From the IMG/VR virus record IMGVR_UViG_3300010403_000705, positions 62,001-126,000 of that record: a stretch of DNA of 64,000 bases; one strand, given 5' to 3'. Source of the DNA: a virus. This document shows positions 1 through 64,000 of the stretch, in pieces. The notes under the pieces are model-generated. The model had not been told where the DNA came from. It made no database searches and saw only the letters and a list, made by a program, of their open reading frames with translations. How positions within the stretch are numbered: position 1 is the stretch's first letter; each line of letters begins with the position of its first letter. Position numbers and translations under genes: made by a program.

Positions 1-1
1 A

Positions 2-730
2 TTAATTAATTGTATTGGTAAAACTGGCGTACCCAATGTAGATTGGTGTGAATCTAATAAAGAAATTACTGCTACCACTAATACTGCACTTCCAATCTTA
101 TTGGCTGAAAAATGCAGCAAAAAATCAGTACATCTAATAAATATAGGTTCTGGATGTATTTATTTCGGAAAATCCTCTAATATTTATCTTGGTTCGAGTC
201 GAATAGAACATTCAGCTTCTGATATTGGTTGGAAAGAGAATGATTTTGCTAATCCAAAATCATTCTATTCTAGAACCAAATACGCTTGTGATTTAGTTTT
301 AGAGGATATGCCTCATGTAACTACTTTAAGAATTCGAATGCCTATATCAGAAAAAAATCATCCTAGAAATCTAATTAATAAATTAATAGGATATAAACAA
401 ATTATTGATATCCCTAATTCAGTTACTTTTATCAAAGATTTACAGAACTGCGTACAATGGTGTATTGAAAATAATAAAAGCGGTATTTTTCATGTTACTA
501 ATCCACAACCTTTAAGTGCAGTTCAAATTATGATGGAGTACAAAAAGTATGTTCCAGAACATACTTTTGAAGTTATTACCGAGCAACAATTAGATAATTT
601 AACTATTGCAAAAAGATCTAATTGTATATTAAATACGGATAAGTTAAGAGAAGCTGGGTTCGAAATGACACCATCACATGATGCACTTTCCTATTGTATG
701 GCTAAATATATTTTAAATAAAAATTTTTAA
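2..730 (+). CDS. NAD-dependent sugar-nucleotide epimerase/reductase-like protein (RmlD-like), 5' end outside the window
   Basis: The reading frame is open to the left edge, so the gene starts upstream; 242 residues are visible. The first visible residues contain GKTGVPNVDWCE, which resembles the GxTGxPNVDWCE stretch of RmlD/RHM-type extended short-chain dehydrogenases that reduce or epimerise dTDP- and UDP-sugars. The Tyr-Lys pair of the active site is seen as YSRTK. The N-terminal Rossmann glycine motif would be in the missing part. A phage copy could alter host surface glycans or make a sugar for DNA or virion modification; that role is inference. An internal TTG at 101 could be mistaken for the start, but conserved family sequence continues upstream of it. 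Confidence 0.75.
   Translation, partial: LINCIGKTGVPNVDWCESNKEITATTNTALPILLAEKCSKKSVHLINIGSGCIYFGKSSNIYLGSSRIEHSASDIGWKENDFANPKSFYSRTKYACDLVLEDMPHVTTLRIRMPISEKNHPRNLINKLIGYKQIIDIPNSVTFIKDLQNCVQWCIENNKSGIFHVTNPQPLSAVQIMMEYKKYVPEHTFEVITEQQLDNLTIAKRSNCILNTDKLREAGFEMTPSHDALSYCMAKYILNKNF
237..266. repeat. Intragenic perfect inverted repeat, 12-bp stem, 6-nt loop
   Basis: Arms AGAATGATTTTG (237-248) and CAAAATCATTCT (255-266) are exact reverse complements. The repeat lies wholly inside the sugar-nucleotide reductase-like gene and has no following T-run, so it does not look like a terminator. Confidence 0.85.
543..568. repeat. Intragenic near-palindrome, 12-bp arms
   Basis: Arms AAAAGTATGTTC (543-554) and GAACATACTTTT (557-568) are exact reverse complements around two bases. 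It is the second such repeat in the same gene. Confidence 0.85.
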
Positions 731-744
731 TTTGGAGAATAATT

Positions 745-939
745 ATGTCTAATAAAAATGTTACTATCGATTTGAAATCTAGAAAAGATGTTGACGGTCA
801 AGTCTTTTATGTTGGTAAAATTAAAGCTCCTGTTTTAATTGATTGTTCAATGGGCGCTGTATTTTTGGTTTTTGTGGCTGATAAAGGTGAAGAACAATTA
901 CAAATTGCTTTAATGGATAATAAAGAATTAGATGAATAA
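745..939 (+). CDS. Small hypothetical protein (64 aa)
   Basis: The ATG follows a GGAGA ribosome-binding site with good spacing. The protein is short, has no cysteines suggesting a metal site, and alternates hydrophobic and charged residues as in a small beta-rich domain (LIDCSMGAVFLVFVAD in the middle). The stop codon overlaps the next start (TAATG), which indicates translational coupling. I do not recognise the family. Confidence 0.6.
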   Translation: MSNKNVTIDLKSRKDVDGQVFYVGKIKAPVLIDCSMGAVFLVFVADKGEEQLQIALMDNKELDE

Positions 940-1220
940 TGTCTTTTCATTTTGAAGATCTGTGGGAGCTGTGCGAAAAGTTACACCCAACCTCTTATCA
1001 TACAACTTCAGTTCAATCAACTATAGATGAATTATTAATAAAAATTAATTTATACAAGGCAGTTGATCAAAAATTAGAATTAAGTGAAGATGAGAGAGGG
1101 AAAATAAAATCTCGATTATATGGTGAAATTTTATTTTCCCTCACTAATTTGTCAGTAATAGACAATATTAATGTTTTTGAGTGTTTAGTGAATTCTTATA
1201 ATTATCGTATAGATAAATAA
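939..1220 (+). CDS. Small hypothetical protein (93 aa)
   Basis: Starts on the ATG that overlaps the stop of the preceding gene. The product looks all-helical and acidic, with no recognisable motif. Its second half holds a 15-bp perfect inverted repeat. It ends seven bases from the end of a convergent minus-strand gene, with no obvious terminator between them. Confidence 0.6.
   Translation: MSFHFEDLWELCEKLHPTSYHTTSVQSTIDELLIKINLYKAVDQKLELSEDERGKIKSRLYGEILFSLTNLSVIDNINVFECLVNSYNYRIDK
1096..1142. repeat. Intragenic perfect inverted repeat, 15-bp stem, 17-nt loop
   Basis: Arms GAGGGAAAATAAAAT (1096-1110) and ATTTTATTTTCCCTC (1128-1142) are exact reverse complements inside the 93-aa gene. There is no T-run after the second arm. 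Confidence 0.85.
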
Positions 1221-1227
1221 AAACAAT

Positions 1228-1587
1228 TTAAACTGGAACTTCTACTACATTATAAGCGATGCCAGGTAATACATTTTGTTGTTGTAATGTAGTTACTACT
1301 TTTTGTATAGTTCTAAATGCATAATCGCTACTTTTACCAGGAACAAACTGTACCTTAACAGTATTTGAACTAGTACCAGGCGCTACTTCTAACCTTCTCA
1401 CTAAACTTTTAACTTGTTGTGGAAGGGCATTGCTGATAGCTTCTGCTTCTTTTTTTGTAGTAATTTGTGGGTTTAAAGAAGCGGGTGGTAAAGCATCGCC
1501 TAACGATTGAGCGATTTTTGTGATTATTTGTTGTTGTTGCGCAACTACTTTAACCAATTTGCTGATAATTTCTTTATCTTTTGACAT
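1228..1587 (-). CDS. Hypothetical protein, isolated minus-strand gene (119 aa)
   Basis: One of only two convincing minus-strand genes in the window. The start is preceded on its own strand by AAAGGGATAAC, which contains a usable GGGAT-type ribosome-binding site. The N-terminus is a predicted amphipathic helix rich in Gln (VVAQQQQIITKIAQSLG), followed by a linker and an alpha/beta region ending YNVVEVPV. No family is recognised. Standing alone against the main transcription direction suggests a separately controlled gene, perhaps with its own promoter in the 241-bp gap to its right. Confidence 0.6.
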   Translation of the reverse strand: MSKDKEIISKLVKVVAQQQQIITKIAQSLGDALPPASLNPQITTKKEAEAISNALPQQVKSLVRRLEVAPGTSSNTVKVQFVPGKSSDYAFRTIQKVVTTLQQQNVLPGIAYNVVEVPV

Positions 1588-1828
1588 TTGTTATCCCTTT
1601 TAATATAGTGCCGTTACATTTATCCATGAATAAATATCTAATAAATTCAAAAATATATGTTTTTATTAGTATTGCTATAAATAAAATTTTAGTGTAAATG
1701 TATATACCGCTCTTTAATTTTTTTATGATATTTTGTGTATTTATATAAAATACTGAAAGTAACTCTCGACAAAAAGTTGGGGACTATATAATAGGGGAAG
1801 TAGTTATATTAGAGTACGTAGGTATGTT
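1588..1828. promoter_or_regulatory. Divergent intergenic region with candidate promoter
   Basis: A 241-bp gap separates two divergent genes, so promoters in both directions are expected. On the + strand TCGACA (1766-1771) and a perfect TATAAT (1787-1792) lie 15 bases apart, a short but possible sigma-70-type pair 37 bases before the next start. A TATAAATA (1676-1683) matches the T4 late consensus, but such octamers are expected by chance in DNA this A+T-rich. No RNA gene or hairpin terminator was seen here. Confidence 0.35.
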
Positions 1829-2173
1829 ATGAAAAAAGCAAAAATAGTGAATAATTATAAGTTTAAAAACATGTCTTATAGTGATATGGTGATGTTTTTA
1901 AATAAAGAATTACCTATTAATATTAAATATAATGAAGAATTGATTAATAGAATTCATTGTAAATATCCTATACTAAGTAAGTCACAAATTAGTATGATAG
2001 TTAAACTAGTTTTCCAAAGTATTAGGGATTTTTTGGTTTTGGGTAAAATTTTGAATTTTAATAAATTATTTTTTGATACTAAATTACATTTCTTTGACTA
2101 TCGCAGAAAAGGTCGTATATTAAAAGCGTTGAAAGTAAAAATTTCAACGCCTCCGCCAATAAGGAATTTATAA
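1829..2173 (+). CDS. HU/IHF-like DNA-binding protein
   Basis: Residues about 40-114 follow the HU/IHF pattern: a helical part (INRIHCKYPILSKSQISMIV), a second helix leading to LGKILNFNKLFFD in the place of the family's GxxVxIxGFGxF, a basic segment like the DNA-binding arm, and a closing segment with prolines. It differs from true HU in losing the glycines of the GFG turn, so the match is structural rather than close. HU-type proteins bend and coat DNA. A second, clearer HU-like gene lies 1.3 kb downstream in the same run of genes. A candidate promoter precedes it. Confidence 0.5.
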   Translation: MKKAKIVNNYKFKNMSYSDMVMFLNKELPINIKYNEELINRIHCKYPILSKSQISMIVKLVFQSIRDFLVLGKILNFNKLFFDTKLHFFDYRRKGRILKALKVKISTPPPIRNL

Positions 2174-2493
2174 TGGATGACGATATAAACGAACTAAGTT
2201 TTTCTTTTGATATCAAGAAAATGAAAGAGAAATTACCACAGTTCTCTTCCGTTAAATTATGTGAAATGATAGTATGTGATAGATATTTTAATATGGGTCA
2301 AAATATTTCTATCCATTGCATGGAAGAATTATCGTTGCGTCGACAAAAAGGTGATCTTTTTGATTTTGAATCCTATATAGATAATAGCTACAAAGAATTA
2401 CCTTATTTAAATCTTGATACAACCGATTTAAGATCAATATTAAATCAAATTATTAAAAAAAATGAATCACCAATTAACAGAGCAAATAGTTAA
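2173..2493 (+). CDS. Hypothetical protein (106 aa)
   Basis: Start codon overlaps the stop of the HU-like gene (TAATG). The product is mixed helical and acidic and begins MDDDINELSFSF. It overlaps the next gene by 32 bases, so one of the two starts or ends may be non-standard. No recognised motif. Confidence 0.5.
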   Translation: MDDDINELSFSFDIKKMKEKLPQFSSVKLCEMIVCDRYFNMGQNISIHCMEELSLRRQKGDLFDFESYIDNSYKELPYLNLDTTDLRSILNQIIKKNESPINRANS

Positions 2494-2998
2494 ACATATT
2501 TTTTCTAACTTAGGTATAATAAAACCAGCTGTACCATTCAATGACAGATTTCAGAAACTTGTAACTAACACATTCCTTTTAAATAAAAAAATTTCATTTG
2601 AAATGGAAGATGGATCTATAGTTAGTAATAATTTATGGGGTTGTCAATTAAAGATTGACAACCAAGAGCTAAAAATCATTGTGGGAGATGTTTCAAGGGA
2701 TGTATCTGTTACAGAATATTGTTTAGTGGTTCATTTGCAAGATTATCCAATGTACGGAATATATTATATTGTTGATGCAACTGATACACAGTCTTTAATT
2801 GGTTATTCTGTAAATGGACAGCAATGGTTAGAATGTAATACTTATTTGCAAGCTACTTTTTTAGCTGCTATGGAACAAATTAAAGAACATTTTGCTTTAC
2901 CTCAACAATGTTCTTTATATGAAGTTGAATATTCAGCTTTACTTACATTTTTAGATTTTCATTCTACAATTTTTGAGAATAATGTTTATGAAAGGTAA
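2462..2998 (+). CDS. Hypothetical protein (178 aa)
   Basis: Long open frame with consistent A/T third positions. Beta-strand-like segments dominate (LKIIVGDVSRDVSVTEYCLVVHL, then IYYIVDATD), followed by a helical end. No transmembrane segment or metal motif. The start lies inside the end of the previous gene and lacks a strong ribosome-binding site. A 10-bp perfect inverted repeat (2639-2648 with 2654-2663) lies within it. Not recognised. Confidence 0.55.
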   Translation: MNHQLTEQIVKHIFSNLGIIKPAVPFNDRFQKLVTNTFLLNKKISFEMEDGSIVSNNLWGCQLKIDNQELKIIVGDVSRDVSVTEYCLVVHLQDYPMYGIYYIVDATDTQSLIGYSVNGQQWLECNTYLQATFLAAMEQIKEHFALPQQCSLYEVEYSALLTFLDFHSTIFENNVYER

Positions 2999-3458
2999 GA
3001 AAATAGATAATGAATTCTTAAGTGAATTCATTTCAAATTGTATTAAAAAGGGTCTTTTTTCTTCAGAGGAAATAGTAGGTTTAGCACAATCAAAAATAAC
3101 TGATATTGATCTTAAGATAAGAGAAGTAGAAAGCTTAAAACTTTTAAGATCTAAATTACTGGATGTAATTACTGCATTTAAAAAAACGAATAAAGATAAA
3201 AAAGATGATAATGAGTTACTCTCTTTTTATAAAATACAAAACGCACAGATATCTAAATTAATTTGTGATAATGTAAAAAATAAATTAAATATCATTAATA
3301 TGATTTATGATACTAAACAGTTTTCTACTACAGATATTATATTTTGTATTAAACAGTTATTAGAAAATAAAATAATTCTAAAAACTGAGGGTAATTATTT
3401 TATAGAAGGTGAAATGTTTGAACAATATTATTCTTTTTTGTTAAAAAGTAACAATTAA
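2982..3458 (+). CDS. Hypothetical protein with coiled coil and possible winged-helix end
   Basis: I chose ATG 2982, four bases after a GAG ribosome-binding site; ATG 2988 and an upstream TTG at 2973 are alternatives. About residues 35-65 form a charged coiled-coil-like helix (DIDLKIREVESLKLLRSKLL). The last 50 residues (STTDIIFCIKQLLENKIILK, then a short hairpin) resemble a winged helix, the commonest phage DNA-binding fold, but this is weak. It overlaps the previous gene. A 9-bp inverted repeat at 3009-3032 spans its early codons. Confidence 0.5.
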   Translation: MFMKGKKIDNEFLSEFISNCIKKGLFSSEEIVGLAQSKITDIDLKIREVESLKLLRSKLLDVITAFKKTNKDKKDDNELLSFYKIQNAQISKLICDNVKNKLNIINMIYDTKQFSTTDIIFCIKQLLENKIILKTEGNYFIEGEMFEQYYSFLLKSNN

Positions 3459-3461
3459 TGT

Positions 3462-3794
3462 ATGAAAAGTTTACCAAATAGTATTACTAAAAGAATTTTA
3501 TGGAGATATGTAAATAAGAAAATAAACAGAACTATACATCATTATCATGTGTTCAGTGTTATAACTATTCTATTTGATGAAATATTAAATGATTTAAAAC
3601 TTGGTAAGGAACTGAAGATTTTTAATTTTGGAAGATTAGTTATAAAAGAGTTACCGTCACGTAAATATTATAACATTCATGATAAAACTATAAGAATATC
3701 CAATTCTCATAAGATTTTAAGATTTATATTATCTTCAAAATTAAGAAAAGAATTAAAGAAACAATTAGATGTGGATCTTTTTTTTGAAAGATGA
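3462..3794 (+). CDS. HU/IHF-family DNA-binding protein
   Basis: The 110-aa protein matches the HU/IHF layout well: an N-terminal helix pair, HVFSVITILFDEILNDLKLG leading into KELKIFNFGRLVIKELPSRK (the family's GxxxxIxxFGxFxxxxxxxR beta saddle), the strand pair around YNIHDKTIRI, and a final basic helix. It is slightly longer than HU (about 90 aa). Such proteins bend DNA and act in genome compaction, replication or site-specific recombination. Starts three bases after the previous stop. Confidence 0.65.
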   Translation: MKSLPNSITKRILWRYVNKKINRTIHHYHVFSVITILFDEILNDLKLGKELKIFNFGRLVIKELPSRKYYNIHDKTIRISNSHKILRFILSSKLRKELKKQLDVDLFFER

Positions 3795-3800
3795 ATTTGA

Positions 3801-4184
3801 GTGAAAAAAAATCAAGAGTTATATGTGTGTAGTAGTATTTATAATAACGAAATATTATCAAAGATTATTCCCGCTTCTTCCAAAAAAGAAGCGGGAATAA
3901 TCTTTGATAATAAATTTAAAATACAAGCCCAAGAAATTCTAGGACCCTTCCTTGATGTTAAAAAGAAAGTGTTAGAAACCACAAAAATTTTGAAGTTTTC
4001 TGACAATAAAATTCATAAAGCATTTTATAATGATTGGTTAGTTAATGCTTTTTATCTATTGGAGCCTGCTGACCATGCATATCTAGTTTTTATAAAAAGA
4101 ATAGATGGTATCAAAAATAATCAACCGCCTAAAGGGACAATTATAGTACCAATACACAATTTGAGGTTTATACAAGATGAATAA
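3801..4184 (+). CDS. Hypothetical protein (127 aa) carrying a 27-bp inverted repeat
   Basis: GTG start shortly after the HU-like gene; its end overlaps the DksA-like start. The product is alpha/beta with an ordered C-terminal half (WLVNAFYLLEPADHAYLVFI). No family recognised. The codons for residues about 18-37 lie in a perfect 27-bp inverted repeat, so both arms must code in opposite senses; the protein sequence there (IIPASSKKEAGIIF) is simply what the palindrome dictates. Confidence 0.55.
   Translation: MKKNQELYVCSSIYNNEILSKIIPASSKKEAGIIFDNKFKIQAQEILGPFLDVKKKVLETTKILKFSDNKIHKAFYNDWLVNAFYLLEPADHAYLVFIKRIDGIKNNQPPKGTIIVPIHNLRFIQDE
3853..3912. repeat. Intragenic perfect inverted repeat, 27-bp stem, 6-nt loop
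   Basis: Bases 3853-3879 are the exact reverse complement of 3886-3912, with loop CCAAAA. Both arms are in the coding sequence near the start of the 127-aa gene. This is the longest hairpin in the window and cannot plausibly arise by chance. No poly-T follows, so it is not a standard terminator. Confidence 0.95.
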
Positions 4185-4527
4185 AAAATTTTTACAACAA
4201 ATGAAAGATAACCTAGTAAAACAAAAGCAAGAGTTATTAATCAGATCGAAAAACTTACCAGATATAGATATTGAAGGTGATGAAACAGACGAGGTACAAG
4301 CGAATTTATTGATTGAAGTGGCAAATCAATTATCTGCTCGTGACATTAGTAAGATATATTTAATCGACGGTGCTTTAAAAAGAATAGAAAATAATACCTA
4401 TGGATTATGTGAGGAATGTGATGATCATATTCCAGAAAAAAGATTATTAGCTAATCCATATTTTTTAACTTGTGTGATATGCGCTGAACAGAGAGAGGCT
4501 GAAGAAAAACAAAGGAAGAGGTATTGA
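4177..4527 (+). CDS. DksA/TraR-family zinc-finger protein
   Basis: A coiled-coil N-terminal half (QMKDNLVKQKQELLIRS) followed by the diagnostic C4 zinc finger: YGLCEECDDHIPEKRLLANP then CVIC near the C-terminus. DksA-family proteins insert their coiled coil into the secondary channel of RNA polymerase and, with or without ppGpp, change promoter choice. At 116 aa it is between TraR (about 70) and DksA (about 150). Whether the acidic coiled-coil tip residues of DksA are kept is unclear. It lies directly ahead of the ClpR/ClpP pair and is likely co-transcribed with it. Confidence 0.75.
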   Translation: MNKKFLQQMKDNLVKQKQELLIRSKNLPDIDIEGDETDEVQANLLIEVANQLSARDISKIYLIDGALKRIENNTYGLCEECDDHIPEKRLLANPYFLTCVICAEQREAEEKQRKRY

Positions 4528-4528
4528 T

Positions 4529-5113
4529 TTGAATACTATTGTTACGGAAGCTACTGAACATGGCGAAATGCCTATCGATATTTATCAAAAATTGTCTAAT
4601 GATAGAATATTATTTATATGTGATGTAATAGATGATAAATTAGCTACTGATATAGTTGCTACCCTCTTATTAAAAGATCTAGAAGATTCTGAGAAAAAAA
4701 TAACCCTTTTTATAAATTCTGAGGGAGGTGATATAAGGAATGTTCTTATGATTTATGATATGATGTGCTTAATACAAGCCCCCATAGAAACGGTATGTAT
4801 TGGTGCAGCTATGGATGAAGCTGCAATAATATTACTTGCTGGTACACAGGGTATGAGATTAGCTACTCCCAATTCGATAATATCTATAAGTCAATTAGTT
4901 CATGATTGGACAAGTTATTCTGATCTAACAGATGCAAAGAAAATTCTTGATCGATCTATGCAAGATAACAAAAAAATGATGGATATAATTGCTAAAAGTG
5001 TTGGTAAAACATTAAAACAGGTCATTGAGGATTTTAATAGGCGAGTTTTTATGAATTGTAACCAAGCAGTTAAATATGGCTTAATTGATAAGGTGGTTGT
5101 TTTTAACAAATGA
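4529..5113 (+). CDS. Catalytically inactive ClpP paralogue (ClpR-like)
   Basis: Clear ClpP fold: SEGGD strand region, IYDMMCLIQAPIETVCIG, and a final NQAVKYGLID. All three catalytic positions are changed. The nucleophile segment (family GxAxSMGA) reads GAAMDEAA with Asp for Ser, the His segment (family IMIHQP) reads ISISQL, and the Asp before the last motif is not conserved. It cannot be a serine protease. ClpR subunits of cyanobacteria and plastids show the same pattern and assemble with active ClpP. The TTG start is supported by GGAAGAGG upstream. Its end overlaps the active clpP start by four bases, which favours coupled translation and a joint complex. Confidence 0.8.
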   Translation: MNTIVTEATEHGEMPIDIYQKLSNDRILFICDVIDDKLATDIVATLLLKDLEDSEKKITLFINSEGGDIRNVLMIYDMMCLIQAPIETVCIGAAMDEAAIILLAGTQGMRLATPNSIISISQLVHDWTSYSDLTDAKKILDRSMQDNKKMMDIIAKSVGKTLKQVIEDFNRRVFMNCNQAVKYGLIDKVVVFNK

Positions 5114-5709
5114 AAACAAAAATGAAAGATCACGATGATCAAGATAACTTGGATAATATTCCAATTTTTCCGGGTTATGTAGAGACTTACATTAAACTAG
5201 CAAAAGATAGAATCATTTTCTTAAACGAAGATGTGACAAAGCAAGCTGCTGCTAATTTATCAGCTCTTTTGTTATATTATGATAATGAAAATTCTGATGA
5301 AAGTATTAGTATTTACATTCATTGTAGTGGGGGAGATGCTGCGGGATTAGTAAATATTTATGATGTTATGCAAATGATAAAATCACCTATCAAAACTATA
5401 TGTATTGGCAAGTGTTATTCTGCGGGTGCTATAATTTTGGCTGCTGGAAACGTTGGTGAAAGGTATGCATTTAAACATTCTAAGATTATGATACATGGCG
5501 TTCAGGCAGGTTTTCCAATTTTAGGTCATGATATAACGAACTCAAAAAGCTATTATGATTTTCTAAAGGATAGTAATGATAAGATAATGAAGATATTAAG
5601 TGATCATACTGGACATTCCTTAGAAAAAATTAAGCAAGATTGTTTAAGAGATGTTTGGTTAGACGCTAAACAGGCATTAGATTATGGTTTAATTGACGAA
5701 ATATTATGA
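5110..5709 (+). CDS. clpP: ClpP protease subunit, catalytic residues intact
   Basis: Full-length ClpP (199 aa). The nucleophile Ser is in TICIGKCYSAGAIILAAG, the His in SKIMIHG, and the Asp in RDVWLDAKQALDYGLID. The SGGD strand-turn is present. ClpP forms a 14-mer chamber that degrades proteins fed by ClpX, ClpA or ClpC. No Clp ATPase is visible in this window, so it may use the host unfoldase. The start overlaps the ClpR-like stop (ATGA). An N-terminal extension of about 20 acidic residues replaces the usual short propeptide. Confidence 0.9.
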   Translation: MKTKMKDHDDQDNLDNIPIFPGYVETYIKLAKDRIIFLNEDVTKQAAANLSALLLYYDNENSDESISIYIHCSGGDAAGLVNIYDVMQMIKSPIKTICIGKCYSAGAIILAAGNVGERYAFKHSKIMIHGVQAGFPILGHDITNSKSYYDFLKDSNDKIMKILSDHTGHSLEKIKQDCLRDVWLDAKQALDYGLIDEIL

Positions 5710-6122
5710 ATAATTTATCTTTAGTATCTTTCGTTGGAGTAGATCTTCGAACAAATTTTGAAGATCTATTATCTTTTCATAACAAAAATATAAAATATGA
5801 ATTTGGTGTTTTATATTCCGACTCTAAAAATGGATTATATCAAAGATACCCTGACTATAAGTTTTCAGAGAGATTCTTAAGGTGGTGTCAAAATAATAAA
5901 GTTAATTCTTCTTTGCATCTATGCGGGACATCTATAGATAAATTCTTAAATGAAGAAGATATTATTATGAATTTATGTTTAATTGCTGATCGCATACAAT
6001 TAAACATAAATATAAAAAAATATGATAATTTTGATATATTAAGCGATAATATACTAAAGATTAGTAAAAAGAATAATTATAGTATTATTTTACAAGATAA
6101 TCAAACAAAAAAAAGAGTTTAA
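5706..6122 (+). CDS. TrpF-like TIM-barrel protein, N-terminal part (frame broken at A8)
   Basis: Begins with barrel-type strands: LSLVSFVGVD, then EFGVLYSDS, LHLCG and RIQLNI, in the order seen in phosphoribosylanthranilate isomerase-like proteins. The frame ends at TAA 6120-6122 just after a run of eight A (6107-6114). Moving one base forward in that run continues in frame into the following gene, which supplies the missing strands. Together they give about 237 residues, a normal size for this fold. Cause unknown: mutation, polymerase or ribosome slippage, or a homopolymer sequencing error. The start overlaps the clpP stop. Confidence 0.5.
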   Translation: MNNLSLVSFVGVDLRTNFEDLLSFHNKNIKYEFGVLYSDSKNGLYQRYPDYKFSERFLRWCQNNKVNSSLHLCGTSIDKFLNEEDIIMNLCLIADRIQLNINIKKYDNFDILSDNILKISKKNNYSIILQDNQTKKRV

Positions 6123-6132
6123 TAAGCTTTTT

Positions 6133-6417
6133 TTGTCAAAGATAGATCAGGATTTTCCTTTATCATTATTATACGATTCTTCTGGTGGTTTTGGCAGGCA
6201 GATTAGTAAAGTATCTGCACCAGATAATAAGTTTTTCACTGGTTATGCTGGCGGAATTAACCCATCCAATGTGCAGAAGATAATTTCATTAATAGATATG
6301 AGTAATATTAATAATAAACCATATTATATTGATATGGAATCTGGAATAAGAATTGATAATATATTTTCTATTTCAGAATGTAATAAGATAAAAGCTTTAA
6401 TTGAGGCTCGAATCTAA
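6133..6417 (+). CDS. TrpF-like TIM-barrel protein, C-terminal part
   Basis: Contains the end of the barrel: LLYDSSGGFGRQ, then GYAGGINPSNV and YYIDMESGIRIDN, matching the substrate-phosphate-binding GG and late strands of TrpF-like proteins. As a separate gene it would start at TTG 6133 without a clear ribosome-binding site. The frame is open further upstream through the A8 run into the preceding gene, so it is best seen as the second half of one broken or slippage-dependent gene. Confidence 0.5.
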   Translation: MSKIDQDFPLSLLYDSSGGFGRQISKVSAPDNKFFTGYAGGINPSNVQKIISLIDMSNINNKPYYIDMESGIRIDNIFSISECNKIKALIEARI

Positions 6418-6429
6418 AACTAACAATAG

Positions 6430-6448
6430 CAATAATCACCTATTATTG
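6430..6448. promoter_or_regulatory. Hairpin immediately before a start codon
   Basis: CAATAAT (6430-6436) and ATTATTG (6442-6448) pair around CACCT, one base before ATG 6450. No normal ribosome-binding site precedes this gene, so the hairpin may affect initiation. Weak evidence. Confidence 0.3.
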
Positions 6449-6449
6449 T

Positions 6450-7907
6450 ATGATTAAAGTTGCCGGCAAACCGTCTTCAGATCCTATTCAAGAAAAACTG
6501 AGACAAAGCAAAAAAATTTGGAATAAGCAAGTCTCAGAATTTGCTGATGATCTTTTTCGTATCAAAGATACTATGAATGGTAAGCCTTCTAAATTTCATC
6601 CGGAAAAATCTTCAATTAAAGATCCTATTCCTGGAGATCCTGTAACTATTATTGGAGTTTTGGTAAGTGATTTTCAAGATATAGCTCAAAAAGGAAATGA
6701 TATTATAAGACAACAACTTGAATATTCTAAGACAAGAAAAAGGAAACAACCTAAACAGTCTTTAGCGCCAATGCCAACATCACCTAATAATAGTCCCTCT
6801 ACAATAGATCTGAGTAAGCAATTAACAGCAACAGCAGATATGTATCAGTTGATCGCTCTAGGATCAAATCCATTAACTAGATTTTTTGCTCGTTTACTTA
6901 ATCCATCTTTTGGAACCAGCCATAAAGCAAGGACTAGAAAATACAGAATGTCTTTGTTAAAATCTGCTGTAGAGATATTTAAAGATTTAGTCGATTTGGA
7001 AGCATTTATAGTAAAATCCTCTCCAGAAAGCATTTTTAATGCCAGCAAACTTCTTTCGAAAATAGAAGGTAACTGGAATTTTTTTAAGACTGGATTAAAT
7101 ACTTATAAAGAGACAATGACACAAGATATAGTTAATACAACTCCTATTGAAGATAAACTTAATGTGCGGACTGTTCCAAATGATAATATTACAATTACAG
7201 AGCCATCTAATAGTTACTCTTCATCACAGATAAATTCTATAATAGAAGATTATAAAAAATACAGTAACAATTTTACAGATATTAATTTAAAAAATCTTTT
7301 TTCTTTAATAGGAAAATTCTTAAGTGTTCCTATCGAGAATAAAAATAAAAAATCTTTGATAAGTTCCGAATTACAAAGTGAATATAATAAAGTATTAAGT
7401 ATTCTGAATATTAAATATAATACTAATGGTTCATCATTTAAAGAAGTTTGGGAAACTAAACAAGCGAAGGCGCAATTTCATACTGATCAATTAGAAGCGG
7501 TAGCAGATCGTTCAATCGAAAGATGGTTAGGTAAAATTAAACATCAGTTAGGTCCATCGAATAAAACATCTGCTTATAGGCTAGATATTTATAAGGCTGC
7601 TAATAAAGCTAGAGACTTAATAGATAAGATTATGGATTCTTTAGAAAAGGAAATGAATACTTCCCAGTTAGAAGGACTTGCTAATCAAATAACTGCTGAG
7701 TTTAAAATTATGGAAAGATTGATAAGGGAATTAGAATCCACTTTACGTGGTAAGAATTTTGATAAGTCTTTCATGGACCTCTTAGAAAGTGGTAAAATAA
7801 CTAATTTTGACCCTGAGTTAACTTCTGAGCAGCGGGGCAACCTTCAAAAAATGATTGAAAGAAGAAGGGTAAGAGAACTAACGGATTTTTACCAAAATAG
7901 GAAATAA
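6450..7907 (+). CDS. Large helical hypothetical protein (485 aa)
   Basis: Mostly alpha-helical with long Ser/Pro/Asn-rich linkers (around residues 100-120 and 225-245). Two helical modules, about residues 130-210 and 340-445, share a pattern of aromatic start (RFFARLL; RWLGKI), a basic Tyr-containing helix and a closing helix; the 411-aa protein next to the portal has a similar stretch. No enzymatic motif. It could be a virion or scaffold-like protein placed away from the structural block; that is inference. Confidence 0.55.
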   Translation: MIKVAGKPSSDPIQEKLRQSKKIWNKQVSEFADDLFRIKDTMNGKPSKFHPEKSSIKDPIPGDPVTIIGVLVSDFQDIAQKGNDIIRQQLEYSKTRKRKQPKQSLAPMPTSPNNSPSTIDLSKQLTATADMYQLIALGSNPLTRFFARLLNPSFGTSHKARTRKYRMSLLKSAVEIFKDLVDLEAFIVKSSPESIFNASKLLSKIEGNWNFFKTGLNTYKETMTQDIVNTTPIEDKLNVRTVPNDNITITEPSNSYSSSQINSIIEDYKKYSNNFTDINLKNLFSLIGKFLSVPIENKNKKSLISSELQSEYNKVLSILNIKYNTNGSSFKEVWETKQAKAQFHTDQLEAVADRSIERWLGKIKHQLGPSNKTSAYRLDIYKAANKARDLIDKIMDSLEKEMNTSQLEGLANQITAEFKIMERLIRELESTLRGKNFDKSFMDLLESGKITNFDPELTSEQRGNLQKMIERRRVRELTDFYQNRK

Positions 7908-7909
7908 GT

Positions 7910-8299
7910 ATGAGAGAAGGCTATTTATATATAGATAGTAATATTTTTCCAACTTATTTGGCAATATCAAGTCAAGAACAACAACAAGGGTTAATGCATG
8001 TCGATTGGCCACCGCCGGTAATGGCATTTGTATATGCTGCTCCACAAGTTAATAAATTTTGGATGAAAAACACTCCAAGTCCTTTGGATATTGTATTTTG
8101 TTGTAGTGGAGAAATAGTAGATATTTGTAAAGGGGAGCCATATTGTACTTCAACAATTGGAAATAAATATAGTGATTTAGTTATTGAGTTACCATACGGT
8201 ACGATTTCTAAATTAGGAATTGTAGAAAAACATAAGGCAGGTATTATAACACCTAAAGCTAATGAATTGCGACAGATATTTGGACAGTTAAAATTATAA
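7910..8299 (+). CDS. DUF192-family protein
   Basis: Matches the DUF192 pattern: an early QGLMHVDWPP, the central FWMKNTPSPLDIVFC, and a closing VIELPYGTISKLGI. Bacterial members are mostly exported proteins of unknown function. This one (129 aa) has no signal peptide, so it probably stays in the cytoplasm or the virion. It follows the 485-aa gene after two bases and precedes the FtsK-like gene. Confidence 0.8.
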   Translation: MREGYLYIDSNIFPTYLAISSQEQQQGLMHVDWPPPVMAFVYAAPQVNKFWMKNTPSPLDIVFCCSGEIVDICKGEPYCTSTIGNKYSDLVIELPYGTISKLGIVEKHKAGIITPKANELRQIFGQLKL

Positions 8300-8339
8300 C
8301 ATAACCTCTCCCATCGAAGAAAGTGGTTGGGGAAAGTGT

Positions 8340-9335
8340 ATGAACAATCAACATATTCATGATTTTAATAAGATCCTTCGTAACTTTAATATTAAAGCTA
8401 CTTGTGTAAACTATAAAGCTATAGATAATTACTTTTTCTATGATTTAAAATTATCTCCTCAAACTAAAGTTCGAGATATCCAAAGATATAATGATGAAAT
8501 TTCTTTATCATTAAAGTCACCTAATAAATCAAATATTAAAATTCTTCATCAAGAAGGTATTGTGAGGTTAGAGTTTGCCGCACCTCGCACACACGTATTA
8601 AAATTATTTGATTATTTTACAAATAATAATGTGCCTAAGGGAGAACTAATGTGTCTTCTTGGTCAATCACTTGATGGTAACAAAATGTGGATGGATTTAG
8701 CACAAAATCCACACATGATCATTTCTGGGACTACCGGATCTGGTAAAAGCACCTTGTTACATAATATCATTGCAAATTTATTCAACTACAGTAAAGTTAA
8801 ACTTTATTTAGTTGATCCAAAAAATGTAGAATTTATCGAATATGATAAAAAAATTAAAAATGATGTGAATGTTTCATATACTTACCATGATGCTTTGCTT
8901 GTTTTAGACTCATTACTAGAAACGATGGAGTATCGATATTCATTGTTACATAGTAATCGAAAGGAAGAATTCCCTCCTATCGTTTTAATTATTGATGAAT
9001 TTTCAGATTTAATTATGCAGGATGTGAATAATGAATTTTATGAAAAACTTTGTCGACTCGCTCAGAAATGTAGAGCTGCAAAAATTCATATTATTCTTTC
9101 AACACAAAGACCTTCTGTAAATATTATTAATGGAACAATTAAAGCTAATTTTCCTGCTCGTATTGCGTGTAGAGTTGCAAGTCATGTAGATTCAAAAGTA
9201 GTATTGGATGCTACAGGTGCTGAAAATCTAATGGGCAAAGGCGATGCTTTGGTTAAGGATAATTATAGATCTATGGAAAGATTTCAAATAGCATATACTG
9301 ACTCTTCAGAAGTGTGTACATATTTTGGTGAATAA
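8340..9335 (+). CDS. FtsK/SpoIIIE-type DNA-translocating ATPase
   Basis: Walker A GTTGSGKSTLL near residue 130, LVDPKNVEFIEYD after it, Walker B VLIIDEFSDLI near 220, then the family's ILSTQRPSVNIINGTIKANF and a glycine-rich end. This is the motor core of FtsK/SpoIIIE, a hexameric dsDNA pump. At 331 aa it has no membrane segments and no C-terminal gamma winged helix, so sequence-directed loading is not expected. Possible jobs are genome segregation, decatenation with the nearby topoisomerase, or DNA transfer; none is proven. Its stop overlaps the next start (TAATG). Confidence 0.85.
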   Translation: MNNQHIHDFNKILRNFNIKATCVNYKAIDNYFFYDLKLSPQTKVRDIQRYNDEISLSLKSPNKSNIKILHQEGIVRLEFAAPRTHVLKLFDYFTNNNVPKGELMCLLGQSLDGNKMWMDLAQNPHMIISGTTGSGKSTLLHNIIANLFNYSKVKLYLVDPKNVEFIEYDKKIKNDVNVSYTYHDALLVLDSLLETMEYRYSLLHSNRKEEFPPIVLIIDEFSDLIMQDVNNEFYEKLCRLAQKCRAAKIHIILSTQRPSVNIINGTIKANFPARIACRVASHVDSKVVLDATGAENLMGKGDALVKDNYRSMERFQIAYTDSSEVCTYFGE

Positions 9336-10624
9336 TGAAAGAAAATAATTTATTGAATATTGATGAATTAATAGCTCTATTTATGGAAGAGCATAAGCAA
9401 GGTATTATTACTTTACATAAAACTTATTTTAGTAATAATGAATTATCAATTGAAAAATTAATTTCCGAACTAATCGTGGAACTTAGAACTGGCTGCGTTG
9501 ATTTTCTTAACAAAGAATATCCGCAGTCAGAGCTAGGTTCTTATTTATTTTATATAGCTAACGAATTCTGTAAGAAAAAATCAATACCAATTATTAAGAA
9601 AAAATCAGAATACATATGTCCAGGCTGTATGTTTTTGAACAAACATACAGGCTTGTTAGCAAGTAACAATGGTATATTTATTTGCAAAAAATGCGAATTA
9701 GGTCTGGAAAAATCTATAGATCGTAAAGATATTTTGTTGTATAAAACATTTTTTATTCACAATAAGCAAGGATATCGATGTGATAATTGTTCAAGATTTA
9801 TTCCACATCCGTTAGATAATAATACGGTTATTTCATGTCCTTATTATGATTGTATGTTTGTGGGAAGCTGGGATAAATTAAAAAGAATGCATCACCCAGT
9901 TGCTGCAGATAAAAATGATGGTGTTGAAACAATTAAATTAGTAGAAAAATTAGAACCTATAACACCAGAGAAAATTGATAAAACATTACAAGATCAGATA
10001 TGTCATTTAAAAAATATTATTAATTCACAAATAGATAGTGTGGCATATTCTAGTTCTGAATTTACTATAAAAAATAAACTTTGTTGCTATCGAGCATTTT
10101 TAAATTTGCTCGATAAATTCCCTATGGGAATGGTAAATTATTTGCTGCATAATAGTAGAAGTGGAGGTTTTCAACAAAAGATATTTCAAGAGTATATAAA
10201 TATTTTAGAAAAATCTCTTCCTTATTCTTTTAAGAAAAATAATAAAATTTATAAGATTGAATCTTTGCTGGACGAACAATTATCATTGTTCGACGGCATA
10301 AGTGTATTTGAAGGGGTCGTTTCACCAAAACTAGAAGTGAAAAATAATACTAGCGAGTTTTACATTGGTGGACGAAAAGCCTCTTACGCTAAGCCTTATT
10401 ATATTGGTAAAATCTTATCAATCTCTGATAAGAAGACTAAAGAGTCTTTAATGAATAATATTGAAGAATATGGGTTTTTTAAAATTAAATTAAAAAATGT
10501 ATCTCCTGGTATAGAGGTGATCGTAAGTCATTTGAGAATACCGCCTCATTATCAAATGGGCGGTATGGTATATGTTAATAGATTAAGAAAAAATATAATT
10601 GAACAAGCTCGTTCAGAATTTTAG
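9335..10624 (+). CDS. Zinc-finger protein of unknown function (429 aa)
   Basis: Two Cys4-type clusters lie in the first half: CPGC with CKKC (about residues 90-120), then CDNC with CPYYDC (about 150-170). The rest is mixed, with an ordered C-terminal domain that includes GGRKASYAKPYYIGKIL. Ends in TAG, showing that TAG is a stop in this genome. It contains several inverted repeats of 8-10 bp. Zinc ribbons suggest nucleic-acid or polymerase binding, but I cannot assign a role. Translationally coupled to the FtsK-like gene. Confidence 0.6.
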   Translation: MKENNLLNIDELIALFMEEHKQGIITLHKTYFSNNELSIEKLISELIVELRTGCVDFLNKEYPQSELGSYLFYIANEFCKKKSIPIIKKKSEYICPGCMFLNKHTGLLASNNGIFICKKCELGLEKSIDRKDILLYKTFFIHNKQGYRCDNCSRFIPHPLDNNTVISCPYYDCMFVGSWDKLKRMHHPVAADKNDGVETIKLVEKLEPITPEKIDKTLQDQICHLKNIINSQIDSVAYSSSEFTIKNKLCCYRAFLNLLDKFPMGMVNYLLHNSRSGGFQQKIFQEYINILEKSLPYSFKKNNKIYKIESLLDEQLSLFDGISVFEGVVSPKLEVKNNTSEFYIGGRKASYAKPYYIGKILSISDKKTKESLMNNIEEYGFFKIKLKNVSPGIEVIVSHLRIPPHYQMGGMVYVNRLRKNIIEQARSEF

Positions 10625-10628
10625 TTAT

Positions 10629-11042
10629 ATGCAAAATTTGGCAAAAGTGAATTTATCTAGTTCTTTTTTTATTCGTGCTAGATGCAGTAGATGTGGACAA
10701 AAACCATTGTATTATTTTTATTCAAGAAATCCAGTTCTATGGTATGATCCAAATAAGAGTAAAAATATTTTTGATTTAATAAAACGTCACTATAAAAGGT
10801 TTTCTGTAGATGAATTTATTATAAATCATATTAGAGACGCAGCAAAGATAGGTTATTATAATCATTCTGTTAATTATAAAGGATATAAACCAAAATTACA
10901 TAGAACTAGGGGTGTAAACCCGGTTTTTGATTTTGTTGAGTTTCTTACTTGTAATTGTGGATATAGTATTTGGTCTTTCGCTGAAAAATCTATTGCTAAT
11001 AGAAAAGAAATTAATAATAGAAAAGCAAGATATAATTTTTAA
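10629..11042 (+). CDS. Small zinc-ribbon-like hypothetical protein (137 aa)
   Basis: I prefer ATG 10629, four bases after the previous stop, to a TTG start inside the previous gene. A possible split zinc ribbon is formed by CSRC near residue 20 and CNC near residue 110. The C-terminus is basic. Not recognised. It ends the first long gene run; a leader region with a candidate promoter follows. Confidence 0.5.
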   Translation: MQNLAKVNLSSSFFIRARCSRCGQKPLYYFYSRNPVLWYDPNKSKNIFDLIKRHYKRFSVDEFIINHIRDAAKIGYYNHSVNYKGYKPKLHRTRGVNPVFDFVEFLTCNCGYSIWSFAEKSIANRKEINNRKARYNF

Positions 11043-11076
11043 TGTTAACTACGATAATTTTTTATTTTAACAGCTC

Positions 11077-11110
11077 TTGAAATACTGAAAAATGATGTTA
11101 TCTTAGAATA
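11077..11110 (+). promoter_or_regulatory. Candidate promoter upstream of topA
   Basis: TTGAAA (11077-11082) and TATCTT (11099-11104) are 16 bases apart, with TGT directly before the second element as in extended -10 promoters. The string TGTTATCTTARAATA recurs at 24940-24954 before another gene, which supports a shared signal. About 50 bases remain to the start codon. Confidence 0.4.
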
Positions 11111-11160
11111 GATAGAATAAAATAATTTATATTTTTGCTTGATAAATTTTGGGAATAACC

Positions 11161-12951
11161 ATGAAAACATTAATAATAGTCGAATCTCCTTCCAAAGGAG
11201 AAAGTATACAAAATTATCTTGGTAAAGATTTTATTGTAATGGCAAGTAAAGGTCACATTACTGATCTTGCAAAAGGTGGAAGGCATAATTTAGGAGTGGA
11301 TATTGAGGATAATTTTAAACCACGATATGTATTAATGGAAGACAAAGTTCAAACATTGAATCAACTGATTAATGCGGCAAAAAAAGTTGATCAAATTTTT
11401 GTAGCTTCTGATCCTGATAGAGAGGGAGAAGCTATTGCATGGCATCTTGCGCAAAGATTAGAAGGGGTAGGTAAACCGATTAAGAGAATGGTTTTTAATG
11501 AAATAAAAAAAGATAAACTACTAAAGGCAGTTAAAGATGTGCGTGATATTAATATGGACCTTTTTCATGCGCAAGAAGCTCGCCGAATATTAGATAGAAT
11601 TGTTGGTTTCATGGCTTCGCCGTTTCTAATGAATTTTTTTGGTCCAAAGCTTTCAGCAGGACGCGTACAATCTGTTGTAACAAAAATGGTTATTGATCGT
11701 GAAAGAGAAATAGAAGCTTTTGTACCAGAAGATTTTTGGACGATACAAGTAATATTATCTAAAGATAACAAAAATGGTTTTAGTACTAAATATTCTGGAA
11801 AATTACTAGATGCTAAAAATGCTGAATTGATGCGAGATAAATTAGCATCCGCTAGTGATTATGTGGTATCTGATGTTATTGCGGAAGAAGAGAAAAAAGG
11901 ACCTGTTGCACCATTGGTAACCTCTAGTTTACAGCGCTTAATGTCTAGACAATATGGGTTTTCGGCTGATAGAACTATGAAAGCTGCTCAATCGCTATAC
12001 GAATCTGGCTACTGCACTTATATTAGAACTGATTCTGTAAGAATAGGTGATGAGGCTTTAGCAGAAGTCCGACAATGGTTAACAGATAATAAATATGTAA
12101 TTCCTAAAAAACCAAATTCTTATAAGAATAAGGATGCGGCACAAGATGCCCATGAATGCATTAGACCATCTAATCTAACATTAATTCCAAATAATAATAT
12201 GTCAATAATTGATCCTGACGAAAAATTAGTTTATGAGTCTATCTGGAAATATTTTATTGCTAGTCAAATGATGCCAGCAGTATATAATACTTTAAAAATT
12301 ACTGCTCATGTAAAAGACGATAAAAAAGCAGAAGTTAAAGCATCTGGTAAAGCATTAAAAATAAGTGGATATTTAGATATTTTGGGAGTTGTAGATGATA
12401 GTAAAATCGATATTCCTAACCTAGACAAAGGTGATCCACTTAAACTTTTTGGTAAAATTCCAGTTAGGATGGAGAAAAAACAGACACAACCACCTCCAAG
12501 GTTTTCAGAGGATAAATTAATTAAAGAATTAGATATTAGAAATATTGGTAGACCAGCTACTTACGCAGATTTATTGAGCAAAATTTGTAATAGGAATTAC
12601 GTCGAAAAGAAAGGCAGCGTTTTCCATGCTACAGATCTAGGCAAACAAATTACTGATGTGCTGTCTGGTTATTTTGCATTTATGAATTATGATTATACTG
12701 CTAAAATGGAAAAATTGTTAGACGAAATTGAATGCGGTAAAATTAATCATACCGATATGTTAAAAAACTTTTATCCAGAATTTAAATCAGAATTAGATAA
12801 AGCATACCTTGGATATGGTGGCACATTGTGTGATAAATGTGGCAGTGCAATGGTAACAAGAACCGTTAAAATTTCTGGTAATAAATTTCTTGCCTGCTCT
12901 GCTTATCCAAGATGCAATAATACTAAGAATATGGAGAAAAATGAAAAGTAA
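11161..12951 (+). CDS. topA: DNA topoisomerase I (type IA)
   Basis: Type IA topoisomerase relaxing negative supercoils through a 5'-phosphotyrosine. TOPRIM domain at the N-terminus: MKTLIIVESPSKG and SDPDREGEAIAWHL. Then HAQEARRILDRIVG, SAGRVQS and the active-site Tyr in TYIRTDSVRIGDE. One C4 zinc finger closes the protein (CDKC then CSAYPRC). At 596 aa it is shorter than the 865-aa E. coli enzyme, mainly in the C-terminal zinc-repeat region. ATG 11161 follows a GGGA ribosome-binding site; a TTG four codons upstream is less likely. Confidence 0.95.
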   Translation: MKTLIIVESPSKGESIQNYLGKDFIVMASKGHITDLAKGGRHNLGVDIEDNFKPRYVLMEDKVQTLNQLINAAKKVDQIFVASDPDREGEAIAWHLAQRLEGVGKPIKRMVFNEIKKDKLLKAVKDVRDINMDLFHAQEARRILDRIVGFMASPFLMNFFGPKLSAGRVQSVVTKMVIDREREIEAFVPEDFWTIQVILSKDNKNGFSTKYSGKLLDAKNAELMRDKLASASDYVVSDVIAEEEKKGPVAPLVTSSLQRLMSRQYGFSADRTMKAAQSLYESGYCTYIRTDSVRIGDEALAEVRQWLTDNKYVIPKKPNSYKNKDAAQDAHECIRPSNLTLIPNNNMSIIDPDEKLVYESIWKYFIASQMMPAVYNTLKITAHVKDDKKAEVKASGKALKISGYLDILGVVDDSKIDIPNLDKGDPLKLFGKIPVRMEKKQTQPPPRFSEDKLIKELDIRNIGRPATYADLLSKICNRNYVEKKGSVFHATDLGKQITDVLSGYFAFMNYDYTAKMEKLLDEIECGKINHTDMLKNFYPEFKSELDKAYLGYGGTLCDKCGSAMVTRTVKISGNKFLACSAYPRCNNTKNMEKNEK

Positions 12952-13228
12952 AAGATTATCACATTTTGACCTGGAAGTTAGAAATGGTCTTTGTAATATA
13001 GATATAATTCAACACTCTGATACTAAAGAGATGGTCTCTGAAGATATTGTAGATGATACAGATGCAAATTCTTTGCAAGTATGGTGGGAAATAGTATTCG
13101 AAACTTGTCAGTATGAAACTGGTGCTGATTTTTCCAATAAAAGTTCATTTGTAATCTATAAATTAGATGATCTTAATAGATTATCAGAAGCTTTCCAGAA
13201 AGCTATTAAGGAAACTCGTAACAGATGA
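12941..13228 (+). CDS. Small hypothetical protein (95 aa)
   Basis: ATG 12941 lies in the topA end with GGAG just upstream. An open extension exists further into topA but is unlikely to be used. The product is acidic in the middle (HSDTKEMVSEDIVDDTDANS) with an aromatic helix after it (LQVWWEIVFETCQYE). No recognised family. It overlaps the next start by four bases (ATGA). Confidence 0.6.
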   Translation: MKSKRLSHFDLEVRNGLCNIDIIQHSDTKEMVSEDIVDDTDANSLQVWWEIVFETCQYETGADFSNKSSFVIYKLDDLNRLSEAFQKAIKETRNR

Positions 13229-14544
13229 GAAATAACAAAAAAAGTACAAAAACAGAGTGTATTGATTCAAAATTTTTTGAATCTCAAGAACATCTTTCTA
13301 GAGAAATATTAGATAAGATGAAGCCTCGGATTGAATCTGTGGGAGCTGACAGACCCACTGCTAATTTCATTGACTTAATGAATTGGGTAATGCATTCTTT
13401 TTCTTCCTATATGAAAGATCAAGAAAATTTAAATAAATATGTTAATAACAGAATTATCATTGATGGTCAGTTTTTAACTTTTTGTAAAGAAACTGGAGTA
13501 GATGTTAGTTGCTTATACAAAGATTCTATCATTTCTTGGAAGACTGATCACGACTTTGAAAAATTTTTTATGCAAGGCATTTTTTTAATTAAATCAAAAA
13601 ATGTGGAATTTTTACATGCCGCCTTGTTTCATAAAGGCAATCAGCATGAAGATGAAGTGAGTTTTTTTGTTGTTGTTTCAAATAATAATTATAATGAATA
13701 TGTAAAACTAAGAAATTCTTTTGATAATTGGGTTTTAAAAAGAGACAGAAGTAATCTTAATATACGAGTAATAGATGGAGAAGATATACCATATACTAAA
13801 GATTACAACTGGGATAGTTTATTTTTGCCCAGTGATATTAAAAAAGAGTTACAAAGTTTGGTTGAAAATTTTTTATCCTCTAAAGAATTTTATGAAAGTA
13901 ATAAGATTCCATGGAAAAGAGGAGTATTGTTATACGGTAAACCTGGTAATGGAAAAACTTCTATTATTAGAACTATAATATCTATGTATAATTTTAAACC
14001 TGTTACTATTGTGCCAGGAGGCAACGATGAGGCAGTTAGAGAAGCTTTTTCATATGCTGAAGAACAAAGTCCATCATTATTGTATTTTGAAGATTCAGAT
14101 TCTATGTTAGATAAAAATGTCGATACTTCTTCTTTTTTAAATTTAATGGATGGTATTTCAGCTAAAAACGGTTTATTAGTTATTGCTACTGCTAATGATG
14201 TGAAGAAACTAAAACCCAGTATTACAGATCGTCCTTCTAGATTCGATAGAAAATTTGAAATTCCTCTTCCAAATCAAGAAATGGCGTATATATATCTTAA
14301 GAGATGGTTTGGTTCTCTATTGACTAACAGTAAATGTAAAGAACTGTCTAAGTATGCAGAAAAATCAGAATTTTCTTACGCATACTTAAAAGAGCTTTAT
14401 ATTTCTGCTATGTTTGAAGCTTTAGCTCATAATCGTAAATCTCCAACAGAAAAAGATATAGAAAACTCTTTAAATCGTCTCATCAAAGATAAAAATATTA
14501 TTAACGGTAATAAAATAATAAGTACTGATAAGTATTTTAAATGA
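13225..14544 (+). CDS. AAA+ ATPase (BCS1/FtsH-like AAA domain)
   Basis: The N-terminal 200 residues are unassigned. The AAA module follows: an entry segment YNWDSLFLPSDIKKEL, Walker A LLYGKPGNGKTS near residue 238, Walker B SLLYFEDSDSM, sensor-1 VIATANDVKKL, and the arginine-finger region RPSRFDRKFEIPLP. The order and RPSRFDR motif resemble BCS1-type AAA proteins, which remodel or unfold partners. It has no protease domain; the M41-type peptidase at 29.9 kb lacks an ATPase, but the two are 16 kb apart and pairing is only a hypothesis. Confidence 0.8.
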   Translation: MRNNKKSTKTECIDSKFFESQEHLSREILDKMKPRIESVGADRPTANFIDLMNWVMHSFSSYMKDQENLNKYVNNRIIIDGQFLTFCKETGVDVSCLYKDSIISWKTDHDFEKFFMQGIFLIKSKNVEFLHAALFHKGNQHEDEVSFFVVVSNNNYNEYVKLRNSFDNWVLKRDRSNLNIRVIDGEDIPYTKDYNWDSLFLPSDIKKELQSLVENFLSSKEFYESNKIPWKRGVLLYGKPGNGKTSIIRTIISMYNFKPVTIVPGGNDEAVREAFSYAEEQSPSLLYFEDSDSMLDKNVDTSSFLNLMDGISAKNGLLVIATANDVKKLKPSITDRPSRFDRKFEIPLPNQEMAYIYLKRWFGSLLTNSKCKELSKYAEKSEFSYAYLKELYISAMFEALAHNRKSPTEKDIENSLNRLIKDKNIINGNKIISTDKYFK

Positions 14545-14570
14545 AAGTTAAAATAGGTTAGTTTACAATT

Positions 14571-14900
14571 ATGTCTCAAAATGATACGTTAAACAAAATG
14601 AAGAAAACTTTTAAACAGGCAGTAAAAGGAGGTGAAACCGCAAGCCACGACTCAAAAAATAATGAAGCTGTATTAGCTCAACCATTAGAAGTCAGAGTCT
14701 ATAATAATAATTTTGATAGAGCACTACGAGCATTTAGAGCATTGGTGCAAAAAGAACGAATACTATCAACATATAAAGAAAAACAAACTTACGAAAAACC
14801 TTCTCAAAGAAAAAGAAGAAAACGTAATGAAATGAAAAGAAAACTCTTGGAAAACTCTGATAAACAAAGAGTGTACAAAAAGAGTGAAATTATAGAATAA
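14571..14900 (+). CDS. rpsU: Ribosomal protein bS21 with N-terminal extension
   Basis: Residues about 39-95 follow bS21 closely: VRVYNNNFDRALRAFRALVQ, then ILSTYKEKQTYEKPSQRKRRKR, against the family's VxNNNxxxALRxxKRxxxxxGIL...YEKPSxxRRRK. bS21 joins the 30S subunit near the anti-Shine-Dalgarno region and affects initiation. Viral bS21 genes are known in several phage groups. Here about 38 extra residues precede the domain. A phage copy could replace host bS21 and bias ribosomes to phage messages; that is inference. Preceded by a 26-bp gap without a strong ribosome-binding site. Confidence 0.85.
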   Translation: MSQNDTLNKMKKTFKQAVKGGETASHDSKNNEAVLAQPLEVRVYNNNFDRALRAFRALVQKERILSTYKEKQTYEKPSQRKRRKRNEMKRKLLENSDKQRVYKKSEIIE

Positions 14901-14914
14901 TTAGGAAAAAGATC

Positions 14915-15610
14915 ATGTCTAACAGAAGCGTTAAAATATTCAGAAATTCCGACAGGGATAAACCTGAGGTACATAAAAATTATGTACCTCAATACCAAAC
15001 AATGGGTATTGAGCCAGAAGAATTCAAAAGTGCTATGATATCAGGTGTTACTTCATCAAAAGTAAGTACTGAAATACCATTAACTAATCCACGAGCTAAA
15101 AGATCAGCTGTTAGACAACCTTATGCAAAAGTGATTCCTTCCCCGGTCGGAAGGGGAAGAGGTCCTGTGCCTAATGTTGGAAATAATATGGAGCATACTT
15201 GGTCTTCTGTAAATGGTGAAATCATAGACGATTTGTCAGAAGAGTCAATTGATGATCAAAAAAAAATGATTGACAATAATGATTTCGTAACTTCTAATGC
15301 ATTAGGAATTAATGATTCTTCAGAGTCTGAGTACTCTGAGGAGTATATAAAATCTTATATGACACAAAAAGATTTGCAAGAAGTAATTGAAGAAAAAGAT
15401 ACATCAAGCTTACTTGATGTCCAAGAAGATGAATATGTTTTGTTAATTAAAGGAATACTTTGTGAGATAGGTTCTTTTGATTTTATTCAAAATGAAGTAA
15501 AAAAAATAGTATTTTCAGAACACGAACTGTATAGAGAAAATACTATTTCTGTAGATGATTTAATAGTTTTGAAAAGAATAAAAATAAAGATAGGTGTGTT
15601 TTTAGAATAA
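14915..15610 (+). CDS. Hypothetical protein, partly disordered (231 aa)
   Basis: First half is low-complexity and basic with a PSPVGRGRGPVPN linker; second half is acidic and helical and may form a small domain (DEYVLLIKGILCEIGSFDFI). No recognised motif. Two perfect inverted repeats lie inside it, near codon 17 and near codon 200. A ribosome-binding site (TAGGAAAAAG) precedes the ATG. Confidence 0.55.
   Translation: MSNRSVKIFRNSDRDKPEVHKNYVPQYQTMGIEPEEFKSAMISGVTSSKVSTEIPLTNPRAKRSAVRQPYAKVIPSPVGRGRGPVPNVGNNMEHTWSSVNGEIIDDLSEESIDDQKKMIDNNDFVTSNALGINDSSESEYSEEYIKSYMTQKDLQEVIEEKDTSSLLDVQEDEYVLLIKGILCEIGSFDFIQNEVKKIVFSEHELYRENTISVDDLIVLKRIKIKIGVFLE
14965..14991. repeat. Intragenic perfect inverted repeat, 12-bp stem, 3-nt loop
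   Basis: Arms TGAGGTACATAA (14965-14976) and TTATGTACCTCA (14980-14991) are exact reverse complements, 50 bases after the start codon of the 231-aa gene. Confidence 0.85.
15504..15548. repeat. Intragenic perfect inverted repeat, 13-bp stem, 19-nt loop
   Basis: Arms AAATAGTATTTTC (15504-15516) and GAAAATACTATTT (15536-15548) are exact reverse complements, close to the 3' end of the 231-aa gene. Confidence 0.8.
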
Positions 15611-15619
15611 GGAGTTATC

Positions 15620-16372
15620 TTGGAAAAAGAACCTAGAAAAGCTTCTGAAATTCTTTTAGAATTAGAAGCTAAGATTGATGTGTTAACTAGTATAGTAAGA
15701 ACACAGGATCTTAATATTAAAATTTTATCTAATAAAGTTAATTCATTATTGGAATTAGAAAAATCAGATAAAGTCACATCATCTTCTATTAAAATTGAAG
15801 CAGTTGACACTATTCCGTCTAAAATAAATTCAGAGTTTTTGGAAAGACAAGTGTTAATAAATCCTAATTCACAATTACCCCAGGAACAAGAGCCTAAAGG
15901 TTTTAGGAGAACCTCCAGACCAGAAACTTATGCTGGTGATAACAGTTATCTAAAATCACCAGTGGTAAGTAATTCTAGAATTTCAGAAGACTTTACTAAA
16001 CTACAAGAACCGGAAGTAGTAGTTCCTAAGGAGGCAATGAATTTTACGGAAGTGCCAGTGCCTCTTAAAAAAGATAAATTGTCGTCATCTACAACTATAG
16101 TGCCAGTCGTACAGAGAATTGTAGATAAAAACGGTAAATCAGTATTTTTAGCAGATGTAGAAATATTACTTATGGAGAATAAGCAGTCTATTTCTAAAAC
16201 TAGAACTAATGGTGCGGGCAAATGGATGGCTTCTTTACCAATAGGACAATACAGAATTTTTGTTCGTAAAAGAGAATCAATAAATAAAGAAAAATTAGAA
16301 GTGATGCAAGATATTCAAGTGGATGGAACACAGTCGCCATTAGAATTGAAAACAATGATTATTAAATCTTGA
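15620..16372 (+). CDS. Coiled-coil protein with C-terminal carboxypeptidase-regulatory-like beta domain
   Basis: TTG start with GGAG six bases upstream. An N-terminal coiled coil (ILLELEAKIDVLTSIVRTQD) is followed by a Ser/Pro-rich linker. The last 85 residues match the transthyretin-like carboxypeptidase regulatory fold: a strand with DKNGKSVFLADVEILL, then TRTNGAGKWMASLPIGQYRI. Such domains occur in phage tail, fibre and surface proteins. A structural role is likely but unproven; the gene lies outside the main virion block. Confidence 0.6.
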   Translation: MEKEPRKASEILLELEAKIDVLTSIVRTQDLNIKILSNKVNSLLELEKSDKVTSSSIKIEAVDTIPSKINSEFLERQVLINPNSQLPQEQEPKGFRRTSRPETYAGDNSYLKSPVVSNSRISEDFTKLQEPEVVVPKEAMNFTEVPVPLKKDKLSSSTTIVPVVQRIVDKNGKSVFLADVEILLMENKQSISKTRTNGAGKWMASLPIGQYRIFVRKRESINKEKLEVMQDIQVDGTQSPLELKTMIIKS

Positions 16373-16417
16373 TTAACTTTGAGATATTGACATATATGCT
16401 TCTTTGGAGAAAAATAT

Positions 16418-17119
16418 ATGTCATCACAATTTCAAATTATAGTTGCCGATCCGCCTTGGGATTTTAATGATCTTTTAAAAATGTCAGATGTTGCACGAGG
16501 ATCTAAATCTAATTATCTCACCATGTCAATGTCAGACATTCAACATTTACCTATAAATAAATATGCAGATCCAAACGGTGCTATTCTAGCATTATGGGTT
16601 CCGTCTTCTTTATTACAAGAAGGTTTGAATGTTCTATCAGCATGGGGATTTACACATAAACAAACTTATGTATGGGTAAAAACAAAAATAAATCCATTTG
16701 TACACATTACTAAAGAATTTTTTAATAACATAAAAAAAATTTTAGATAAGAATAGTGCGTTGAGCCCTCGTGCTATAATTTGTATAAAAAATGCATTGTG
16801 TAAAACATACTCACTGGATAATATTTTATCTTTTGGCATGGGTCGTTTATTTAGGCAAACTCATGAAATTTGTTTAATCGGAGTGAACAACAATAAAATA
16901 TATAAAAAATTAAATAATAGATCACAAAGATCTGTATCATTTGCAGAAAATTTAAAACATTCTGCAAAGCCAGAATGTTTACAAAACTCTTTGGAATTAA
17001 TGTTTCCAGATTCAAATAAATTAGAATTATTTGCCAGAAGAATCAAACCTAATTGGGTTTGTTTAGGTAATGAAGTATGTAATGGAGAAGATATTACAGT
17101 CTCTCTCGCTAAATTATAA
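16418..17119 (+). CDS. MT-A70-family adenine methyltransferase
   Basis: The DPPW catalytic motif appears at once (IVADPPWDFN), followed by ALWVPSSLL, the W-rich strand THKQTYVWVKT, and the closing LELFARRIKPNWVCLGNEV. These are the hallmarks of MT-A70-like N6-adenine methyltransferases, which act on DNA in phages and bacteria. At 233 aa it is the catalytic domain alone, without a specificity domain. Likely role is protection from host restriction or epigenetic marking of phage DNA. A TTGACA lies upstream at about 16388, but no good -10 follows. Confidence 0.85.
   Translation: MSSQFQIIVADPPWDFNDLLKMSDVARGSKSNYLTMSMSDIQHLPINKYADPNGAILALWVPSSLLQEGLNVLSAWGFTHKQTYVWVKTKINPFVHITKEFFNNIKKILDKNSALSPRAIICIKNALCKTYSLDNILSFGMGRLFRQTHEICLIGVNNNKIYKKLNNRSQRSVSFAENLKHSAKPECLQNSLELMFPDSNKLELFARRIKPNWVCLGNEVCNGEDITVSLAKL
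16955..16980. repeat. Intragenic perfect inverted repeat, 10-bp stem, 6-nt loop
   Basis: AAACATTCTG (16955-16964) and CAGAATGTTT (16971-16980) pair exactly within the methyltransferase gene. Confidence 0.7.
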
Positions 17120-17150
17120 ATAATGTTAATTAGAGGATTATTGTGTAGTT

Positions 17151-17669
17151 ATGTCTAAAAAAACACTTTTATTAAATGCAAGTTATGAAGTGCTTTCCTT
17201 TATTCCAGAACGAAAAGTTTTTAAACTATTATTCTCTCCTAAAGATAAAGTAGAGGTAATTTCTTCCTGGGATGATGAAATTGTTTGGAGTAATGGTAGA
17301 GTGAAGCATCCTTCTATTTTAAGATTAAAAAACCATGTTAAAAGAAATTATTTTAACTCTAATTTTAGTCGTAAAGCGCTTATTAAAAGAGATAGAAGCA
17401 CTTGTCAATATTGCGGTAAAAAATTAACCGCCTCTCAAATAACTATAGATCATGTTTTACCAAGGGCTCAAAGAGGTATTACATCGTTTATCAATTGTGT
17501 GGTCTGTTGTCAAATTTGTAATAATAAAAAAGCAGATAGGACACCAGAGCAAGCATCTATGATTTTATTAAAAAAACCAACACATCCGTCTTTTTCCGCA
17601 CATCATTATCTTGCAGACCCTCAAGAGTTTTGGCATAAAGACTGGGATGATTTCTTGGGCTCATCTTAA
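17151..17669 (+). CDS. HNH endonuclease
   Basis: Carries a complete HNH/McrA-type nuclease: CQYCGKKL, then ITIDHVLPRAQRG with the catalytic His, FINCVVCCQICNNKKADRTP closing the zinc site and Asn/His pair. N-terminal 80 residues match the extension common in this HNH subfamily (LLLNASYEVLSFIPERKVF). It could be a free-standing homing nuclease or have a role in DNA processing. A strong terminator follows directly, so it ends a transcription unit. Confidence 0.85.
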   Translation: MSKKTLLLNASYEVLSFIPERKVFKLLFSPKDKVEVISSWDDEIVWSNGRVKHPSILRLKNHVKRNYFNSNFSRKALIKRDRSTCQYCGKKLTASQITIDHVLPRAQRGITSFINCVVCCQICNNKKADRTPEQASMILLKKPTHPSFSAHHYLADPQEFWHKDWDDFLGSS

Positions 17670-17673
17670 TAAG

Positions 17674-17709
17674 GAAAAAGTGGCAATATATACATATTGC
17701 CACTTTTTC
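17674..17709 (+). terminator. Rho-independent terminator, 16-bp stem
   Basis: GAAAAAGTGGCAATAT (17674-17689) pairs perfectly with ATATTGCCACTTTTTC (17694-17709) around loop ATAC. The A-tract on the left and T-tract on the right suit termination on either strand. It closes the topA-to-HNH gene run. Confidence 0.9.
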
Positions 17710-17762
17710 ATTCAATAATTATGAATACTATATAGTTTCCTTATGATATATAGGATGGCACT

Positions 17763-18014
17763 ATGACACAACAGGTAAGTTACAACTGTATAGTTTGCGC
17801 TAAAGAATTTGATAACACTGATGAGTTGCATTCTGTAGCTTTGTCTAAAATTAATGTAACTAAATTTAAAATTTGCCAATCCTGTTTAAATATATCTGAT
17901 CCATCAGATGATTATTTACAAGTTCGTAAAATAGTAAATTCTTATGCGGAAACTACAGAAGCAAAACATTATTTTGAAGCAGTCAAAGAAATAATTGATT
18001 CTATCAAGAAATGA
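17763..18014 (+). CDS. Small Cys-rich protein (83 aa)
   Basis: A CIVC near residue 10 and a CQSC near residue 38 form a likely zinc knuckle, followed by an acidic helix. The ATG comes 53 bases after the terminator, with AGGATGG just upstream. First of several small zinc-ribbon proteins in this stretch. Function unknown. A 7-bp palindrome at 17894-17909 lies inside. Confidence 0.6.
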   Translation: MTQQVSYNCIVCAKEFDNTDELHSVALSKINVTKFKICQSCLNISDPSDDYLQVRKIVNSYAETTEAKHYFEAVKEIIDSIKK

Positions 18015-18087
18015 TTATAATATTTTTTTTATCTTTGTATCTTATTTTGTGATAATAGTGACACCTTCAATATAATAGAATATTAAT

Positions 18088-18285
18088 ATGATCTGTGCAA
18101 ATTGCTCTAAACTAGCGTCTTTGAACACCAGTAAATCGTGTCTAAAATGTGGTAATAGTATATTTAATAATCTATCTGTAATATGTAATAAATGTTCGGA
18201 TGTTGACAAGCAATGTGTCGTGTGCTTAAAAAGAATGTTACCTACTAATAAATTAAGCAAAGGCTGTGGATGTGGTGGGAAATAA
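18088..18285 (+). CDS. Small multi-cysteine zinc-ribbon protein (65 aa)
   Basis: Four CxxC-type pairs (CANC, CLKC, CNKC, CVVC) and a CGCGGK end, so two or more zinc sites in 65 residues. Composition resembles double zinc-ribbon proteins that bind nucleic acid or protein partners. Next to peptide deformylase, three bases upstream of its start, so they probably share a message. Confidence 0.6.
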   Translation: MICANCSKLASLNTSKSCLKCGNSIFNNLSVICNKCSDVDKQCVVCLKRMLPTNKLSKGCGCGGK

Positions 18286-18288
18286 AAT

Positions 18289-18837
18289 ATGATTATTAAA
18301 AATGATGAAGAGTTACTAAGAATTAAATGTGATAATGTAACTGAAGATGAAGTTGGATCACTTATTGAATTGTTAGAAAATGAATTAAATGCAGCTAATA
18401 GGCTGGGTGTGGAAGGTATAGGATTATCAGCTATTCAAGTGGGTGTGCGTAAGAATATTGCTATTGTTAGATTAAAAGATATATCTTTTAACTTAGTAAA
18501 TTGCACAATCAATCAAGCTTATGATCCTGCTATTTTTAGACAAGAAGGATGTTTATCATTTCCTGGACGAGTAGAAGATACTATAAGATTCCAAGAAATT
18601 CACGTTGTTGATAATTTAGTGTATCCTCACAATTTTATAGCTACTGGTCTATTATCTGTAATATGCCAACACGAAATTGATCATTTGAATGGTGCATTAT
18701 TTATGGATCGTGTGAATAGTATAAATACAGTTTCAAGAAAAAAAAATAAGCTTGGACCAAATGATCTTTGTATTTGTGGCAAAGTAGATCCACGTACTAA
18801 ACATCCTAAAAAATTTAAAAAATGTTGCGGTAAATAG
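18289..18837 (+). CDS. def: Peptide deformylase fused to a C-terminal SEC-C motif
   Basis: All three deformylase motifs are present: GIGLSAIQVGV (GxGxxAxQ), EGCLSFPG with the metal-binding Cys, and CQHEIDHLNG with the HExxH metal site. The enzyme removes the formyl group from nascent N-termini. After about 150 residues comes GPNDLCICGK ... FKKCCGK, a SEC-C zinc motif with a short insert. SEC-C is known from SecA and YecA, where it binds SecB or the ribosome. Phage deformylases are common but normally lack any C-terminal zinc tail. Ends in TAG. Confidence 0.9.
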   Translation: MIIKNDEELLRIKCDNVTEDEVGSLIELLENELNAANRLGVEGIGLSAIQVGVRKNIAIVRLKDISFNLVNCTINQAYDPAIFRQEGCLSFPGRVEDTIRFQEIHVVDNLVYPHNFIATGLLSVICQHEIDHLNGALFMDRVNSINTVSRKKNKLGPNDLCICGKVDPRTKHPKKFKKCCGK

Positions 18838-19160
18838 TGAATTTATATAATTTATTTAATATAAATCTTCCGGTATGTTTTTATTGTTCATCTAAATGTA
18901 TTTCTCGAGGTCACAATATATTTTGTTGTGAGATATGTAAACATGAATATTTAAAAAATGATGTTTGTTTTGTGATGCAATGTAAAGATATTTTTATTAC
19001 ACATTCTCCGTTCGTGCCTTATCATTTTTCTATAGCATATAAAGAGTGGGATACTAAAAATGATTTTTCTGTACAGATAGAAATTCCATCATTTGATATA
19101 ACTAAAATGGATGAAGAAAAACTTTATAATAAAATAAAATTATATATAACGTTTACTTGA
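18837..19160 (+). CDS. Small Cys-rich protein (107 aa)
   Basis: GTG start overlapping the deformylase stop. Cysteine pairs CFYC, CEIC and single Cys between suggest a zinc finger in the first 45 residues; the rest is beta-rich. Overlap with def implies coupled translation. No family recognised. Confidence 0.55.
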   Translation: MNLYNLFNINLPVCFYCSSKCISRGHNIFCCEICKHEYLKNDVCFVMQCKDIFITHSPFVPYHFSIAYKEWDTKNDFSVQIEIPSFDITKMDEEKLYNKIKLYITFT

Positions 19161-19166
19161 GGGCGT

Positions 19167-19385
19167 ATGGATAAAAAACAAGCAAAAGAATTAACTAATG
19201 ATGTATTGATTGCTGATGTTCTAATTAGATTGAAAGCGATAGAGACTTTATTAATTGCAAAAAATATTTGTACCGAAGAAGAGTTAAAAAAGCAAATAAA
19301 GAGTGTAACAGAATTAATAACTCTTTCTATTTTGCAAAAATCAAATGTATCGGGTGATTTAAATAAAATTATTCAAGAATTGTGA
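19167..19385 (+). CDS. Small helical hypothetical protein (72 aa)
   Basis: Two-helix protein with a MDKKQAKELTNDVLIADVLI start. No recognised motif. GAGGGCGT before the ATG serves as ribosome-binding site. Three bases separate it from the thioredoxin-like gene. Confidence 0.5.
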   Translation: MDKKQAKELTNDVLIADVLIRLKAIETLLIAKNICTEEELKKQIKSVTELITLSILQKSNVSGDLNKIIQEL

Positions 19386-19388
19386 TAA

Positions 19389-19697
19389 ATGTACTATTTA
19401 ACTCAAGAATGTGATTTAATTATAAGTGATAAAGTGCAAGTTTTGTATTTTTATGCAACATGGATGCCACATCATAACAAGATGTTATCAATGATAGATA
19501 AAATGGAGCAAAAATATAAAAATGTAGAATTTATTGCAATTGATGTCGATTTTTTCAAAAATTTATGCAAACGTTTTGAAGTAGAATCTATTCCAATAGT
19601 TATTATATTAAACAACGGAAAAGCCATTAAAAGGATTGAAGGGTTAGTATTAACGAGTGCATTTAAAAATGCATTTGCTGATATATTTAAATTATAG
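19389..19697 (+). CDS. Thioredoxin-fold protein lacking the active-site cysteines
   Basis: Size (102 aa) and order of elements are those of thioredoxin: VQVLYFYATW strand, IDVDFFKNLCKRFEVESIP with the cis-proline, and VIILNNGKAIKRIEG. The redox site, normally WCGPC, reads WMPHH, so no dithiol chemistry is possible. Such variants act as structural or binding subunits; T7 uses host thioredoxin as a polymerase processivity factor, which shows one possible non-redox role. Confidence 0.75.
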   Translation: MYYLTQECDLIISDKVQVLYFYATWMPHHNKMLSMIDKMEQKYKNVEFIAIDVDFFKNLCKRFEVESIPIVIILNNGKAIKRIEGLVLTSAFKNAFADIFKL

Positions 19698-19706
19698 GAG
19701 ATGATA

Positions 19707-20003
19707 ATGAATAAAAAAAATAAAGAACATCAATCTAAAAACAATCCACCAGCTTTGAGATCAGAATCAGAAAAAATATGGAATGAAATTAAAAACTTAA
19801 AACTAGAAATGTTTACTTTGCCTAATCAATTTGTATATATGTATTACAAACCAATTACTATTGATCCTGCTAAATTACATTTAACTGCTTTAACTTCAGC
19901 TACTTCAGTTTTACCTGCATTAGAAAATGCATTATATCCTCAATATCAAGTTGAGCAAGTTGATAGATTTATTCTTGTTACTCTAGCACCAGTAAAAAAA
20001 TGA
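19707..20003 (+). CDS. Small hypothetical protein (98 aa)
   Basis: AGGAG at 19696-19700 is correctly spaced for ATG 19707, not for the ATG at 19701. Mixed fold with a YMYYKPITIDPAKLHLTAL strand region and a short helix. Not recognised. Confidence 0.55.
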   Translation: MNKKNKEHQSKNNPPALRSESEKIWNEIKNLKLEMFTLPNQFVYMYYKPITIDPAKLHLTALTSATSVLPALENALYPQYQVEQVDRFILVTLAPVKK

Positions 20004-20009
20004 GGAATT

Positions 20010-20504
20010 ATGCCATTTGATGAAGAAGATGAAAAACCATCGAATTATCCTCCAAAGGTAGCTTTAAAAAAAGTTAGCACCCAAAAATCTATTTTTGAGA
20101 CTCAACCTAGAAAACCTTCTGCGGAAGAATTTGAAAAAAAAGTACAACAAGTTCAAGATAGAGCATTTAGTTATAAAACTAAGGCTGCCGAATTAGCTTT
20201 GCAATTTAATAAAGCAATGACTGATCGTACTCTTAAATCTAATAAAACTGTTTTTTCTATTGAGATTGAACAAGATTTGCTTGCGAAAATGATTCAATTA
20301 GCCATCGAAATAAATGCTGACCCTATAGAACAAGAAGGAATGGGATCATTAAGTTGGATTACTTTATTATTAAAAACTTGTTTTACGCAAAGGGATAGAA
20401 TAAATTTTCTAGAATATTCTTTATCGCAAATTGATAAAAAAATGGAATCAATAATTATTCGAGAGATTAATAAATCTCTTGACAAGAAAAAGAACAATGA
20501 ATAA
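20010..20504 (+). CDS. Hypothetical protein (164 aa)
   Basis: Disordered charged N-terminus followed by helices (FEKKVQQVQDRAFSYKTKAA) and a charged C-terminal helix. GAGG precedes the ATG. No recognised motif. Lies just upstream of the primase zinc-finger gene. Confidence 0.55.
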   Translation: MPFDEEDEKPSNYPPKVALKKVSTQKSIFETQPRKPSAEEFEKKVQQVQDRAFSYKTKAAELALQFNKAMTDRTLKSNKTVFSIEIEQDLLAKMIQLAIEINADPIEQEGMGSLSWITLLLKTCFTQRDRINFLEYSLSQIDKKMESIIIREINKSLDKKKNNE

Positions 20505-20507
20505 GTT

Positions 20508-20687
20508 ATGGTAACTAAGGAATTATTATTATTTCTCATTTCCGAGGAAAAAGAAAATTTTAGTAGGTATTCACAGTTATGTACAAATTATCAAATTTCT
20601 CTGGACCCGTTAGCAGTAGCCAAACATCAGGGTATTATGGAGATTCTACAGAAACTTCTACAGGAAAAAAATTCTACCAGGACTTGA
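20508..20687 (+). CDS. Possible small gene overlapping the start of the primase zinc-finger gene (59 aa)
   Basis: An open frame from ATG 20508 to TGA 20685-20687 encodes a helical peptide (ISLDPLAVAKHQGIMEILQK). It overlaps the first 109 bases of the next gene in another frame. Its last bases overlap an in-frame TTG (20684) that could start the primase zinc-finger protein just before its conserved part. No good ribosome-binding site. Either this is real and the downstream start is TTG 20684, or the frame is accidental. Confidence 0.3.
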   Translation: MVTKELLLFLISEEKENFSRYSQLCTNYQISLDPLAVAKHQGIMEILQKLLQEKNSTRT

Positions 20688-21205
20688 TAAGAAAAGCAGA
20701 TTCAGTACCAATAACTAGATTATTTAAACATTATAATTTACGAATTAATGATCAAAATAGAAAAATAATATGTCCTTTTCCTACTCATAAAAGTGGAAGA
20801 GAAAGTTCGCCTTCTTTTTATTTTTATCCACAAACTAATAGTTTTTGGTGTTTTGGATGTAAAATAGGAACAAGATGCTGCGATTTAATTGCTAATATGG
20901 AGAATATTTCCAGAACTAAAGCAGCATTTAAAATATTAGAGTTGTTTAAATCTGATGTAGATGATGATGCTGTTTTGATTGATAGAGATAACTTTTCTGA
21001 AAAGTTATCTCTAATGTTGAGTTTTTCTGAGCATGTTAGAAACTTTATACATTATAATAATGATGAAAAATCTTTATTATTCATCGACCATGTGTGTGAG
21101 GTTTATGATACGGTAAATGCAAAGCATCATTTGAGTAATGATGCTTTGCAATCTGTAATAAGTCAATTAAAAGAAAAGATAGATTCTTATACATTATATG
21201 TCTAA
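20579..21205 (+). CDS. Primase zinc-binding (CHC2) protein, split from the catalytic core
   Basis: Contains the CHC2 zinc finger of DnaG-type primases: ICPFPTHKSGRESSPSFYFY then FWCFGCKIG, which binds the template and licenses primer initiation. No TOPRIM domain follows; the catalytic core is a separate gene at 43840. The first 35 residues are Ser/Thr/Gly-rich, and a TTG at 20684 is an alternative start just before the conserved part. Two perfect hairpins (14 and 13 bp) lie in the 3' half. The end overlaps sbcD by eight bases. Confidence 0.8.
   Translation: MYKLSNFSGPVSSSQTSGYYGDSTETSTGKKFYQDLIRKADSVPITRLFKHYNLRINDQNRKIICPFPTHKSGRESSPSFYFYPQTNSFWCFGCKIGTRCCDLIANMENISRTKAAFKILELFKSDVDDDAVLIDRDNFSEKLSLMLSFSEHVRNFIHYNNDEKSLLFIDHVCEVYDTVNAKHHLSNDALQSVISQLKEKIDSYTLYV
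20983..21013. repeat. Intragenic perfect inverted repeat, 14-bp stem, 3-nt loop
   Basis: TAGAGATAACTTTT (20983-20996) and AAAAGTTATCTCTA (21000-21013) are exact reverse complements in the primase zinc-finger gene; no T-run follows. Confidence 0.9.
21118..21150. repeat. Intragenic perfect inverted repeat, 13-bp stem, 7-nt loop
   Basis: TGCAAAGCATCAT (21118-21130) and ATGATGCTTTGCA (21138-21150) are exact reverse complements, 50 bases before the sbcD start. Confidence 0.9.
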
Positions 21206-22397
21206 TATCATTATACTTGGAGATCCACATTTAGGAAAAAGCTTATCTCAGGGCAGAGTTGGCATTGGGTCTAACTTAAATAGTCGTATTGTAGATCAGC
21301 TTAATCTTCTTGATTGGACCTTGGATCAAGCAATAGATTTATCTATAGATCATATAGTAATAACAGGAGATATTTTCGAAGATCCTAGACCACCTCCTTC
21401 ATTAATTACTTTATTCATTTCTTGGTTAAAAAAATGCCAAGCTAATTCTGTGCATGTTCATTTAATTTTGGGCAACCATGATATACTGCGCAGTGGTTTT
21501 ATTTACTCCTCTCCATTAGATATTATTAGTGAGGTAGAATTAGAAAATGTTGATGTGTATAAAAATATTAATACAATCACTATTGATACAACTGCTATAA
21601 CTTTAATGCCGTTTCGAGATCGAAAAGCCCTAGGAGCATCAACAAATAGTAATGCTCTTTCTTTACTAAAAGAATATTTAGTATATGAATTAGCTAGTAT
21701 GCCTATTACTTATAAAAAAGTTTTAATAGGACATTTAGCTATCGAAGGCTCTATTCCTATTGGTGATGAAATTGATGATATAAGTAATGAATTATTTTGC
21801 CCATTAGATATGTTTAATGGTTATGATTACGTTTGGATGGGGCATGTGCATAAGCCCCAAATTATGAAAAAACAGAAACCATATATTGCACATATTGGTA
21901 GTATGGATATTTCTAATTTTGCCGAAATCGATCACAGTAAACATATAATTATACTTAATTGTTCTTCAAATCAAGAATTTATAACAAAAAAGTTACCGAC
22001 TAGACCATTAAAAAAAATATCTATTGTAATTCCCAAATTTGTTGAAGATACTACTAAGTACGCTATTCAATGTATTAAAGATATGAATAAAGATTTGAAC
22101 AAATCTACAATAAGAGTGGAAATTGCACTAGAAAGCCCTGAACTACAATCAATTGACAAATCTGCAATAGAAAAATACTTAATTAATCAAGGCGTTTTTA
22201 ATATTACTGGTATCTCGGAATCTAAAAAAGCTATTTTGATAAAAAAAGATAATTATAATACTCTGGATACCAAAATAGATGTACCATCCGCCATTAAAAA
22301 ATATAGTTCCATTTATGTAGAAGAAAATCAAAGGTCTGATTTTATCAACTTAGCTATGGAAATTTATAATTCTTATAAGGTTGAATTAAAAGAATGA
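21198..22397 (+). CDS. sbcD: SbcD/Mre11/gp47-type nuclease subunit
   Basis: All metallophosphoesterase motifs are in order: GDPHLG, TGDIFED, LGNHD, IGHLAIEG and MGHVHKPQ. This is the nuclease half of the SbcCD (Mre11-Rad50, T4 gp47-gp46) complex that resects ends and opens DNA hairpins. At 399 aa it is of normal size, with a C-terminal part for binding SbcC. The start overlaps the primase zinc-finger gene and its stop overlaps sbcC (ATGA). SbcCD cleaves long palindromes in E. coli, which is relevant given the many inverted repeats here. Confidence 0.9.
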   Translation: MSNIIILGDPHLGKSLSQGRVGIGSNLNSRIVDQLNLLDWTLDQAIDLSIDHIVITGDIFEDPRPPPSLITLFISWLKKCQANSVHVHLILGNHDILRSGFIYSSPLDIISEVELENVDVYKNINTITIDTTAITLMPFRDRKALGASTNSNALSLLKEYLVYELASMPITYKKVLIGHLAIEGSIPIGDEIDDISNELFCPLDMFNGYDYVWMGHVHKPQIMKKQKPYIAHIGSMDISNFAEIDHSKHIIILNCSSNQEFITKKLPTRPLKKISIVIPKFVEDTTKYAIQCIKDMNKDLNKSTIRVEIALESPELQSIDKSAIEKYLINQGVFNITGISESKKAILIKKDNYNTLDTKIDVPSAIKKYSSIYVEENQRSDFINLAMEIYNSYKVELKE

Positions 22398-24610
22398 AAC
22401 CATCAAAATTATATATTGAAAATTTCATGTGCCACGAAAAAAGTTATATTGATTTCGCGGAATTTAATTCCGCGCTCATTGTAGGAAAGATAGAGAATAA
22501 TGAAAATTATTCTAATGGTGTTGGTAAAACATCTATATTTAAGGCAATTGAATATGTATTGTTTAATCAAGCAGACATTAATTTAGAAAAAATTATAAGA
22601 GATGATACTAATTTTTGTAGAGTAGTATTTGATTTTTTTGTAGGAGATCAAGAATATCGTATTTCTCGTAAAAGAACAAAAAAAGGTGTTACTGATCTAA
22701 CTTTATTGCACAAAAATACGATTATTGGTGATGTATCAGAAGTTTATCATACTAATTATGATGAAACGTATGAGCCATTAAGTAATGAAAAATATTGGAA
22801 AGATATTTCTGGTAGAAGATCCGCTGATACAGAAAAAGAGTTAGAAAAATTAATAAAGATTAATTTTAAATCCTTTAGAAGTACAGTGCATTTTTTACAA
22901 AATGATTTTTCAGGACTTACTACTTCTACTCCAGAAAAAAGAAAAGCTTTATTTAAGGACGCTTTAAATTTAATTATTTATTCTAAATTAGAAAAAATAG
23001 CAAAAGACAAAGCTAATGTGATATCCAAAGATTTAGAAAAACATAAAATATTAATAGATTCTTTAGGTGATGTTAAAACAGATATTAACAAATTACAACA
23101 GCAATGTTTGTTACTAGAAGAACAATTGGATCATAATAATAAATTGTTAATTGATCCAACTAATCAACTAAATGTAATAAACAACAATTTATCAAATTTA
23201 AATTCTTCTTATAAAGATCTAGAAAATAAATATAATATTTTATTAGAGAAAGAAAAATCAATTTTATCTGATAAAGTAAGAATAGAAAATTCTATTACAG
23301 AATATCAAAACAAAAAAACAATAGCCATCAAAACGGCAAAAAATATTGTTGATGACATCAAAAATTCCAAAGAAACACTTAAATCATTAAGTGAAATTGA
23401 TCTAAACCAAATAGAGATCTTAAATGATAAAATAAATGAACTTAAACAAAAGATAACTTATTACAACATCATTATACAGAACAATATCGTAGAATTTGAA
23501 GAATTAAAAATACCCGTTCCTGACGAAAGTATCTGTAAACATTGTCGCCAATATATGACAGATGAGCATAAGAAAATCTGTAAGTCCAAGATCATTCAAG
23601 ATATGGATAAATGTCAGCAGAATATCTCTATGGCAAAAAAAGAAATATCTATTTTTAGTAACGAAGTAAATATTCTACAACAAAAGTTAAGTGCTTTGAT
23701 TCGATGTAAACAACAAATAGAAGATATAAATAATAAGATTTTATCAAAAAATATAGATTTGCAAAACAAAAAGAATATTCATAATGAATATTCGTTATTA
23801 GTAAATAAATTTACAGAAGATCTCAAAATAAAAGAAAGTGAATATTCATTATTAAAAAGTGAATTATCTAATTCTTCTTTATTAGAAGCTAAATTTATTC
23901 AGGAATCTATTAATGTTCAAAACCAAAATATGGTTAAAGTACAATCATGTATAGCTTCTATAAATAAAGAAATAGCGCATTTAAATGCATCCAAGGCTGT
24001 AGCGCTATATACTATAGATGAAAAAACAAAAGATTTATTAAAAATAGATTTTCTAAGGAATAAAATTCAAGAGCTAGAAAAAAAATATAGTATATATCCA
24101 CAAGTTCTGCAAGCTTTTTCCTCTACTGGAATACCAAATCTAATAATTCAAAATGTACTCGATGATTTACAAGCAAAAGCTAATACATTATTATCGCAAT
24201 TAAAACCTGGTTTACAGTTATCTTTTCTTATAGAAAAAGTAAAAGGAGATGGCACTGAAGCAGATACTTTAGATATTCATTATAATGTAAATGGAAAGGA
24301 AAGATATTATGAGCAGTTATCTGGTGCCATGAAGTTAGCGGTAACTTTTAGTTTAAAGCTTGGATTATCTTTTCTTTTGCAGGAAATGGTAGGTACTGAT
24401 ATTAAGTTCTTATTATTAGATGAAATAGATCAATCACTGGATAAAGCAAGTGTAGATGCATTTGCAGATATTGTGAAATTTTTTCAGAAAGACTTCACGA
24501 TATTAATCATTACTCATAATGATAGATTAAAAGATAAATTTTCACATGCTATATTAGTGGAACAAGATGTCAATATGATATCTAGAGCTAAGGTAGTCAG
24601 TAATTGGTAA
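22394..24610 (+). CDS. sbcC: SbcC/Rad50/gp46-type ATPase subunit
   Basis: Walker A in YSNGVGKTSIFKAIEYVLF near residue 45, long coiled coils, a zinc hook CKHC near the middle, an ABC signature region QLSGAMKLAVTFSLKLGL and Walker B FLLLDEIDQSLD, then an ITHND switch. Together with SbcD it forms the ATP-driven end-processing complex. At 738 aa the coiled coils are shorter than in E. coli SbcC (1048 aa) but longer than in T4 gp46 (560 aa). Confidence 0.9.
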   Translation: MKPSKLYIENFMCHEKSYIDFAEFNSALIVGKIENNENYSNGVGKTSIFKAIEYVLFNQADINLEKIIRDDTNFCRVVFDFFVGDQEYRISRKRTKKGVTDLTLLHKNTIIGDVSEVYHTNYDETYEPLSNEKYWKDISGRRSADTEKELEKLIKINFKSFRSTVHFLQNDFSGLTTSTPEKRKALFKDALNLIIYSKLEKIAKDKANVISKDLEKHKILIDSLGDVKTDINKLQQQCLLLEEQLDHNNKLLIDPTNQLNVINNNLSNLNSSYKDLENKYNILLEKEKSILSDKVRIENSITEYQNKKTIAIKTAKNIVDDIKNSKETLKSLSEIDLNQIEILNDKINELKQKITYYNIIIQNNIVEFEELKIPVPDESICKHCRQYMTDEHKKICKSKIIQDMDKCQQNISMAKKEISIFSNEVNILQQKLSALIRCKQQIEDINNKILSKNIDLQNKKNIHNEYSLLVNKFTEDLKIKESEYSLLKSELSNSSLLEAKFIQESINVQNQNMVKVQSCIASINKEIAHLNASKAVALYTIDEKTKDLLKIDFLRNKIQELEKKYSIYPQVLQAFSSTGIPNLIIQNVLDDLQAKANTLLSQLKPGLQLSFLIEKVKGDGTEADTLDIHYNVNGKERYYEQLSGAMKLAVTFSLKLGLSFLLQEMVGTDIKFLLLDEIDQSLDKASVDAFADIVKFFQKDFTILIITHNDRLKDKFSHAILVEQDVNMISRAKVVSNW

Positions 24611-24625
24611 AACAAAAGGTAAATT

Positions 24626-24895
24626 ATGAATACAGAAGAATTTGAAGCAGCGGTACGCGCAGAATGTAATACTCTTGCTGATATGTTGGTAGAAAAAAAT
24701 CGTGCTTATGGCAATAGCGCTTTATCGCCTGTACGTATTTTTTCAAAATCTCCTATTGAAGAACAAATCCTTGTGCGTATAGATGATAAATTATCTCGTT
24801 TAGCACGAGGAAACAACGCTGGTGAAGATGTAATATTTGATCTCTTAGGATATTTAATTTTGTTACGCATCGCTCGACAATCTAAAAAGCTATAA
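24626..24895 (+). CDS. Nucleotide modification associated domain 1 (DUF1599-type) protein
   Basis: Contains the family signature: KNRAYGNSALSPVRIFSKS then LVRIDDKLSRLARG and DLLGYLILLRIA. Known mostly from phages, where it is linked by context to base modification; its reaction is not established. The 89-aa length equals a single domain. Starts after AAAGGT upstream. No base-modification enzymes other than the MT-A70 methylase are visible nearby. Confidence 0.75.
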   Translation: MNTEEFEAAVRAECNTLADMLVEKNRAYGNSALSPVRIFSKSPIEEQILVRIDDKLSRLARGNNAGEDVIFDLLGYLILLRIARQSKKL

Positions 24896-24927
24896 AATAG
24901 TATCGTTATTTTGACATTTAATAAAAT

Positions 24928-24954
24928 GATAACAAATCATGTTATCTTAAAATA
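24928..24954 (+). promoter_or_regulatory. Inverted repeat overlapping a candidate promoter element
   Basis: GATAACA (24928-24934) and TGTTATC (24940-24946) pair exactly around AATCA. The right arm is part of TGTTATCTTAAAATA (24940-24954), nearly identical to the element before topA. TTGACA lies at 24911-24916 but not at standard spacing. It could be an operator on a promoter 20 bases before the next start. Confidence 0.4.
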
Positions 24955-24973
24955 ATTGAATGTGTAATACAAA

Positions 24974-25954
24974 ATGACTGTTATTAATTTAACCATTACT
25001 GAATCGACCGAACAAGTAATTGCGGATATACCAAAAACAATTACTATCACTTCTAATATTCCTGCTTCCATTTTTTATACATTAGATGGAACTATTCCTA
25101 CCTTATTTTCCAATATTTATACTGAAGCCATTTTTTTACCAATTAATAAATTATCTGTTACATTAAGTATATTTGCAAGTAATGGAGTAGATTCATCACC
25201 TATTATTACAGAGGTATATGTAACAAATGTATTAGATAATGCTAGGTTGGCACATTCTGCAACAGATGTCCAACCTAATGTTAGTATTCCGGATTTGTAT
25301 CCATTTGGAACAAATCCGCAACAACCAGTTGGGCATTATTTGAACCCAGGTGATGCTGGGGTAAATGTTAATGATCCTTCTTTACCTGTTGTTGCTTCAG
25401 GATTCGATGCTGATGGCAATCCTAGTGTTTTTACTAATCAAGATTTTACAACAGAAAATTATAATATAGTATATTCAAATAGAGATGCTATTGGGCAACC
25501 AAATGTAGGAATTTTGCCAGCTCCTGTTAAAATACAAAATGCAGTGCCGGAACCAGAAGCTAGTGAACAATTTACTACTTTATTTGATCCAAGAGCGTTT
25601 GTAATTTTTCAGGATTTTTCTAAAGAAAATCCTGAAGATCCTATACACATAAATAGACAATTCTTTACTTTAGAAAACCATGAAAAAACTCGTGATGGAA
25701 ATGCATTTTTCACTAGTGGTTTAGATGCACCTGCTGTTAGTGGTTCATTTTTAAGATCACATTATAATCCCAGGGATAATACTATTACTTATTATTATTT
25801 AGATACCTGGAGTAATAGATGGATTATTTCCAAAACACCATATCAGCCAACAGGAAGTTTTGATGGTAATTTATCTGCTATGGCATTCGCGAGAAACGGT
25901 GGTGCAGGAATAGTATTTGAATGGTTGCCTTTTACTAGAAGAGTATTATTTTAA
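24974..25954 (+). CDS. Probable virion/surface protein with chitobiase-like beta-sandwich domain
   Basis: The first 90 residues match the chitobiase/hexosaminidase C-terminal Ig-like domain: ITSNIPASIFYTLDGTIPT, then the SNIYTEAIFL strand. This domain is frequent in phage structural proteins. The remainder is Gly/Pro/Asn-rich with aromatic strands near the end (TITYYYLDTWSNRWIISKTP). Such architecture suits a tail or capsid decoration protein. It stands apart from the main structural block under its own candidate promoter. Confidence 0.55.
   Translation: MTVINLTITESTEQVIADIPKTITITSNIPASIFYTLDGTIPTLFSNIYTEAIFLPINKLSVTLSIFASNGVDSSPIITEVYVTNVLDNARLAHSATDVQPNVSIPDLYPFGTNPQQPVGHYLNPGDAGVNVNDPSLPVVASGFDADGNPSVFTNQDFTTENYNIVYSNRDAIGQPNVGILPAPVKIQNAVPEPEASEQFTTLFDPRAFVIFQDFSKENPEDPIHINRQFFTLENHEKTRDGNAFFTSGLDAPAVSGSFLRSHYNPRDNTITYYYLDTWSNRWIISKTPYQPTGSFDGNLSAMAFARNGGAGIVFEWLPFTRRVLF
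25608..25636. repeat. Intragenic perfect inverted repeat, 11-bp stem, 7-nt loop
   Basis: TTCAGGATTTT (25608-25618) and AAAATCCTGAA (25626-25636) are exact reverse complements inside the virion-like gene. Confidence 0.8.
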
Positions 25955-25963
25955 GTATTTAAT

Positions 25964-26290
25964 ATGAAACAAAAAAGTGGACAAGAAATATTTTATACTG
26001 ATATCAATGTTATGATAACATCTATTAAACAATTTACGCAAGATAATTGTGCATATGTAGAAATTCACGATGATCTAAAAAGATTATATTATGGTTGGTT
26101 TTGTCCAAAAACTAATACATATTTTTATATGCAAGCTTCTCATTTTAGAAATCAAAGAAAAGGTCTCGCCCTACCTTTTGATTCATATTTAAAAAGAAAA
26201 ATAGCTAGTATACCATTGAGTAATTGTAAAAATGATAAAGAATATAATTCTCTTAAAGAAAAACTTAATAAATTGAAAGCATTTTGGTGA
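25964..26290 (+). CDS. Hypothetical protein ending in LKAFW (108 aa)
   Basis: Small alpha/beta protein with an aromatic core (RLYYGWFCPKTNTYFYMQAS). Not recognised. Its last five residues, LKAFW, are identical to the end of an unrelated 148-aa protein at 40111. No ribosome-binding site beyond a weak TTTAAT leader is seen. Confidence 0.55.
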   Translation: MKQKSGQEIFYTDINVMITSIKQFTQDNCAYVEIHDDLKRLYYGWFCPKTNTYFYMQASHFRNQRKGLALPFDSYLKRKIASIPLSNCKNDKEYNSLKEKLNKLKAFW

Positions 26291-26298
26291 CGTTTAGT

Positions 26299-26562
26299 AT
26301 GATTAATTATTTACCGTGGAAAAAAATAAACGAAATACTTTATGAAAAAAGGTGTATAGATAATAGTCATACATCAAGTATTAAGTTGAGATATCATTGT
26401 AATGGTTATGGTTGGGTCCCAGAATTTTATAATAAATTAATGGGAGATCTGTATATACAGTATAATCCAGATTATTATATATCTATTATTGATATACATT
26501 ATGTAACACAATATATAGACAATTTTATAAATAGATACAATAATTTATTAGTATTTATGTGA
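26299..26562 (+). CDS. Small hypothetical protein (87 aa)
   Basis: ATG 26299 is correctly spaced after GGTGA; an in-frame TTG at 26284 would overlap the previous gene further. Aromatic-rich (RYHCNGYGWVPEFYNKLMGD). No recognised motif. Confidence 0.5.
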   Translation: MINYLPWKKINEILYEKRCIDNSHTSSIKLRYHCNGYGWVPEFYNKLMGDLYIQYNPDYYISIIDIHYVTQYIDNFINRYNNLLVFM

Positions 26563-26605
26563 GTTATATATACTATAACACTATAAATATGAAAAGACGT
26601 GTAAT

Positions 26606-27394
26606 ATGTCTAATGAATTACGATTATCTGTTAGTAAAACAAAGACATTCTTAGATTGCAAGGCAAAATATAAATATTCATATATTGAAAAATTGCCTAA
26701 AAAAGATTGGGAATTTCATACATTTGGTAAATTTTGTCACAAGGTGTTGGAAGATTTTCATAATGCATATATTAATGGCTCATCAGAGCCATATAATATA
26801 GTAATGTCAAAAGCATTTAAAGATTCATTGAATGAATATAAATCTGTTATGACAACAGAAATGAGGCGAGATTGTTGGAAAATTATTGATCAATACTTAA
26901 AAATTGTAAGTAGTGATAAAAAAAATAATTTATCTGCCAATGTTATTGCTTGCGAAAAAAATTTCGAATTTTTAGTAGGCGGTAAAGTTATTTTAAATGG
27001 TATGATTGACAGGATACAAATTGATGACGATAATGTAATACATGTTTGTGATTATAAAACAGTCAAAAATAAAAAATATTTAAAAAATGATTTTTTCCAA
27101 TTATTAACATACGCATATGTTATAATTTCTGAAGACCCTTCAATTGAAAAAGTTCGCGCCTCATATATTTTGCTTAGACATGATTTTGAATATATTACTA
27201 CTGAATTTACTGTTCCAGAAATTTTGAAGATTCAAGATAAGTATCTTGAATATGCTAATCAGATTTTAAAAGAAAAAGAATATGCTCCCAATCCAACTGC
27301 TTTGTGTAATTTTTGTGATTATTTGAATATGTGTCCAGAAGGTAAAGCAAAGTCTTATGGGCAGAATATTTATGGAGAGGTAACGTATGGGTAA
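26606..27394 (+). CDS. PD-(D/E)XK nuclease, Cas4/RecB-like
   Basis: Begins with the RecB-family helix LSVSKTKTFLDCKAKYKYSY, has the catalytic HVCDYKTVKN (DYKT in place of D-ExK), then QLLTYAYVI, and a C-terminal CNFCDYLNMC that completes the cysteine set of Cas4-type iron-sulphur nucleases. Cas4/AddB-like exonucleases make 3' overhangs for recombination. With SbcCD upstream and RecA downstream a role in phage recombination is natural. No CRISPR array is present. A TATAAATA lies 17 bases before the ATG. Confidence 0.85.
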   Translation: MSNELRLSVSKTKTFLDCKAKYKYSYIEKLPKKDWEFHTFGKFCHKVLEDFHNAYINGSSEPYNIVMSKAFKDSLNEYKSVMTTEMRRDCWKIIDQYLKIVSSDKKNNLSANVIACEKNFEFLVGGKVILNGMIDRIQIDDDNVIHVCDYKTVKNKKYLKNDFFQLLTYAYVIISEDPSIEKVRASYILLRHDFEYITTEFTVPEILKIQDKYLEYANQILKEKEYAPNPTALCNFCDYLNMCPEGKAKSYGQNIYGEVTYG

Positions 27395-27590
27395 CAATTA
27401 CTATTTTACATACGAAACTAATCAGTATAAAATATATTACATGTACGAAGCACCTACTCCACATAGATTAGATGGACCCGCAATTGAATACGCAAATGGC
27501 ACAAAAGTGTGGTGTTATAAGGGAAAAATTATATCCTGTTCTTCACAAGAACAATTTGAAAAATATTTAAAAATGAAAATTTTTTGGTAA
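27387..27590 (+). CDS. Small DGPA-motif protein (67 aa)
   Basis: Contains PHRLDGPAIEYANGTKVWCY, a single copy of the DGPAxxxxxGxxxW repeat seen in many phage and some bacterial proteins; function unknown. Starts inside the Cas4-like gene with GAGAGG upstream. Ends in KIFW, close to the KAFW tail of two other small proteins. Confidence 0.6.
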   Translation: MGNNYYFTYETNQYKIYYMYEAPTPHRLDGPAIEYANGTKVWCYKGKIISCSSQEQFEKYLKMKIFW

Positions 27591-27608
27591 AAAGGAACGA
27601 AAATAATT

Positions 27609-27968
27609 ATGAAATACAGTGAAATTGCTCATTTAAAGAAAAAAATGATGACTATGTTAGAAAATGCCGTTGATCAATGTTTAAATCAATTACAAGCTAA
27701 TGAGCATGTCCAAGCAGCTAAAGCACAAATTAAAGCTAATGAAGAAGGTCACGCTGGAACAACTGATATTGTAGATTTACAACCAGGTTATTTTGATGCT
27801 GCGTTAGCTTTAGATTTCCCAAAGGGCTACGGTACGAATGGTGAGGGATTTGTTATTGTTTGCAATCCTGTCATTACATTAAAAGATGTGTATAGAAAGA
27901 TGGATGCGCAAAATTATAGTCATAAAATAATGAGTGATAAATTGCGTCAAGCAAAAGAAAACAAGTAA
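27609..27968 (+). CDS. Hypothetical protein (119 aa)
   Basis: Helical N-terminus (KKKMMTMLENAVDQCLNQLQ) and a mixed C-terminal half (GYGTNGEGFVIVCNPVITL). AAAGGAACG precedes the ATG. Not recognised; it lies just ahead of trigger factor. Confidence 0.55.
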   Translation: MKYSEIAHLKKKMMTMLENAVDQCLNQLQANEHVQAAKAQIKANEEGHAGTTDIVDLQPGYFDAALALDFPKGYGTNGEGFVIVCNPVITLKDVYRKMDAQNYSHKIMSDKLRQAKENK

Positions 27969-28059
27969 CATTTATTTTTTTCTAAGAAAATTTAAGACCT
28001 TTAAATAGTAACAAAATATCTTAGAGGGTACGAATAAATCAGATATAAAGGAAAATAAT

Positions 28060-29307
28060 ATGGAGATAAATGTAAAAGAATTAGAGCCATGTAAGTTAAG
28101 CATTCAGTACATCGCGGATGCCGGAGAAATTCTTGAAAAACGTGCGCAAATTTTACAAGTCTTTAAGAAAGCTCCTGTTCCTGGATTTAGACCAGGGAAA
28201 GGAACTTTAGATGCAATTAAGATTCATTACAAAAATCAAATTGAAGAATCTTTGAAACGCGGTTTAGCAGAAGATGCTTATCATAATACTATTTTTGAGA
28301 AAAAATTAAGACCTCATGGAGCGCCATTTTTTAAGTCTCTGATGATAGCTGATGGAAAATTTACTTGTGATTTTGATTTACATGTTAAACCTGATTTTGA
28401 ATTGGCTCCTTATAAAGAATTAGAAATACCAAAACCTCACGAAGATTTTTCTTCAGTAGAATTCAGTGAGAAAATATTACAAGAATTAAGACGTAAATTT
28501 GGAGATGCTTATCCATATACAGAAAATGATTTTGTGCAAGATAGTGATAATGTAATTATTGATTATCAAGGTACTGTGGACGGTGTAAAAATAGATAATT
28601 TGTCGGCACAGGGAGAAATGCTAACTGTAGGTCGTAGTCAATTACTAAACTTTGATGATAATTTATTAGGCATGGTTTTAGGAGAGACAAGAGAATTTGA
28701 TGTTAAAGTGCCAGAGAATGGTTTACCATCTTTAGCTGGTAAACTAGTTCATTTTAAAGTTACTCTTAATATGGGTTCTAAAACTGAATTATGCGCACTT
28801 GATGACTCCTTAGCTGTAAAAATGGGAAAAAAAGATTTCTCCGAACTAAAAGAATTTGTACATGCAGCTGCTATGAGCAGAACTTCTAACAGTTCCAAAC
28901 TAGCATTAAATGAAGCCATAACAAACAGATTAGTGAATGATAACAAATTTGCGGTTCCCAATTGGTTGAGCTTATCTGAAGCGCGTTATTTAGCACATAA
29001 CTCAAAGATGGATTGGGAAACTATGAATGATGTCGATAAAGAAAAATATTTGCAAATGGCGGAAAGTAATGTTAAATTATCTCTAATTTTAGATAGAATT
29101 AGAGATTTAGAGCCAGAAGCACAAATAACTGATCAAGAAGTTTTCGATATTGTTAAACAAAATTTAACTAAAATGAATAATCAAAAATCTATTGATGATA
29201 CTATAAAAGAAATGAATAGAACTGGCTATCTGCAAATTCTATTTTCTAGAATTAAAGATGAGTTTGTGTTAGATTTTATAACCAAAAGCGTTAAAGTAAT
29301 TGAATAA
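28060..29307 (+). CDS. tig: Trigger factor
   Basis: Full-length ribosome-associated chaperone (415 aa; E. coli 432). The ribosome-binding signature is GFRPGKG at residues 42-48, the same place as the FRK tip of E. coli. The FKBP-like prolyl isomerase domain is present (DNVIIDYQGTVDG; LNFDDNLLGMVLGETREFDV), and the helical arms follow. It would dock at ribosomal protein L23 and fold nascent chains. GGA precedes the ATG, and TATCTTAGA occurs 35 bases upstream. Complete phage-encoded trigger factors are rare in my knowledge. Confidence 0.9.
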   Translation: MEINVKELEPCKLSIQYIADAGEILEKRAQILQVFKKAPVPGFRPGKGTLDAIKIHYKNQIEESLKRGLAEDAYHNTIFEKKLRPHGAPFFKSLMIADGKFTCDFDLHVKPDFELAPYKELEIPKPHEDFSSVEFSEKILQELRRKFGDAYPYTENDFVQDSDNVIIDYQGTVDGVKIDNLSAQGEMLTVGRSQLLNFDDNLLGMVLGETREFDVKVPENGLPSLAGKLVHFKVTLNMGSKTELCALDDSLAVKMGKKDFSELKEFVHAAAMSRTSNSSKLALNEAITNRLVNDNKFAVPNWLSLSEARYLAHNSKMDWETMNDVDKEKYLQMAESNVKLSLILDRIRDLEPEAQITDQEVFDIVKQNLTKMNNQKSIDDTIKEMNRTGYLQILFSRIKDEFVLDFITKSVKVIE

Positions 29308-29318
29308 GGAATAATATA

Positions 29319-29651
29319 ATGAACAAACAACATGTAGATCAAAATAATGATGTGGTGGCATTTCCAGAAAAATGGGCGAAAGTTCTTAAAGAATTGCCTG
29401 AATTTAAAGAAATTGCTGATGCTGCAAGCGCAGATGAGTTAAAAAAGATAATACTTACTTCTGAGGGAAATGTATATGTTATTGAGCAAGAGAAAGAAGC
29501 AGATGTTAAGTTGAATGCTGCTAAAGAATTGGTAAAAGAACACTCTGCTCCTTATAGAGATGCAGCAAAAGTACAAATGGCAAAAATAAAATACGCTTTA
29601 TTTCTTTTAGAGGGTAAAGGGGTTGAATTAGGAAATAAGGAAACTGAATGA
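29319..29651 (+). CDS. Hypothetical helical protein (110 aa)
   Basis: Short, charged, almost entirely helical (DAASADELKKIILTSEG; KLNAAKELVKEHSAPYRDAA). It directly follows trigger factor with AAGGAATA as ribosome-binding site. The middle resembles small phage proteins of unknown role that are often found with structural or chaperone genes; no assignment possible. Confidence 0.55.
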   Translation: MNKQHVDQNNDVVAFPEKWAKVLKELPEFKEIADAASADELKKIILTSEGNVYVIEQEKEADVKLNAAKELVKEHSAPYRDAAKVQMAKIKYALFLLEGKGVELGNKETE

Positions 29652-29659
29652 TTTAAAAA

Positions 29660-29938
29660 ATGAAAGTTAAAAAGTTTACTGTTCAAGCCTGTTGTGGAAG
29701 AATATCAATTATATTTAAAACTGATCAACCTATATCTAAACATCATTTAGTAAAGTTGGTCAGTTTTGGATTCAAAGAGCATAGTCATTTTACCCAAGCT
29801 GGTATATTATATGTCGATAATTCAGATTTTATAATAACAGGACCTATAGGTTCTGATCGACTGCAAGTAAAATGTAAGATTGCAGACTGTAACCAAAAAA
29901 CCAATGATCTAGAGATACTACTTCAACAACTAGGGTAA
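29660..29938 (+). CDS. Hypothetical beta-rich protein (92 aa)
   Basis: Alternating strands and a possible FTVQACCGRISIIFKTDQ start. Two bases separate its stop from the peptidase gene, so the two are probably made together. Not recognised. Confidence 0.5.
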   Translation: MKVKKFTVQACCGRISIIFKTDQPISKHHLVKLVSFGFKEHSHFTQAGILYVDNSDFIITGPIGSDRLQVKCKIADCNQKTNDLEILLQQLG

Positions 29939-29940
29939 CT

Positions 29941-30606
29941 ATGGTTAATAATGGTGCTGGATCTATTGAAGACATCAGAAAAAAAGTCACTTATACACAT
30001 GAGTTAATATCTACTGCTTATCATGAGGCTGGACATACAATATATGGTTTACTGCATTGTATGAAAGTTAATATGGTACATATTTTTGAAAATAAAAAAT
30101 CAAAAAGAGTATGTGGTTTTACCCATTTTAATTATCCTGTAGCCAGTGACGTAGATGATCCGGAATTATCTCAAAAATTAATGAAGGCTGAAATTTGTCT
30201 TAATTACGCAGGTTTAGCTGCTGAAAAATATCATTTTAAGAATGTTTCAGGATCTGATAGATTTCCAGGATATTGGAAAAATGGATCGTCTAGCGATACT
30301 ATGGCTGCGGCTGCTTTAATAAAACAATATGATTTAGTCCCTCCAGGAAAGAAAAGACATTTTTTTAAAAATAAATTAATTAAAGAAACTGAGAAACAAT
30401 TACAACAACATTGGGATGTTGTTGTAATTGTTTCTCATGCTTTATTCCGAAAAAAAAGATTATATTTTTCTGATTTAAAAAGTTTATTAACGAAGAAATC
30501 TGCAAATAAAGAATTTTGGAAAGAGCAATTTAAGCGTATTGATTATATTTTTAAAAATGGATATGACCTTGACGAGAAAAATTTAAAATTTATATTGATG
30601 CAATGA
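29941..30606 (+). CDS. FtsH-type (M41) zinc metallopeptidase without AAA domain
   Basis: The zinc site is TAYHEAGHTIYG at residues about 25-36, and GSSSDTMAAAALIKQYDLV supplies the third ligand Asp in the place where FtsH has its conserved Asp. Between them NYAGLAAEKYHF matches the FtsH GGRAAE region. There is no AAA+ module and no membrane segment, so this 221-aa protein is the isolated peptidase. It may need a separate unfoldase (the AAA ATPase at 13225 is one candidate) or act on unfolded chains. A perfect 20-bp hairpin lies in the second half. Confidence 0.8.
   Translation: MVNNGAGSIEDIRKKVTYTHELISTAYHEAGHTIYGLLHCMKVNMVHIFENKKSKRVCGFTHFNYPVASDVDDPELSQKLMKAEICLNYAGLAAEKYHFKNVSGSDRFPGYWKNGSSSDTMAAAALIKQYDLVPPGKKRHFFKNKLIKETEKQLQQHWDVVVIVSHALFRKKRLYFSDLKSLLTKKSANKEFWKEQFKRIDYIFKNGYDLDEKNLKFILMQ
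30391..30436. repeat. Intragenic perfect inverted repeat, 20-bp stem, 6-nt loop
   Basis: Bases 30391-30410 are the exact reverse complement of 30417-30436, loop TTGGGA, in the M41 peptidase gene. No T-run follows. Confidence 0.95.
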
Positions 30607-30613
30607 TATATTA

Positions 30614-30645
30614 GAGTTGAAATACTCATAGGGTGTAGGCACACC
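30614..30645 (+). promoter_or_regulatory. Two small hairpins in a 53-nt leader
   Basis: GAGT/ACTC (30614-30627) and GGTGT-AGGC-ACACC (30632-30645) are short hairpins in the leader of the 240-aa gene; the second ends next to the AGAGAGG ribosome-binding site. Possibly a translational control site, low certainty. Confidence 0.3.
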
Positions 30646-30659
30646 AGAGAGGCTTTAAC

Positions 30660-31382
30660 ATGTTACGTATTATTGAGACATTTAATCATTTACCACAAAG
30701 TTTTTATGTTGATTCAGGTTCTAAATTTGAACCTGGTCAGATTGGTTCTCTTAAAATTAAGAACGGTAAAACTATAGTTACTATTTGTGATGGAATAAAT
30801 CCAATTGGCATATTAGACGATATAAAAAACGATTTTTATCGTGTACCAATCTACAATAAACAATTAGTCGTTCCAGTCTCTAATTATAGAATAGAAAATT
30901 ATTTAATGATTTTATCAGAAGATCTTAAATTTGAATTAGATCATACAAATATTATACATGGATCTTTTAAGAGCTCTATACCAGTCATTCTGGACTCAAA
31001 AAAAGGAGTAATAACTATACCCCGTGGTACACAATTAGATGATTACTATTTTAAATCAAAAGGCATTTTGGCTGTTATTTTTAATATTAATTATGCTTTT
31101 AAGATAAAAGCAAAAAGTTTTGATGATTCCACTATATCAACAGAGCAAGCTACCGTTTGGAATAAATTATTAATAGCAGATACAAATATGTTTGATACAG
31201 CTGTTGAATATCGTAAATATGATAATTTATATGCAGATAACGGTTTGCTTACTACAAAAAAGCTAACCTATGAAGCAGAGTGTATAGGGTTTGTATTAGA
31301 TATTCCTACTAATGATAATCCGCTACTACGATTTTTATTTGATCCAAATAATCAAATAAAAATAGGGGGCAAAAATGGATAA
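30660..31382 (+). CDS. Hypothetical beta-rich protein (240 aa)
   Basis: Dominated by strands (FEPGQIGSLKIKNGKTIVTI; RVPIYNKQLVVPVSNY). The layout of two similar beta halves could suit a small virion or tail-associated protein, but no motif confirms this. Ends at a 170-bp gap before dnaE. Confidence 0.5.
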   Translation: MLRIIETFNHLPQSFYVDSGSKFEPGQIGSLKIKNGKTIVTICDGINPIGILDDIKNDFYRVPIYNKQLVVPVSNYRIENYLMILSEDLKFELDHTNIIHGSFKSSIPVILDSKKGVITIPRGTQLDDYYFKSKGILAVIFNINYAFKIKAKSFDDSTISTEQATVWNKLLIADTNMFDTAVEYRKYDNLYADNGLLTTKKLTYEAECIGFVLDIPTNDNPLLRFLFDPNNQIKIGGKNG

Positions 31383-31552
31383 AAGTAGCGCGACAAATGT
31401 AAATTAGAAAAGTTTTTTAAAGAGTTTAATGTTAGTCGTAAATTGTATTCCCTGATATACATACGTAATCTATATAATATAAATTATAGCGCTTTATAAT
31501 AAATAAGACAGATATGTAATTTCAAAATACTTTAAGTAATAAGGTAATGTTT

Positions 31553-34500
31553 ATGATAGAGTTTGTGTCTTTGCATAATCAAACGTATTTTTCTATTTTA
31601 GATTCTTTAATTTCTCCTAAAGATCTCTTTTTAAGAGCAAAAGAGTTAGGACAATCTGCTATAGCAATAACGGATCATGGTACTTTGGCATCAGCATGGG
31701 ATGCATTAAAAGCTTCTAAAGAAACTGGTGTCAAATTAATTATTGGGTGTGAATGTTATTTTCAAAATGATTCTCAAAACACTGAAGATAAATTTAGACA
31801 TATTGTACTTATAGCCAAAAACGCCATTGGATATAGAAATTTACTAACGATAAATAAGAAAGGTTTTGACCAAGGGGTTTTTCTAGGTAAAAGAGTCTAT
31901 TCTGTAGTAGATTGGAAACTGTTGAAACAATATTCTGATGGATTGATCTGTTTAACTGCTTGCGGTAACGGTATTGTTTCTCAGCTTCTAACAAATGGTA
32001 AATTTGAAGAGGCTGAAGAAACATTGTTGAAATTGAAAGATATTTTTGGTTCTAATTTAGGAATTGAAATTCAGCCCAATAACATGGATCGTGGCTCTAA
32101 TTTTTATAGTGATAAAATAGACCAAAAATTTTTAAATCGCAGACTAATAGATTTAGGAAAAAAATATGACATCAAGATTGTAGCTGCATGTAACGCACAC
32201 TATTTGAAAAAAGAAGATCATGCAATGCATGATATATTTCTAGCCATTGGCTCTCATCAGCCAGTCTATTCTAATTTTAGATTAAAATATACAGTACCTG
32301 AATTTTATCTCAAATCTGGAGAAGAGATTAAGAATTTTTTCTCTAGGAATTTTGGAGAAGAATTTGCTGAACAGATTTGTAAAAATAGTATATATTTTTC
32401 CTCTTTATGTGAGTATCCTGATTGGATAGATCCTAAATTTTCTAATCCTTCTGGAAAAGAGTTACCAATTTTTCCAGTAAAAGATGAAAAAGATTATTTA
32501 GATTTTTGTCAATGGGTGTCATGTCAGCCAGAGGAAATAAGAAAATTAGAAGAAGATAAATTATTTCTTCGTTATAGATGTTTGATAAAATTTAACTCAA
32601 AAGTAAAAAATATTAATAATGAACAACGTATTCTGTATGACAGCCGTATAGCCGAAGAGTTAGATGTATTGGAATACCATGGATTTTCTAGCTATATGTT
32701 AATTGTGGCTGATTATATTGATTGGGCAAGAAATAATAATATTGCGGTAGGAGAGGGTCGTGGTTCGGTAGGTGGATCTTTGATTGCATATTTATTAGGT
32801 ATTCATCAAGCAGATCCAATTAAATATAATTTAATTTTTGCTAGATTTCATAATAAGGAGAAATCTAGTTTTCCAGATATTGATACTGATTTTGCTCCAT
32901 CTGGACGCGCTTTAGTACAAGAGTATTTAAAGAAAAAGTATGGAGAAGATAATGTGGCACATGTTTCTAATGTAAATACTATCACTCCAAAAGTTTATGT
33001 AAGAGATATCGCTAGAGCTTGCGAATTAGGTGGCTCACGTGAAGATGCGATCAAAATTGGAAATGATGTAGCAGACTGTATTCCGGCTGATATTCATTCT
33101 ATTGAGGATGCTTTGGTGAAGGTGCCTTTGTTTGCAGAATATTGTAAAAAATATTCTGAGTTTGTCAAATACAAAGATATTTGCGGAAAATACCGAGCAT
33201 GGTCTACTCATGCTGGTGGTATTATTATTTCTGCTAGACCTTTAACCGGACTAGTACCATTAAGAAAAGATAAAGATGGAGCTTTAGCTATTGAATATGA
33301 TAAAGATAAAGCTGAAGAAAATGGTCTCGTAAAAATGGATACTTTAGGATTATCTACTTTAGATATTATTGGTCAAACTATTAAATTAATTAAAGAATCT
33401 GGGAAACCATTACCTCCTGAACCGCTTAATTATGAGGAATATGATAAATCAACTTATGATTTAGTATCTGAAGGAGATACATTTTGTGTATTTCAGTTAG
33501 GTACTAGTGGCGGGACCATTGATCTATGCCGTAGAATTAAACCAAAATCAGTTAATGATATTAGTTATGTTAATTCTTTAGCTAGACCATCTGCGCGAGA
33601 TATGCGCACGGATTTTATTGCTACCAAAGATGGTAAAAAGCCATTCTCATTATTGCATCCTAATTTAGGAAGAGCTTTTAATAACACATACGGATTTGGT
33701 CTATATGAAGAATCCTTGATGTATTTAGCACAAGATGTCGCTGGTTGGAGTTTGCATTCTGCAGATCGTCTACGTAAATTAACCAAAGAAAAAGGTAAAA
33801 ATCCTAAAAAAGCACAGCAATGGAGAAATGAATTCATTAATGATGCAACAAAAAATTCGATAGATGAAGAAATAGCAAAAAAAATCTGGGATGAAGTAGT
33901 AGATAAATTTCAAGGTTACGGTTTTAATATGTCACATAGCATATTGTATTCTATGACCAGTTATAAAACTGCTTATTTAAAAGCCCATTACCCAGTAGAA
34001 TTTTTGATGGCTAACTTAATGGCAGAGGTAAAATCTAATACCCCGGATGCCAAAGCAAATATCGAAAAAATAAAGAAAGAGTTAAGGGAGCACAAAGTCA
34101 AGTTAATGCCGCCAGATATTAATAATTCTCAACTAAGTTATACTATTTCTAAAGATAATAAGTTATTAACTGGATTGGATGCCTTGAAATTCGTAGGCGA
34201 AGATGCTATAAAAGATATAATTGAAAAAAGACCTTTTAAAAGTTTTTTTGATTTTATGGTTAGAGTTGATTCAAGAAAAGTGCGAGCAAATGCAATACAA
34301 GCTTTGGCTGCTGCAGGTAGTATGGATATTTTTGGTATCCCCAGAAAATTAGTGTACTTATATTGTTCTGATTACAGAAAAAAATTACAGGTTTGGTTAA
34401 AAAAGCATGATGTTTCCAAAGAAGAATTCATATACCCTTGGCCACAAGAATTGGAATGGAAAATACATGAATTATATGCTTTAGAACAATATTATTTAGG

Positions 34501-35074
34501 AGAATCATTTGTTTGTAAACCAGCAGATGCATATGGTAAATTTTTTAAAGAAGACCATAAAACTATTAATGATATTAAACGATCTAAAGATAGGACTAAA
34601 ATATTTCCTATTAAAGCTATAGTAAGGAGCTTTTTTGAATTTAAAGTTAAAAAAGAAACTAGTAAATATTATGGCCAATCCATGATAAAAGCCATAATTG
34701 AGGATATGAATGGAGAACAGTGTTCTTGTACTATTTTTCCAGATAGATGGAAGACGATACAAAACCGATTAAAAGAAGTACATAGTAAAGCGGTATTTGA
34801 CACTGGTTTAGCTCTTAGTTTTGCTGGAAATACAAATAACTATGAAGATGACATTGGTATAATCTTAGAAGACTTATTCAATGTGGCTCTCATTCCATCA
34901 TTGCCAAATGATCTAAAAGCTAAAAAAATTAATTTAAAAGAATTAAAGGCAAAAATTGTAAAAGAAGAAAATAGTATATCTTCCAATAAAGATTCTCTAT
35001 TAGAAGAAATTGAGGACTCCCTTATAAATGATGGCTTGTTAGATTTGGATGTGGAATTTGAAAATGATGATTAA
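31553..35074 (+). CDS. dnaE: DNA polymerase III alpha subunit (DnaE type)
   Basis: Replicative C-family polymerase (1173 aa). N-terminal PHP domain: FVSLHNQTYFSILDS and AITDHGTLASA. Polymerase core: GEGRGSVGGSLIAYLLGI, catalytic Asps in FPDIDTDFAPSGR near residue 440, and VKMDTLGLSTLDIIG near 595. The fingers follow, then HhH and an OB domain (FEFKVKKETSKYYGQSM). The PHP entry has HNQT where active PHP exonucleases have HxH, so proofreading by PHP is doubtful. ATG 31553 is eight bases after AAGG; ATG 31547 is too close. A hairpin array follows the gene. Confidence 0.95.
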   Translation: MIEFVSLHNQTYFSILDSLISPKDLFLRAKELGQSAIAITDHGTLASAWDALKASKETGVKLIIGCECYFQNDSQNTEDKFRHIVLIAKNAIGYRNLLTINKKGFDQGVFLGKRVYSVVDWKLLKQYSDGLICLTACGNGIVSQLLTNGKFEEAEETLLKLKDIFGSNLGIEIQPNNMDRGSNFYSDKIDQKFLNRRLIDLGKKYDIKIVAACNAHYLKKEDHAMHDIFLAIGSHQPVYSNFRLKYTVPEFYLKSGEEIKNFFSRNFGEEFAEQICKNSIYFSSLCEYPDWIDPKFSNPSGKELPIFPVKDEKDYLDFCQWVSCQPEEIRKLEEDKLFLRYRCLIKFNSKVKNINNEQRILYDSRIAEELDVLEYHGFSSYMLIVADYIDWARNNNIAVGEGRGSVGGSLIAYLLGIHQADPIKYNLIFARFHNKEKSSFPDIDTDFAPSGRALVQEYLKKKYGEDNVAHVSNVNTITPKVYVRDIARACELGGSREDAIKIGNDVADCIPADIHSIEDALVKVPLFAEYCKKYSEFVKYKDICGKYRAWSTHAGGIIISARPLTGLVPLRKDKDGALAIEYDKDKAEENGLVKMDTLGLSTLDIIGQTIKLIKESGKPLPPEPLNYEEYDKSTYDLVSEGDTFCVFQLGTSGGTIDLCRRIKPKSVNDISYVNSLARPSARDMRTDFIATKDGKKPFSLLHPNLGRAFNNTYGFGLYEESLMYLAQDVAGWSLHSADRLRKLTKEKGKNPKKAQQWRNEFINDATKNSIDEEIAKKIWDEVVDKFQGYGFNMSHSILYSMTSYKTAYLKAHYPVEFLMANLMAEVKSNTPDAKANIEKIKKELREHKVKLMPPDINNSQLSYTISKDNKLLTGLDALKFVGEDAIKDIIEKRPFKSFFDFMVRVDSRKVRANAIQALAAAGSMDIFGIPRKLVYLYCSDYRKKLQVWLKKHDVSKEEFIYPWPQELEWKIHELYALEQYYLGESFVCKPADAYGKFFKEDHKTINDIKRSKDRTKIFPIKAIVRSFFEFKVKKETSKYYGQSMIKAIIEDMNGEQCSCTIFPDRWKTIQNRLKEVHSKAVFDTGLALSFAGNTNNYEDDIGIILEDLFNVALIPSLPNDLKAKKINLKELKAKIVKEENSISSNKDSLLEEIEDSLINDGLLDLDVEFENDD

Positions 35075-35094
35075 AAATTCTATTTAATAGAGAA
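35074..35094 (+). repeat. Imperfect hairpin just after dnaE
   Basis: AATTCTAT and ATAGAGAATT pair with one bulged base at the dnaE stop. First of three consecutive hairpins in this gap. Confidence 0.5.
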
Positions 35095-35105
35095 TTCCTT
35101 AAACA

Positions 35106-35137
35106 AGAGCGCTCGGTTCACCAGAACCGAGCGCTCT
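35106..35137 (+). terminator. Strong GC-rich hairpin after dnaE, probable terminator
   Basis: AGAGCGCTCGGTTC (35106-35119) pairs exactly with GAACCGAGCGCTCT (35124-35137), loop ACCA, followed by TTCTTT. The GC-rich stem is exceptional for this genome. It ends the dnaE unit. Confidence 0.8.
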
Positions 35138-35151
35138 TTCTTTATGAGACA

Positions 35152-35185
35152 ATTGAGAGGTTTTATTTAAATAAAACCTCTCAAT
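35152..35185. repeat. Perfect 34-bp palindrome
   Basis: Bases 35152-35168 (ATTGAGAGGTTTTATTT) and 35169-35185 are exact reverse complements with no spacer. It lies 15 bases after the terminator-like hairpin and 105 bases before the next gene. As a spacer-free palindrome it could be a dimer-binding operator, a cruciform or replication-linked site, or the target of a palindrome-cutting enzyme. Confidence 0.9.
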
Positions 35186-35290
35186 GATATATAAGATATT
35201 AATCAATAATAAAAAACAATATAAAAAGTAGTAAATAAGAAAAATGATATAAATGATATTATATGTATATGCATAACAAGGAATAAGATT
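35186..35290 (+). promoter_or_regulatory. A+T-rich leader before the HTH gene
   Basis: Almost pure A/T with repeats of ATGATAT and ATATAT (for example GATATATAAG and ATGATATTATATG). Probably holds the promoter for the recA unit, but no single pair of hexamers stands out. AAGGAATAAG precedes ATG 35291. Confidence 0.3.
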
Positions 35291-36163
35291 ATGAAACTTT
35301 CAGATTGGGCAAAAAAACAGGGTATCTCTTATTTAACTGCTTATAGGTGGTTTAAGGATGGTAGATTACCTATTAAGGCGTATCAATCTGATTCGGGCAC
35401 TATAATAGTGCAAGATGAATCTGAAAACTTGGAGAATCCTATGTTGGGTTGTATGACTAGTAATCAATCAAATGATATCATGTCTCTTTTTTTAAAAAAA
35501 ACTGTAGAGTTTAGTAAAAATAATGCTACAGTTGAAGATTTTGCAGCTTACATATTATCTAATTTCTCTCTTAAATTGAACAATTCAGTGGACCATCCTA
35601 GATATTCAAGGAATAAGCCTAAATCTGAAGAAATTCAAAAGCATTTTCAACAATTTTTAAAACCTAAAGGCGAAAAGCCTAAACCTAATATGTTGATTAC
35701 TGATGGAGAAACATTTGATAAATTAGCAGAACAATCTGACACATTAGCTAGTCAAGAACTTGAAGAGCAACTTGGTAAATTATCAGATAATTTACCAAGT
35801 GTAAGTATAGTTCCAGAAGTACAGGATTTATTGAAAGATTTCACCGCTGTTTTTGCTGCCAGCCCAAGTAATAGTTTAAATTTTAACAGCTCTATTAAAT
35901 CTTATAACAGTACGAATGCCGAAGGAATTATTAATCGAAATGAACTAACTCCACAAACAACTAACTATACCGATTCAATTAATAATGCCTCCGGCAGCTC
36001 GTCAAATATTTTTAATACACAATCTGTATTAACACCCTCATCTGTTACAGTAACTGGGGCTTTTAAACCAACTCAAAAAGAATTAGAGTCAGTTGGTAAA
36101 ACAATGGAACAAGTATTAGTTAAATCTAAAAGAGGAAGAAAAACTTCCAAAATTAAAAAATAA
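35291..36163 (+). CDS. MerR-like HTH protein with long disordered tail
   Basis: The first 40 residues (MKLSDWAKKQGISYLTAYRW, then FKDGRLPI ... GTIIV) match the HTH that begins IS607-family serine recombinases and MerR-like excisionases. The serine-recombinase domain is absent; instead about 240 residues of mostly Ser/Asn/Gln-rich, disordered sequence follow and end in a basic stretch (KSKRGRKTSKIKK). It therefore looks like a DNA-binding protein rather than a transposase. First gene after the hairpin array. Confidence 0.6.
   Translation: MKLSDWAKKQGISYLTAYRWFKDGRLPIKAYQSDSGTIIVQDESENLENPMLGCMTSNQSNDIMSLFLKKTVEFSKNNATVEDFAAYILSNFSLKLNNSVDHPRYSRNKPKSEEIQKHFQQFLKPKGEKPKPNMLITDGETFDKLAEQSDTLASQELEEQLGKLSDNLPSVSIVPEVQDLLKDFTAVFAASPSNSLNFNSSIKSYNSTNAEGIINRNELTPQTTNYTDSINNASGSSSNIFNTQSVLTPSSVTVTGAFKPTQKELESVGKTMEQVLVKSKRGRKTSKIKK
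35770..35800. repeat. Intragenic perfect inverted repeat, 13-15 bp arms
   Basis: ACTTGGTAAATTATC (35770-35784) and GATAATTTACCAAGT (35786-35800) are exact reverse complements around one base; sterically a 13-bp stem with a 5-nt loop. Inside the HTH-protein gene. Confidence 0.9.
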
Positions 36164-36176
36164 ACTTGGAGATTTT

Positions 36177-36821
36177 ATGAATGAAAATTTAGAAGATGTA
36201 ACAATTTCGGTTGATGATAATGGTTTTGCCGAATTAACTAAAGTATATGAAAATACTGATGCGAAGATAGAAGAGAATTCTCAGGCAACAATCTCTTCCC
36301 ATGAAGATATTAATAAAATTGAAGAATATCCAACAATAATAAATGATTTACCCTCAGAAGAAGTAATATATGTACTATGTCCCAAAGAATTTCAAAATTT
36401 CAATGATGAAATGAAAGAAAAAAAATTAGCTATTAATAAAAATCATTTAAATGAAAATTCTCAAGCACATTTTAAAAAGTTTATCAAAGCAGAAGGAGGT
36501 AAATCAGATTATACTTTTTCAAGAGCTGGTTTAGGAGGTACAATGAGTACAGGTCGCACTCATAAATCTAGCGTAACCAATATTTTATGTGAGAAGGAGG
36601 CGGCAATAAAATGCAAGGAAGCTATTGATAATATCAATAAAATCTCTCAAAAAATTTTGCAAGAGTTTGAGTATAGTATGTCGCATACACCAGTAGAGAA
36701 AAATTTAAGCGATAAATTATCAGCTGCTCTAGACACTTTTAAAGAGAAAGCGGTAAGTGCTAAAAGAAATATTTTCTTCTCTATAGTTAATCGTGCACAA
36801 AAAATGTTAAATATTAAATAA
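36177..36821 (+). CDS. Hypothetical protein (214 aa)
   Basis: Acidic disordered N-terminus, a central basic Gly-rich segment (DYTFSRAGLGGTMSTGRTHK) and helical C-terminus. GGAG precedes the ATG. No recognised motif. Runs ahead of the recombination genes. Confidence 0.55.
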   Translation: MNENLEDVTISVDDNGFAELTKVYENTDAKIEENSQATISSHEDINKIEEYPTIINDLPSEEVIYVLCPKEFQNFNDEMKEKKLAINKNHLNENSQAHFKKFIKAEGGKSDYTFSRAGLGGTMSTGRTHKSSVTNILCEKEAAIKCKEAIDNINKISQKILQEFEYSMSHTPVEKNLSDKLSAALDTFKEKAVSAKRNIFFSIVNRAQKMLNIK

Positions 36822-36833
36822 TTAAAAGGTAAT

Positions 36834-37685
36834 ATGAAATGTATATCTTGTGAAATGGAAATAAATCCAAAATGGAAACATGCTATTGATATTAATGTAT
36901 GTCCATTTTGCGGTCAAGGAATCATGGAAGAACAATTAAAAAATCTTTTTTCTTCTTTGTGCGATACTATGGAACAGTTATCTGAATACCCTGATCAACT
37001 TGACGATTGGATGTTGTCAAATCATAATTATATAAGAACAGATTCAGAAAATTTGTATTCTCATATTCCTCAACATCTTATAAATAAAATTGAAGAAAAT
37101 GCCTTGGAAAAATTGCAAAATACAGAGATTGCTAAAAAAGCAATTGAAAATGTAGAAGACTTTGAAAAAAGAAAAAATAAAAAATTTAAAGTGAAAGTAT
37201 CTACAGAAACTGGTGAAGAAGAAGTTACGGCAGAAAAAATTCAATCAGAAGAAAAGACTAATGAATTTTATAAAAGAGCCGAAGCAGTTAAACCAAATAT
37301 TGAAGGCTTCAAAAGTTTGTCAGAAAAGACTCAACATCTTAAAGCGATGGCGCAACAAATTAGAAGAGAAGGCGCGACCGTAGTTAATCAATCTGGTGCG
37401 AGCAGTTTAATTAGCCCAGAAATGATGGAAATGGCAGACCCTGAAGCAGTGGCAGAAATGCAATCTATGATTTCTGGAGGTGAAATAATTAATTCAGCCT
37501 TACCAGACTCTGATATAGGAGGAGATGATGACATTCCTTCAGTAGTATTAGCGATGGCAAACAGAGCTCAAGGCAGTGATAAAAATAGTCAAGCCGATCT
37601 AGCTAAATTACAGCAGTTACAGAATAAAGTATCTGGTTCTAGGCAAAAATTCTTATCTGGTGCCGGAGGTTTCTCTAGAATATAA
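36834..37685 (+). CDS. Zinc-ribbon protein of unknown function (283 aa)
   Basis: N-terminal zinc ribbon: CISC then CPFCGQG within 30 residues. The rest is helical and acidic with a Met-rich patch (PEMMEMADPEAVAEMQSMIS). AAAAGGTAAT serves as ribosome-binding site. Could be a regulator or scaffold for nucleic-acid proteins; no family recognised. Confidence 0.55.
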   Translation: MKCISCEMEINPKWKHAIDINVCPFCGQGIMEEQLKNLFSSLCDTMEQLSEYPDQLDDWMLSNHNYIRTDSENLYSHIPQHLINKIEENALEKLQNTEIAKKAIENVEDFEKRKNKKFKVKVSTETGEEEVTAEKIQSEEKTNEFYKRAEAVKPNIEGFKSLSEKTQHLKAMAQQIRREGATVVNQSGASSLISPEMMEMADPEAVAEMQSMISGGEIINSALPDSDIGGDDDIPSVVLAMANRAQGSDKNSQADLAKLQQLQNKVSGSRQKFLSGAGGFSRI

Positions 37686-37697
37686 GGTTTAAAATTG

Positions 37698-37997
37698 ATG
37701 GCTTTTAAAATTATAGATAATAAAAAAGTAGAAATGACTCAAGATGAGTGGTTAATGTATGAGAAGATTGTAAAATCATATAATACCTTAACCAATAAGG
37801 GAGAAGATTTATTTGTAGATTTGTTTGAAGTTGATCAAAATGGAATAATTATTTTTCTTAAACCTCCATCTAAAAGGCAAACCTCTTTTGAGATTTTTTT
37901 ATTTTTGATGGCGTTAATGCAACATCAACATTTACGATTAATGCACGCTCAAATTGACGACTTATGCTCTCAAATTAAAGAAAAAATAAAGAAGTAA
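37698..37997 (+). CDS. Small hypothetical protein (99 aa)
   Basis: ATG 37698 is preferred over the TTG one codon upstream because of spacing to AAGG. A helix-strand start (EMTQDEWLMYEKIVKSYN), then a strand and C-terminal helix. Two-domain feel but no recognised motif. Confidence 0.5.
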   Translation: MAFKIIDNKKVEMTQDEWLMYEKIVKSYNTLTNKGEDLFVDLFEVDQNGIIIFLKPPSKRQTSFEIFLFLMALMQHQHLRLMHAQIDDLCSQIKEKIKK

Positions 37998-38025
37998 ATT
38001 GTGTATTTATAAAGGAAGATGATTT

Positions 38026-38535
38026 ATGACTCAGCAAGTAAAACTTGGTGATTTTTTAGGTTTTGATTTAGAAGAAAATTTTATGAATTTCGATTTAACT
38101 GAGATTCAGCAAGTTTTAGAAAAATTGCAGGATACTGAGGCTATAGATTTAGCTCATGCAGAACTATTACAACAACAGGCATTGCGTGGCGCTGATATTA
38201 TTACAGAATATTTAGGCAAAGTAGTAAAAACAGTAGGGTATTTAGAAGCTAAAGTAAATAGTACAAAAAATAAAGTATCATTAGATTATCAAGCACCTGA
38301 TGGAGCCCGAACTACAGCAGACATGAAAAAATGGGCAGGCGAGTCTTCCACAGAAGTTGAAAATGTACAAATAAAATTAGCAAAAGCAAAAGCAAGTAAA
38401 ATTGTATTAGAAAAAAAGTATGACATTCTAATAAGGAGCCATCATCACTACAAAGATATTGCCGCTGGATTGCGTAGAAGTATTTTGGGTTATGTTCCAA
38501 TTAGTAGAGAAAAAATTCCTGAAGGATATGAATAA
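38026..38535 (+). CDS. Possible UvsY-like recombination mediator (169 aa)
   Basis: An all-helical protein with a central heptad-rich part (ILVKAKASKIVLEKKYDIL-type spacing) and a final helix with SHHHYKDIAAGLRRSILG. Helix order, size and position immediately upstream of recA resemble T4-type UvsY, which helps recombinase displace SSB. Sequence identity is too low for me to be sure. AAGGAAG precedes the ATG. Confidence 0.4.
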   Translation: MTQQVKLGDFLGFDLEENFMNFDLTEIQQVLEKLQDTEAIDLAHAELLQQQALRGADIITEYLGKVVKTVGYLEAKVNSTKNKVSLDYQAPDGARTTADMKKWAGESSTEVENVQIKLAKAKASKIVLEKKYDILIRSHHHYKDIAAGLRRSILGYVPISREKIPEGYE

Positions 38536-38615
38536 TCTAAAGAAAATATTTTTTAAAGAAGATTTATCAAGAAATAATAAATTAAATGATTAATTAAAAA
38601 AGTATAGGAGTTATA

Positions 38616-39797
38616 ATGTCGAATAAATTAGATGCATTTTTTAAAAGTTTTGCTGATTCAGAAGAGCAATTAGATTTTAGAATGGCTCATGAGACTGTGG
38701 GTCAGAAAATTCCAGCAATCCAAACTGGTTCGTTAGTATTAGATGATGCATTATCATCTGGTGGACTACCTAAAGGAAGATTAATACAATATTATGGACC
38801 CCCTGGAAGTGGTAAAACTCTTATGGCAATGATAGCTATTAAAGAAGCACAGAAAGAGGATCCGAGTGCTCAACAAGTTTTTATTGATGCTGAGCAAACT
38901 TTTTCCCCAATTTGGGCTGAAACTTTAGGTCTTGATACTACAAGAATTATTATTATTGATGGTGATACTGCTGTTAATGGACGTAAATGTTTTGAAATGG
39001 TATTAGGTGTTCCAAAAGAAGACGCAAAAACACATATTTTAAAAGGTAAATCTAAAGATGGTTTATTAGATAAAATTGCATCTGGAGAATTTAATATTAA
39101 TTTAATAGTATTAGATTCATTAGGATCAATAATACCTCCTGGAGAAGATGTATCCGCAGTGGGAAAAATGAACATGGCTTTATTGGCAAGATTTTTAACT
39201 ACAACATTTCGCAAATTGTCTTTAGAAGTTAGCAAAACAAATGTTCCATTTATTATTATTAATCATAAAAAAGCTAATATGGATCCCTATGGTGTTGATC
39301 ATACATTCTCTGGAGGTAATACATATGCACATTTCTTAAGTGCAAATGTTTATTTTGAGCCAGTTAATCGTGCGGATGCGCGTATTCTAGATGATAAAGA
39401 AAATAAGATTGGGCAAACAATCAGAGCAACTATAGAAAAGTCCAAGTTTGGACCTTGGCCACGCAAGTGTGAATTCAAAGTAGATTTTAGCATAGGTGTT
39501 ATAGATAGATTTGAGGAAATTGCACAATTATCTTTAGATTATGAAGTAGTAACCAAACCAACTGCTGTGACACATGAATATGGTGAAAAAAAATGGGTCG
39601 GTTTTAATAAGTTTTGTGAAGCCATTAAAGATGATTTAGATTTATCTTTAGAATTAGAAAATAAAATAACTGAAGCTCGTGATATGAAATGGGAAAAGAA
39701 ACGTCAAGAACAAGAGGCGTTAAAAATTAAATTAGATCAAGAGCCATCTGAGGATGAATCAGAAGGAAAAAAAAGAGGCAGAAAGGCTAAAGTATAA
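38616..39797 (+). CDS. recA: RecA-family recombinase
   Basis: Walker A in YYGPPGSGKTLMAMIAIKEA near residue 60, a catalytic Glu region VFIDAEQTFSPIWAETLGLD, Walker B LIVLDSLGSIIP, and IIINHKKANMDPYGVDHTFS with the L1/L2 DNA-binding loop region. The core is RecA/UvsX-like. The acidic-basic C-terminus ends in KKRGRKAKV. It makes nucleoprotein filaments for strand exchange. It sits between the putative mediator and the gp32-like SSB, a recombination-replication cluster. AGGAG precedes the ATG. Confidence 0.92.
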   Translation: MSNKLDAFFKSFADSEEQLDFRMAHETVGQKIPAIQTGSLVLDDALSSGGLPKGRLIQYYGPPGSGKTLMAMIAIKEAQKEDPSAQQVFIDAEQTFSPIWAETLGLDTTRIIIIDGDTAVNGRKCFEMVLGVPKEDAKTHILKGKSKDGLLDKIASGEFNINLIVLDSLGSIIPPGEDVSAVGKMNMALLARFLTTTFRKLSLEVSKTNVPFIIINHKKANMDPYGVDHTFSGGNTYAHFLSANVYFEPVNRADARILDDKENKIGQTIRATIEKSKFGPWPRKCEFKVDFSIGVIDRFEEIAQLSLDYEVVTKPTAVTHEYGEKKWVGFNKFCEAIKDDLDLSLELENKITEARDMKWEKKRQEQEALKIKLDQEPSEDESEGKKRGRKAKV

Positions 39798-40114
39798 TGT
39801 CTAGCGATATAGCAATAGCAGTTACAGGTCTACCAAATGCAATGTCAACGTCAAAAAAGCCATCTTATTTAATAATTTTAGAAGATAATAATACAAAAAG
39901 TAAAGTTGTTAAAAAATTTATTACGCTTGATAAGCCAGAACTTTTGCAGGGTTTTGTTCAAGCAAAGGGTTTTTTTTCTGAAGCACCTGAAGAAGAAATA
40001 ATTAAAAATTTTTCTGAACTCTTGACTTCTACTTCTAAGGATTTAATATTAGAAGTGTTAATACCGTGGCATAAAATTTCTTATATGAGAAGTTTAATTT
40101 TTAAACAAAAATGA
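39797..40114 (+). CDS. Small hypothetical protein (105 aa)
   Basis: Start overlaps the recA stop by one base (TAATG). A beta-strand region (PSYLIILEDNNTKSKVVKKF) and C-terminal helix. Not recognised. Coupling to recA suggests a DNA-metabolism role. Confidence 0.5.
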   Translation: MSSDIAIAVTGLPNAMSTSKKPSYLIILEDNNTKSKVVKKFITLDKPELLQGFVQAKGFFSEAPEEEIIKNFSELLTSTSKDLILEVLIPWHKISYMRSLIFKQK

Positions 40115-40557
40115 TATTTACTAATCAAGCGCTAAATAATGTAAAATTTTTAAATGAACTTGTGTTAATTGGGGAGGACTTTGATGCTGAAAACCACGTA
40201 ATTGAATTTTTAAATATTATTGATTTCTCTAGCAAAATAACAACACTCAAAAAATTGATTCTAGATATGGAAGTACAAATAGTTAGGTGGGATCTGGCAG
40301 CCACAGATTTATTTTTCAATTCAGATCTGTATCAATATGTTATTGATACATTAGGAAAAGATTTGTATAGAAAGAATGGTTCCATTTACTTATGGGACAT
40401 CCAGTTACATTTTTTAGACGATTTCATATCTGATAGAATCCTATGCTTGAATAGATATTTAGAGAACCTTGAAACATTGAAGACCAGATATATTTCTGTT
40501 GCAAAAATAGATACAAAAATTGTAAAAAGATTATTAGATTTAAAAGCATTTTGGTAA
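40111..40557 (+). CDS. Hypothetical helical protein ending in LKAFW (148 aa)
   Basis: Start overlaps the previous stop (ATGA). Nearly all helical with a long C-terminal helix. The tail LKAFW is identical to that of the protein at 25964, without other similarity. No motif recognised. Confidence 0.55.
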   Translation: MIFTNQALNNVKFLNELVLIGEDFDAENHVIEFLNIIDFSSKITTLKKLILDMEVQIVRWDLAATDLFFNSDLYQYVIDTLGKDLYRKNGSIYLWDIQLHFLDDFISDRILCLNRYLENLETLKTRYISVAKIDTKIVKRLLDLKAFW

Positions 40558-40576
40558 GGAAAGTGAGAGTAATAAA

Positions 40577-40870
40577 ATGACATTACATAGTAAGACAAAT
40601 TTAGTTGATAATGTGGTTCTAGAAGGCGTACTTAAATCATTGGAAGATAATCAAAAATCTCAATGGCAAGGTACAATGACTGAACTTAATTCAACTTTAA
40701 ATAAAATATTTAATAGAAATCAAACAAAAATAAATAATTTACCTCGATCGCCAAGTGCACTTCGAGTGGTTATAAATAGAATAACAAATAGGCTACGTGC
40801 TAGAGGAGTTTCGGTTAAATTTGGAAGAACCAATGATCGCACTCGTACTCGTTATGTAAAATTTGCTTAA
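40577..40870 (+). CDS. Small winged-helix-like protein (97 aa)
   Basis: The core WQGTMTELNSTLNKIFNRNQ then LPRSPSALRVVINRITNRL, ending in GVSVKFGRTNDRTRTRYVKF, resembles the C-terminal winged-helix region of phage primase-helicase proteins. Here it is a free domain, presumably DNA-binding. Family match is from memory and moderate. Confidence 0.5.
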   Translation: MTLHSKTNLVDNVVLEGVLKSLEDNQKSQWQGTMTELNSTLNKIFNRNQTKINNLPRSPSALRVVINRITNRLRARGVSVKFGRTNDRTRTRYVKFA

Positions 40871-40954
40871 ATAAAATAGTGAAATTAATATAGATCAAGT
40901 GAGTTTAAATAGAAAAAGTACATTGTACAAAAAAAATAACATTAGGAGATCAAA

Positions 40955-41674
40955 ATGACAACATTTGGTGAAATATCATACAATGATGAAGTATATGGTG
41001 ATAGAAAAATTAATAATTCTAAAGATCTTTTCTTAAGATTAGATGAAGGCGATAATGAATTGAGATTGTTGACAAATCCTTTTCAATATTTAGTACACAA
41101 AATTAAAAAAGATCCAACAAATCCTAAGGATTTTGGACAAAAGGTACCTTGTTCGGCAATTCATGGAAGTTGTCCAGCGTGTGCTGGTGATAAAGCCAAA
41201 CCCCGTTGGTTGTATGGTGTAATAGTCCGTAAAACTGGTACATATAAAATTTTTGATGTATCATTTGCTGTATTTTCTCAAATAAGAAAACTAGCCAAGA
41301 ATCCTCGTTGGGGAGATCCTACTAAATATGATATTAATATTGTAGTAGATAAAAATGGAGGCGCAACTGGATATTATTCAGTGCAACCTATTCCTAAAGA
41401 ACCATTATCTGGCGAAGATCAAAGAACCAAAGATAATGCTGATTTGGATGATCTAAAACGTAGGGTAACTCCACCTACTGCTGATGTAGTTCAAAAAAGA
41501 CTTGACAAGATTTTTGGAGATGTATCCTTTAATGATGTGTCTGCTCAAGTAGCATCATCTACAAAAAAAGAAAATAATATTAGAAAAACCATCTCACCTA
41601 ACAAAACACAAGCTGTAAGTATGTCGGATGATGAAAATGTGGATGAATTTCCAGATTATGACGGTCAATCTTAA
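40955..41674 (+). CDS. Single-stranded DNA-binding protein, T4 gp32-like
   Basis: Core resembles phage gp32-type SSB: NELRLLTNPFQYLVHKI, the CPAC zinc-finger part, KTGTYKIFDVSFAVFSQIRK, then KNPRWGDPTKYDINIVVDKN and GYYSVQPIP. Aromatic and basic positions suit ssDNA stacking. The C-terminus is acidic (DDENVDEFPDYD), as in SSBs that recruit partners. It ends in a strong terminator and lies behind recA. AGGAG precedes the ATG. Confidence 0.75.
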   Translation: MTTFGEISYNDEVYGDRKINNSKDLFLRLDEGDNELRLLTNPFQYLVHKIKKDPTNPKDFGQKVPCSAIHGSCPACAGDKAKPRWLYGVIVRKTGTYKIFDVSFAVFSQIRKLAKNPRWGDPTKYDINIVVDKNGGATGYYSVQPIPKEPLSGEDQRTKDNADLDDLKRRVTPPTADVVQKRLDKIFGDVSFNDVSAQVASSTKKENNIRKTISPNKTQAVSMSDDENVDEFPDYDGQS

Positions 41675-41699
41675 ATAAAAAAATAAGCATTTTATACTT

Positions 41700-41736
41700 A
41701 AGGGATCTTGGCTGAATCAGCCAAGATCCCTTTTTT
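41700..41736 (+). terminator. Rho-independent terminator after the SSB gene
   Basis: AAGGGATCTTGGCTGA (41700-41715) pairs exactly with TCAGCCAAGATCCCTT (41717-41732), followed by a T-run. A clear intrinsic terminator 26 bases after the SSB stop. Confidence 0.92.
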
Positions 41737-41972
41737 ATTATTTTTCTCTCTATATTAGATTATAAAAAATAATATTTACATAAAATTCTATCCATATCCC
41801 TTCATTTCATTCAAATATAAAATAACTTACCACGCTTAGATCGTATTGTTACAAAAAGGATATGTTAAAGCTAATATAGAAGTTATATCTTATAGAGCTA
41901 ATAGGATAAAAAATAATGCTAACCTTTTCTAATTATAAAGCATTGTTTCATTCTTAAGAATATGGAGATAAA
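41737..41972 (+). promoter_or_regulatory. Non-coding leader before the ruvC-like operon
   Basis: A 236-bp A+T-rich gap after the terminator must hold the next promoter. TATCTTA occurs at 41886-41892 within TTATATCTTATAGAG, like the elements before topA, tig and the 24974 gene. A 13-codon reading frame near 41917 is too short to support. No RNA gene seen. Confidence 0.35.
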
Positions 41973-42536
41973 ATGAAAACGGTGCTTGGTTTTGATGTAT
42001 CTAGTTCCACAATTGGCTGGTGTGTTTTAGAAATTAGTGATGAGAGTATTATAAAATATACTGATTCTGGATATTTTAAGCCCGTTAAAAAAGGATCTAT
42101 AATTGATCGCTTGGTCGATACTAGAAAAAAAATACAAGATATTATCTATAAATATAAACCAGATTATATTGGTATTGAAGATTTAATAAAATTTATGCCT
42201 AAGAGCACTGCTACAACTGTAGTAATGTTAACAACTTTTAATCGTATGGTATGTCTAACTTCTTATGATTATTTAACTAGTAATCCAGGTTTATTTAATG
42301 TTATGAGTATTAGGCACGGATTAAAAATCTCTAAAATAATTCCAAAAAAAGAAGATATGCCAGAACTTGTGTCTAAACATCTAGGAATTATTTTTCCCTA
42401 TGAGAGAGTATTAAAAGGCAAGAAAAATGGTACAATAAAAATAGAAAATTATGATAGGGCAGATGGCATGGCAGTGGCTTTATATTATGCATTTTTGTTA
42501 ACGGGAAAAATTAAGCACAAGGGCAAGAATAAATGA
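41973..42536 (+). CDS. RuvC-like Holliday-junction resolvase / RNase H-fold nuclease
   Basis: RuvC hallmarks in order: VLGFDVSSSTIGWCV (first Asp), YIGIEDLIKF (Glu), and NYDRADGMAVALYYA with the last Asps. Length (187 aa) equals RuvC (173). Phage RuvC-like enzymes resolve branched DNA before packaging. GGAG precedes the ATG. Its stop overlaps the dnaJ start (ATGA). Confidence 0.85.
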   Translation: MKTVLGFDVSSSTIGWCVLEISDESIIKYTDSGYFKPVKKGSIIDRLVDTRKKIQDIIYKYKPDYIGIEDLIKFMPKSTATTVVMLTTFNRMVCLTSYDYLTSNPGLFNVMSIRHGLKISKIIPKKEDMPELVSKHLGIIFPYERVLKGKKNGTIKIENYDRADGMAVALYYAFLLTGKIKHKGKNK

Positions 42537-43477
42537 ATCTATCAGAAGCGTATTCAATTTTAGAATTATCACCCAATTCTTCAGCGGATGAAGTTAAAAA
42601 AAAGTACAGAGAATTTACAAAAAAATATCATCCAGATATTAATAAAGAAGAAAATTCTGAGGATAGGTTTAAGAAAATTAATGAGGCTTATAACTGTATA
42701 AATAATGGGAAAAATTCGGACGCTGATTCATTTACTGGTTTTCATAACCCTTTTGTGAATAAGACTACCTTCCAAGCTGAAAATATCCAACTATATACGA
42801 CAATTTCTTTTAAAGAATCTGTTTTAGGGTGTCAAAAAGAACTATGTTTTAGTAGGAATAGTAAATGCACGAATTGTAATGGTAATGGTTTTATTCGTAT
42901 AAATAATGGATGTGATAGATGTCATGGCAAAGGACAAATTGTTGGTAAACAAGGTAACATGATATTTACACGAACATGTGATAAATGTATGGGACAGAAC
43001 AATTCTTCTCAGTGTAATATATGTTTAGGCACAGGACATGTAAATATGCAGGTGTCAATTAATGTAAATATTCCTGGAGGTGTTGTCAGTGGTAATATTT
43101 TAAGACTAAGTGGTTTCGGAAACTATATAGGTAGTTTTATAAATATGGACCAATATACTGAAGCACACCTACATATAACAGTGATTATGGATGAAGGTTT
43201 AACTTTAGAAAATAATGACGTTATATCCAGGATAAATATTACTTTATTGGAGGCGTTACAAGGATCGCAAAAAACTGTAAAAACTATTCTTGGAGATTAC
43301 ATAATCTCCATACCCCCTTTATCTAAAAACAAAGAAGAAATTAACATACCAAATTTAGGTGTTAATGGAATGGGTAATCAAAAAGTTATATTAGATGTAT
43401 CATATCCATCTAATATACAAGATGTAATTAATGTGTTATCTAATGATGAGGAGTTATTTCCGTGCCATTCTCAATGA
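42533..43477 (+). CDS. dnaJ: DnaJ (Hsp40) co-chaperone
   Basis: J domain with HPD in KKYREFTKKYHPDINKEEN, a short linker in place of the long Gly/Phe region, a zinc-finger domain with four CxxCxGxG-type repeats (CTNCNGNG, CDRCHGKG, CDKCMGQN, CNICLGTG; the third is degenerate), and the C-terminal peptide-binding domain. It activates DnaK; no DnaK is seen here, so it would steer host DnaK. DnaJ-like proteins are needed for replication of some phages. Overlaps the RuvC-like and the next gene. Confidence 0.92.
   Translation: MNLSEAYSILELSPNSSADEVKKKYREFTKKYHPDINKEENSEDRFKKINEAYNCINNGKNSDADSFTGFHNPFVNKTTFQAENIQLYTTISFKESVLGCQKELCFSRNSKCTNCNGNGFIRINNGCDRCHGKGQIVGKQGNMIFTRTCDKCMGQNNSSQCNICLGTGHVNMQVSINVNIPGGVVSGNILRLSGFGNYIGSFINMDQYTEAHLHITVIMDEGLTLENNDVISRINITLLEALQGSQKTVKTILGDYIISIPPLSKNKEEINIPNLGVNGMGNQKVILDVSYPSNIQDVINVLSNDEELFPCHSQ
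43291..43310. repeat. Short palindrome in dnaJ
   Basis: TGGAGATT (43291-43298) and AATCTCCA (43303-43310) pair exactly around ACAT inside the dnaJ C-terminal region. Confidence 0.6.
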
Positions 43478-43815
43478 GTTGTACTAACAAAGGTTGCGGT
43501 AAAACACAAGAACCTTATATTAATATTAAAGATGATAAAGTATATTGTTCTATCTGTGATAGAGAAATATCTAATATTAGTTATTTCGCTAAAGTACAGA
43601 TGAAAAATTTGAAACAATTTAAACAGAAAATTCCTATACCATTTTCTGTTAAATGCAATAAATGTAATAAAGAAGATCGACCTAAATTGATTAAAGATAA
43701 TTTAGTATGTACAGGATGTAATAATCCGTTAGATAATTTATCTTTGCCTTTTAAAAATATGTTAAAACAAAAATTAAAAAATCCATTATCTCAAGATATT
43801 ACAGAAGAAGAATAA
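43462..43815 (+). CDS. Double zinc-ribbon protein (117 aa)
   Basis: GTG start eight bases after GAGGAG and overlapping the dnaJ stop. Four cysteine pairs: CTNKGCG with CSIC, and CNKC with CTGC, arranged as two zinc ribbons separated by a basic linker. Likely DNA-, RNA- or protein-binding; lies between dnaJ and the primase core. Function not recognised. Confidence 0.6.
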   Translation: MPFSMSCTNKGCGKTQEPYINIKDDKVYCSICDREISNISYFAKVQMKNLKQFKQKIPIPFSVKCNKCNKEDRPKLIKDNLVCTGCNNPLDNLSLPFKNMLKQKLKNPLSQDITEEE

Positions 43816-43839
43816 TGTTTATGAAAGGTTTAATTCTTT

Positions 43840-44595
43840 ATGTACAGTAAAATTATAGAATCGTGTCAATTTTTGTTACATAATTATCCAGCAGCTCAAG
43901 AATGTAAATATTATTTAGATTCTAGATTATCTTTACAAAGTCAGCATAAATTCCAATTTGGATATTTTCCAAATTTATCTAATTTATCTGCTTTGGTATC
44001 TTTAATCGGAGAAGATATACTTAAAGAGAATAAAATGTTTTATTCTAAAGAAATTAAAGATTCTTTATACCCTAGAACAATAAATTTTTCATATTTTGAT
44101 GATTATCCTTTAATAATGCCCTTCAAGGATGCTTATGGAAATATAATTGCTATTGTAGGTAGGTCTTTATTGTCTGATGCGGAAAGAAAAAATAAAAATA
44201 TATCTAAATATAAAAACACTGTATTTACTAAAGGTAATTATTTGTTTGGTATATTTGAAAACAAACAATCTATTATAAAAAATAATATAGTATATATAGT
44301 AGAAGGACAGTTTGATGTTATTAAAGCATACGAAAAAGGAATGTATAATGTAGTCGGTTTAGGAAGTTCTAATATGACTGCTTATCAATTTTCTGTTATC
44401 AGCAGATACACAAATAATATAGTACTTTTATTAGATAATGATGAAGCTGGAGAAAAAGGCAGGAAACGTATCATGGATAAATTTAGCCAATACGCTAATA
44501 TTCAAAATTTCTATTTACCAGACAATTATAAGGATATGGATGAATTTTTATCTACAAATAGTTATGAAGATTTATCTTTTATTATTAAGAGTTAA
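43840..44595 (+). CDS. dnaG: DnaG-type primase catalytic core (TOPRIM), separate from its zinc finger
   Basis: The RNA-polymerase N-terminal subdomain (FQFGYFPN; LIMPFKDAYGNIIAIVGRS) leads into the TOPRIM fold: VYIVEGQFDVIKAYEKG with the catalytic Glu and IVLLLDNDEAGEKGRKR with the Asp pair. At 251 aa it lacks both the CHC2 zinc domain (encoded at 20579) and the helicase-binding domain. It makes RNA primers for DnaE. The separation implies the two parts assemble in trans. Confidence 0.85.
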   Translation: MYSKIIESCQFLLHNYPAAQECKYYLDSRLSLQSQHKFQFGYFPNLSNLSALVSLIGEDILKENKMFYSKEIKDSLYPRTINFSYFDDYPLIMPFKDAYGNIIAIVGRSLLSDAERKNKNISKYKNTVFTKGNYLFGIFENKQSIIKNNIVYIVEGQFDVIKAYEKGMYNVVGLGSSNMTAYQFSVISRYTNNIVLLLDNDEAGEKGRKRIMDKFSQYANIQNFYLPDNYKDMDEFLSTNSYEDLSFIIKS

Positions 44596-44606
44596 AGGAA
44601 ATATTT

Positions 44607-44774
44607 ATGCCACCTATTGTTGATTCTATAGAAGACATTGAAATACATAAAAAACACATTGATAACGATCAGTCAGAAACTTGTGATTTATGTTGGATGG
44701 AAATTCCTTTTACAAAAATAGAACTTTTTATCATTAGCGAAAATTTAGATGAAGGACATTGTTATGAATGGTGA
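44607..44774 (+). CDS. Very small Cys/His protein (55 aa)
   Basis: ATG 44607 follows AAAGGAAATA and the frame runs to TGA 44772-44774. It contains CDLC and a final HCYEW, a possible zinc knuckle in 55 residues. It overlaps the next start by 11 bases. Too small for a confident call but with good start signals. Confidence 0.5.
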   Translation: MPPIVDSIEDIEIHKKHIDNDQSETCDLCWMEIPFTKIELFIISENLDEGHCYEW

Positions 44775-45048
44775 GTTTAATTTAAATGATAGCCAAGGGT
44801 TATTTTTAGAATTAGTATCTGGATGTAAATTAATGAAACTAATTGGTGGGGTTTGGTGTACTTCTAATAAAAAATCTCACGAAATAGCAGAAAAATTAAT
44901 TTCCAAAGGATGGTTGATTGAAACTACGACCAAATATTTTAGTATTTCAGGAAATGATAGAAGTTTTGAGTTAACTGAAAAAGGTATGGAAAAAACTATA
45001 GGTATACAGGTTTCTGAAATTGAACCAATAATAGACAGTAGCATATAA
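44764..45048 (+). CDS. Small winged-helix-like protein (94 aa)
   Basis: ATG 44764 is well spaced after AAGGAC (44752); an in-frame ATG 44749 has no ribosome-binding site. The protein has an HTH-like helix (SHEIAEKLISKGWLIETTT) followed by a hairpin wing and FELTEKG, so a winged-helix DNA-binder is likely. Its partner or target is unknown. Confidence 0.5.
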   Translation: MNGEFNLNDSQGLFLELVSGCKLMKLIGGVWCTSNKKSHEIAEKLISKGWLIETTTKYFSISGNDRSFELTEKGMEKTIGIQVSEIEPIIDSSI

Positions 45049-45199
45049 TTATAATAGTGATAGTATTATTGAAGAAAAACAAGATGTAAAATTTAATAAA
45101 TTTCTTAGTAGAAGCGAATTATCTAGACAATACAATTGTGGGAAGACAACAATAAGAGATATTTTAATAAGACATGATGTTAAAATATTAAGGAGTTAA
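45035..45199 (+). pseudogene. Orphan helix-turn-helix reading frame without a start codon
   Basis: Between two genes an open frame with no ATG, GTG or TTG encodes residues ending SRSELSRQYNCGKTTIRD then ILIRHDVKILRS, a convincing HTH. It overlaps the end of the preceding gene in the +1 frame. Either it is a remnant, or it is reached by frameshift or an unusual start such as ATT. No ribosome-binding site of its own; the AGGAG at its end serves the next gene. Confidence 0.4.
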
Positions 45200-45202
45200 T
45201 TT

Positions 45203-45646
45203 ATGGTTGAAAAAAGAACTAATCGATCAGATCGCTACCAGTGGGTACTTTTGGAGACAGTTTGTTCAAATGATATGATGGAAGCGTTTTCCAACGAAGA
45301 AAGTATTTATAACAGATTAAATCCCTTTCAATATAGTGAAGATTTAATGAATTTAGAAGATCAATTAAAAAAAGAATTTTGGCGAGTTGTAGAAACTTTA
45401 TTAACTCCTAGACAAAAAGAGGTAATTAAACTATATGCAGATGGCTATACACAAATGGAAATAGCTAAAATGTTAAATGTTAATCAGAGTTCAATTACTA
45501 AATCTTTAAATGGAAATGTTGATTATAAAAATGGAAAAAAAATATATGGCGGAGCTCGTAAGAAGATTAGAAAGATAATAGAAAATGACGATAAAATTAA
45601 AGAGATCTTGAAAAAAATGGATGAGGTTCGTGAATCAAGATGGTAA
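45203..45646 (+). CDS. Sigma-70 region-4-like transcription factor (147 aa)
   Basis: The centre has LLTPRQKEVIKLYADGYTQM then EIAKMLNVNQSSITKSL, the region-4 (or LuxR-type) HTH that recognises -35 elements. The N-terminal 70 residues do not clearly show region 2. The C-terminus is basic and charged. A phage sigma-like factor just upstream of the virion genes could switch on late transcription. AGGAG precedes the ATG. After its TAA the same frame runs 18 more codons to a tail ending KAFW (45701-45703 stop). Confidence 0.65.
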   Translation: MVEKRTNRSDRYQWVLLETVCSNDMMEAFSNEESIYNRLNPFQYSEDLMNLEDQLKKEFWRVVETLLTPRQKEVIKLYADGYTQMEIAKMLNVNQSSITKSLNGNVDYKNGKKIYGGARKKIRKIIENDDKIKEILKKMDEVRESRW

Positions 45647-45703
45647 AAATACACTAATATAAATAATTTAATCAGAATACTAAAATGTAAAGCTTTTTGG
45701 TAA
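45647..45703 (+). other. In-frame extension after the sigma-like gene, ending in KAFW
   Basis: Directly after the TAA stop the same frame stays open for 18 codons and ends KCKAFW-stop, the tail motif seen in two other proteins. It could be the former C-terminus cut off by a new stop codon. Confidence 0.3.
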
Positions 45704-45778
45704 TGACTACTAATAAAGTATAGAATTTATCAATATTTCTTTATCTATGATAGGTATATTGTATTTACTGGAGACGTA

Positions 45779-46234
45779 ATGTCAAAATTTTCAATAGATT
45801 ACTCAAGGTTAGAAAATAAAATTTACAAAAAAGCTTATAGACTTAAGGATGTAAAAGATCAGCTTGAAACGGTTGCTTTTGATGTAGTAAGATTTAAAGA
45901 CGGTGATAAGGGTGCGGATCTATGGCAAGTTCAAAGTTCTGATGATGGAGATTACATAGTGTCTTTATACCAACAGGACGAGGAAAAAACGGCTGCTTTA
46001 TGGGATGTAACAATAAGTAAAGTAGCAGGTGATTTACAAATTTCCTATAAAGGAGATCCGTTAGTAAAGATTACTTCTTCTAAATTGGGTATACCTAGTG
46101 AACAATTGATTAAAGTAAAAGATTACTTACCAGCTAGACTAGCAGAGAACAAAAAATTGGTCAAATCCTTATTAAATGAATTGCCAAATGCTGTTAAACA
46201 AGCTGTATTAAATAAATATCCAGAGTTGGTCTAA
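45779..46234 (+). CDS. Hypothetical protein at the start of the virion block (151 aa)
   Basis: Beta-rich with a KGADLWQVQSSDDGDYIVSL stretch and a helical end. GGAGAC precedes the ATG. No recognised motif. Position before long virion genes suggests a small structural or assembly protein. Confidence 0.5.
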   Translation: MSKFSIDYSRLENKIYKKAYRLKDVKDQLETVAFDVVRFKDGDKGADLWQVQSSDDGDYIVSLYQQDEEKTAALWDVTISKVAGDLQISYKGDPLVKITSSKLGIPSEQLIKVKDYLPARLAENKKLVKSLLNELPNAVKQAVLNKYPELV

Positions 46235-46252
46235 TAACATATAGGATGCTAA

Positions 46253-47878
46253 ATGAGTCTCGAAAAAATTCAGCAATTAGTAAGTTCTCTAGCTAAATCA
46301 CTAGATGATAATGAAAAATTAGCTACCCCCATTCTAGCAGCTAAATTAGCTAAGTATGTGGATGTTTACCCATATGATCAAACACTTGGTTCTATGTCAA
46401 GAGTTATTGAAAAAATGGCATCTAATAATACAATTTTTATTAAAAGATCAGATTTTAAATCATTATATAATAAATTGTATACAAGAAATACAAAAATAGC
46501 TGAGCTTTTTCAAGATGAACTTGGTATTGCTAATAACGAAGAATCTAATATCAAGACTTATGAAAGAGATGATGCTGCGCAAATAAATCCATATCAAGTA
46601 GCCGATCCTATTTTATCCAACGCTCTAAATAGTATATTTGATGGCTCTCCAGTGAAAATGTATTCACAGTCATTAGCTAATCAAGCATTAAAATCTGTCA
46701 CATCTACTTTAGATGCATGGAATTTAAAACCCTCTTCATTATTGATAAATGATGGTAATGATAAATTTTTAATGATTAAAGCCGATTATGAAACGCCTAA
46801 GGGTGTAACAAGTTTTTACGTACCTATAGAAATACATAATAATAAGATATCTGAAGCCTCTGTTTTTATGGGTAATTCAGGTCCGCAGGATTTAAATTAT
46901 ACTAATATAAAATCTTATATTACTTCTAATGCAGGCAGTAAACTAAAAGCTACTGGAACTACTATATTAGGACTATTAACAAATGCATATTCTGAAGGTA
47001 GAGAAATAAGCAATGCAGAATTGGCACTGACTAAATTAAATGCCACCAGGCAAAGTCAATCAGAATTTTTCCAGAATCAAATAGTAGGACAGAAAATAGC
47101 AGAGGCATCTACGGTAGATGTAAAAATTCCAAAATATATAATTCCTGAAATGGATAAAAACCATTTTGAGACAACCCTTAATTCCCCCGTTGGTATTGCT
47201 TCTTTTCAGTTTGGCGACGAAAAAGTAAAAATTGGCAGAGAACATATTGTAAGAGAATTAACATCTTATGGACATAAAAATGTGCAAGTAAAGGTTAATG
47301 GAAATGATGATAATACCATTTTTTATGCAGTAGCTTTAGATGCAGGAAGAGTAGGTTTTGTTGTACCCATGAAATTGTTTGAAGGAAAATTATCTAAACC
47401 CTCAGTATTGTTATGTAATGGAACTATATTTTCTTTTAGTAAAGAAGGCGTAAATCAATTATATGTTAATAATCAATCTGATTTTAAGGTAGCAGCAGCA
47501 GCTTCTCCATTATATAATCTTAAACCAAGTGATTTAATTAATAATATTAAGTTAGCATTACAAAGCGGCAATCACGAAAAAGCTGAAGATGCTTTAAATG
47601 TATTAGCAAATTCTGGTGATAATAAAGCGTATGCCATTGGTTTTCAAGCATTTATACAAGGATTATCATTTAATAAGAATGCTTCTAATAACAAGACTAA
47701 AACCTGTGAAATGATAGTTAAGAATGCATCTAGCGAACATCCAATTTGCGCCCATACAGGATTACCAGTTCATAAAACTTATATAGATAAAGATGGTAAT
47801 TGTAGACCGTTATACAGAAAAGGTATGGAAGAGGGATATGAGGGAGCTACCTTCATGAATCATAAGATATTTGGATAA
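46253..47878 (+). CDS. Large hypothetical virion protein (541 aa)
   Basis: Helical N-terminus, a central alpha/beta region (STLDAWNLKPSSLLINDG; FYVPIEIHNNK) seen twice in similar form (about residues 155-200 and 340-385, the latter with FYAVALDAGRVGFVVPMKLF), and a short C-terminal segment with Cys and His. The two halves look like an internal duplication. No enzymatic motif. A structural role is inferred from position. Confidence 0.5.
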   Translation: MSLEKIQQLVSSLAKSLDDNEKLATPILAAKLAKYVDVYPYDQTLGSMSRVIEKMASNNTIFIKRSDFKSLYNKLYTRNTKIAELFQDELGIANNEESNIKTYERDDAAQINPYQVADPILSNALNSIFDGSPVKMYSQSLANQALKSVTSTLDAWNLKPSSLLINDGNDKFLMIKADYETPKGVTSFYVPIEIHNNKISEASVFMGNSGPQDLNYTNIKSYITSNAGSKLKATGTTILGLLTNAYSEGREISNAELALTKLNATRQSQSEFFQNQIVGQKIAEASTVDVKIPKYIIPEMDKNHFETTLNSPVGIASFQFGDEKVKIGREHIVRELTSYGHKNVQVKVNGNDDNTIFYAVALDAGRVGFVVPMKLFEGKLSKPSVLLCNGTIFSFSKEGVNQLYVNNQSDFKVAAAASPLYNLKPSDLINNIKLALQSGNHEKAEDALNVLANSGDNKAYAIGFQAFIQGLSFNKNASNNKTKTCEMIVKNASSEHPICAHTGLPVHKTYIDKDGNCRPLYRKGMEEGYEGATFMNHKIFG

Positions 47879-47881
47879 AAT

Positions 47882-48733
47882 ATGAGAATATTAAGGTTAG
47901 CTGAATTACTTGTTTTAAAACATGCAGATACATCTCCCCAACAACTAGAAACCAGTCTTCGTAAAGACATTCATGTTTTGTGGGACTATCCAAATAAAAT
48001 TTACAATATATTAAGAGCTTGTGCCGAGTCACATCCTAAAAATCCTAAAAGCCCACATCAAGTTAAAGCTGTGGAAGGTTTTAAATTTTGTCAAGAACTA
48101 TTAGTAATGATAGATTATTTACAATCTAATGTAGATACTATTCCATTAGGTCAAATAAGAGAAATTTTAAATAAAATAGTACTTCTTATTAAAAATAACA
48201 TTAATTTAAAATTTAATGCTAATGGAAAACCAGATGAAGAGGGGGAAAAGGCATCAGTACAATTTCCACATGTTTCTGAATTAATTTTCGAAATGATACC
48301 TGTTACCACTAAACATACTAGAACATTGCGAGACCAACAATTTAATAAAGTTAAAACTGGTTTTTCGAGAATTCTCAGTCTTTCTCTCAGTATGTTAGAA
48401 AAAATTTCAAAGTTAGAAATGTTGGTACCTGAAAAATTTCAATATGCAAATGTTACTGATATTGATATTGATCAAGAGCTTCCAAGTAGATTTACACCAA
48501 ATAGAACTACACTATCGGTATATGATATAATAGATTTCATTAGGCAACATGGGTTAGAATATGGTATATCTACTACAGAAGATTGGGCAACAGTATTTAG
48601 AGATGACCCGCAATTAAAAGAAGATATAACTACTGTTATTAATGCTATTAACAGAGGACATTATCCTAGTGGTTCTGCTGACATTAAAATGGAAATAGCC
48701 AGAATTCTAAAAGAACATGAAGAAAGAAAATAA
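47882..48733 (+). CDS. Hypothetical helical protein (283 aa)
   Basis: Mainly helical with a basic, Lys/Pro-rich segment (SHPKNPKSPHQVKAVEGF) and an acidic C-terminal helix. Three bases after the previous stop. Unrecognised; part of the virion gene run. Confidence 0.5.
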   Translation: MRILRLAELLVLKHADTSPQQLETSLRKDIHVLWDYPNKIYNILRACAESHPKNPKSPHQVKAVEGFKFCQELLVMIDYLQSNVDTIPLGQIREILNKIVLLIKNNINLKFNANGKPDEEGEKASVQFPHVSELIFEMIPVTTKHTRTLRDQQFNKVKTGFSRILSLSLSMLEKISKLEMLVPEKFQYANVTDIDIDQELPSRFTPNRTTLSVYDIIDFIRQHGLEYGISTTEDWATVFRDDPQLKEDITTVINAINRGHYPSGSADIKMEIARILKEHEERK

Positions 48734-48756
48734 AAATTTTTAAGTAATGAGGGAAT

Positions 48757-49467
48757 ATGAGAATTTCAGAAATGTTACAAGCCATTGCGTCATGGCTAGA
48801 AAGTCCAGATAATGAAGCATTACTTTTAGCAGAATATGATGAGGATTGTTTAAAAGTGGTAGCAGAATCTTGTGTAGAGGCTGCTGCTGCTTTAAAAAAA
48901 GCAGCGTATAAGGTTGAAACAATTGAGCCCGCCGAACAGTCTCATATAACCTCTGAATCACTTCAAGGATTAGCTCAAATAGCAAATGCATTTGATACTT
49001 CTGGAGATATAAATTTAAAAAAACAAGCTTCTGTTATAGATGAATTATTGTTAACCATTGCTGCGCCACCTAATGCTCAAGCGTCTCGTAAAGATCTAGA
49101 AGATAACAGGATCGAAGAGTTAAAGAAAAAATATGAAAATCCACGTAAAGAGTTAGAAAAAACCAATAAAATTGCAGACTCTGAAAAAGGTATTGAAAAA
49201 AGCAAAATGACTAAACAATATTCTATTTTGGAAGCTCCTTTGAGCTCAAGATATTGCCCAGATCATGCTGGTGCGCAAATTGCTCGTATAGGCGAGCATC
49301 TATGGCAATGCGAACTAGACAAAAAAATCTATAATTTTGAAACTGGATTCGAATTAAATAATGGAACAAAAGTTCCGGGCGGTGATGTTTCTCAACAAAC
49401 ACAGGGATTAAATGTTCCTTCACATACTATCTTCGATACTAGAGAAGGTAGATTAGGAAATAATTAA
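48757..49467 (+). CDS. Hypothetical protein (236 aa)
   Basis: Acidic helical N-terminus, a helix-rich middle with charged repeats, and a C-terminal Cys/His part (SRYCPDHAGAQIARIGEHLW) that could bind a metal, followed by a Gly/Asn-rich tail. GAGGGAAT precedes the ATG. Not recognised. Confidence 0.5.
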   Translation: MRISEMLQAIASWLESPDNEALLLAEYDEDCLKVVAESCVEAAAALKKAAYKVETIEPAEQSHITSESLQGLAQIANAFDTSGDINLKKQASVIDELLLTIAAPPNAQASRKDLEDNRIEELKKKYENPRKELEKTNKIADSEKGIEKSKMTKQYSILEAPLSSRYCPDHAGAQIARIGEHLWQCELDKKIYNFETGFELNNGTKVPGGDVSQQTQGLNVPSHTIFDTREGRLGNN

Positions 49468-49482
49468 CCATGAGAATCAACC

Positions 49483-50238
49483 ATGAACAAGAATGCTTTA
49501 AAAAAAATATTGGACCATCCAGATAAAGATGAAATTATATCTAAATTAGTTATTGGTATTCCGTCTAAAAGTATACATGATTGGTTAGAATCTAAATATA
49601 CCAATATAAATGAGGCAAAATTTGTTATTGCGGAAAAGTCCATTAAATCTTTTAAAGATAATTATTTAGATCTTTATAGCATCATTCAGGAAGATTTAAT
49701 AAAAACCAAATCAGCATTAATAAATAATACTCAAGATAATCTGCAACTTTCTATTCAAAATCTGCCAACATATAAAAATATTATTTTAAAATCTGCCGAA
49801 GAAGAGTTAGATATTAGGCAAGTTATTAAAAGAATGGTTGTGGGATTAGAAACACGTTTCTCACAAGTATTCGATGAAATACAAGAAGATCCGCGAAATA
49901 TTAATACTAGAGTGGATAGATTAGTAATTGAATATGCGGAAGTTATAAGTAATTTATTAGATAAGTGTCATAAATTTACAGAGCAGCCAGCAAATCAAGT
50001 AATTCAACATAATGTTACTTTACAAGTAGTAGATCAGCATATTTCTGTATTTCATGATGTGATTAAAGAAGTTTTGTCACAAATGGATTTAGAAACTTCT
50101 TTATATTTTATGGAAGTTTTTAATGAAAAAATGGCTAAATTAAAAGCTCCTGATAAAGATATGCCTATTAGTTCAGAAATCAGATTAGCAGAAGCTAAAT
50201 TACTTAATGAAACAATTAACAAAAAAATCAATGAGTGA
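49483..50238 (+). CDS. Hypothetical helical protein, possible small terminase (251 aa)
   Basis: N-terminus has KLVIGIPSKSIHDWLESKYT, an HTH-like stretch of the type found in small terminase subunits, followed by long helices with amphipathic repeats. Size and position upstream of terL, though four genes away, fit TerS, which recognises DNA for packaging. No direct motif proof. Confidence 0.4.
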   Translation: MNKNALKKILDHPDKDEIISKLVIGIPSKSIHDWLESKYTNINEAKFVIAEKSIKSFKDNYLDLYSIIQEDLIKTKSALINNTQDNLQLSIQNLPTYKNIILKSAEEELDIRQVIKRMVVGLETRFSQVFDEIQEDPRNINTRVDRLVIEYAEVISNLLDKCHKFTEQPANQVIQHNVTLQVVDQHISVFHDVIKEVLSQMDLETSLYFMEVFNEKMAKLKAPDKDMPISSEIRLAEAKLLNETINKKINE

Positions 50239-50243
50239 ATTTT

Positions 50244-52088
50244 ATGACAAGTACTAAACACAAACCAGAATTAAAACCTGATATACCATATTCTGAAATT
50301 GTACATAGTACTCGTGTACCAGTAGAAGATGAAATCTTAAAAGATCCTGATGTTGCTGGAAAAATTGATAAATTATTAAATTTTTTTAATGAAACAGGAA
50401 TAAGGTATGGGGATTTTGATATTGATCCTGAGCAGGATCCACTAAAAGGGCTGAGAAGAACTGACACTTATAATAAAAAAGCTTATCCTAACACAGATTA
50501 TTATGTACATATTCCTGGACAGCATAACACTGAGAAATGGTTACAAGCAGTTAAAGAAGTTTATTATAAAGAAAGAAATGGATCTAATCGTGTATTAGCT
50601 ATTAGACAGGCTACTAATGGTTGGAATCCTATGGAAACTTATGATTTTTTGAATTGGTTAAGATATTATGAAGGTGCTACACATTTAAAATATAAGTTTG
50701 CTCAATTATGGTATGAAAACGGAGCTCCTGGATATTTTCTTCATGTTAAACCAGATGCCAAAAAAGAAGAGCCTTCTGTTGAAGGAAAAGATATTGATAT
50801 GGCACGAGACGCTATTTCTAACGAAATGTCTTCATCAGAAAAAAAACACATAATAGAGAAACAGAGAAACAAAATTGTTGGAAGGCTAGATTCTGCAGAA
50901 AAATTACTAAGGACACGTGATGGTCAAGTTTTTGCAGGAAAAGAATTTGAAACATTATTGGAAGCTATTTATCAATTAAAGAAAAAGCTACAAATGGTAA
51001 ACAAAATTAGCACTTCTACAAAAATATATGATGATATGATTGTAAGAGAAGCTAATATTTTATCCAAAAAAGGTTTTGTTAAAGCGGGAAATTTATTGTT
51101 ATCATTATCACAAGCTAATAATCCTCCTCCTGAAGGTTTGGGTAACACTGTTAACAAATCACAAATATCGTTAACTCCAGTATCACCAGTACCCCCGCAA
51201 CAGGGCGCTGGTTCGGCAGGCGGCTTACCTTCTATGGGACCAGGTATACCTCAAACTCTGCCAGAAAATTCATCTAGTGAACTGCCGCCAAAAGGAATAA
51301 GTGAATTCTTAGAGAATTTAGATGTTGGGTCAAAAGATAATAATTCTTCAGATACATTGGAGATACAAGATACTTTAGATATTAATGACCTTGAAGAAGA
51401 AGTTCTCGTTACCCATGCACAAGATGTTAAACCACCTACTGTGCCAATAAACACTCCTTCTAATAAAACAGATAAAATAGATAAGCCATTGGAAATCAAA
51501 CAAAATTCACCAGAAGTAAATGGTGACAAATTATCTCCACAAAATAGAGATTTTGATAACATGATTGATTCTCTTTTTTCACACATCAGTATTAATGATA
51601 TTGTAGCGAAATTAGAAGATATTTCTAAAATATATAAAACTAGAGAAATACCGAGACAATTATCTATCATAGATATGATGTTAGATAGTAAAGGGTTAGC
51701 GGCATATTTCCCTTCATTGTCGGAAGCCATTAATAAAGCGCTAGAATCTAATAACTATATCTCTACCCGCATAGATGATATTTTAGCTAAACTAACTGGT
51801 GGTATAGAAGGTAGAGATCTTGATTTGAAGGGTGAAATGACCCCAAAAACAAATTCTCCAGAAATTGAAAATCTGAAACAAAATTTGAAATTACAAGAAG
51901 ACAAAGAAAAGGCTAGAAAGAAATTAAGAAAAGAGCAATCAGATCAAGAATTAGATTTATCTAATTCGCCTAAGGAAACTCCTGAAATAGATATTGAAGA
52001 AGATCTAAGTCGACCTCTCCCTTCTAAAGAACAAACTGCTAGTCCTCCAGCCGCTCCTGTCGCTAAACCAACACCAGTTACTAAATAA
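50244..52088 (+). CDS. Large hypothetical virion protein (614 aa)
   Basis: ATG 50244 is six bases after GAGTG; a GTG at 50235 overlaps the previous stop. An ordered N-terminal part (NTEKWLQAVKEVYYKERNGS; YDFLNWLRYYEGATHLKYKF) is followed by a Pro/Ser-rich disordered region of about 150 residues and a helical, charged C-terminus. It is probably structural or assembly-related. Confidence 0.5.
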   Translation: MTSTKHKPELKPDIPYSEIVHSTRVPVEDEILKDPDVAGKIDKLLNFFNETGIRYGDFDIDPEQDPLKGLRRTDTYNKKAYPNTDYYVHIPGQHNTEKWLQAVKEVYYKERNGSNRVLAIRQATNGWNPMETYDFLNWLRYYEGATHLKYKFAQLWYENGAPGYFLHVKPDAKKEEPSVEGKDIDMARDAISNEMSSSEKKHIIEKQRNKIVGRLDSAEKLLRTRDGQVFAGKEFETLLEAIYQLKKKLQMVNKISTSTKIYDDMIVREANILSKKGFVKAGNLLLSLSQANNPPPEGLGNTVNKSQISLTPVSPVPPQQGAGSAGGLPSMGPGIPQTLPENSSSELPPKGISEFLENLDVGSKDNNSSDTLEIQDTLDINDLEEEVLVTHAQDVKPPTVPINTPSNKTDKIDKPLEIKQNSPEVNGDKLSPQNRDFDNMIDSLFSHISINDIVAKLEDISKIYKTREIPRQLSIIDMMLDSKGLAAYFPSLSEAINKALESNNYISTRIDDILAKLTGGIEGRDLDLKGEMTPKTNSPEIENLKQNLKLQEDKEKARKKLRKEQSDQELDLSNSPKETPEIDIEEDLSRPLPSKEQTASPPAAPVAKPTPVTK

Positions 52089-52091
52089 TAT

Positions 52092-52865
52092 ATGAAACTT
52101 CGTGAATTACTTTTTCAAATGAAAGAAGTACAAAAGAAAGCAGATACTTCTGAACCTTATATTTGTGGTGGTACACCTAGAGATAAGTATTTGAAAAGAT
52201 TAGATAATATTTCTGATTTAGATATTACCACTGGAGATAAATCTGTAGACTATCTATCTCAGATGTTTGCAGAAGAATTAAAGAAAAAATATAATGTGGA
52301 CAGAAAATCTATGGAAGATGGACATAGTACTATTTTTATTGGTAACTTAAAAATAGATTTTTCATCAAATTTTAATGTACCTAATATAGATAAGATTTTG
52401 TTTAAGAAAGGTATTAATAAACCTACTGAAATGCAGAAAGAAATGTTTAGTAGAGATTTTACTTGCAATGCATTGTTACTATCACTAGATTTAGTTAATA
52501 TTATTGATCCAACACATAAAGGATTTATTGACATCAAGGAAAAAAAAATTAAAACATGCTTAAGTCCAGACATTACTTTAACTACAAATAGAAATAGGGT
52601 AGTAAGAGCTGTATATTTGGCTTCTAAATTAGGTTTTGATATTGATAGTTCAATAATAGATTATGTACGAAAAAATCCAAATACTGTAAGAATAGCTACA
52701 GAAAAATCATTAACAGATAAATTAAATGAAGCTTTTAAAAGAGATGGTGATCGTGCTAGTTATTTTCTTACCAAAATGGAGTTATGGAATTACGTACCTA
52801 TTACAGAAATAATGTATCCATTTTATAATGTACATACCAAAGGTAAATCAAATGTCACAAAATAA
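52092..52865 (+). CDS. Nucleotidyltransferase of the CCA-adding/poly(A)-polymerase class
   Basis: Head-domain motifs of class II nucleotidyltransferases: YICGGTPRDKYL (GG-xRD), SDLDITTGD with the two metal Asps, and LKIDFSSNF with the third; then RDFTCNALLLSLD and IIDPTHKGFIDIKEKKI. These enzymes add CCA or A residues to RNA 3' ends. At 257 aa the body/tail domains are mostly absent, so tRNA specificity is doubtful. It lies among virion genes. Confidence 0.75.
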   Translation: MKLRELLFQMKEVQKKADTSEPYICGGTPRDKYLKRLDNISDLDITTGDKSVDYLSQMFAEELKKKYNVDRKSMEDGHSTIFIGNLKIDFSSNFNVPNIDKILFKKGINKPTEMQKEMFSRDFTCNALLLSLDLVNIIDPTHKGFIDIKEKKIKTCLSPDITLTTNRNRVVRAVYLASKLGFDIDSSIIDYVRKNPNTVRIATEKSLTDKLNEAFKRDGDRASYFLTKMELWNYVPITEIMYPFYNVHTKGKSNVTK

Positions 52866-53562
52866 AAAAGCATATTTCCAAGGCACTGAAGAGCCAACGC
52901 CAAAAAAGAAAAAATATAAATCAGAAAAAGCCATATTAGTACAACCTCGCTTTAAGGAACCATTTTATAGTAATTATGATTTATATGATACAGAGGGTCT
53001 AGATGGAAATACAAAATTAGGTCCAGGTGCTGGATGGCATAGCATGCATAAATATAAGAGTATCAAAGAATTTAGGGACGCAAAAAGAAAGCGTATGCAA
53101 GATAAATACAAAGCTGACGATTTTTGGATTGAAGATACAGCTTCTAACAGGAATCAGCGTATTGAAAAAATGAAAATAAGAGCCGAAATTGTTAAAAGTT
53201 TAATTAAGATAGCTATAGATTTTCCTATAGATGATCAAATAAATTCGGGCTCTATTACAGGTGATTCTGGATGCTATACTGACGGAGCACAACTAGGCGG
53301 TGAATTAGATGAATATTTAATGAAAAATGATTTTGAAGAAAAATCGCCAGATCAATTAAATTTTGGTAGAGATTATATTGAAGATCAGTACCCTAATTCC
53401 AAATTAAACAAATTACAAGAAAAATATATTCAACCAACAGAGCCGTCTCTATATGGCTTGCCAGACGGCGTAGATATAAAAGAAGATTTAAATATAGCTG
53501 GTATAGAACAATCACAGTATGGAGTAACAGATTTTGGAAATACATTTTACAACGAAATATAA
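52852..53562 (+). CDS. Hypothetical protein (236 aa)
   Basis: ATG 52852 is preceded by AAAGGT and overlaps the nucleotidyltransferase end; an in-frame ATG 24 bases upstream lacks a ribosome-binding site. Lysine-rich N-terminus, an aromatic turn (GAGWHSMHKYKSIKEFRDA), then acidic and Gly/Asn-rich sequence. No motif recognised. Part of the virion block. Confidence 0.5.
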   Translation: MSQNKKAYFQGTEEPTPKKKKYKSEKAILVQPRFKEPFYSNYDLYDTEGLDGNTKLGPGAGWHSMHKYKSIKEFRDAKRKRMQDKYKADDFWIEDTASNRNQRIEKMKIRAEIVKSLIKIAIDFPIDDQINSGSITGDSGCYTDGAQLGGELDEYLMKNDFEEKSPDQLNFGRDYIEDQYPNSKLNKLQEKYIQPTEPSLYGLPDGVDIKEDLNIAGIEQSQYGVTDFGNTFYNEI

Positions 53563-53631
53563 GTCTAACTAGCTATTATTACATATAAATGTATATCAAT
53601 TAATAATGACTCTTAAGAAGGTATTTAAAAT

Positions 53632-54549
53632 ATGTCTCTAAAATCAATGGCTCAAGAATTAATAGTAATAGATCCTACTTCATTTAATCATGAAGCGCCA
53701 CCACAAGATTCTGTAATTCCTATTGTTCCATTAGAAGTATCTACTTTTAACGATTCTCCTAATGAAGAACTACAAGTATCTGATAGTGGAGACATAGTAA
53801 TTGAGTTAGGAGACTTACCAGGTGCCCCTCCAGGGACCACAGATCCTAAAGAAGAGGAAGAATCTGTTTTAGAAGTAACAGATGAATCTGCAGCTAGTGA
53901 TGAAGAGGACGCAAAAAAATCTAAGAAAAATGAAAAATGGGATTGGGAATCCCATGGACCACATGGTTTTATTGCGTGGATTAAAACAAGAATTGATGAC
54001 GTGCCGAAACATTCAGGATATGATTCGGCAGGTCTTGAAAGAGCCATGTCTTACATGGAAAGGCTAGATAATGAAATTTCTAGAGCTATGAGAATGGATT
54101 TAGATGGTGAATTAGATGCTAATAAAATAGAAGAAGTAAGATCAAAAATAGATGAAGGATTATCTAGTTTACATGCTAGGTTAGACAAAGTTAAAAAAAG
54201 TACTAAAGCTCGTCGCAAGAAAAAATCTGATTACACAGAAGAAGGTATAATTAAGGAAGGGCAAAAGATAACAGGTGTACAAGGTGTTTTTGTTACCGTA
54301 CCTTTATTGATTTCTGGAATTGGAAGAATATGTATAAATAGTATGGTATCTGCTGGTCATGACATTGAAGATGTTTATGCAGAACAGGTAAAAAAATGGG
54401 GATTGAATGATAGAGAAAAAGCAGAAGTAAGATGGTTTTTATATGATTTAGGATACCCTATGCGTGGAGATAGAGGCTACATGCCAGAAGAAGATATAGA
54501 TACTTCATCATCAAATAATTTCGATTGGGCAGCCAATTATAAAGGATAA
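53632..54549 (+). CDS. Acidic hypothetical protein (305 aa), possible scaffold or assembly protein
   Basis: The first 105 residues are disordered, acidic and Pro/Glu-rich; a helical middle (RAMSYMERLDNEISRAMRMD) and an ordered C-terminal domain follow (PLLISGIGRICINSMVSAGH; YDLGYPMRGDRGYM). An acidic disordered head with helical core would suit a scaffold or head-assembly role, unproven. A short palindrome ATGGGATT/AATCCCAT lies at 53937-53955. Confidence 0.5.
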   Translation: MSLKSMAQELIVIDPTSFNHEAPPQDSVIPIVPLEVSTFNDSPNEELQVSDSGDIVIELGDLPGAPPGTTDPKEEEESVLEVTDESAASDEEDAKKSKKNEKWDWESHGPHGFIAWIKTRIDDVPKHSGYDSAGLERAMSYMERLDNEISRAMRMDLDGELDANKIEEVRSKIDEGLSSLHARLDKVKKSTKARRKKKSDYTEEGIIKEGQKITGVQGVFVTVPLLISGIGRICINSMVSAGHDIEDVYAEQVKKWGLNDREKAEVRWFLYDLGYPMRGDRGYMPEEDIDTSSSNNFDWAANYKG

Positions 54550-54552
54550 GTT

Positions 54553-55206
54553 ATGTCAAAATATACAAGATACCAATCCACTATATCACGCCATTCAGAT
54601 GCATATATAGATGAAGATAATTGGATTAATAAACTAGAAAAATCTTTGAAAAAAGATGCTGTGCAGCCAAAAAGAGTAGATCAATCTATATTTGAACAAA
54701 TTACTACTATTATGAATGGTAAATCTAAATATACTTCAGTCCAAGCAGCAGTAGATGATATGAAAAATAGAAGTGGATTGACAGCTTACCTAGATAAAAT
54801 AAATAAAATTTCTAATGACGAAAAACACAATAATAAAAAAATAGCATCAGATGACAATAAAGTTATAGATAAAAAAATAACAATGATTCCTATTGTTTTT
54901 TCAAAATGTCCTAAAATACAGCAAACGGCAGCCAACCATATAAAAACTACCAGAGGTAACTTGCCTGTACCTGCTATTATCGAGAAAATAAAATCAATTC
55001 ATCATAATGATGTTTCTGATGCTAACGATTGGGAAGACGATAAATTAATTAAACAAATTAGTAGAATGAATTTAGAAGAAAAAAGTAAAAATGGGATTAC
55101 TGAGCAAGATTATAATAATTTAGGTATGGCTGATGATAGTAATGATATGGAAATTGATCCATCAAATACCGACGCCTTTCATGCTTTAAACCCTGTTAAA
55201 TTATAA
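54553..55206 (+). CDS. Hypothetical protein (217 aa) upstream of terL
   Basis: Helical, charged, with conserved-looking proline segment (TRGNLPVPAIIEKIKSIH). Its end overlaps the end of the convergent minus-strand HNH-like gene by 11 bases, suggesting that the latter was inserted into or against the original gene boundary. No function recognised. Confidence 0.5.
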   Translation: MSKYTRYQSTISRHSDAYIDEDNWINKLEKSLKKDAVQPKRVDQSIFEQITTIMNGKSKYTSVQAAVDDMKNRSGLTAYLDKINKISNDEKHNNKKIASDDNKVIDKKITMIPIVFSKCPKIQQTAANHIKTTRGNLPVPAIIEKIKSIHHNDVSDANDWEDDKLIKQISRMNLEEKSKNGITEQDYNNLGMADDSNDMEIDPSNTDAFHALNPVKL

Positions 55207-55849
55207 TTTCTGATATATTTTTTAATAGAGATATTTTGTTATAATTACAGTTAAAACATAAAACTTGAAATTTCAGATTATGAGGAAATTTATTTTTAAT
55301 TAGCCATCTATAAAATTTTATTCCATTTTTGCATTTGATTGGTGTGTTGTTGATATCACTATATAATGTTAATTTTTCTATTTTGTCTTCTTGGCACTCC
55401 ACACACTGTCCACCATAATTATCTATAACCTTTTTTTTATCTCTGAAGGCATATTTATCTTTATAAATTTTATTTTTACTACAATTATGGCACAATACTT
55501 GATATCCATCTTTTATGATCGGATTATTATAAAGCCACTCATAAACATTATTTATTTTTTTATCATGATTATTATATACTATAGTTAATTTGTAATAATC
55601 ATCTTCGTGGCATTTAACACAACTATTACCATAAGAGAAAATAACAGCACTTTTTCTAAAATGATATCTTGCTGCTTGTTTTCTATTATAATTTATATCT
55701 GTTTTATGATATTGTCTACTATATTGTTTAAAACATGTGGTACAAATATAATTACTCCTTTTATGTAAATATTTTAACCAGTTGTTTTCAGTAAGCATAA
55801 TACCACATTTGATACAACATTTTAGACTAGATTTTTTCTGTGACTTCAT
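55196..55849 (-). CDS. Degenerate HNH-type zinc-finger protein, minus strand
   Basis: Two repeated units each carry the cysteine pairs of the phage HNH family: YGNSCVKC ... VLCHNCSKNK and YGGQCVECQ ... FYRWLIKNKFPHN, FQVLCFNCNYNK. In active relatives the LTIDH strand supplies Asp-His; here the units read LTIVYNNHD and LTLYSDINN, so the catalytic His seems displaced or lost. It sits on the opposite strand between 54553 and terL, typical of a free-standing homing nuclease insertion. It may be a decayed mobile gene or have become a DNA-binding protein. Confidence 0.6.
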   Translation of the reverse strand: MKSQKKSSLKCCIKCGIMLTENNWLKYLHKRSNYICTTCFKQYSRQYHKTDINYNRKQAARYHFRKSAVIFSYGNSCVKCHEDDYYKLTIVYNNHDKKINNVYEWLYNNPIIKDGYQVLCHNCSKNKIYKDKYAFRDKKKVIDNYGGQCVECQEDKIEKLTLYSDINNTPIKCKNGIKFYRWLIKNKFPHNLKFQVLCFNCNYNKISLLKNISEIII

Positions 55850-55876
55850 ATCAAGGCATATATCATTATTCTTACT

Positions 55877-57745
55877 ATGAATGATGATAAAAAATTATTT
55901 GAAAGATTAAAAAACGATTTATTAAATATTGATCCTGTAAGTTGGACAGAGAGATATCTTACGTTAGATGGAAAACCATTTCGTTTAACAGGAAATGGTT
56001 TTAAGCCTTTTGCAGATATTTATAGATATATTGGAATTAAAGCATTAGAACCAAACGCTATGCCAATTATCCTAGTTAAGGGTCGTCAGGTTGGAGCAAC
56101 TACTATGGCAAGTGCATTAGAAATGTACTTCATGGGATCTGGTATATTCGGTAATGGTGAAAAACCTCCAATTAGAATTATTCATGCTTTTCCACAATTA
56201 GAATTAGCAGCAGCTTATTCTAAAACAAAATTAAATCAAATGATTTCCTCTTCTTTACCATTGCCTGGAGAAGATAATAAAAAAAATAATAAAACTAAAT
56301 CATATATGCAATCACTGTTAGACCAAACAAGTGCCACCAATGATTCTTTACATTTTAAACAATTTATTGGAGGAAACCATATTTGGGTAGAATCTACTGG
56401 ACTAGATGCTGATCGAATCATGGGACGTACGGCTGATGTTATTTTTTTTGACGAAGTTCAAAAAACAACAAGTCAGGCTATTGGGAATGCATTAAAAATT
56501 TTAACAACTTCTAAATACGGAAAAATAAATAAAGGCGTTCAAGTGTATTTTGGAACTCCACGTCGAAAAGGATCTGATTATCATAAGATGTGGCAAAGCT
56601 CTACTCAACAATATTTTTACCTTGGTTGTGAAAAATGTAACAAGCATTTTCCATTGTATACCCCTGGAACTGATGAATGGGAAAATATTTGGATTCATGG
56701 GTACATAGTTAAATGTACGCATTGTGGGTATGAGCAAGATAAAAGGCAAGCAGCAGAAAGAGGAAAATGGGTTGCATTAAAATCAGAAGCAAATGATGAT
56801 TGTAAAATGGTAGGTTTTCATATTAATCAATTATATATGCCTACATTTACAAAAGAAGATTTAATTAATGAAAAACCAGGTAATCATCCTATTAACACTG
56901 AACGAGTCTATAAAAATGAAGTTTTGGGAGAGTTTTATCAAGGAGATGCCTCTCCAATTACACCAGAAGAGATTAGAGAATTATGTGGAGAACCAGGGAG
57001 AAAATTTAGAGCCAGAATTGAACCTAGTAAAGAACAAATAATAGTACTAGGTATAGATTATGGTGCTAGAGCAGATTTAGAACAATTAGCTAATCCAGAC
57101 AAAGTAAAATTATCAGGTCAATCGTATAGCACCGCTGTTGTTTTAATGGCAACTGGTCCAAACTTGTTATCTATTGAATTTGCTACAAAATTCAAACGTA
57201 ATGATATGGAAAGTAAAAAAGGTTTGATTGATCAGATTATGAGACAATATAGTATACAGTTAGCAATAGGAGATATTGGTTTTTCACAAGATTTTTCGAC
57301 TATGTTACATACTTCATATGGAGACAGGTACTTAGTTTCCAGAGCTCATAATAAGGTAAATGGATATGTTAAATTTTCTGCTGATGCTTACCCAAAAGAG
57401 ATAGTTTTTGAAAGAGATCATTATATCGGTGAGTTGTATGAACAAATGAAAAAAGGAAATATAAAATTTCCTTTTGGAGATTATGAAAAATTAGCTTGGT
57501 TAATAGAACATTGTGCTAGTATGGAAATTAAACCATCCATGTCTAAATATGGGGATCATAGTATTCACTATGTAAAAGGCGGTACACCTAATGATGGTTT
57601 CATGGCTTTATTAAACGCTTACTTAGCTTATAAATTCGTTATAACTAAAGGTTTTACTAGTAATAATCCATTATTGCAACAACAAGTTTTTAAAGAAGTG
57701 AATAAACCATTAGCACTTACTGGATATATAAGCCGTAAATTTTAA
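55877..57745 (+). CDS. terL: Terminase large subunit (packaging motor)
   Basis: ATPase: Walker A-like VKGRQVGATTMA near residue 67 and Walker B DVIFFDEVQ near 187. A zinc ribbon (CEKC with CTHC) lies near 255-280, as in lambda gpA-type terminases. The RNase-H-like nuclease starts with VLGIDYGAR near 390 and continues with AIGDIGFSQDF. The enzyme drives DNA into the prohead and cuts genome units. Length (622 aa) is normal. A perfect 11-bp inverted repeat sits near the start and a 10-bp one near the end. Confidence 0.9.
   Translation: MNDDKKLFERLKNDLLNIDPVSWTERYLTLDGKPFRLTGNGFKPFADIYRYIGIKALEPNAMPIILVKGRQVGATTMASALEMYFMGSGIFGNGEKPPIRIIHAFPQLELAAAYSKTKLNQMISSSLPLPGEDNKKNNKTKSYMQSLLDQTSATNDSLHFKQFIGGNHIWVESTGLDADRIMGRTADVIFFDEVQKTTSQAIGNALKILTTSKYGKINKGVQVYFGTPRRKGSDYHKMWQSSTQQYFYLGCEKCNKHFPLYTPGTDEWENIWIHGYIVKCTHCGYEQDKRQAAERGKWVALKSEANDDCKMVGFHINQLYMPTFTKEDLINEKPGNHPINTERVYKNEVLGEFYQGDASPITPEEIRELCGEPGRKFRARIEPSKEQIIVLGIDYGARADLEQLANPDKVKLSGQSYSTAVVLMATGPNLLSIEFATKFKRNDMESKKGLIDQIMRQYSIQLAIGDIGFSQDFSTMLHTSYGDRYLVSRAHNKVNGYVKFSADAYPKEIVFERDHYIGELYEQMKKGNIKFPFGDYEKLAWLIEHCASMEIKPSMSKYGDHSIHYVKGGTPNDGFMALLNAYLAYKFVITKGFTSNNPLLQQQVFKEVNKPLALTGYISRKF
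55972..56002. repeat. Intragenic perfect inverted repeat, 11-bp stem, 9-nt loop
   Basis: AAAACCATTTC (55972-55982) and GAAATGGTTTT (55992-56002) are exact reverse complements within the first 130 bases of terL. Confidence 0.8.
57451..57475. repeat. Intragenic inverted repeat, 10-bp stem, 5-nt loop
   Basis: AAAAGGAAAT (57451-57460) and ATTTCCTTTT (57466-57475) are exact reverse complements in the 3' part of terL. Confidence 0.7.
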
Positions 57746-57802
57746 TTCAATGATATATTATTTCTTGAGTATAGGGTATAGTTATTGAATTAATGAGGCT
57801 GC

Positions 57803-59626
57803 ATGGCTATAAATAAATCTACAAAAAAATGGGTTGGACCATCCAATTCAGAACAGTTTTTACAAAAAAGATCTACTGTTCCACAAGTAAGTGCCCTAAT
57901 GGCTCAAGGTATTTCGAGTGTTAGAAGAGATATTTTATCTGAAGAAGTCGATCAAGGATTTTTTAGAGACGGATCTGGTCCTTCTAATAAACAGAATGAT
58001 TTAACACATAATTCTCATGTCACCGCATCAGTAGGTGTAAAAAAATACGCACAAGTATTAAGTGGAGGTGGTAATTATCGTGGTGGTAATGGAGATACTG
58101 TTAAACAAACGCCAGAAGTATATTCTCCACTGTGGCTTAATAGTAACTTAAACCTTCCTAGAGATAGAGCAACTATTAATGCATGGTGTCGTAGTTTTTA
58201 TGCTTTAAATCCCTTCGTACATAACGCAATTAATTTACATAGTACATATCCAATTAGTAAACTAAATATTAAATGTTCGAATAAAGATATTGAAAAATTC
58301 TTCAATGATATGAGTGAAGAAATAGATTTAATGAATATTTGCGTACAAATAGCTCAAGAATATTGGTTACTAGGTGAAGCATTTGTATATTCTGAATTAG
58401 ATGAAAGTAAAGGCAAATGGAGTAGGTTATTGATTCAAAATCCTGATCATATGCTTGTTAAACGTACTGTAGTGACCACTGACCCTATAATTATGTTGCG
58501 TCCAGATGAAAATTTAAAAAACATTGTATTTTCTAATAAACCAACAGACATTGAACAACGTAAACAACTAAATCAATATATTATAGATTCTGTTAAACGT
58601 GGAGAAAATATCACACTAGATAATTTTCATGTATCTCATTTAGCAAGAAGAATTAGCCCGTATGAAATAAGAGGCACTGGTCTTCCTGTTTGTATATTTA
58701 GACAATTAATGTTATTTGATAAGTTAAGAGAATCTAAATATGCACAGGCTGATAATATGATTAATCCATTAACTCTAGTAAAAATTGGCACAGATGGACC
58801 TGAAGGCTTACATCCAACATTTGGTGATTTAGAAGCATGGAGAAATATTTTTGAAGAAGCACAATATGATAAAGATTTTAAAATCTTTACACACGCTGGT
58901 ATTGATGTGCAGAGAGTGGGGTATGGTCAAGGCATATATGATATCTCTGGAGATATCACTCAAATAATTAAAGAAATTTATGTTGGCTTACAAGTTCCGC
59001 CAGTATTGATGGATGGTGGTGCAGATACAACTTATGCTAATGGTGGTGTGGCGCTTGATGTATTAAGACAACGATACATGCAGTTCCGTAATATGATGTC
59101 TGCTTGGTTGAAAAGACAAATATTTGCTCCAATATCAAAAATTCAGGGATTTTATGATTATTCTGGTGGAGAAAAACAACTTATAGTACCAGAGATTGAC
59201 TGGAATCATATGTCATTATTTGATGCTGGTGATTATATTAATACTTTAGTTACTCTTACACAAGGTCAAGATGATCAAAAACGTGCTTCTTTACACACAT
59301 TGTATCGTTCTATGGGTCTTGAATTTGAAGATGAAAATAGAAAAATACGTAAAGAAGCAATTCAAAATGCAATTGTAAAAAAAGAAAAAATGGCTTTAGA
59401 AGCATTAGATTTAAATTCACTAAGAGCTTTAGATGAAGAAGAGGAAATTCCTCAAGCACAAACTCAACAGCCAGGAACAGAAAACGCAGTACCGGGTCAA
59501 ATGCCTTCTCCTACTAGTATGCCTGGATTAGATTTAGGTGCACCTCCTGGTATGTCAGCTTCTCCAATGCCTTCAGGACCAGCATCAGGACCTACTGATT
59601 CTGCACCTCCTCCTGTTCCCGCATAA
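57803..59626 (+). CDS. Portal protein
   Basis: Directly follows terL, the usual order. Features of phage portals: a long helical N-terminal arm, RDRATINAWCRSFYALNPFV, the beta core with HMLVKRT and FHVSHLARRISPYEIRGTG, the helix CIFRQLMLFDKLRE, and the crown-to-stem helix around GVALDVLRQRYMQFRNMM. The C-terminus is Pro/Gly-rich and disordered. Twelve copies form the vertex for DNA entry. 607 aa is typical for large phages. GAGG precedes the ATG. Confidence 0.85.
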   Translation: MAINKSTKKWVGPSNSEQFLQKRSTVPQVSALMAQGISSVRRDILSEEVDQGFFRDGSGPSNKQNDLTHNSHVTASVGVKKYAQVLSGGGNYRGGNGDTVKQTPEVYSPLWLNSNLNLPRDRATINAWCRSFYALNPFVHNAINLHSTYPISKLNIKCSNKDIEKFFNDMSEEIDLMNICVQIAQEYWLLGEAFVYSELDESKGKWSRLLIQNPDHMLVKRTVVTTDPIIMLRPDENLKNIVFSNKPTDIEQRKQLNQYIIDSVKRGENITLDNFHVSHLARRISPYEIRGTGLPVCIFRQLMLFDKLRESKYAQADNMINPLTLVKIGTDGPEGLHPTFGDLEAWRNIFEEAQYDKDFKIFTHAGIDVQRVGYGQGIYDISGDITQIIKEIYVGLQVPPVLMDGGADTTYANGGVALDVLRQRYMQFRNMMSAWLKRQIFAPISKIQGFYDYSGGEKQLIVPEIDWNHMSLFDAGDYINTLVTLTQGQDDQKRASLHTLYRSMGLEFEDENRKIRKEAIQNAIVKKEKMALEALDLNSLRALDEEEEIPQAQTQQPGTENAVPGQMPSPTSMPGLDLGAPPGMSASPMPSGPASGPTDSAPPPVPA

Positions 59627-59717
59627 CTAATAAAGAATAAATAAACTAAGTACCTTTTACGTGTATGTATAATCTTGTATTGTTTTACAGATTATATATA
59701 GATAAAGGGTTTTTACT
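59627..59717 (+). promoter_or_regulatory. 91-bp gap with candidate -10 element
   Basis: A TATAAT at 59668-59673, preceded by TG, is a possible -10 without a good -35. The gap may hold a promoter for the genes after the portal. No hairpin terminator seen. Confidence 0.25.
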
Positions 59718-60953
59718 ATGCAGAAAACTGCTCAAAAAAGAAGTCTTCTTAATAAACTAAAAGAAATGACAGATGTTGGCGGAATTGCCACTGAAAAATA
59801 TTTCAATCCAGAATTCAAAGAAATTATGGATCAATTACGCAACGTAGATGATGGTGCTAGAGCTATTGCGGCAGGTGAACAGGTAGGAGAGGCATCTGCG
59901 CCAGCAGACGCAATTAGTTTGAAAGATCTTTTAAAATCTGTTAAATCAAATATAAACAGACGTGAATATATGAAATCTGTAGCTGATTTAGGAAGATTTC
60001 ATAGAAAAATGTTTGATATTACACACTTGATATCTCTTTTTAATTCTAATGTAGATAAAATTCATGAGAGATTTTTATTTCAAGACTTAGATGAAGATAG
60101 TAAAAAACATTTACAGTATTTTAAAAGCAAATGGTCTAGTGCAAACATACATCAACCATATTTTATTAAAGAAGCTAATATACTAGATTTTTTTACTAAT
60201 ATAGCTACTGAGAGAGGTAGAGCACTTTCATCTTGGGAAAAAAGATATCCTAATAGGATAAAAAAATTAAAAACTGATGTAACTACTATATTAGAAGCTT
60301 CTGAAAAAAATTTAAATATATTATTGTCAGTTTTAAAAGATATGGCTAAAGCTAGAGCTTCTAGGAATCCAGACAGCTATATTGCATCTGCTAGTAAAAT
60401 TACTAGCAATTTTAAAAATTATGATGATATGTTCAAAAAATTCTATGATGAACATGTTAAAGGATTTTTAGAAAAACAAGAATTCTTTGCGCCTACTAAA
60501 ACAGATACCTCAGAAAAAACAGAAGATTTGTCAAAAAAAGATATTCAAGTAGAAACAAAAAATACTACCAATAATAATGTGCCCTTAATAAATCCTACAA
60601 ATATTATCAAACCAATAATACCTTCATTACCACCCATACCACAATTTCCCGGTCGTTCTACTTCAGTTTCAGAAACTGCTAAAAATTTAACAGTAAATCC
60701 AAATGATTTTTCAAAAACAATAGAGGAGGGTGCCCCACAATTTGAAGAAGATAAATTTGATGAAACAGCTACTATTCCAAATAGTAAAGTAGCTCCAGCA
60801 CATCAGAAATTTATGAATTCTTTAGTCTCAATAAGTGAAGAATCGCCTATTTTATTATCAGCCCATATAAATAGATACGCAAAGGCTATTCTTCCTAGAG
60901 ATCCAGAAACCGCAATAAAACTATTTAAATTAGTTAAATCTATTAAGGATTAA
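59718..60953 (+). CDS. Helical virion-associated protein (411 aa)
   Basis: Helical throughout with a Pro-rich linker (IPSLPPIPQFPG) before a short C-terminal helical segment. A middle stretch (FFTNIATERGRALSSWEKRY to about ITSNFKNYDDMFKKFYDEH) resembles a helical module of the 485-aa protein at 6450. AAAGGG precedes the ATG. Position after the portal suggests a head or neck protein. Confidence 0.5.
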   Translation: MQKTAQKRSLLNKLKEMTDVGGIATEKYFNPEFKEIMDQLRNVDDGARAIAAGEQVGEASAPADAISLKDLLKSVKSNINRREYMKSVADLGRFHRKMFDITHLISLFNSNVDKIHERFLFQDLDEDSKKHLQYFKSKWSSANIHQPYFIKEANILDFFTNIATERGRALSSWEKRYPNRIKKLKTDVTTILEASEKNLNILLSVLKDMAKARASRNPDSYIASASKITSNFKNYDDMFKKFYDEHVKGFLEKQEFFAPTKTDTSEKTEDLSKKDIQVETKNTTNNNVPLINPTNIIKPIIPSLPPIPQFPGRSTSVSETAKNLTVNPNDFSKTIEEGAPQFEEDKFDETATIPNSKVAPAHQKFMNSLVSISEESPILLSAHINRYAKAILPRDPETAIKLFKLVKSIKD

Positions 60954-60954
60954 T

Positions 60955-61938
60955 ATGGGTGCCAGAGTTAAACGTGTTAAAACAAATGTATCTACAGAGC
61001 AAATAACGCAAGCTGTTATTAATGCATGGGTAGAATTATTTCATGTTGTACCCTCTAAAGAACAAATAGCAATGGTTTTAGCTCAAAATGCATTAGAAAC
61101 TGGTCATAGAAAAAGTATGTGGAATTATAATATTGGTAATATTACGACAGATGGTAAAGGCGGATATGACTTTTTTGATGATTTACCAACAGACGAACAA
61201 GTGAAACCTGGTGTATGGAAGAAAATGAGTCTTAAATATAGAGCATATCCTTCTTTAAAAGAAGGTATGCAAGATTATTTAAAATTTATAAGTGGAAAAA
61301 AATATGCCAATGCTTGGCAGCATATACTACATCCTAATCCAGCAGCTTTTTCTAAAGCCTTAAAACAGTCTGGTTATTACACAGCAAATGAGGCTCCATA
61401 CACAAAAACTTTAACAAAATTATATAATCAATATTCGAAATCTAAGATTGATAAAATACAACCTGTTTTCGATAAAAATGTTATACCCCATAATGATAAC
61501 CAATTAAATCACATTTTAGATGATTATTTACAAATGGTAGCAGCTTCCGAAAAAAATAATAAAAAAATATACAAAAAACTATTACCATTTAATAATATAT
61601 TAGTAAAAATAAATTCTATCGATTATAATAATTCTATAGAATTTGCCAGGATATTATGTTCGGCACTAGAAGAAGAATTAATGGCAACTGCATATACACA
61701 TACAGATGGTAACTCTATAGAAATAGAATGTGTTATTCCTGGTCCTGCACAAGATTGTCTATATGCTACGATGCAACTAACTAGTTCAGTAGCAGATGCT
61801 TTTAGAGTTGCCACTAAAAAAATTGGTAGTATAGATGTAACTACTCAGTGTACGCTAAACAAAAAATCTTCTTATAAACAAATAGGATTCAAATCTGCTG
61901 AATGTCAACATAGAAAATTTTTAATGAAATTTATTTGA
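60955..61938 (+). CDS. Virion muramidase/glucosaminidase-like protein
   Basis: Residues about 15-160 match the glucosaminidase (FlgJ-type, lysozyme-like) fold: IAMVLAQNALETGHRKSMWN with the likely catalytic Glu, YNIGNIT, then AYPSLKEGMQDYLKFISGK and GYYTANEAPYTKTL. It cuts peptidoglycan, either in the tail for DNA entry or at lysis. The C-terminal 130 residues form a separate alpha/beta domain of unknown role. It sits in the virion block without a holin nearby, which favours a tail enzyme. Confidence 0.75.
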   Translation: MGARVKRVKTNVSTEQITQAVINAWVELFHVVPSKEQIAMVLAQNALETGHRKSMWNYNIGNITTDGKGGYDFFDDLPTDEQVKPGVWKKMSLKYRAYPSLKEGMQDYLKFISGKKYANAWQHILHPNPAAFSKALKQSGYYTANEAPYTKTLTKLYNQYSKSKIDKIQPVFDKNVIPHNDNQLNHILDDYLQMVAASEKNNKKIYKKLLPFNNILVKINSIDYNNSIEFARILCSALEEELMATAYTHTDGNSIEIECVIPGPAQDCLYATMQLTSSVADAFRVATKKIGSIDVTTQCTLNKKSSYKQIGFKSAECQHRKFLMKFI

Positions 61939-61945
61939 GGTAATA

Positions 61946-62329
61946 ATGGTAACAGAAATAGAAATTCAAGATTTAGTGCAAAAATTTGGAGGGGCTGAAA
62001 AAACATTTGCTGAATTTTTAGGAGAATTATTTAAAGATAAATTCATAGAAATTTATTTCGGAGAATCATATGAAGAAGTAAGCACAGAACAAGTCTCTAC
62101 TTCTTATCCAGCCGTTTTTTGTGGAAAAGTAATAGCAGCTTATAAAACATGCTTGATTGTTAATGGGGCATATGTAAATAATAAAAAAATGCAGATTGGC
62201 AACATAATTTTTATAAACGAAAGTGCTATTAAAGCTGTAACAGAGATTGACGGTAAAGGCATTTTAGAAGAGTTATTATTAAGAAGCAAAGAATCTTTAA
62301 ATGTAAAAACAAATTTTATAAATAAATAA
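61946..62329 (+). CDS. Hypothetical protein (127 aa)
   Basis: Acidic helical N-terminus and a beta-rich second half (YPAVFCGKVIAAYKTCLIVN; QIGNIIFINESAIKAV) of the kind seen in small tail- or head-completion proteins. GAGG precedes the ATG. Not recognised. Confidence 0.5.
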   Translation: MVTEIEIQDLVQKFGGAEKTFAEFLGELFKDKFIEIYFGESYEEVSTEQVSTSYPAVFCGKVIAAYKTCLIVNGAYVNNKKMQIGNIIFINESAIKAVTEIDGKGILEELLLRSKESLNVKTNFINK

Positions 62330-62333
62330 TAAC

Positions 62334-63074
62334 ATGTATAACCTAGATCAAATTACGAAGATGGCGTATATGTATGAAAATGTATGCTTATCTTTTACTA
62401 AAGAAAGTCGTATTGTAAAATTACCTAACGATAAGTACCGTGTACTTTCTGAAAAAGGTAAAAATCTAGGTACTTCTAATTCAAAAGCCGAGGCTAAAAC
62501 AAGATTAAAACAAATAGAATATTTTAAGCATAAAGATGATAATAAGGCAGAAGATAGTCAACATTTAGACTTAACTAAAACAGATGAATTTTCTTACTCA
62601 GCTATTATGCGATGTTTAAGACAACAAGCTTCAAAAGAACAAGTGGTGGATTTTTTGAAACTCTTTAAGAAAGAGTTTGATAGAGCTGTGAAAAATAAGT
62701 TACAAAGACCAGAAAAAATAGCTCTACAAAATTCTTTAATAAAATTAAACAAGATTCATCCAATAAAAATAAATAGAAAATTAGTTAAAACAGCGGCTAT
62801 TAGTGAATTAGGAGATCCTATATGGGTTGGAAAATATCTAGCGGATATTATTAGATTTAGTTTAAATAGAATATCTGCTGACAAACGTCCTCTGGCATTG
62901 AATAGATTAAGAAATAAAATTTATAATATGAATGAAAATGAGATTGGATCCAAGAATATGCCAGCCACCTCTTCTATGGGGCAATCCATTACTTTCGTCA
63001 AACATGTGCTATTTAATCATGATCCACAATATGTACGAGCTGTGTTAAATAACATAACTAGGAATTTGGTATGA
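62334..63074 (+). CDS. Hypothetical protein (246 aa) with KGKNLG-type motif
   Basis: Early residues hold KYRVLSEKGKNLGTSNSKAE then TRLKQIEYFKHK, a short conserved motif I know from many phage structural-region proteins without a defined role. The rest is helical, ending SITFVKHVLFNHD. The stop overlaps the next start (ATGA). Confidence 0.55.
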   Translation: MYNLDQITKMAYMYENVCLSFTKESRIVKLPNDKYRVLSEKGKNLGTSNSKAEAKTRLKQIEYFKHKDDNKAEDSQHLDLTKTDEFSYSAIMRCLRQQASKEQVVDFLKLFKKEFDRAVKNKLQRPEKIALQNSLIKLNKIHPIKINRKLVKTAAISELGDPIWVGKYLADIIRFSLNRISADKRPLALNRLRNKIYNMNENEIGSKNMPATSSMGQSITFVKHVLFNHDPQYVRAVLNNITRNLV

Positions 63075-63802
63075 TTCAAAAGCTACAAAAAGTTACTAAC
63101 GGTTTATATCGAGGTGGCGCCCCAACTCCTAAAGATGTGCTATGGCTCAAAGAGAATTTACATATTAATAAAATAATAAGTTTAGATCAAATGGCAGGTA
63201 CTAAAATTAATCGTGTATGTGAGATGTTACATATACAACATATTAATTTACCTATTGATAGCTCTCGCCAATCATTATTAAATGTGCTACAACATGATTT
63301 AAAAAAATTATTATTAAACAATGGACCTACTTATATCCATTGTCAAGCAGGCAAAGATCGCACAGGTTTAATTATCGCTTTATTCAAATGTAAATATATG
63401 AATGTTGATCCAGAAGTATCTATCAAAGAAGCTAAATCTTTAGGTTTTGGAATTGGAATTGATCCTCGTATTACTCAATTATATGAAAAGATAATTAGAA
63501 AATGCAAACCATCTAGAGATATAAATAATTCAGATATAGTCTCTAATGAAAGAGAATATAAAAACGATAACCAGGATTCTTTCTTAGAAACAACGTATCA
63601 AGGATCTTTTTCAACATATTTAGATACCACTATACAAAATTCTATGGATGATGCATATAATTATATGAACGTACAAGTCTATGAGCCAATAAAAATGCAT
63701 CAATCTAAGAATAATATACCGCAAGTAGGAATATTTAATAACGATGCTGGAGTAAAAGGTTTTGGTCCTACTGAAAATTATGGTGGGTTTTTTTATGATT
63801 AA
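63071..63802 (+). CDS. Protein tyrosine/dual-specificity phosphatase-like protein
   Basis: Contains the phosphatase signature IHCQAGKDRTGLIIALF (C-x5-R) and the upstream LPIDSSRQS, an order like Siw14/cysteine-based phosphatases. About 85 residues after the domain are unrelated, Asn/Tyr-rich and end in a Gly/Phe sequence. Location in the virion block suggests it might be packaged and act on host or virion phosphoproteins, or on inositol or nucleotide phosphates. Start overlaps the previous gene. Confidence 0.8.
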   Translation: MIQKLQKVTNGLYRGGAPTPKDVLWLKENLHINKIISLDQMAGTKINRVCEMLHIQHINLPIDSSRQSLLNVLQHDLKKLLLNNGPTYIHCQAGKDRTGLIIALFKCKYMNVDPEVSIKEAKSLGFGIGIDPRITQLYEKIIRKCKPSRDINNSDIVSNEREYKNDNQDSFLETTYQGSFSTYLDTTIQNSMDDAYNYMNVQVYEPIKMHQSKNNIPQVGIFNNDAGVKGFGPTENYGGFFYD

Positions 63803-64000
63803 AAAATCTTATTCAGTTCAAATGACATATGATGTGTCAGATTCAGAGAAGCTACAAGCAGAGCGCGCCTTATTATGTTTTAATCATGTATTAAAATTAT
63901 TGGACATTGCTTCTAATCATTTAGATATTATGAAAACGCCATTCAAAAATAATCCAGAGATGTCTCCCGAAGAAGTAATGAAAGCTCGTGCGGCTATTAG
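63795..64000 (+). CDS. Hypothetical protein, 3' end outside the window
   Basis: ATG 63795 overlaps the phosphatase stop and the frame is open to the right edge. The visible 68 residues are helical (AERALLCFNHVLKLLDIASN) and end in a MSPEEVMKARAAI segment. Upstream GGTGGG may serve as ribosome-binding site. No family recognised from this part. Confidence 0.55.
   Translation, partial: MIKKSYSVQMTYDVSDSEKLQAERALLCFNHVLKLLDIASNHLDIMKTPFKNNPEMSPEEVMKARAAI

Follow-up and report, generated by a model that had tools for sequence, protein, structure and literature searches.

The window analysed here, a stretch of 64,000 nucleotides, comes from a 432,844-base virus record with terminase, portal and major capsid genes. 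Close to its start lie two adjacent genes for homologues of the ClpP protease, a ClpR-like inactive one (R) and an active one (P), listed with their neighbours in Table 1. A first-pass annotation made from the sequence alone had described them as ClpP-fold genes overlapping by four bases, and the open reading frames and Pfam matches agree with this description. Both proteins match the CLP_protease family (PF00574, cut-off 20.2 bits) over nearly their full length, R with 6.5e-46 and 157 bits, P with 3.8e-49 and 167 bits.

The TTG start of R is preceded by a Shine-Dalgarno-like AGGAAGAGG and separated by one base from the stop codon of the DksA-like gene. R ends with a TGA at 5113, and the frame 3' of P begins four bases ahead of the end of P. 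With these short distances and the ATGA overlap of R and P, the genes look like one translationally coupled run. R and P appear to be co-transcribed, and the ATGA overlap would couple their translation. The DksA-like gene had been thought to lead this run; the gene is real, but the conserved syntenic run starts upstream of it, near 1829. Across the clade, the order comprises small proteins, including an HU-like one, followed by the DksA-like protein (at 31 of the 31 loci compared), R, P, the DUF192 protein and the FtsK-like ATPase.

Table 1. Features at and around the ClpP-homologue pair (positions in the window).
Feature	Position	Strand	Remarks
DksA/TraR-like zinc-finger protein	4177..4527	+	PF01258, 4.7e-9; directly 5' of R
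ClpR-like inactive ClpP homologue (R)	4529..5113	+	194 aa, TTG start, no propeptide
ATGA start/stop overlap of the R and P genes	5110..5113	+	four shared bases
Active ClpP homologue (P)	5110..5709	+	199 aa, ATG start
DUF192 protein	7910..8299	+	downstream neighbour, 31/31 loci compared
FtsK/SpoIIIE-like ATPase	8340..9335	+	downstream neighbour, 28/31 loci compared
YjoB/Cdc48-like AAA+ ATPase	13225..14544	+	64-76% identical orthologue in 10/10 related phage records

Directly 3' of P (5706-6122 and 6133-6417) lies a TIM-barrel gene with a weak match to phosphoribosylanthranilate isomerase (PF00697). A frame change near an A8 run splits it in the window. In the relatives L005 and L015 the gene is unbroken and encodes about 240 aa; it is split as well in L003, and in most relatives it was not found right 3' of P.

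The annotation had also held that the first protein lacks the catalytic Ser, His and Asp and that the second retains all three, and the alignment with relatives and with E. coli ClpP (Ser97/His122/Asp171 in mature numbering) bears this out. The triad columns of R are occupied by D96, S121 and R172, whereas P carries S104, H129 and D181. The AlphaFold2 model of R (pLDDT 84.8) finds its best Foldseek matches exclusively among ClpP structures, with TM scores of 0.90/0.92 to S. aureus ClpP, and this structural alignment places no triad elsewhere in the protein. The model of P (pLDDT 83.4) is likewise matched best by ClpP. R and all 32 relatives combine the ClpP fold with the loss of the catalytic residues, the first of two marks of a ClpR in the functional sense, the second being assembly with an active ClpP into one core. 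The cellular ClpP models that R matches, the best of them generic ClpP, all have curated cut-offs far above its score. Over the 32 pairs the Ser column of R is filled by D, N, F, K, Y or G, the His column by S, G, T, N or D, and the Asp column by R, K, T, Q, I or L; the triad of P is Ser-His-Asp in 23 members and Ser-His-Glu in nine. A motif invariant in the P family and specific to it, HGxQxxFP, starts at the catalytic His.

The second difference between the two proteins concerns the axial N-terminal loop, through which a typical ClpP contacts its ATPase and gates its pore. R begins directly with a conserved MNT(L/I)VxExTexGE that aligns with the E. coli axial loop MVIEQTSRGE. This loop spans residues 2-16, and has the family consensus MNTLVLExTEHGE; in the model, with moderate confidence, residues 5-9 and 12-16 pair to form a hairpin. 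In P, residues 1-18 are predicted to be disordered (mostly pLDDT <50), the tail is variable, and the model contains no axial hairpin, so that a typical loop was not found. Column identity over axial-loop positions 3-18 is 69% in R versus 32% in P. Within the variable tail of P, 15 of the 32 members carry a His-x-His (e.g. NHEHEH and CDHNHDH; L009 2585-3175, L015 5001-5597), which might bind metal.

The docking cleft of R is mostly hydrophobic. Position 114 is Thr in every R, and the cleft residue Tyr60 is mostly replaced by Thr in R and by Ser, Thr or another residue in P, substitutions that may alter the canonical docking of the IGF loop. In E. coli numbering, the residues that are invariant in R and specific to it are N3, E8, R71, T114 and L124. 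Within the R family, Asp at the Ser97 column pairs with Arg at the Asp171 column (16/19 versus 0/13; Fisher 3e-6), a pattern suggestive of a salt bridge replacing the triad. This covariation is a lead only, since the tree gives just two independent pairs on well-supported branches.

The annotation had proposed looking in other huge phages for clpP genes with a ClpR-like neighbour. Scans of viral contigs, run first with R and P themselves and afterwards with the alignments of each, were strongly positive, yielding 32 distinct tandem pairs on contigs of up to 481 kb. The dead gene is upstream and the active gene downstream in all of them, with no unpaired member and a spacing that ranges from an overlap of 38 bases to a gap of 40 bases. 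R is dead at all three triad positions and P is intact in 32/32. Exactly two ClpP genes were found in this record and in each of the 18 related records searched whole. The tandem dead/active arrangement is far above chance, since it is common to all 32 related pairs; none of the related records examined lacks the pair, which makes it a reliable trait of these huge phages. A scan of 84,980 bacterial and archaeal genomes with the R profile, pattern-based and of limited sensitivity, confirmed no relative, and a phage collection of 50,697 records held nothing more than 60% identical to R or P. Tandem ClpP genes also occur outside the R/P clade, on the phage contigs L069, L070, L079, L081 and L085, where neither copy has lost the triad.

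The dN/dS of R is about 0.04-0.09 in most of the measurable comparisons between close relatives, similar to that of P, with one R pair at 0.21; these values are rough, as dS is saturated in most comparisons. Purifying selection and retention in 32/32 pairs imply that R is maintained and is not a decaying copy. When placed in a tree alongside bacterial ClpPs and those of other phages, R and P each form one clade (SH-aLRT 99 and 100), and the branching inside the two clades is largely mirrored. Co-inheritance accounts for the mirrored trees and the conserved adjacency as well. A sister relation of R and P, corresponding to one duplication within the phage lineage, is recovered with weak support, an SH-aLRT of 82 that falls to 46 after the removal of long branches. 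The bacterial ClpPs in this tree came from a scan with a small ClpP alignment, and its sampling includes no cyanobacterial ClpR.

Neither this 433-kb record nor the 18 related ones yielded an unfoldase of the Hsp100 type (ClpX, ClpA or ClpC) in a search whose positive control, the ClpX of Bacillus phage G, was recovered with 3.1e-34 next to its ClpP. ClpS was not detected in the nine records checked. The phages therefore likely lack a ClpX-type unfoldase of their own, as far as linear metagenomic contigs, complete or not, can show. Two other AAA+ proteins were found. One of them is the YjoB-like ATPase, a member of the classical AAA/Cdc48 type. AAA_2 matches occur in 13 of the 18 related records, and three of these, weak ones opened across the clade, proved to be the same MoxR-like ATPase of about 370 aa. 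One MoxR-like ATPase (L027 166-2322; G000:C1:34201-36357) carries an intein-like LAGLIDADG insertion at its Walker A motif (GRRGVGK), with two extra residues (QL) before the expected intein Cys; its relatives in L035 and L038 are without the insertion.

Taken together, the features of R and P are best explained by a phage-specific hetero-oligomeric core, termed ClpRP, in which R would serve docking and gating, P would serve catalysis, and a host unfoldase would feed the chamber; we give this reading a probability of roughly two in three. R and P would co-assemble into one barrel, as the tandem conserved in 32/32 pairs suggests. The dead R would be the structural, gating and ATPase-docking subunit, acting through its axial hairpin and hydrophobic cleft. 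P keeps its Ser-His-Asp(Glu) triad without an axial hairpin and would thus supply the cutting sites. A ring of seven R stacked on a ring of seven P is preferred over mixed rings because the docking loops are found on R only. The core would most likely be fed by host ClpX, ClpA or ClpC, because no Hsp100 was found in the phage; substrates unfolded by the host enzyme would be redirected into a chamber of phage origin that would have fewer active sites and an altered specificity. The earlier suggestion that the phage steers host ClpX or ClpC has gained in likelihood, given the axial loop of R and a search for phage Hsp100 that detected only the control.

Other readings of the pair have to be considered. 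Inhibitors of host proteases are a known type of phage protein, and R might be one of them, a dominant-negative subunit that joins host ClpP or caps host ClpX, ClpA or ClpC and so blocks the host Clp system, with P acting separately. A protein that has kept its docking loop and lost its catalytic residues, in a phage with no unfoldase found, would suit such a role. However, R never occurs without its own P, the two genes being adjacent in 32/32 pairs; a host poison has no need of a dedicated active partner; and both R and P show family-specific changes near the handle region. This explanation is therefore regarded as unlikely, although it is the strongest of the rivals. Somewhat less probable again is that R and P work with a phage AAA+ partner instead of a host unfoldase. 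The YjoB-like ATPase was found in 10/10 records tested, and the AAA_2 matches described above add the MoxR-like protein as a second candidate; either could be a real partner. The YjoB-like protein, however, contains no IGF or LGF tripeptide by eye, and we know of no ClpP partnership for ATPases of the classical AAA/Cdc48 type. As a phage-encoded candidate partner of ClpP it is possible but unsupported. In the MoxR-like protein, LGF occurs only in a helical-looking region, and the canonical ClpX-type axial loop retained on R also speaks against a partner of either kind.

The pair might, alternatively, be the prohead (head-maturation) protease of the phage. PHROG head-maturation families match both proteins, R weakly (6e-13) and P better (4e-28), and the ClpP of phage G bears that annotation. 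Yet R and P match cellular ClpP much more strongly, and against the curated head-maturation model NF045542 they score 48 and 58 bits at a cut-off of 120. The pair does not lie in a head module beside the portal and capsid genes: some 50 kb separate it from the terminase gene, the portal and capsid genes lie further off still, and its DksA-, HU- and FtsK-like neighbours include none that is structural. Instead, a separate protein of 1226 aa that resembles head-maturation proteases (phrog_18299, 1.2e-11; G000:126727-130407) is encoded between the portal and major capsid genes. A role of R and P in head maturation is accordingly very improbable. A search for the T4-type prohead protease (PF03420) gave no match anywhere and is uninformative, since the controls gave nothing either. 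The 1226-aa protein itself (L242 727-4407 = G000:C1:126727-130407) combines a protease-like N-terminal part with a very long tail that is repetitive in places and is perhaps a protease-scaffold fusion. That R is a functionless, decaying duplicate, as the loss of all three catalytic residues might suggest, is contradicted by the purifying selection, the retention in 32/32 pairs and the invariant residues specific to R, and its probability is practically negligible.

The ClpRP core can be compared with several known systems. In Mycobacterium, ClpP1 and ClpP2 both retain the catalytic triad, whereas the phage R has lost it in 32/32 members; two active paralogues in one operon, the actinobacterial arrangement, were not found here. 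The likeness lies in the presence of two paralogues: ClpP1P2 hetero-tetradecamers with asymmetric ATPase docking are described for Mycobacterium, Listeria and Pseudomonas, the paralogues of Mycobacterium being encoded in one operon (PMC3280978, PMC4416901, PMC6889138). Of the analogues named in the first-pass annotation, the actinobacterial one is thus a loose comparison, and the cyanobacterial and plastid ClpPR complexes are closer, as these and their apicoplast counterparts also combine a dead ClpP homologue with an active one. Synechococcus elongatus forms mixed ClpP3/ClpR rings of four R and three P subunits that work with ClpC (PMC4673316), and plastids, and probably apicoplasts likewise, have one R ring and one P ring (PMC7966870). 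In contrast to the cyanobacterial and plastid complexes, the phage proteins form their own clade, comprise just one R and one P in tandem, have no ClpC of their own in the records searched, and keep the axial loop on R while P has lost it. Phage ClpRP probably arose independently of them; in the tree of bacterial and phage ClpPs, R is a clade of its own. Mixed ClpP/ClpR cores as such are already known; the proposed phage version would differ in splitting docking loop and triad between the subunits.

Among phages, the closest point of comparison is Bacillus phage G, a jumbo phage that is the nearest cultured match by major capsid protein (53%) and also encodes ClpP. Phage G differs in having one active bacterial-type ClpP (gp257) with ClpX (gp258) directly 3' and no R, and its ClpP falls outside both the R and the P clade in the tree. 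At this phage G locus (L253 1785-3745) the ClpX carries an LGF docking tripeptide, and the adjoining ClpP is the one annotated as a head maturation protease. Lak phages, Atu_ph07 and Salicola phage SCTP-2 have a single phage ClpP, whose identity to P or R does not exceed about 40%. ClpP is described from some jumbo phages and ClpS from others; ClpA or ClpX, too, is described from some (PMC7824862). Two metagenomic huge-phage records had two ClpP places each, and the locus opened in each of them proved to be a single active ClpP with no dead partner. No report of a ClpR-like phage protein or of a dead phage ClpP partner was found in a literature search that was thin on subscription papers.

A wider reading can be offered more tentatively, at somewhat less than even odds. 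The huge phages of this clade, whose capsid protein makes them cousins of phage G, may have independently evolved a two-part ClpRP, R for docking and gating and P for catalysis only, without an unfoldase of its own. It would thereby achieve a one-sided takeover of host ClpX, ClpA or ClpC and re-aim host proteolysis during infection. If so, the phage would take over the host unfoldases by providing a chamber, not an adaptor. If the two subunits do work together, one dead and one active subunit with the docking loop and the triad parted between them would make a minimal test case. Annotation can easily mistake genes of this kind for plain ClpP or for head maturation protease.

Besides the Clp pair, the window encodes other proteins of protein biogenesis, namely a phage-borne trigger factor, DnaJ and peptide deformylase (28060-29307, 42533-43477 and 18289-18837). 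A stand-alone peptidase M41 domain of the FtsH type, with an HEAGH motif and no AAA part, lies at 29941-30606 and scores 28.0 bits against a Pfam cut-off of 29.9.

Follow-up and report, generated by a model that had tools for sequence, protein, structure and literature searches.

The window analysed here, a stretch of 64,000 nucleotides, occupies positions 62001 to 126000 of a 432,844-bp phage record. Its G+C content is approximately 30%, and terminase- and portal-like genes are situated in it at 55877–59626. Three genes whose products are linked to the ribosome were located on the plus strand, as were all of the individual genes to which coordinates are assigned below: a homologue of ribosomal protein bS21 (14571–14900), a peptide deformylase (18289–18837) and a trigger factor (TF; 28060–29307). 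An initial annotation, made from the letters of this stretch, had placed these genes within 15 kb of one another, and the limits that it gave (14571 and 29307) are the exact ends of the bS21 and TF genes. Pfam matches and dN/dS ratios confirm all three as genuine, intact genes that evolve under purifying selection.

The block around the three genes also encodes a topoisomerase, an MT-A70 methylase, an HNH nuclease, a thioredoxin, a primase-like protein, SbcD, SbcC, a PDDEXK-like nuclease and DNA polymerase III. Several of the names were assigned from a reading of the sequence and not from a family search. Between the ribosome-linked genes come those for the MT-A70, HNH, thioredoxin, primase-like, SbcCD and PDDEXK proteins. 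The bS21, deformylase and TF genes are thus embedded in a conserved replication and recombination block and form no operon of their own, so that their closeness is not evidence for a dedicated ribosome unit. TF has constant neighbours, a PDDEXK-nuclease-like gene upstream (26606–27394; named from its sequence) and the gene for the alpha subunit of DNA polymerase III downstream (31547–35074), and this order was observed in all 49 of the clade loci checked. Directly upstream of the deformylase is a gene for a small zinc-ribbon-like protein (18088–18285), which had no Pfam match over the cut-off and keeps its position in relatives. An Rfam scan of the window detected no RNA element.

The bS21 homologue matches the Pfam family Ribosomal_S21 (PF01165) with an E value of 8.5e-15 and a score of 54.7 bits, against a cut-off of 27. 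An alignment of the clade sequences revealed an N-terminal extension of approximately 39 residues ahead of the S21 domain, with a conserved KGG element. For the N-terminal extensions of huge-phage bS21 proteins, a role in competitive binding or in the selection of phage mRNA has been proposed (PMC7162821), and a metatranscriptome study linked bS21 to late replication in other phages (PMC9723584). The phage bS21 may enter the small subunits of the host.

The deformylase (Pfam Pep_deformylase, PF01327; 4.8e-26) resembles E. coli Def and the PDF of phage Vp16 in its three metal motifs and its PDF fold. Its GIGLSAIQ, EGCLS and HEIDH fit the patterns GxGLAAxQ, EGCLS and HEXXH, and the key residues are invariant in 17 sequences. 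It differs from both enzymes at the C-terminus, where the structural model has a low-confidence linker and a SEC-C-like motif in place of the long C-terminal helix. The initial annotation had named the gene as a deformylase–SEC-C fusion. The deformylase part stands, while SEC-C is missed by Pfam in the window copy and lies over the cut-off in five of the seven records first compared. In the window copy a 7-residue insertion splits the motif, which accounts for the missed match, with its CxC and CC kept; across 17 clade sequences the SEC-C cysteines are invariant. The clade motif (CxCGS...KKYKKCC), which Pfam places over the SEC-C cut-off in relatives, is similar to the C-terminal metal-binding domain of SecA, but differs from it in being carried on a deformylase and, in the window copy, in the insertion. 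The tail is absent from the deformylases of two related records (G043 and G044) and of one contig (L080). Many other phage deformylases also bear SEC-C tails, and the fusion is not unique to the clade with TF.

In E. coli deformylase, the C-terminal helix serves as the ribosome tether. The SEC-C module of SecA co-sediments with ribosomes on its own, and the SecA tail that contains it crosslinks to uL23 (PMC6620043), which is also the docking site of TF on the ribosome (PMC8185961). By analogy with SecA, it is reasonable to suppose that SEC-C provides a replacement ribosome tether for the phage deformylase.

The TF combines in one chain a ribosome-binding N domain, an FKBP-type domain and a helical C-terminal chaperone domain, each of which exceeds its Pfam cut-off (Trigger_N, 8.7e-19; FKBP_C, 3e-5; Trigger_C, 3.6e-6). 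The predicted structure (AF2 pLDDT 86.4) could be superimposed on E. coli TF (PDB 1w26) over 398 residues with a Z score of 19.8 and an rmsd of 8.2, a value that may be read as domain movement. For the N domain, compared with the ribosome-binding domain of the E. coli protein, the Z score was 12.9 and the rmsd 2.3 over 114 residues. The phage TF is like E. coli Tig in its three domains, its GFRxGK loop and its full-length structural match. It differs from that bacterial TF in its sequence (approximately 20% identity), in the frequent replacement of the final Pro of GFRxGxxP, in the loss of FxGG and in its position on a long branch of its own. In a quick tree, the phage TFs formed one supported branch, separate from the sampled bacterial TFs; the latter were limited to a pattern-search sample, and the tree does not allow a donor lineage to be named. 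One TF of supposedly bacterial origin fell inside the phage branch. It derives from a 383-kb contig of a Chitinophagales metagenome-assembled genome (MAG), and since this contig carries the whole phage block in order, it is a phage contig.

In 41 phage TFs, with identities down to 33%, the docking loop keeps its G and R throughout; its F is present in 37 of the sequences and the G that follows in 40. The window TF retains GFRxGK, with Thr at the final Pro of the longer signature; Pro occupies that position in 11 of the 41. The FKBP site has been partly lost, the bacterial FEGG being replaced by IDNL and the equivalent of F198 being kept, and the loss of the FxGG motif makes prolyl isomerase activity doubtful. 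The relaxation of the final Pro and of the FKBP site, and the replication and repair genes on either side of TF, would fit a protein that works away from the ribosome, assisting the assembly of phage structural or replication proteins or acting as a holdase for them, and that has no further need of its docking loop for ribosomes. Bacteria offer a precedent, in that free TF dimers hold clients. The title of PDB entry 3gty refers to an assembly activity. Such a role is nevertheless unlikely, given that few positions in the family are as well conserved as the G, F, R and G of the loop. Both the sequence and the model suggest that the phage TF may bind ribosomes.

It was of interest to see whether TF occurs elsewhere among viruses. 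No bona fide phage TF was found in 50,697 reference phage records, in which the TF matches were unannotated or misfiled. Eight of the nine matches that were inspected lie beside clpP or clpX, as is the case in bacterial chromosomes. The annotated TF of Acinetobacter phage MD-2021a stands in the gene order metX-leuA-tig-clpP-clpX and was assigned to a bacterial chromosome; seven of the eight unannotated matches inspected adjoin clpX or clpP, and the eighth could not be judged by its neighbours. Three remote matches in the viral collection were 46–48% identical to bacterial TF, and two of these are also beside clpP/clpX. A search of a library of viral structural models with TF gave no match at E ≤ 0.001, a result that applies to the models contained in that library. 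In PHROGs, a single family, phrog_26774, annotated as of unknown function, matched TF (1.9e-32), and an earlier, unrecognized viral or prophage-borne TF is possible, for example in that family. No published phage TF was found, nor any paper containing both 'trigger factor' and 'huge phages', in a body of literature that covered few subscription journals and no preprints. A survey of Southern Ocean viral proteins for trigger factor reported none (PMC8407431). Bacterial contamination as the source of the TF described here was ruled out by gene context, phylogeny and dozens of relatives.

TF relatives were identified in 33 viral contigs, in a further 23 among contigs picked for deformylase or bS21 and in another 14 with a divergent profile, for a total of approximately 70 TF-bearing viral relatives, near-duplicates included. 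Every one of the 32 TF-bearing viral records that reach 100 kb has bS21, deformylase and TF, with order and strand unchanged and with TF identity down to 33%; the median distances were 3.9 kb from bS21 to deformylase and 9.7 kb from deformylase to TF. Among contigs selected by terL, a neutral marker, 15 measured 100 kb or more and 14 of these carried the three genes; the one exception extends only 11 kb upstream of terL, so that the block would fall beyond its end. Contigs with only remoter relatives of deformylase or bS21 yielded no TF (0 of 20), and the edge of the clade is thus sharp with respect to this gene. Ratios of dN/dS ranged from approximately 0.05 to 0.23 for the three genes, with dS near saturation in most pairs; the closest pair of TFs, at 90% identity, gave 0.05. 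The three genes belong to the core of a single huge-phage clade, and their co-occurrence represents one ancestral acquisition, long kept, and not repeated independent gain. As for an excess of co-occurrence over the separate gene frequencies, a comparison raised in the initial annotation, the joint presence of the three genes is clear, but the excess cannot be scored because the records belong to one clade and reflect one vertical inheritance, and so are not independent. The arrangement is not a matter of chance, every gene being conserved, and in an unchanging order, across dozens of related phages. The observation of a ribosome-linked gene set was right, and is more general than a single window could reveal.

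As the block around the three genes consists mainly of replication and recombination genes, its synteny may represent general conservation of the genome. Each gene could then be an independent supply, supplementing a host activity that becomes limiting late in infection or that the phage shuts off, with no coordinated takeover and with closeness due to strict gene order. The unrelated replication genes that separate bS21, deformylase and TF are consistent with this, as are the synteny of the whole block beyond these three and the occurrence of deformylase and bS21 alone in other phages. Their perfect co-retention across deep divergence argues against it, as does the extra, tether-like tail of the deformylase. 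Independent supply is accordingly a tenable explanation that we do not consider probable.

With regard to the host, the binning of one clade member in the Chitinophagales MAG is weak evidence. Shine-Dalgarno-like motifs precede 35% of the genes, compared with 8% in controls, a difference that does not settle the host. Recoding by way of a tRNA with a CUA anticodon was also considered, and coding density with TAG read as sense gave no clear signal.

Further genes for protein folding and turnover, also listed in the initial annotation, were examined in the same manner. DnaJ (42533–43477) is present, with Pfam matches for the J domain (2.1e-16) and the DnaJ C-terminal domain (1e-18) and a zinc domain below the cut-off, and was found in 22 of 22 clade records tested. 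The label ClpPR proved apt, as the first of two ClpP-family genes (4529–5113; Pfam 6.5e-46) has lost the catalytic Ser and His, the triad residues that were scored, and is ClpR-like. Both residues are kept in the second (5110–5709; 3.8e-49), a ClpP protease subunit found in 20 of the 22 records and absent from two. A stand-alone M41-like peptidase (29941–30606), located downstream of TF in near relatives, has HEAGH, which fits the pattern HEXXH, and no AAA domain in the same chain, and at 28 bits it falls just under the Pfam cut-off of 29.9. ClpP and the M41 peptidase are degradation functions. The record also contains a tmRNA, which scored 110 bits where the gathering score is 47, and approximately 40 tRNAs. 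In the record, which outside the window is annotated only in part, no DnaK/HSP70 was found and no clear ClpX/ClpA-type unfoldase, the only match being one to AAA_2, below the cut-off, in an intein-containing AAA protein; DnaJ and ClpP would thus have to use host partners. It is conceivable that TF, DnaJ and ClpP are decoys or stabilizers directed at host defences that sense or depend on chaperones, as an anti-phage NLR-like protein has been reported to need DnaJ, a requirement discussed in PMC12619734. Counter-defence is very improbable as the explanation, since it leaves bS21 and deformylase unaccounted for and core-gene status argues for a housekeeping role.

Taken together, the motifs and folds point, as the most plausible reading, to phage factors that act in sequence at the ribosome. 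We regard it as probable that the clade carries a fixed, vertically inherited gene set for protein synthesis and early folding of this kind, the binding, timing and division of labour being inferred from sequences and models. Phage bS21 would enter host small subunits and bias initiation. The deformylase, tethered near the tunnel exit by SEC-C instead of a C-terminal helix, would deformylate the sudden abundance of phage N-termini. TF would dock at the exit through its GFRxGK loop and aid the folding of long phage proteins, with little or no prolyl isomerase activity; DnaJ would deliver its clients to the DnaK of the host, while ClpP and unfoldases of the host would clear failures, including chains tagged by the phage tmRNA. 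The phage may in this way control three consecutive steps in the life of a nascent chain, as had been suggested from the window. A bolder version, which is put forward tentatively, is an exit-tunnel line owned by the phage, in which host ribosomes are marked by bS21 and the SEC-C-deformylase and TF compete with or displace host factors at uL23. If true, phage proteins would mature on factors owned by the phage.

It was already known that phages carry components for the initiation and elongation of translation and for the processing of N-termini. The huge phages of Al-Shayeb et al. 2020 (PMC7162821) likewise have bS21 with an N-terminal extension, deformylase, tRNAs and tmRNA. Their main text does not include trigger factor, Clp or chaperones, whereas TF is a core gene here. 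The bS21 phages of Chen et al. 2022 (PMC9723584) share bS21, chaperones and Clp protease with the clade; deformylase and trigger factor do not appear in the main text of that study, and bS21 lies near structural genes in those phages but near replication genes in the present ones. The full combination of genes is apparently unreported, with TF not found in bona fide reference phages, the viral structure library or the papers searched. The SEC-C-deformylase fusion, found also in other phages, is a separate lead. TF, the first chaperone at the ribosome exit, appears to be a new component in the phage takeover of translation; no earlier record of it from any virus was found in the sources searched. 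It belongs to the core genes of an entire clade of huge phages, and near it is a deformylase with an apparently different ribosome tether. These findings raise the question of whether phages, besides initiation, also take over at the tunnel exit, where new proteins are folded and processed; the phages of this clade may come with helpers of their own for freshly synthesized proteins.

The SEC-C tail, GRNxPCxCGSGKKYKKCC, is present on the deformylases of many other phage contigs (L081–L110, L114, L120, L123 and L130 were compared), and a second large set of deformylases in the same comparison carries a cysteine-free tail, GRNDK...KYKKA, at the corresponding position. The phage record also contains a second deformylase-like gene (L022:1384-1908, in that stretch's own numbering; around G000:C1:345888-346289 on the whole record), in which the metal motifs are lost, the corresponding residues reading SNCGS and HEIEN.

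Separate genes in the window encode an AAA ATPase (13225-14544) and an M41-like peptidase (29941-30606), a pair that looks like a version of FtsH split into two genes. Elsewhere in the record, the Walker A site of an AAA-type ATPase (L320:14201-16357; G000:C1:34201-36357) appears to be interrupted by an intein that contains a LAGLIDADG-like domain.

Among the RNA genes of the phage are one for a tmRNA (L321:15645-15997; G000:C1:55645-55997) with the tag ANDNAFVPMAQAA and approximately 40 for tRNAs, including one with a CUA anticodon (L321:18637-18710; G000:C1:58637-58710).

Trigger factor matches were found in each of several records catalogued as phages, namely CAKLQH020000005.1, OR844993.1 and several MT83xxxx records; in those of this group that were inspected, the match adjoins clpP or clpX, which is the arrangement of bacterial chromosomes. 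The 383 kb contig JAIXLO010000160.1, catalogued as part of a Chitinophagales MAG, belongs to the huge-phage clade.
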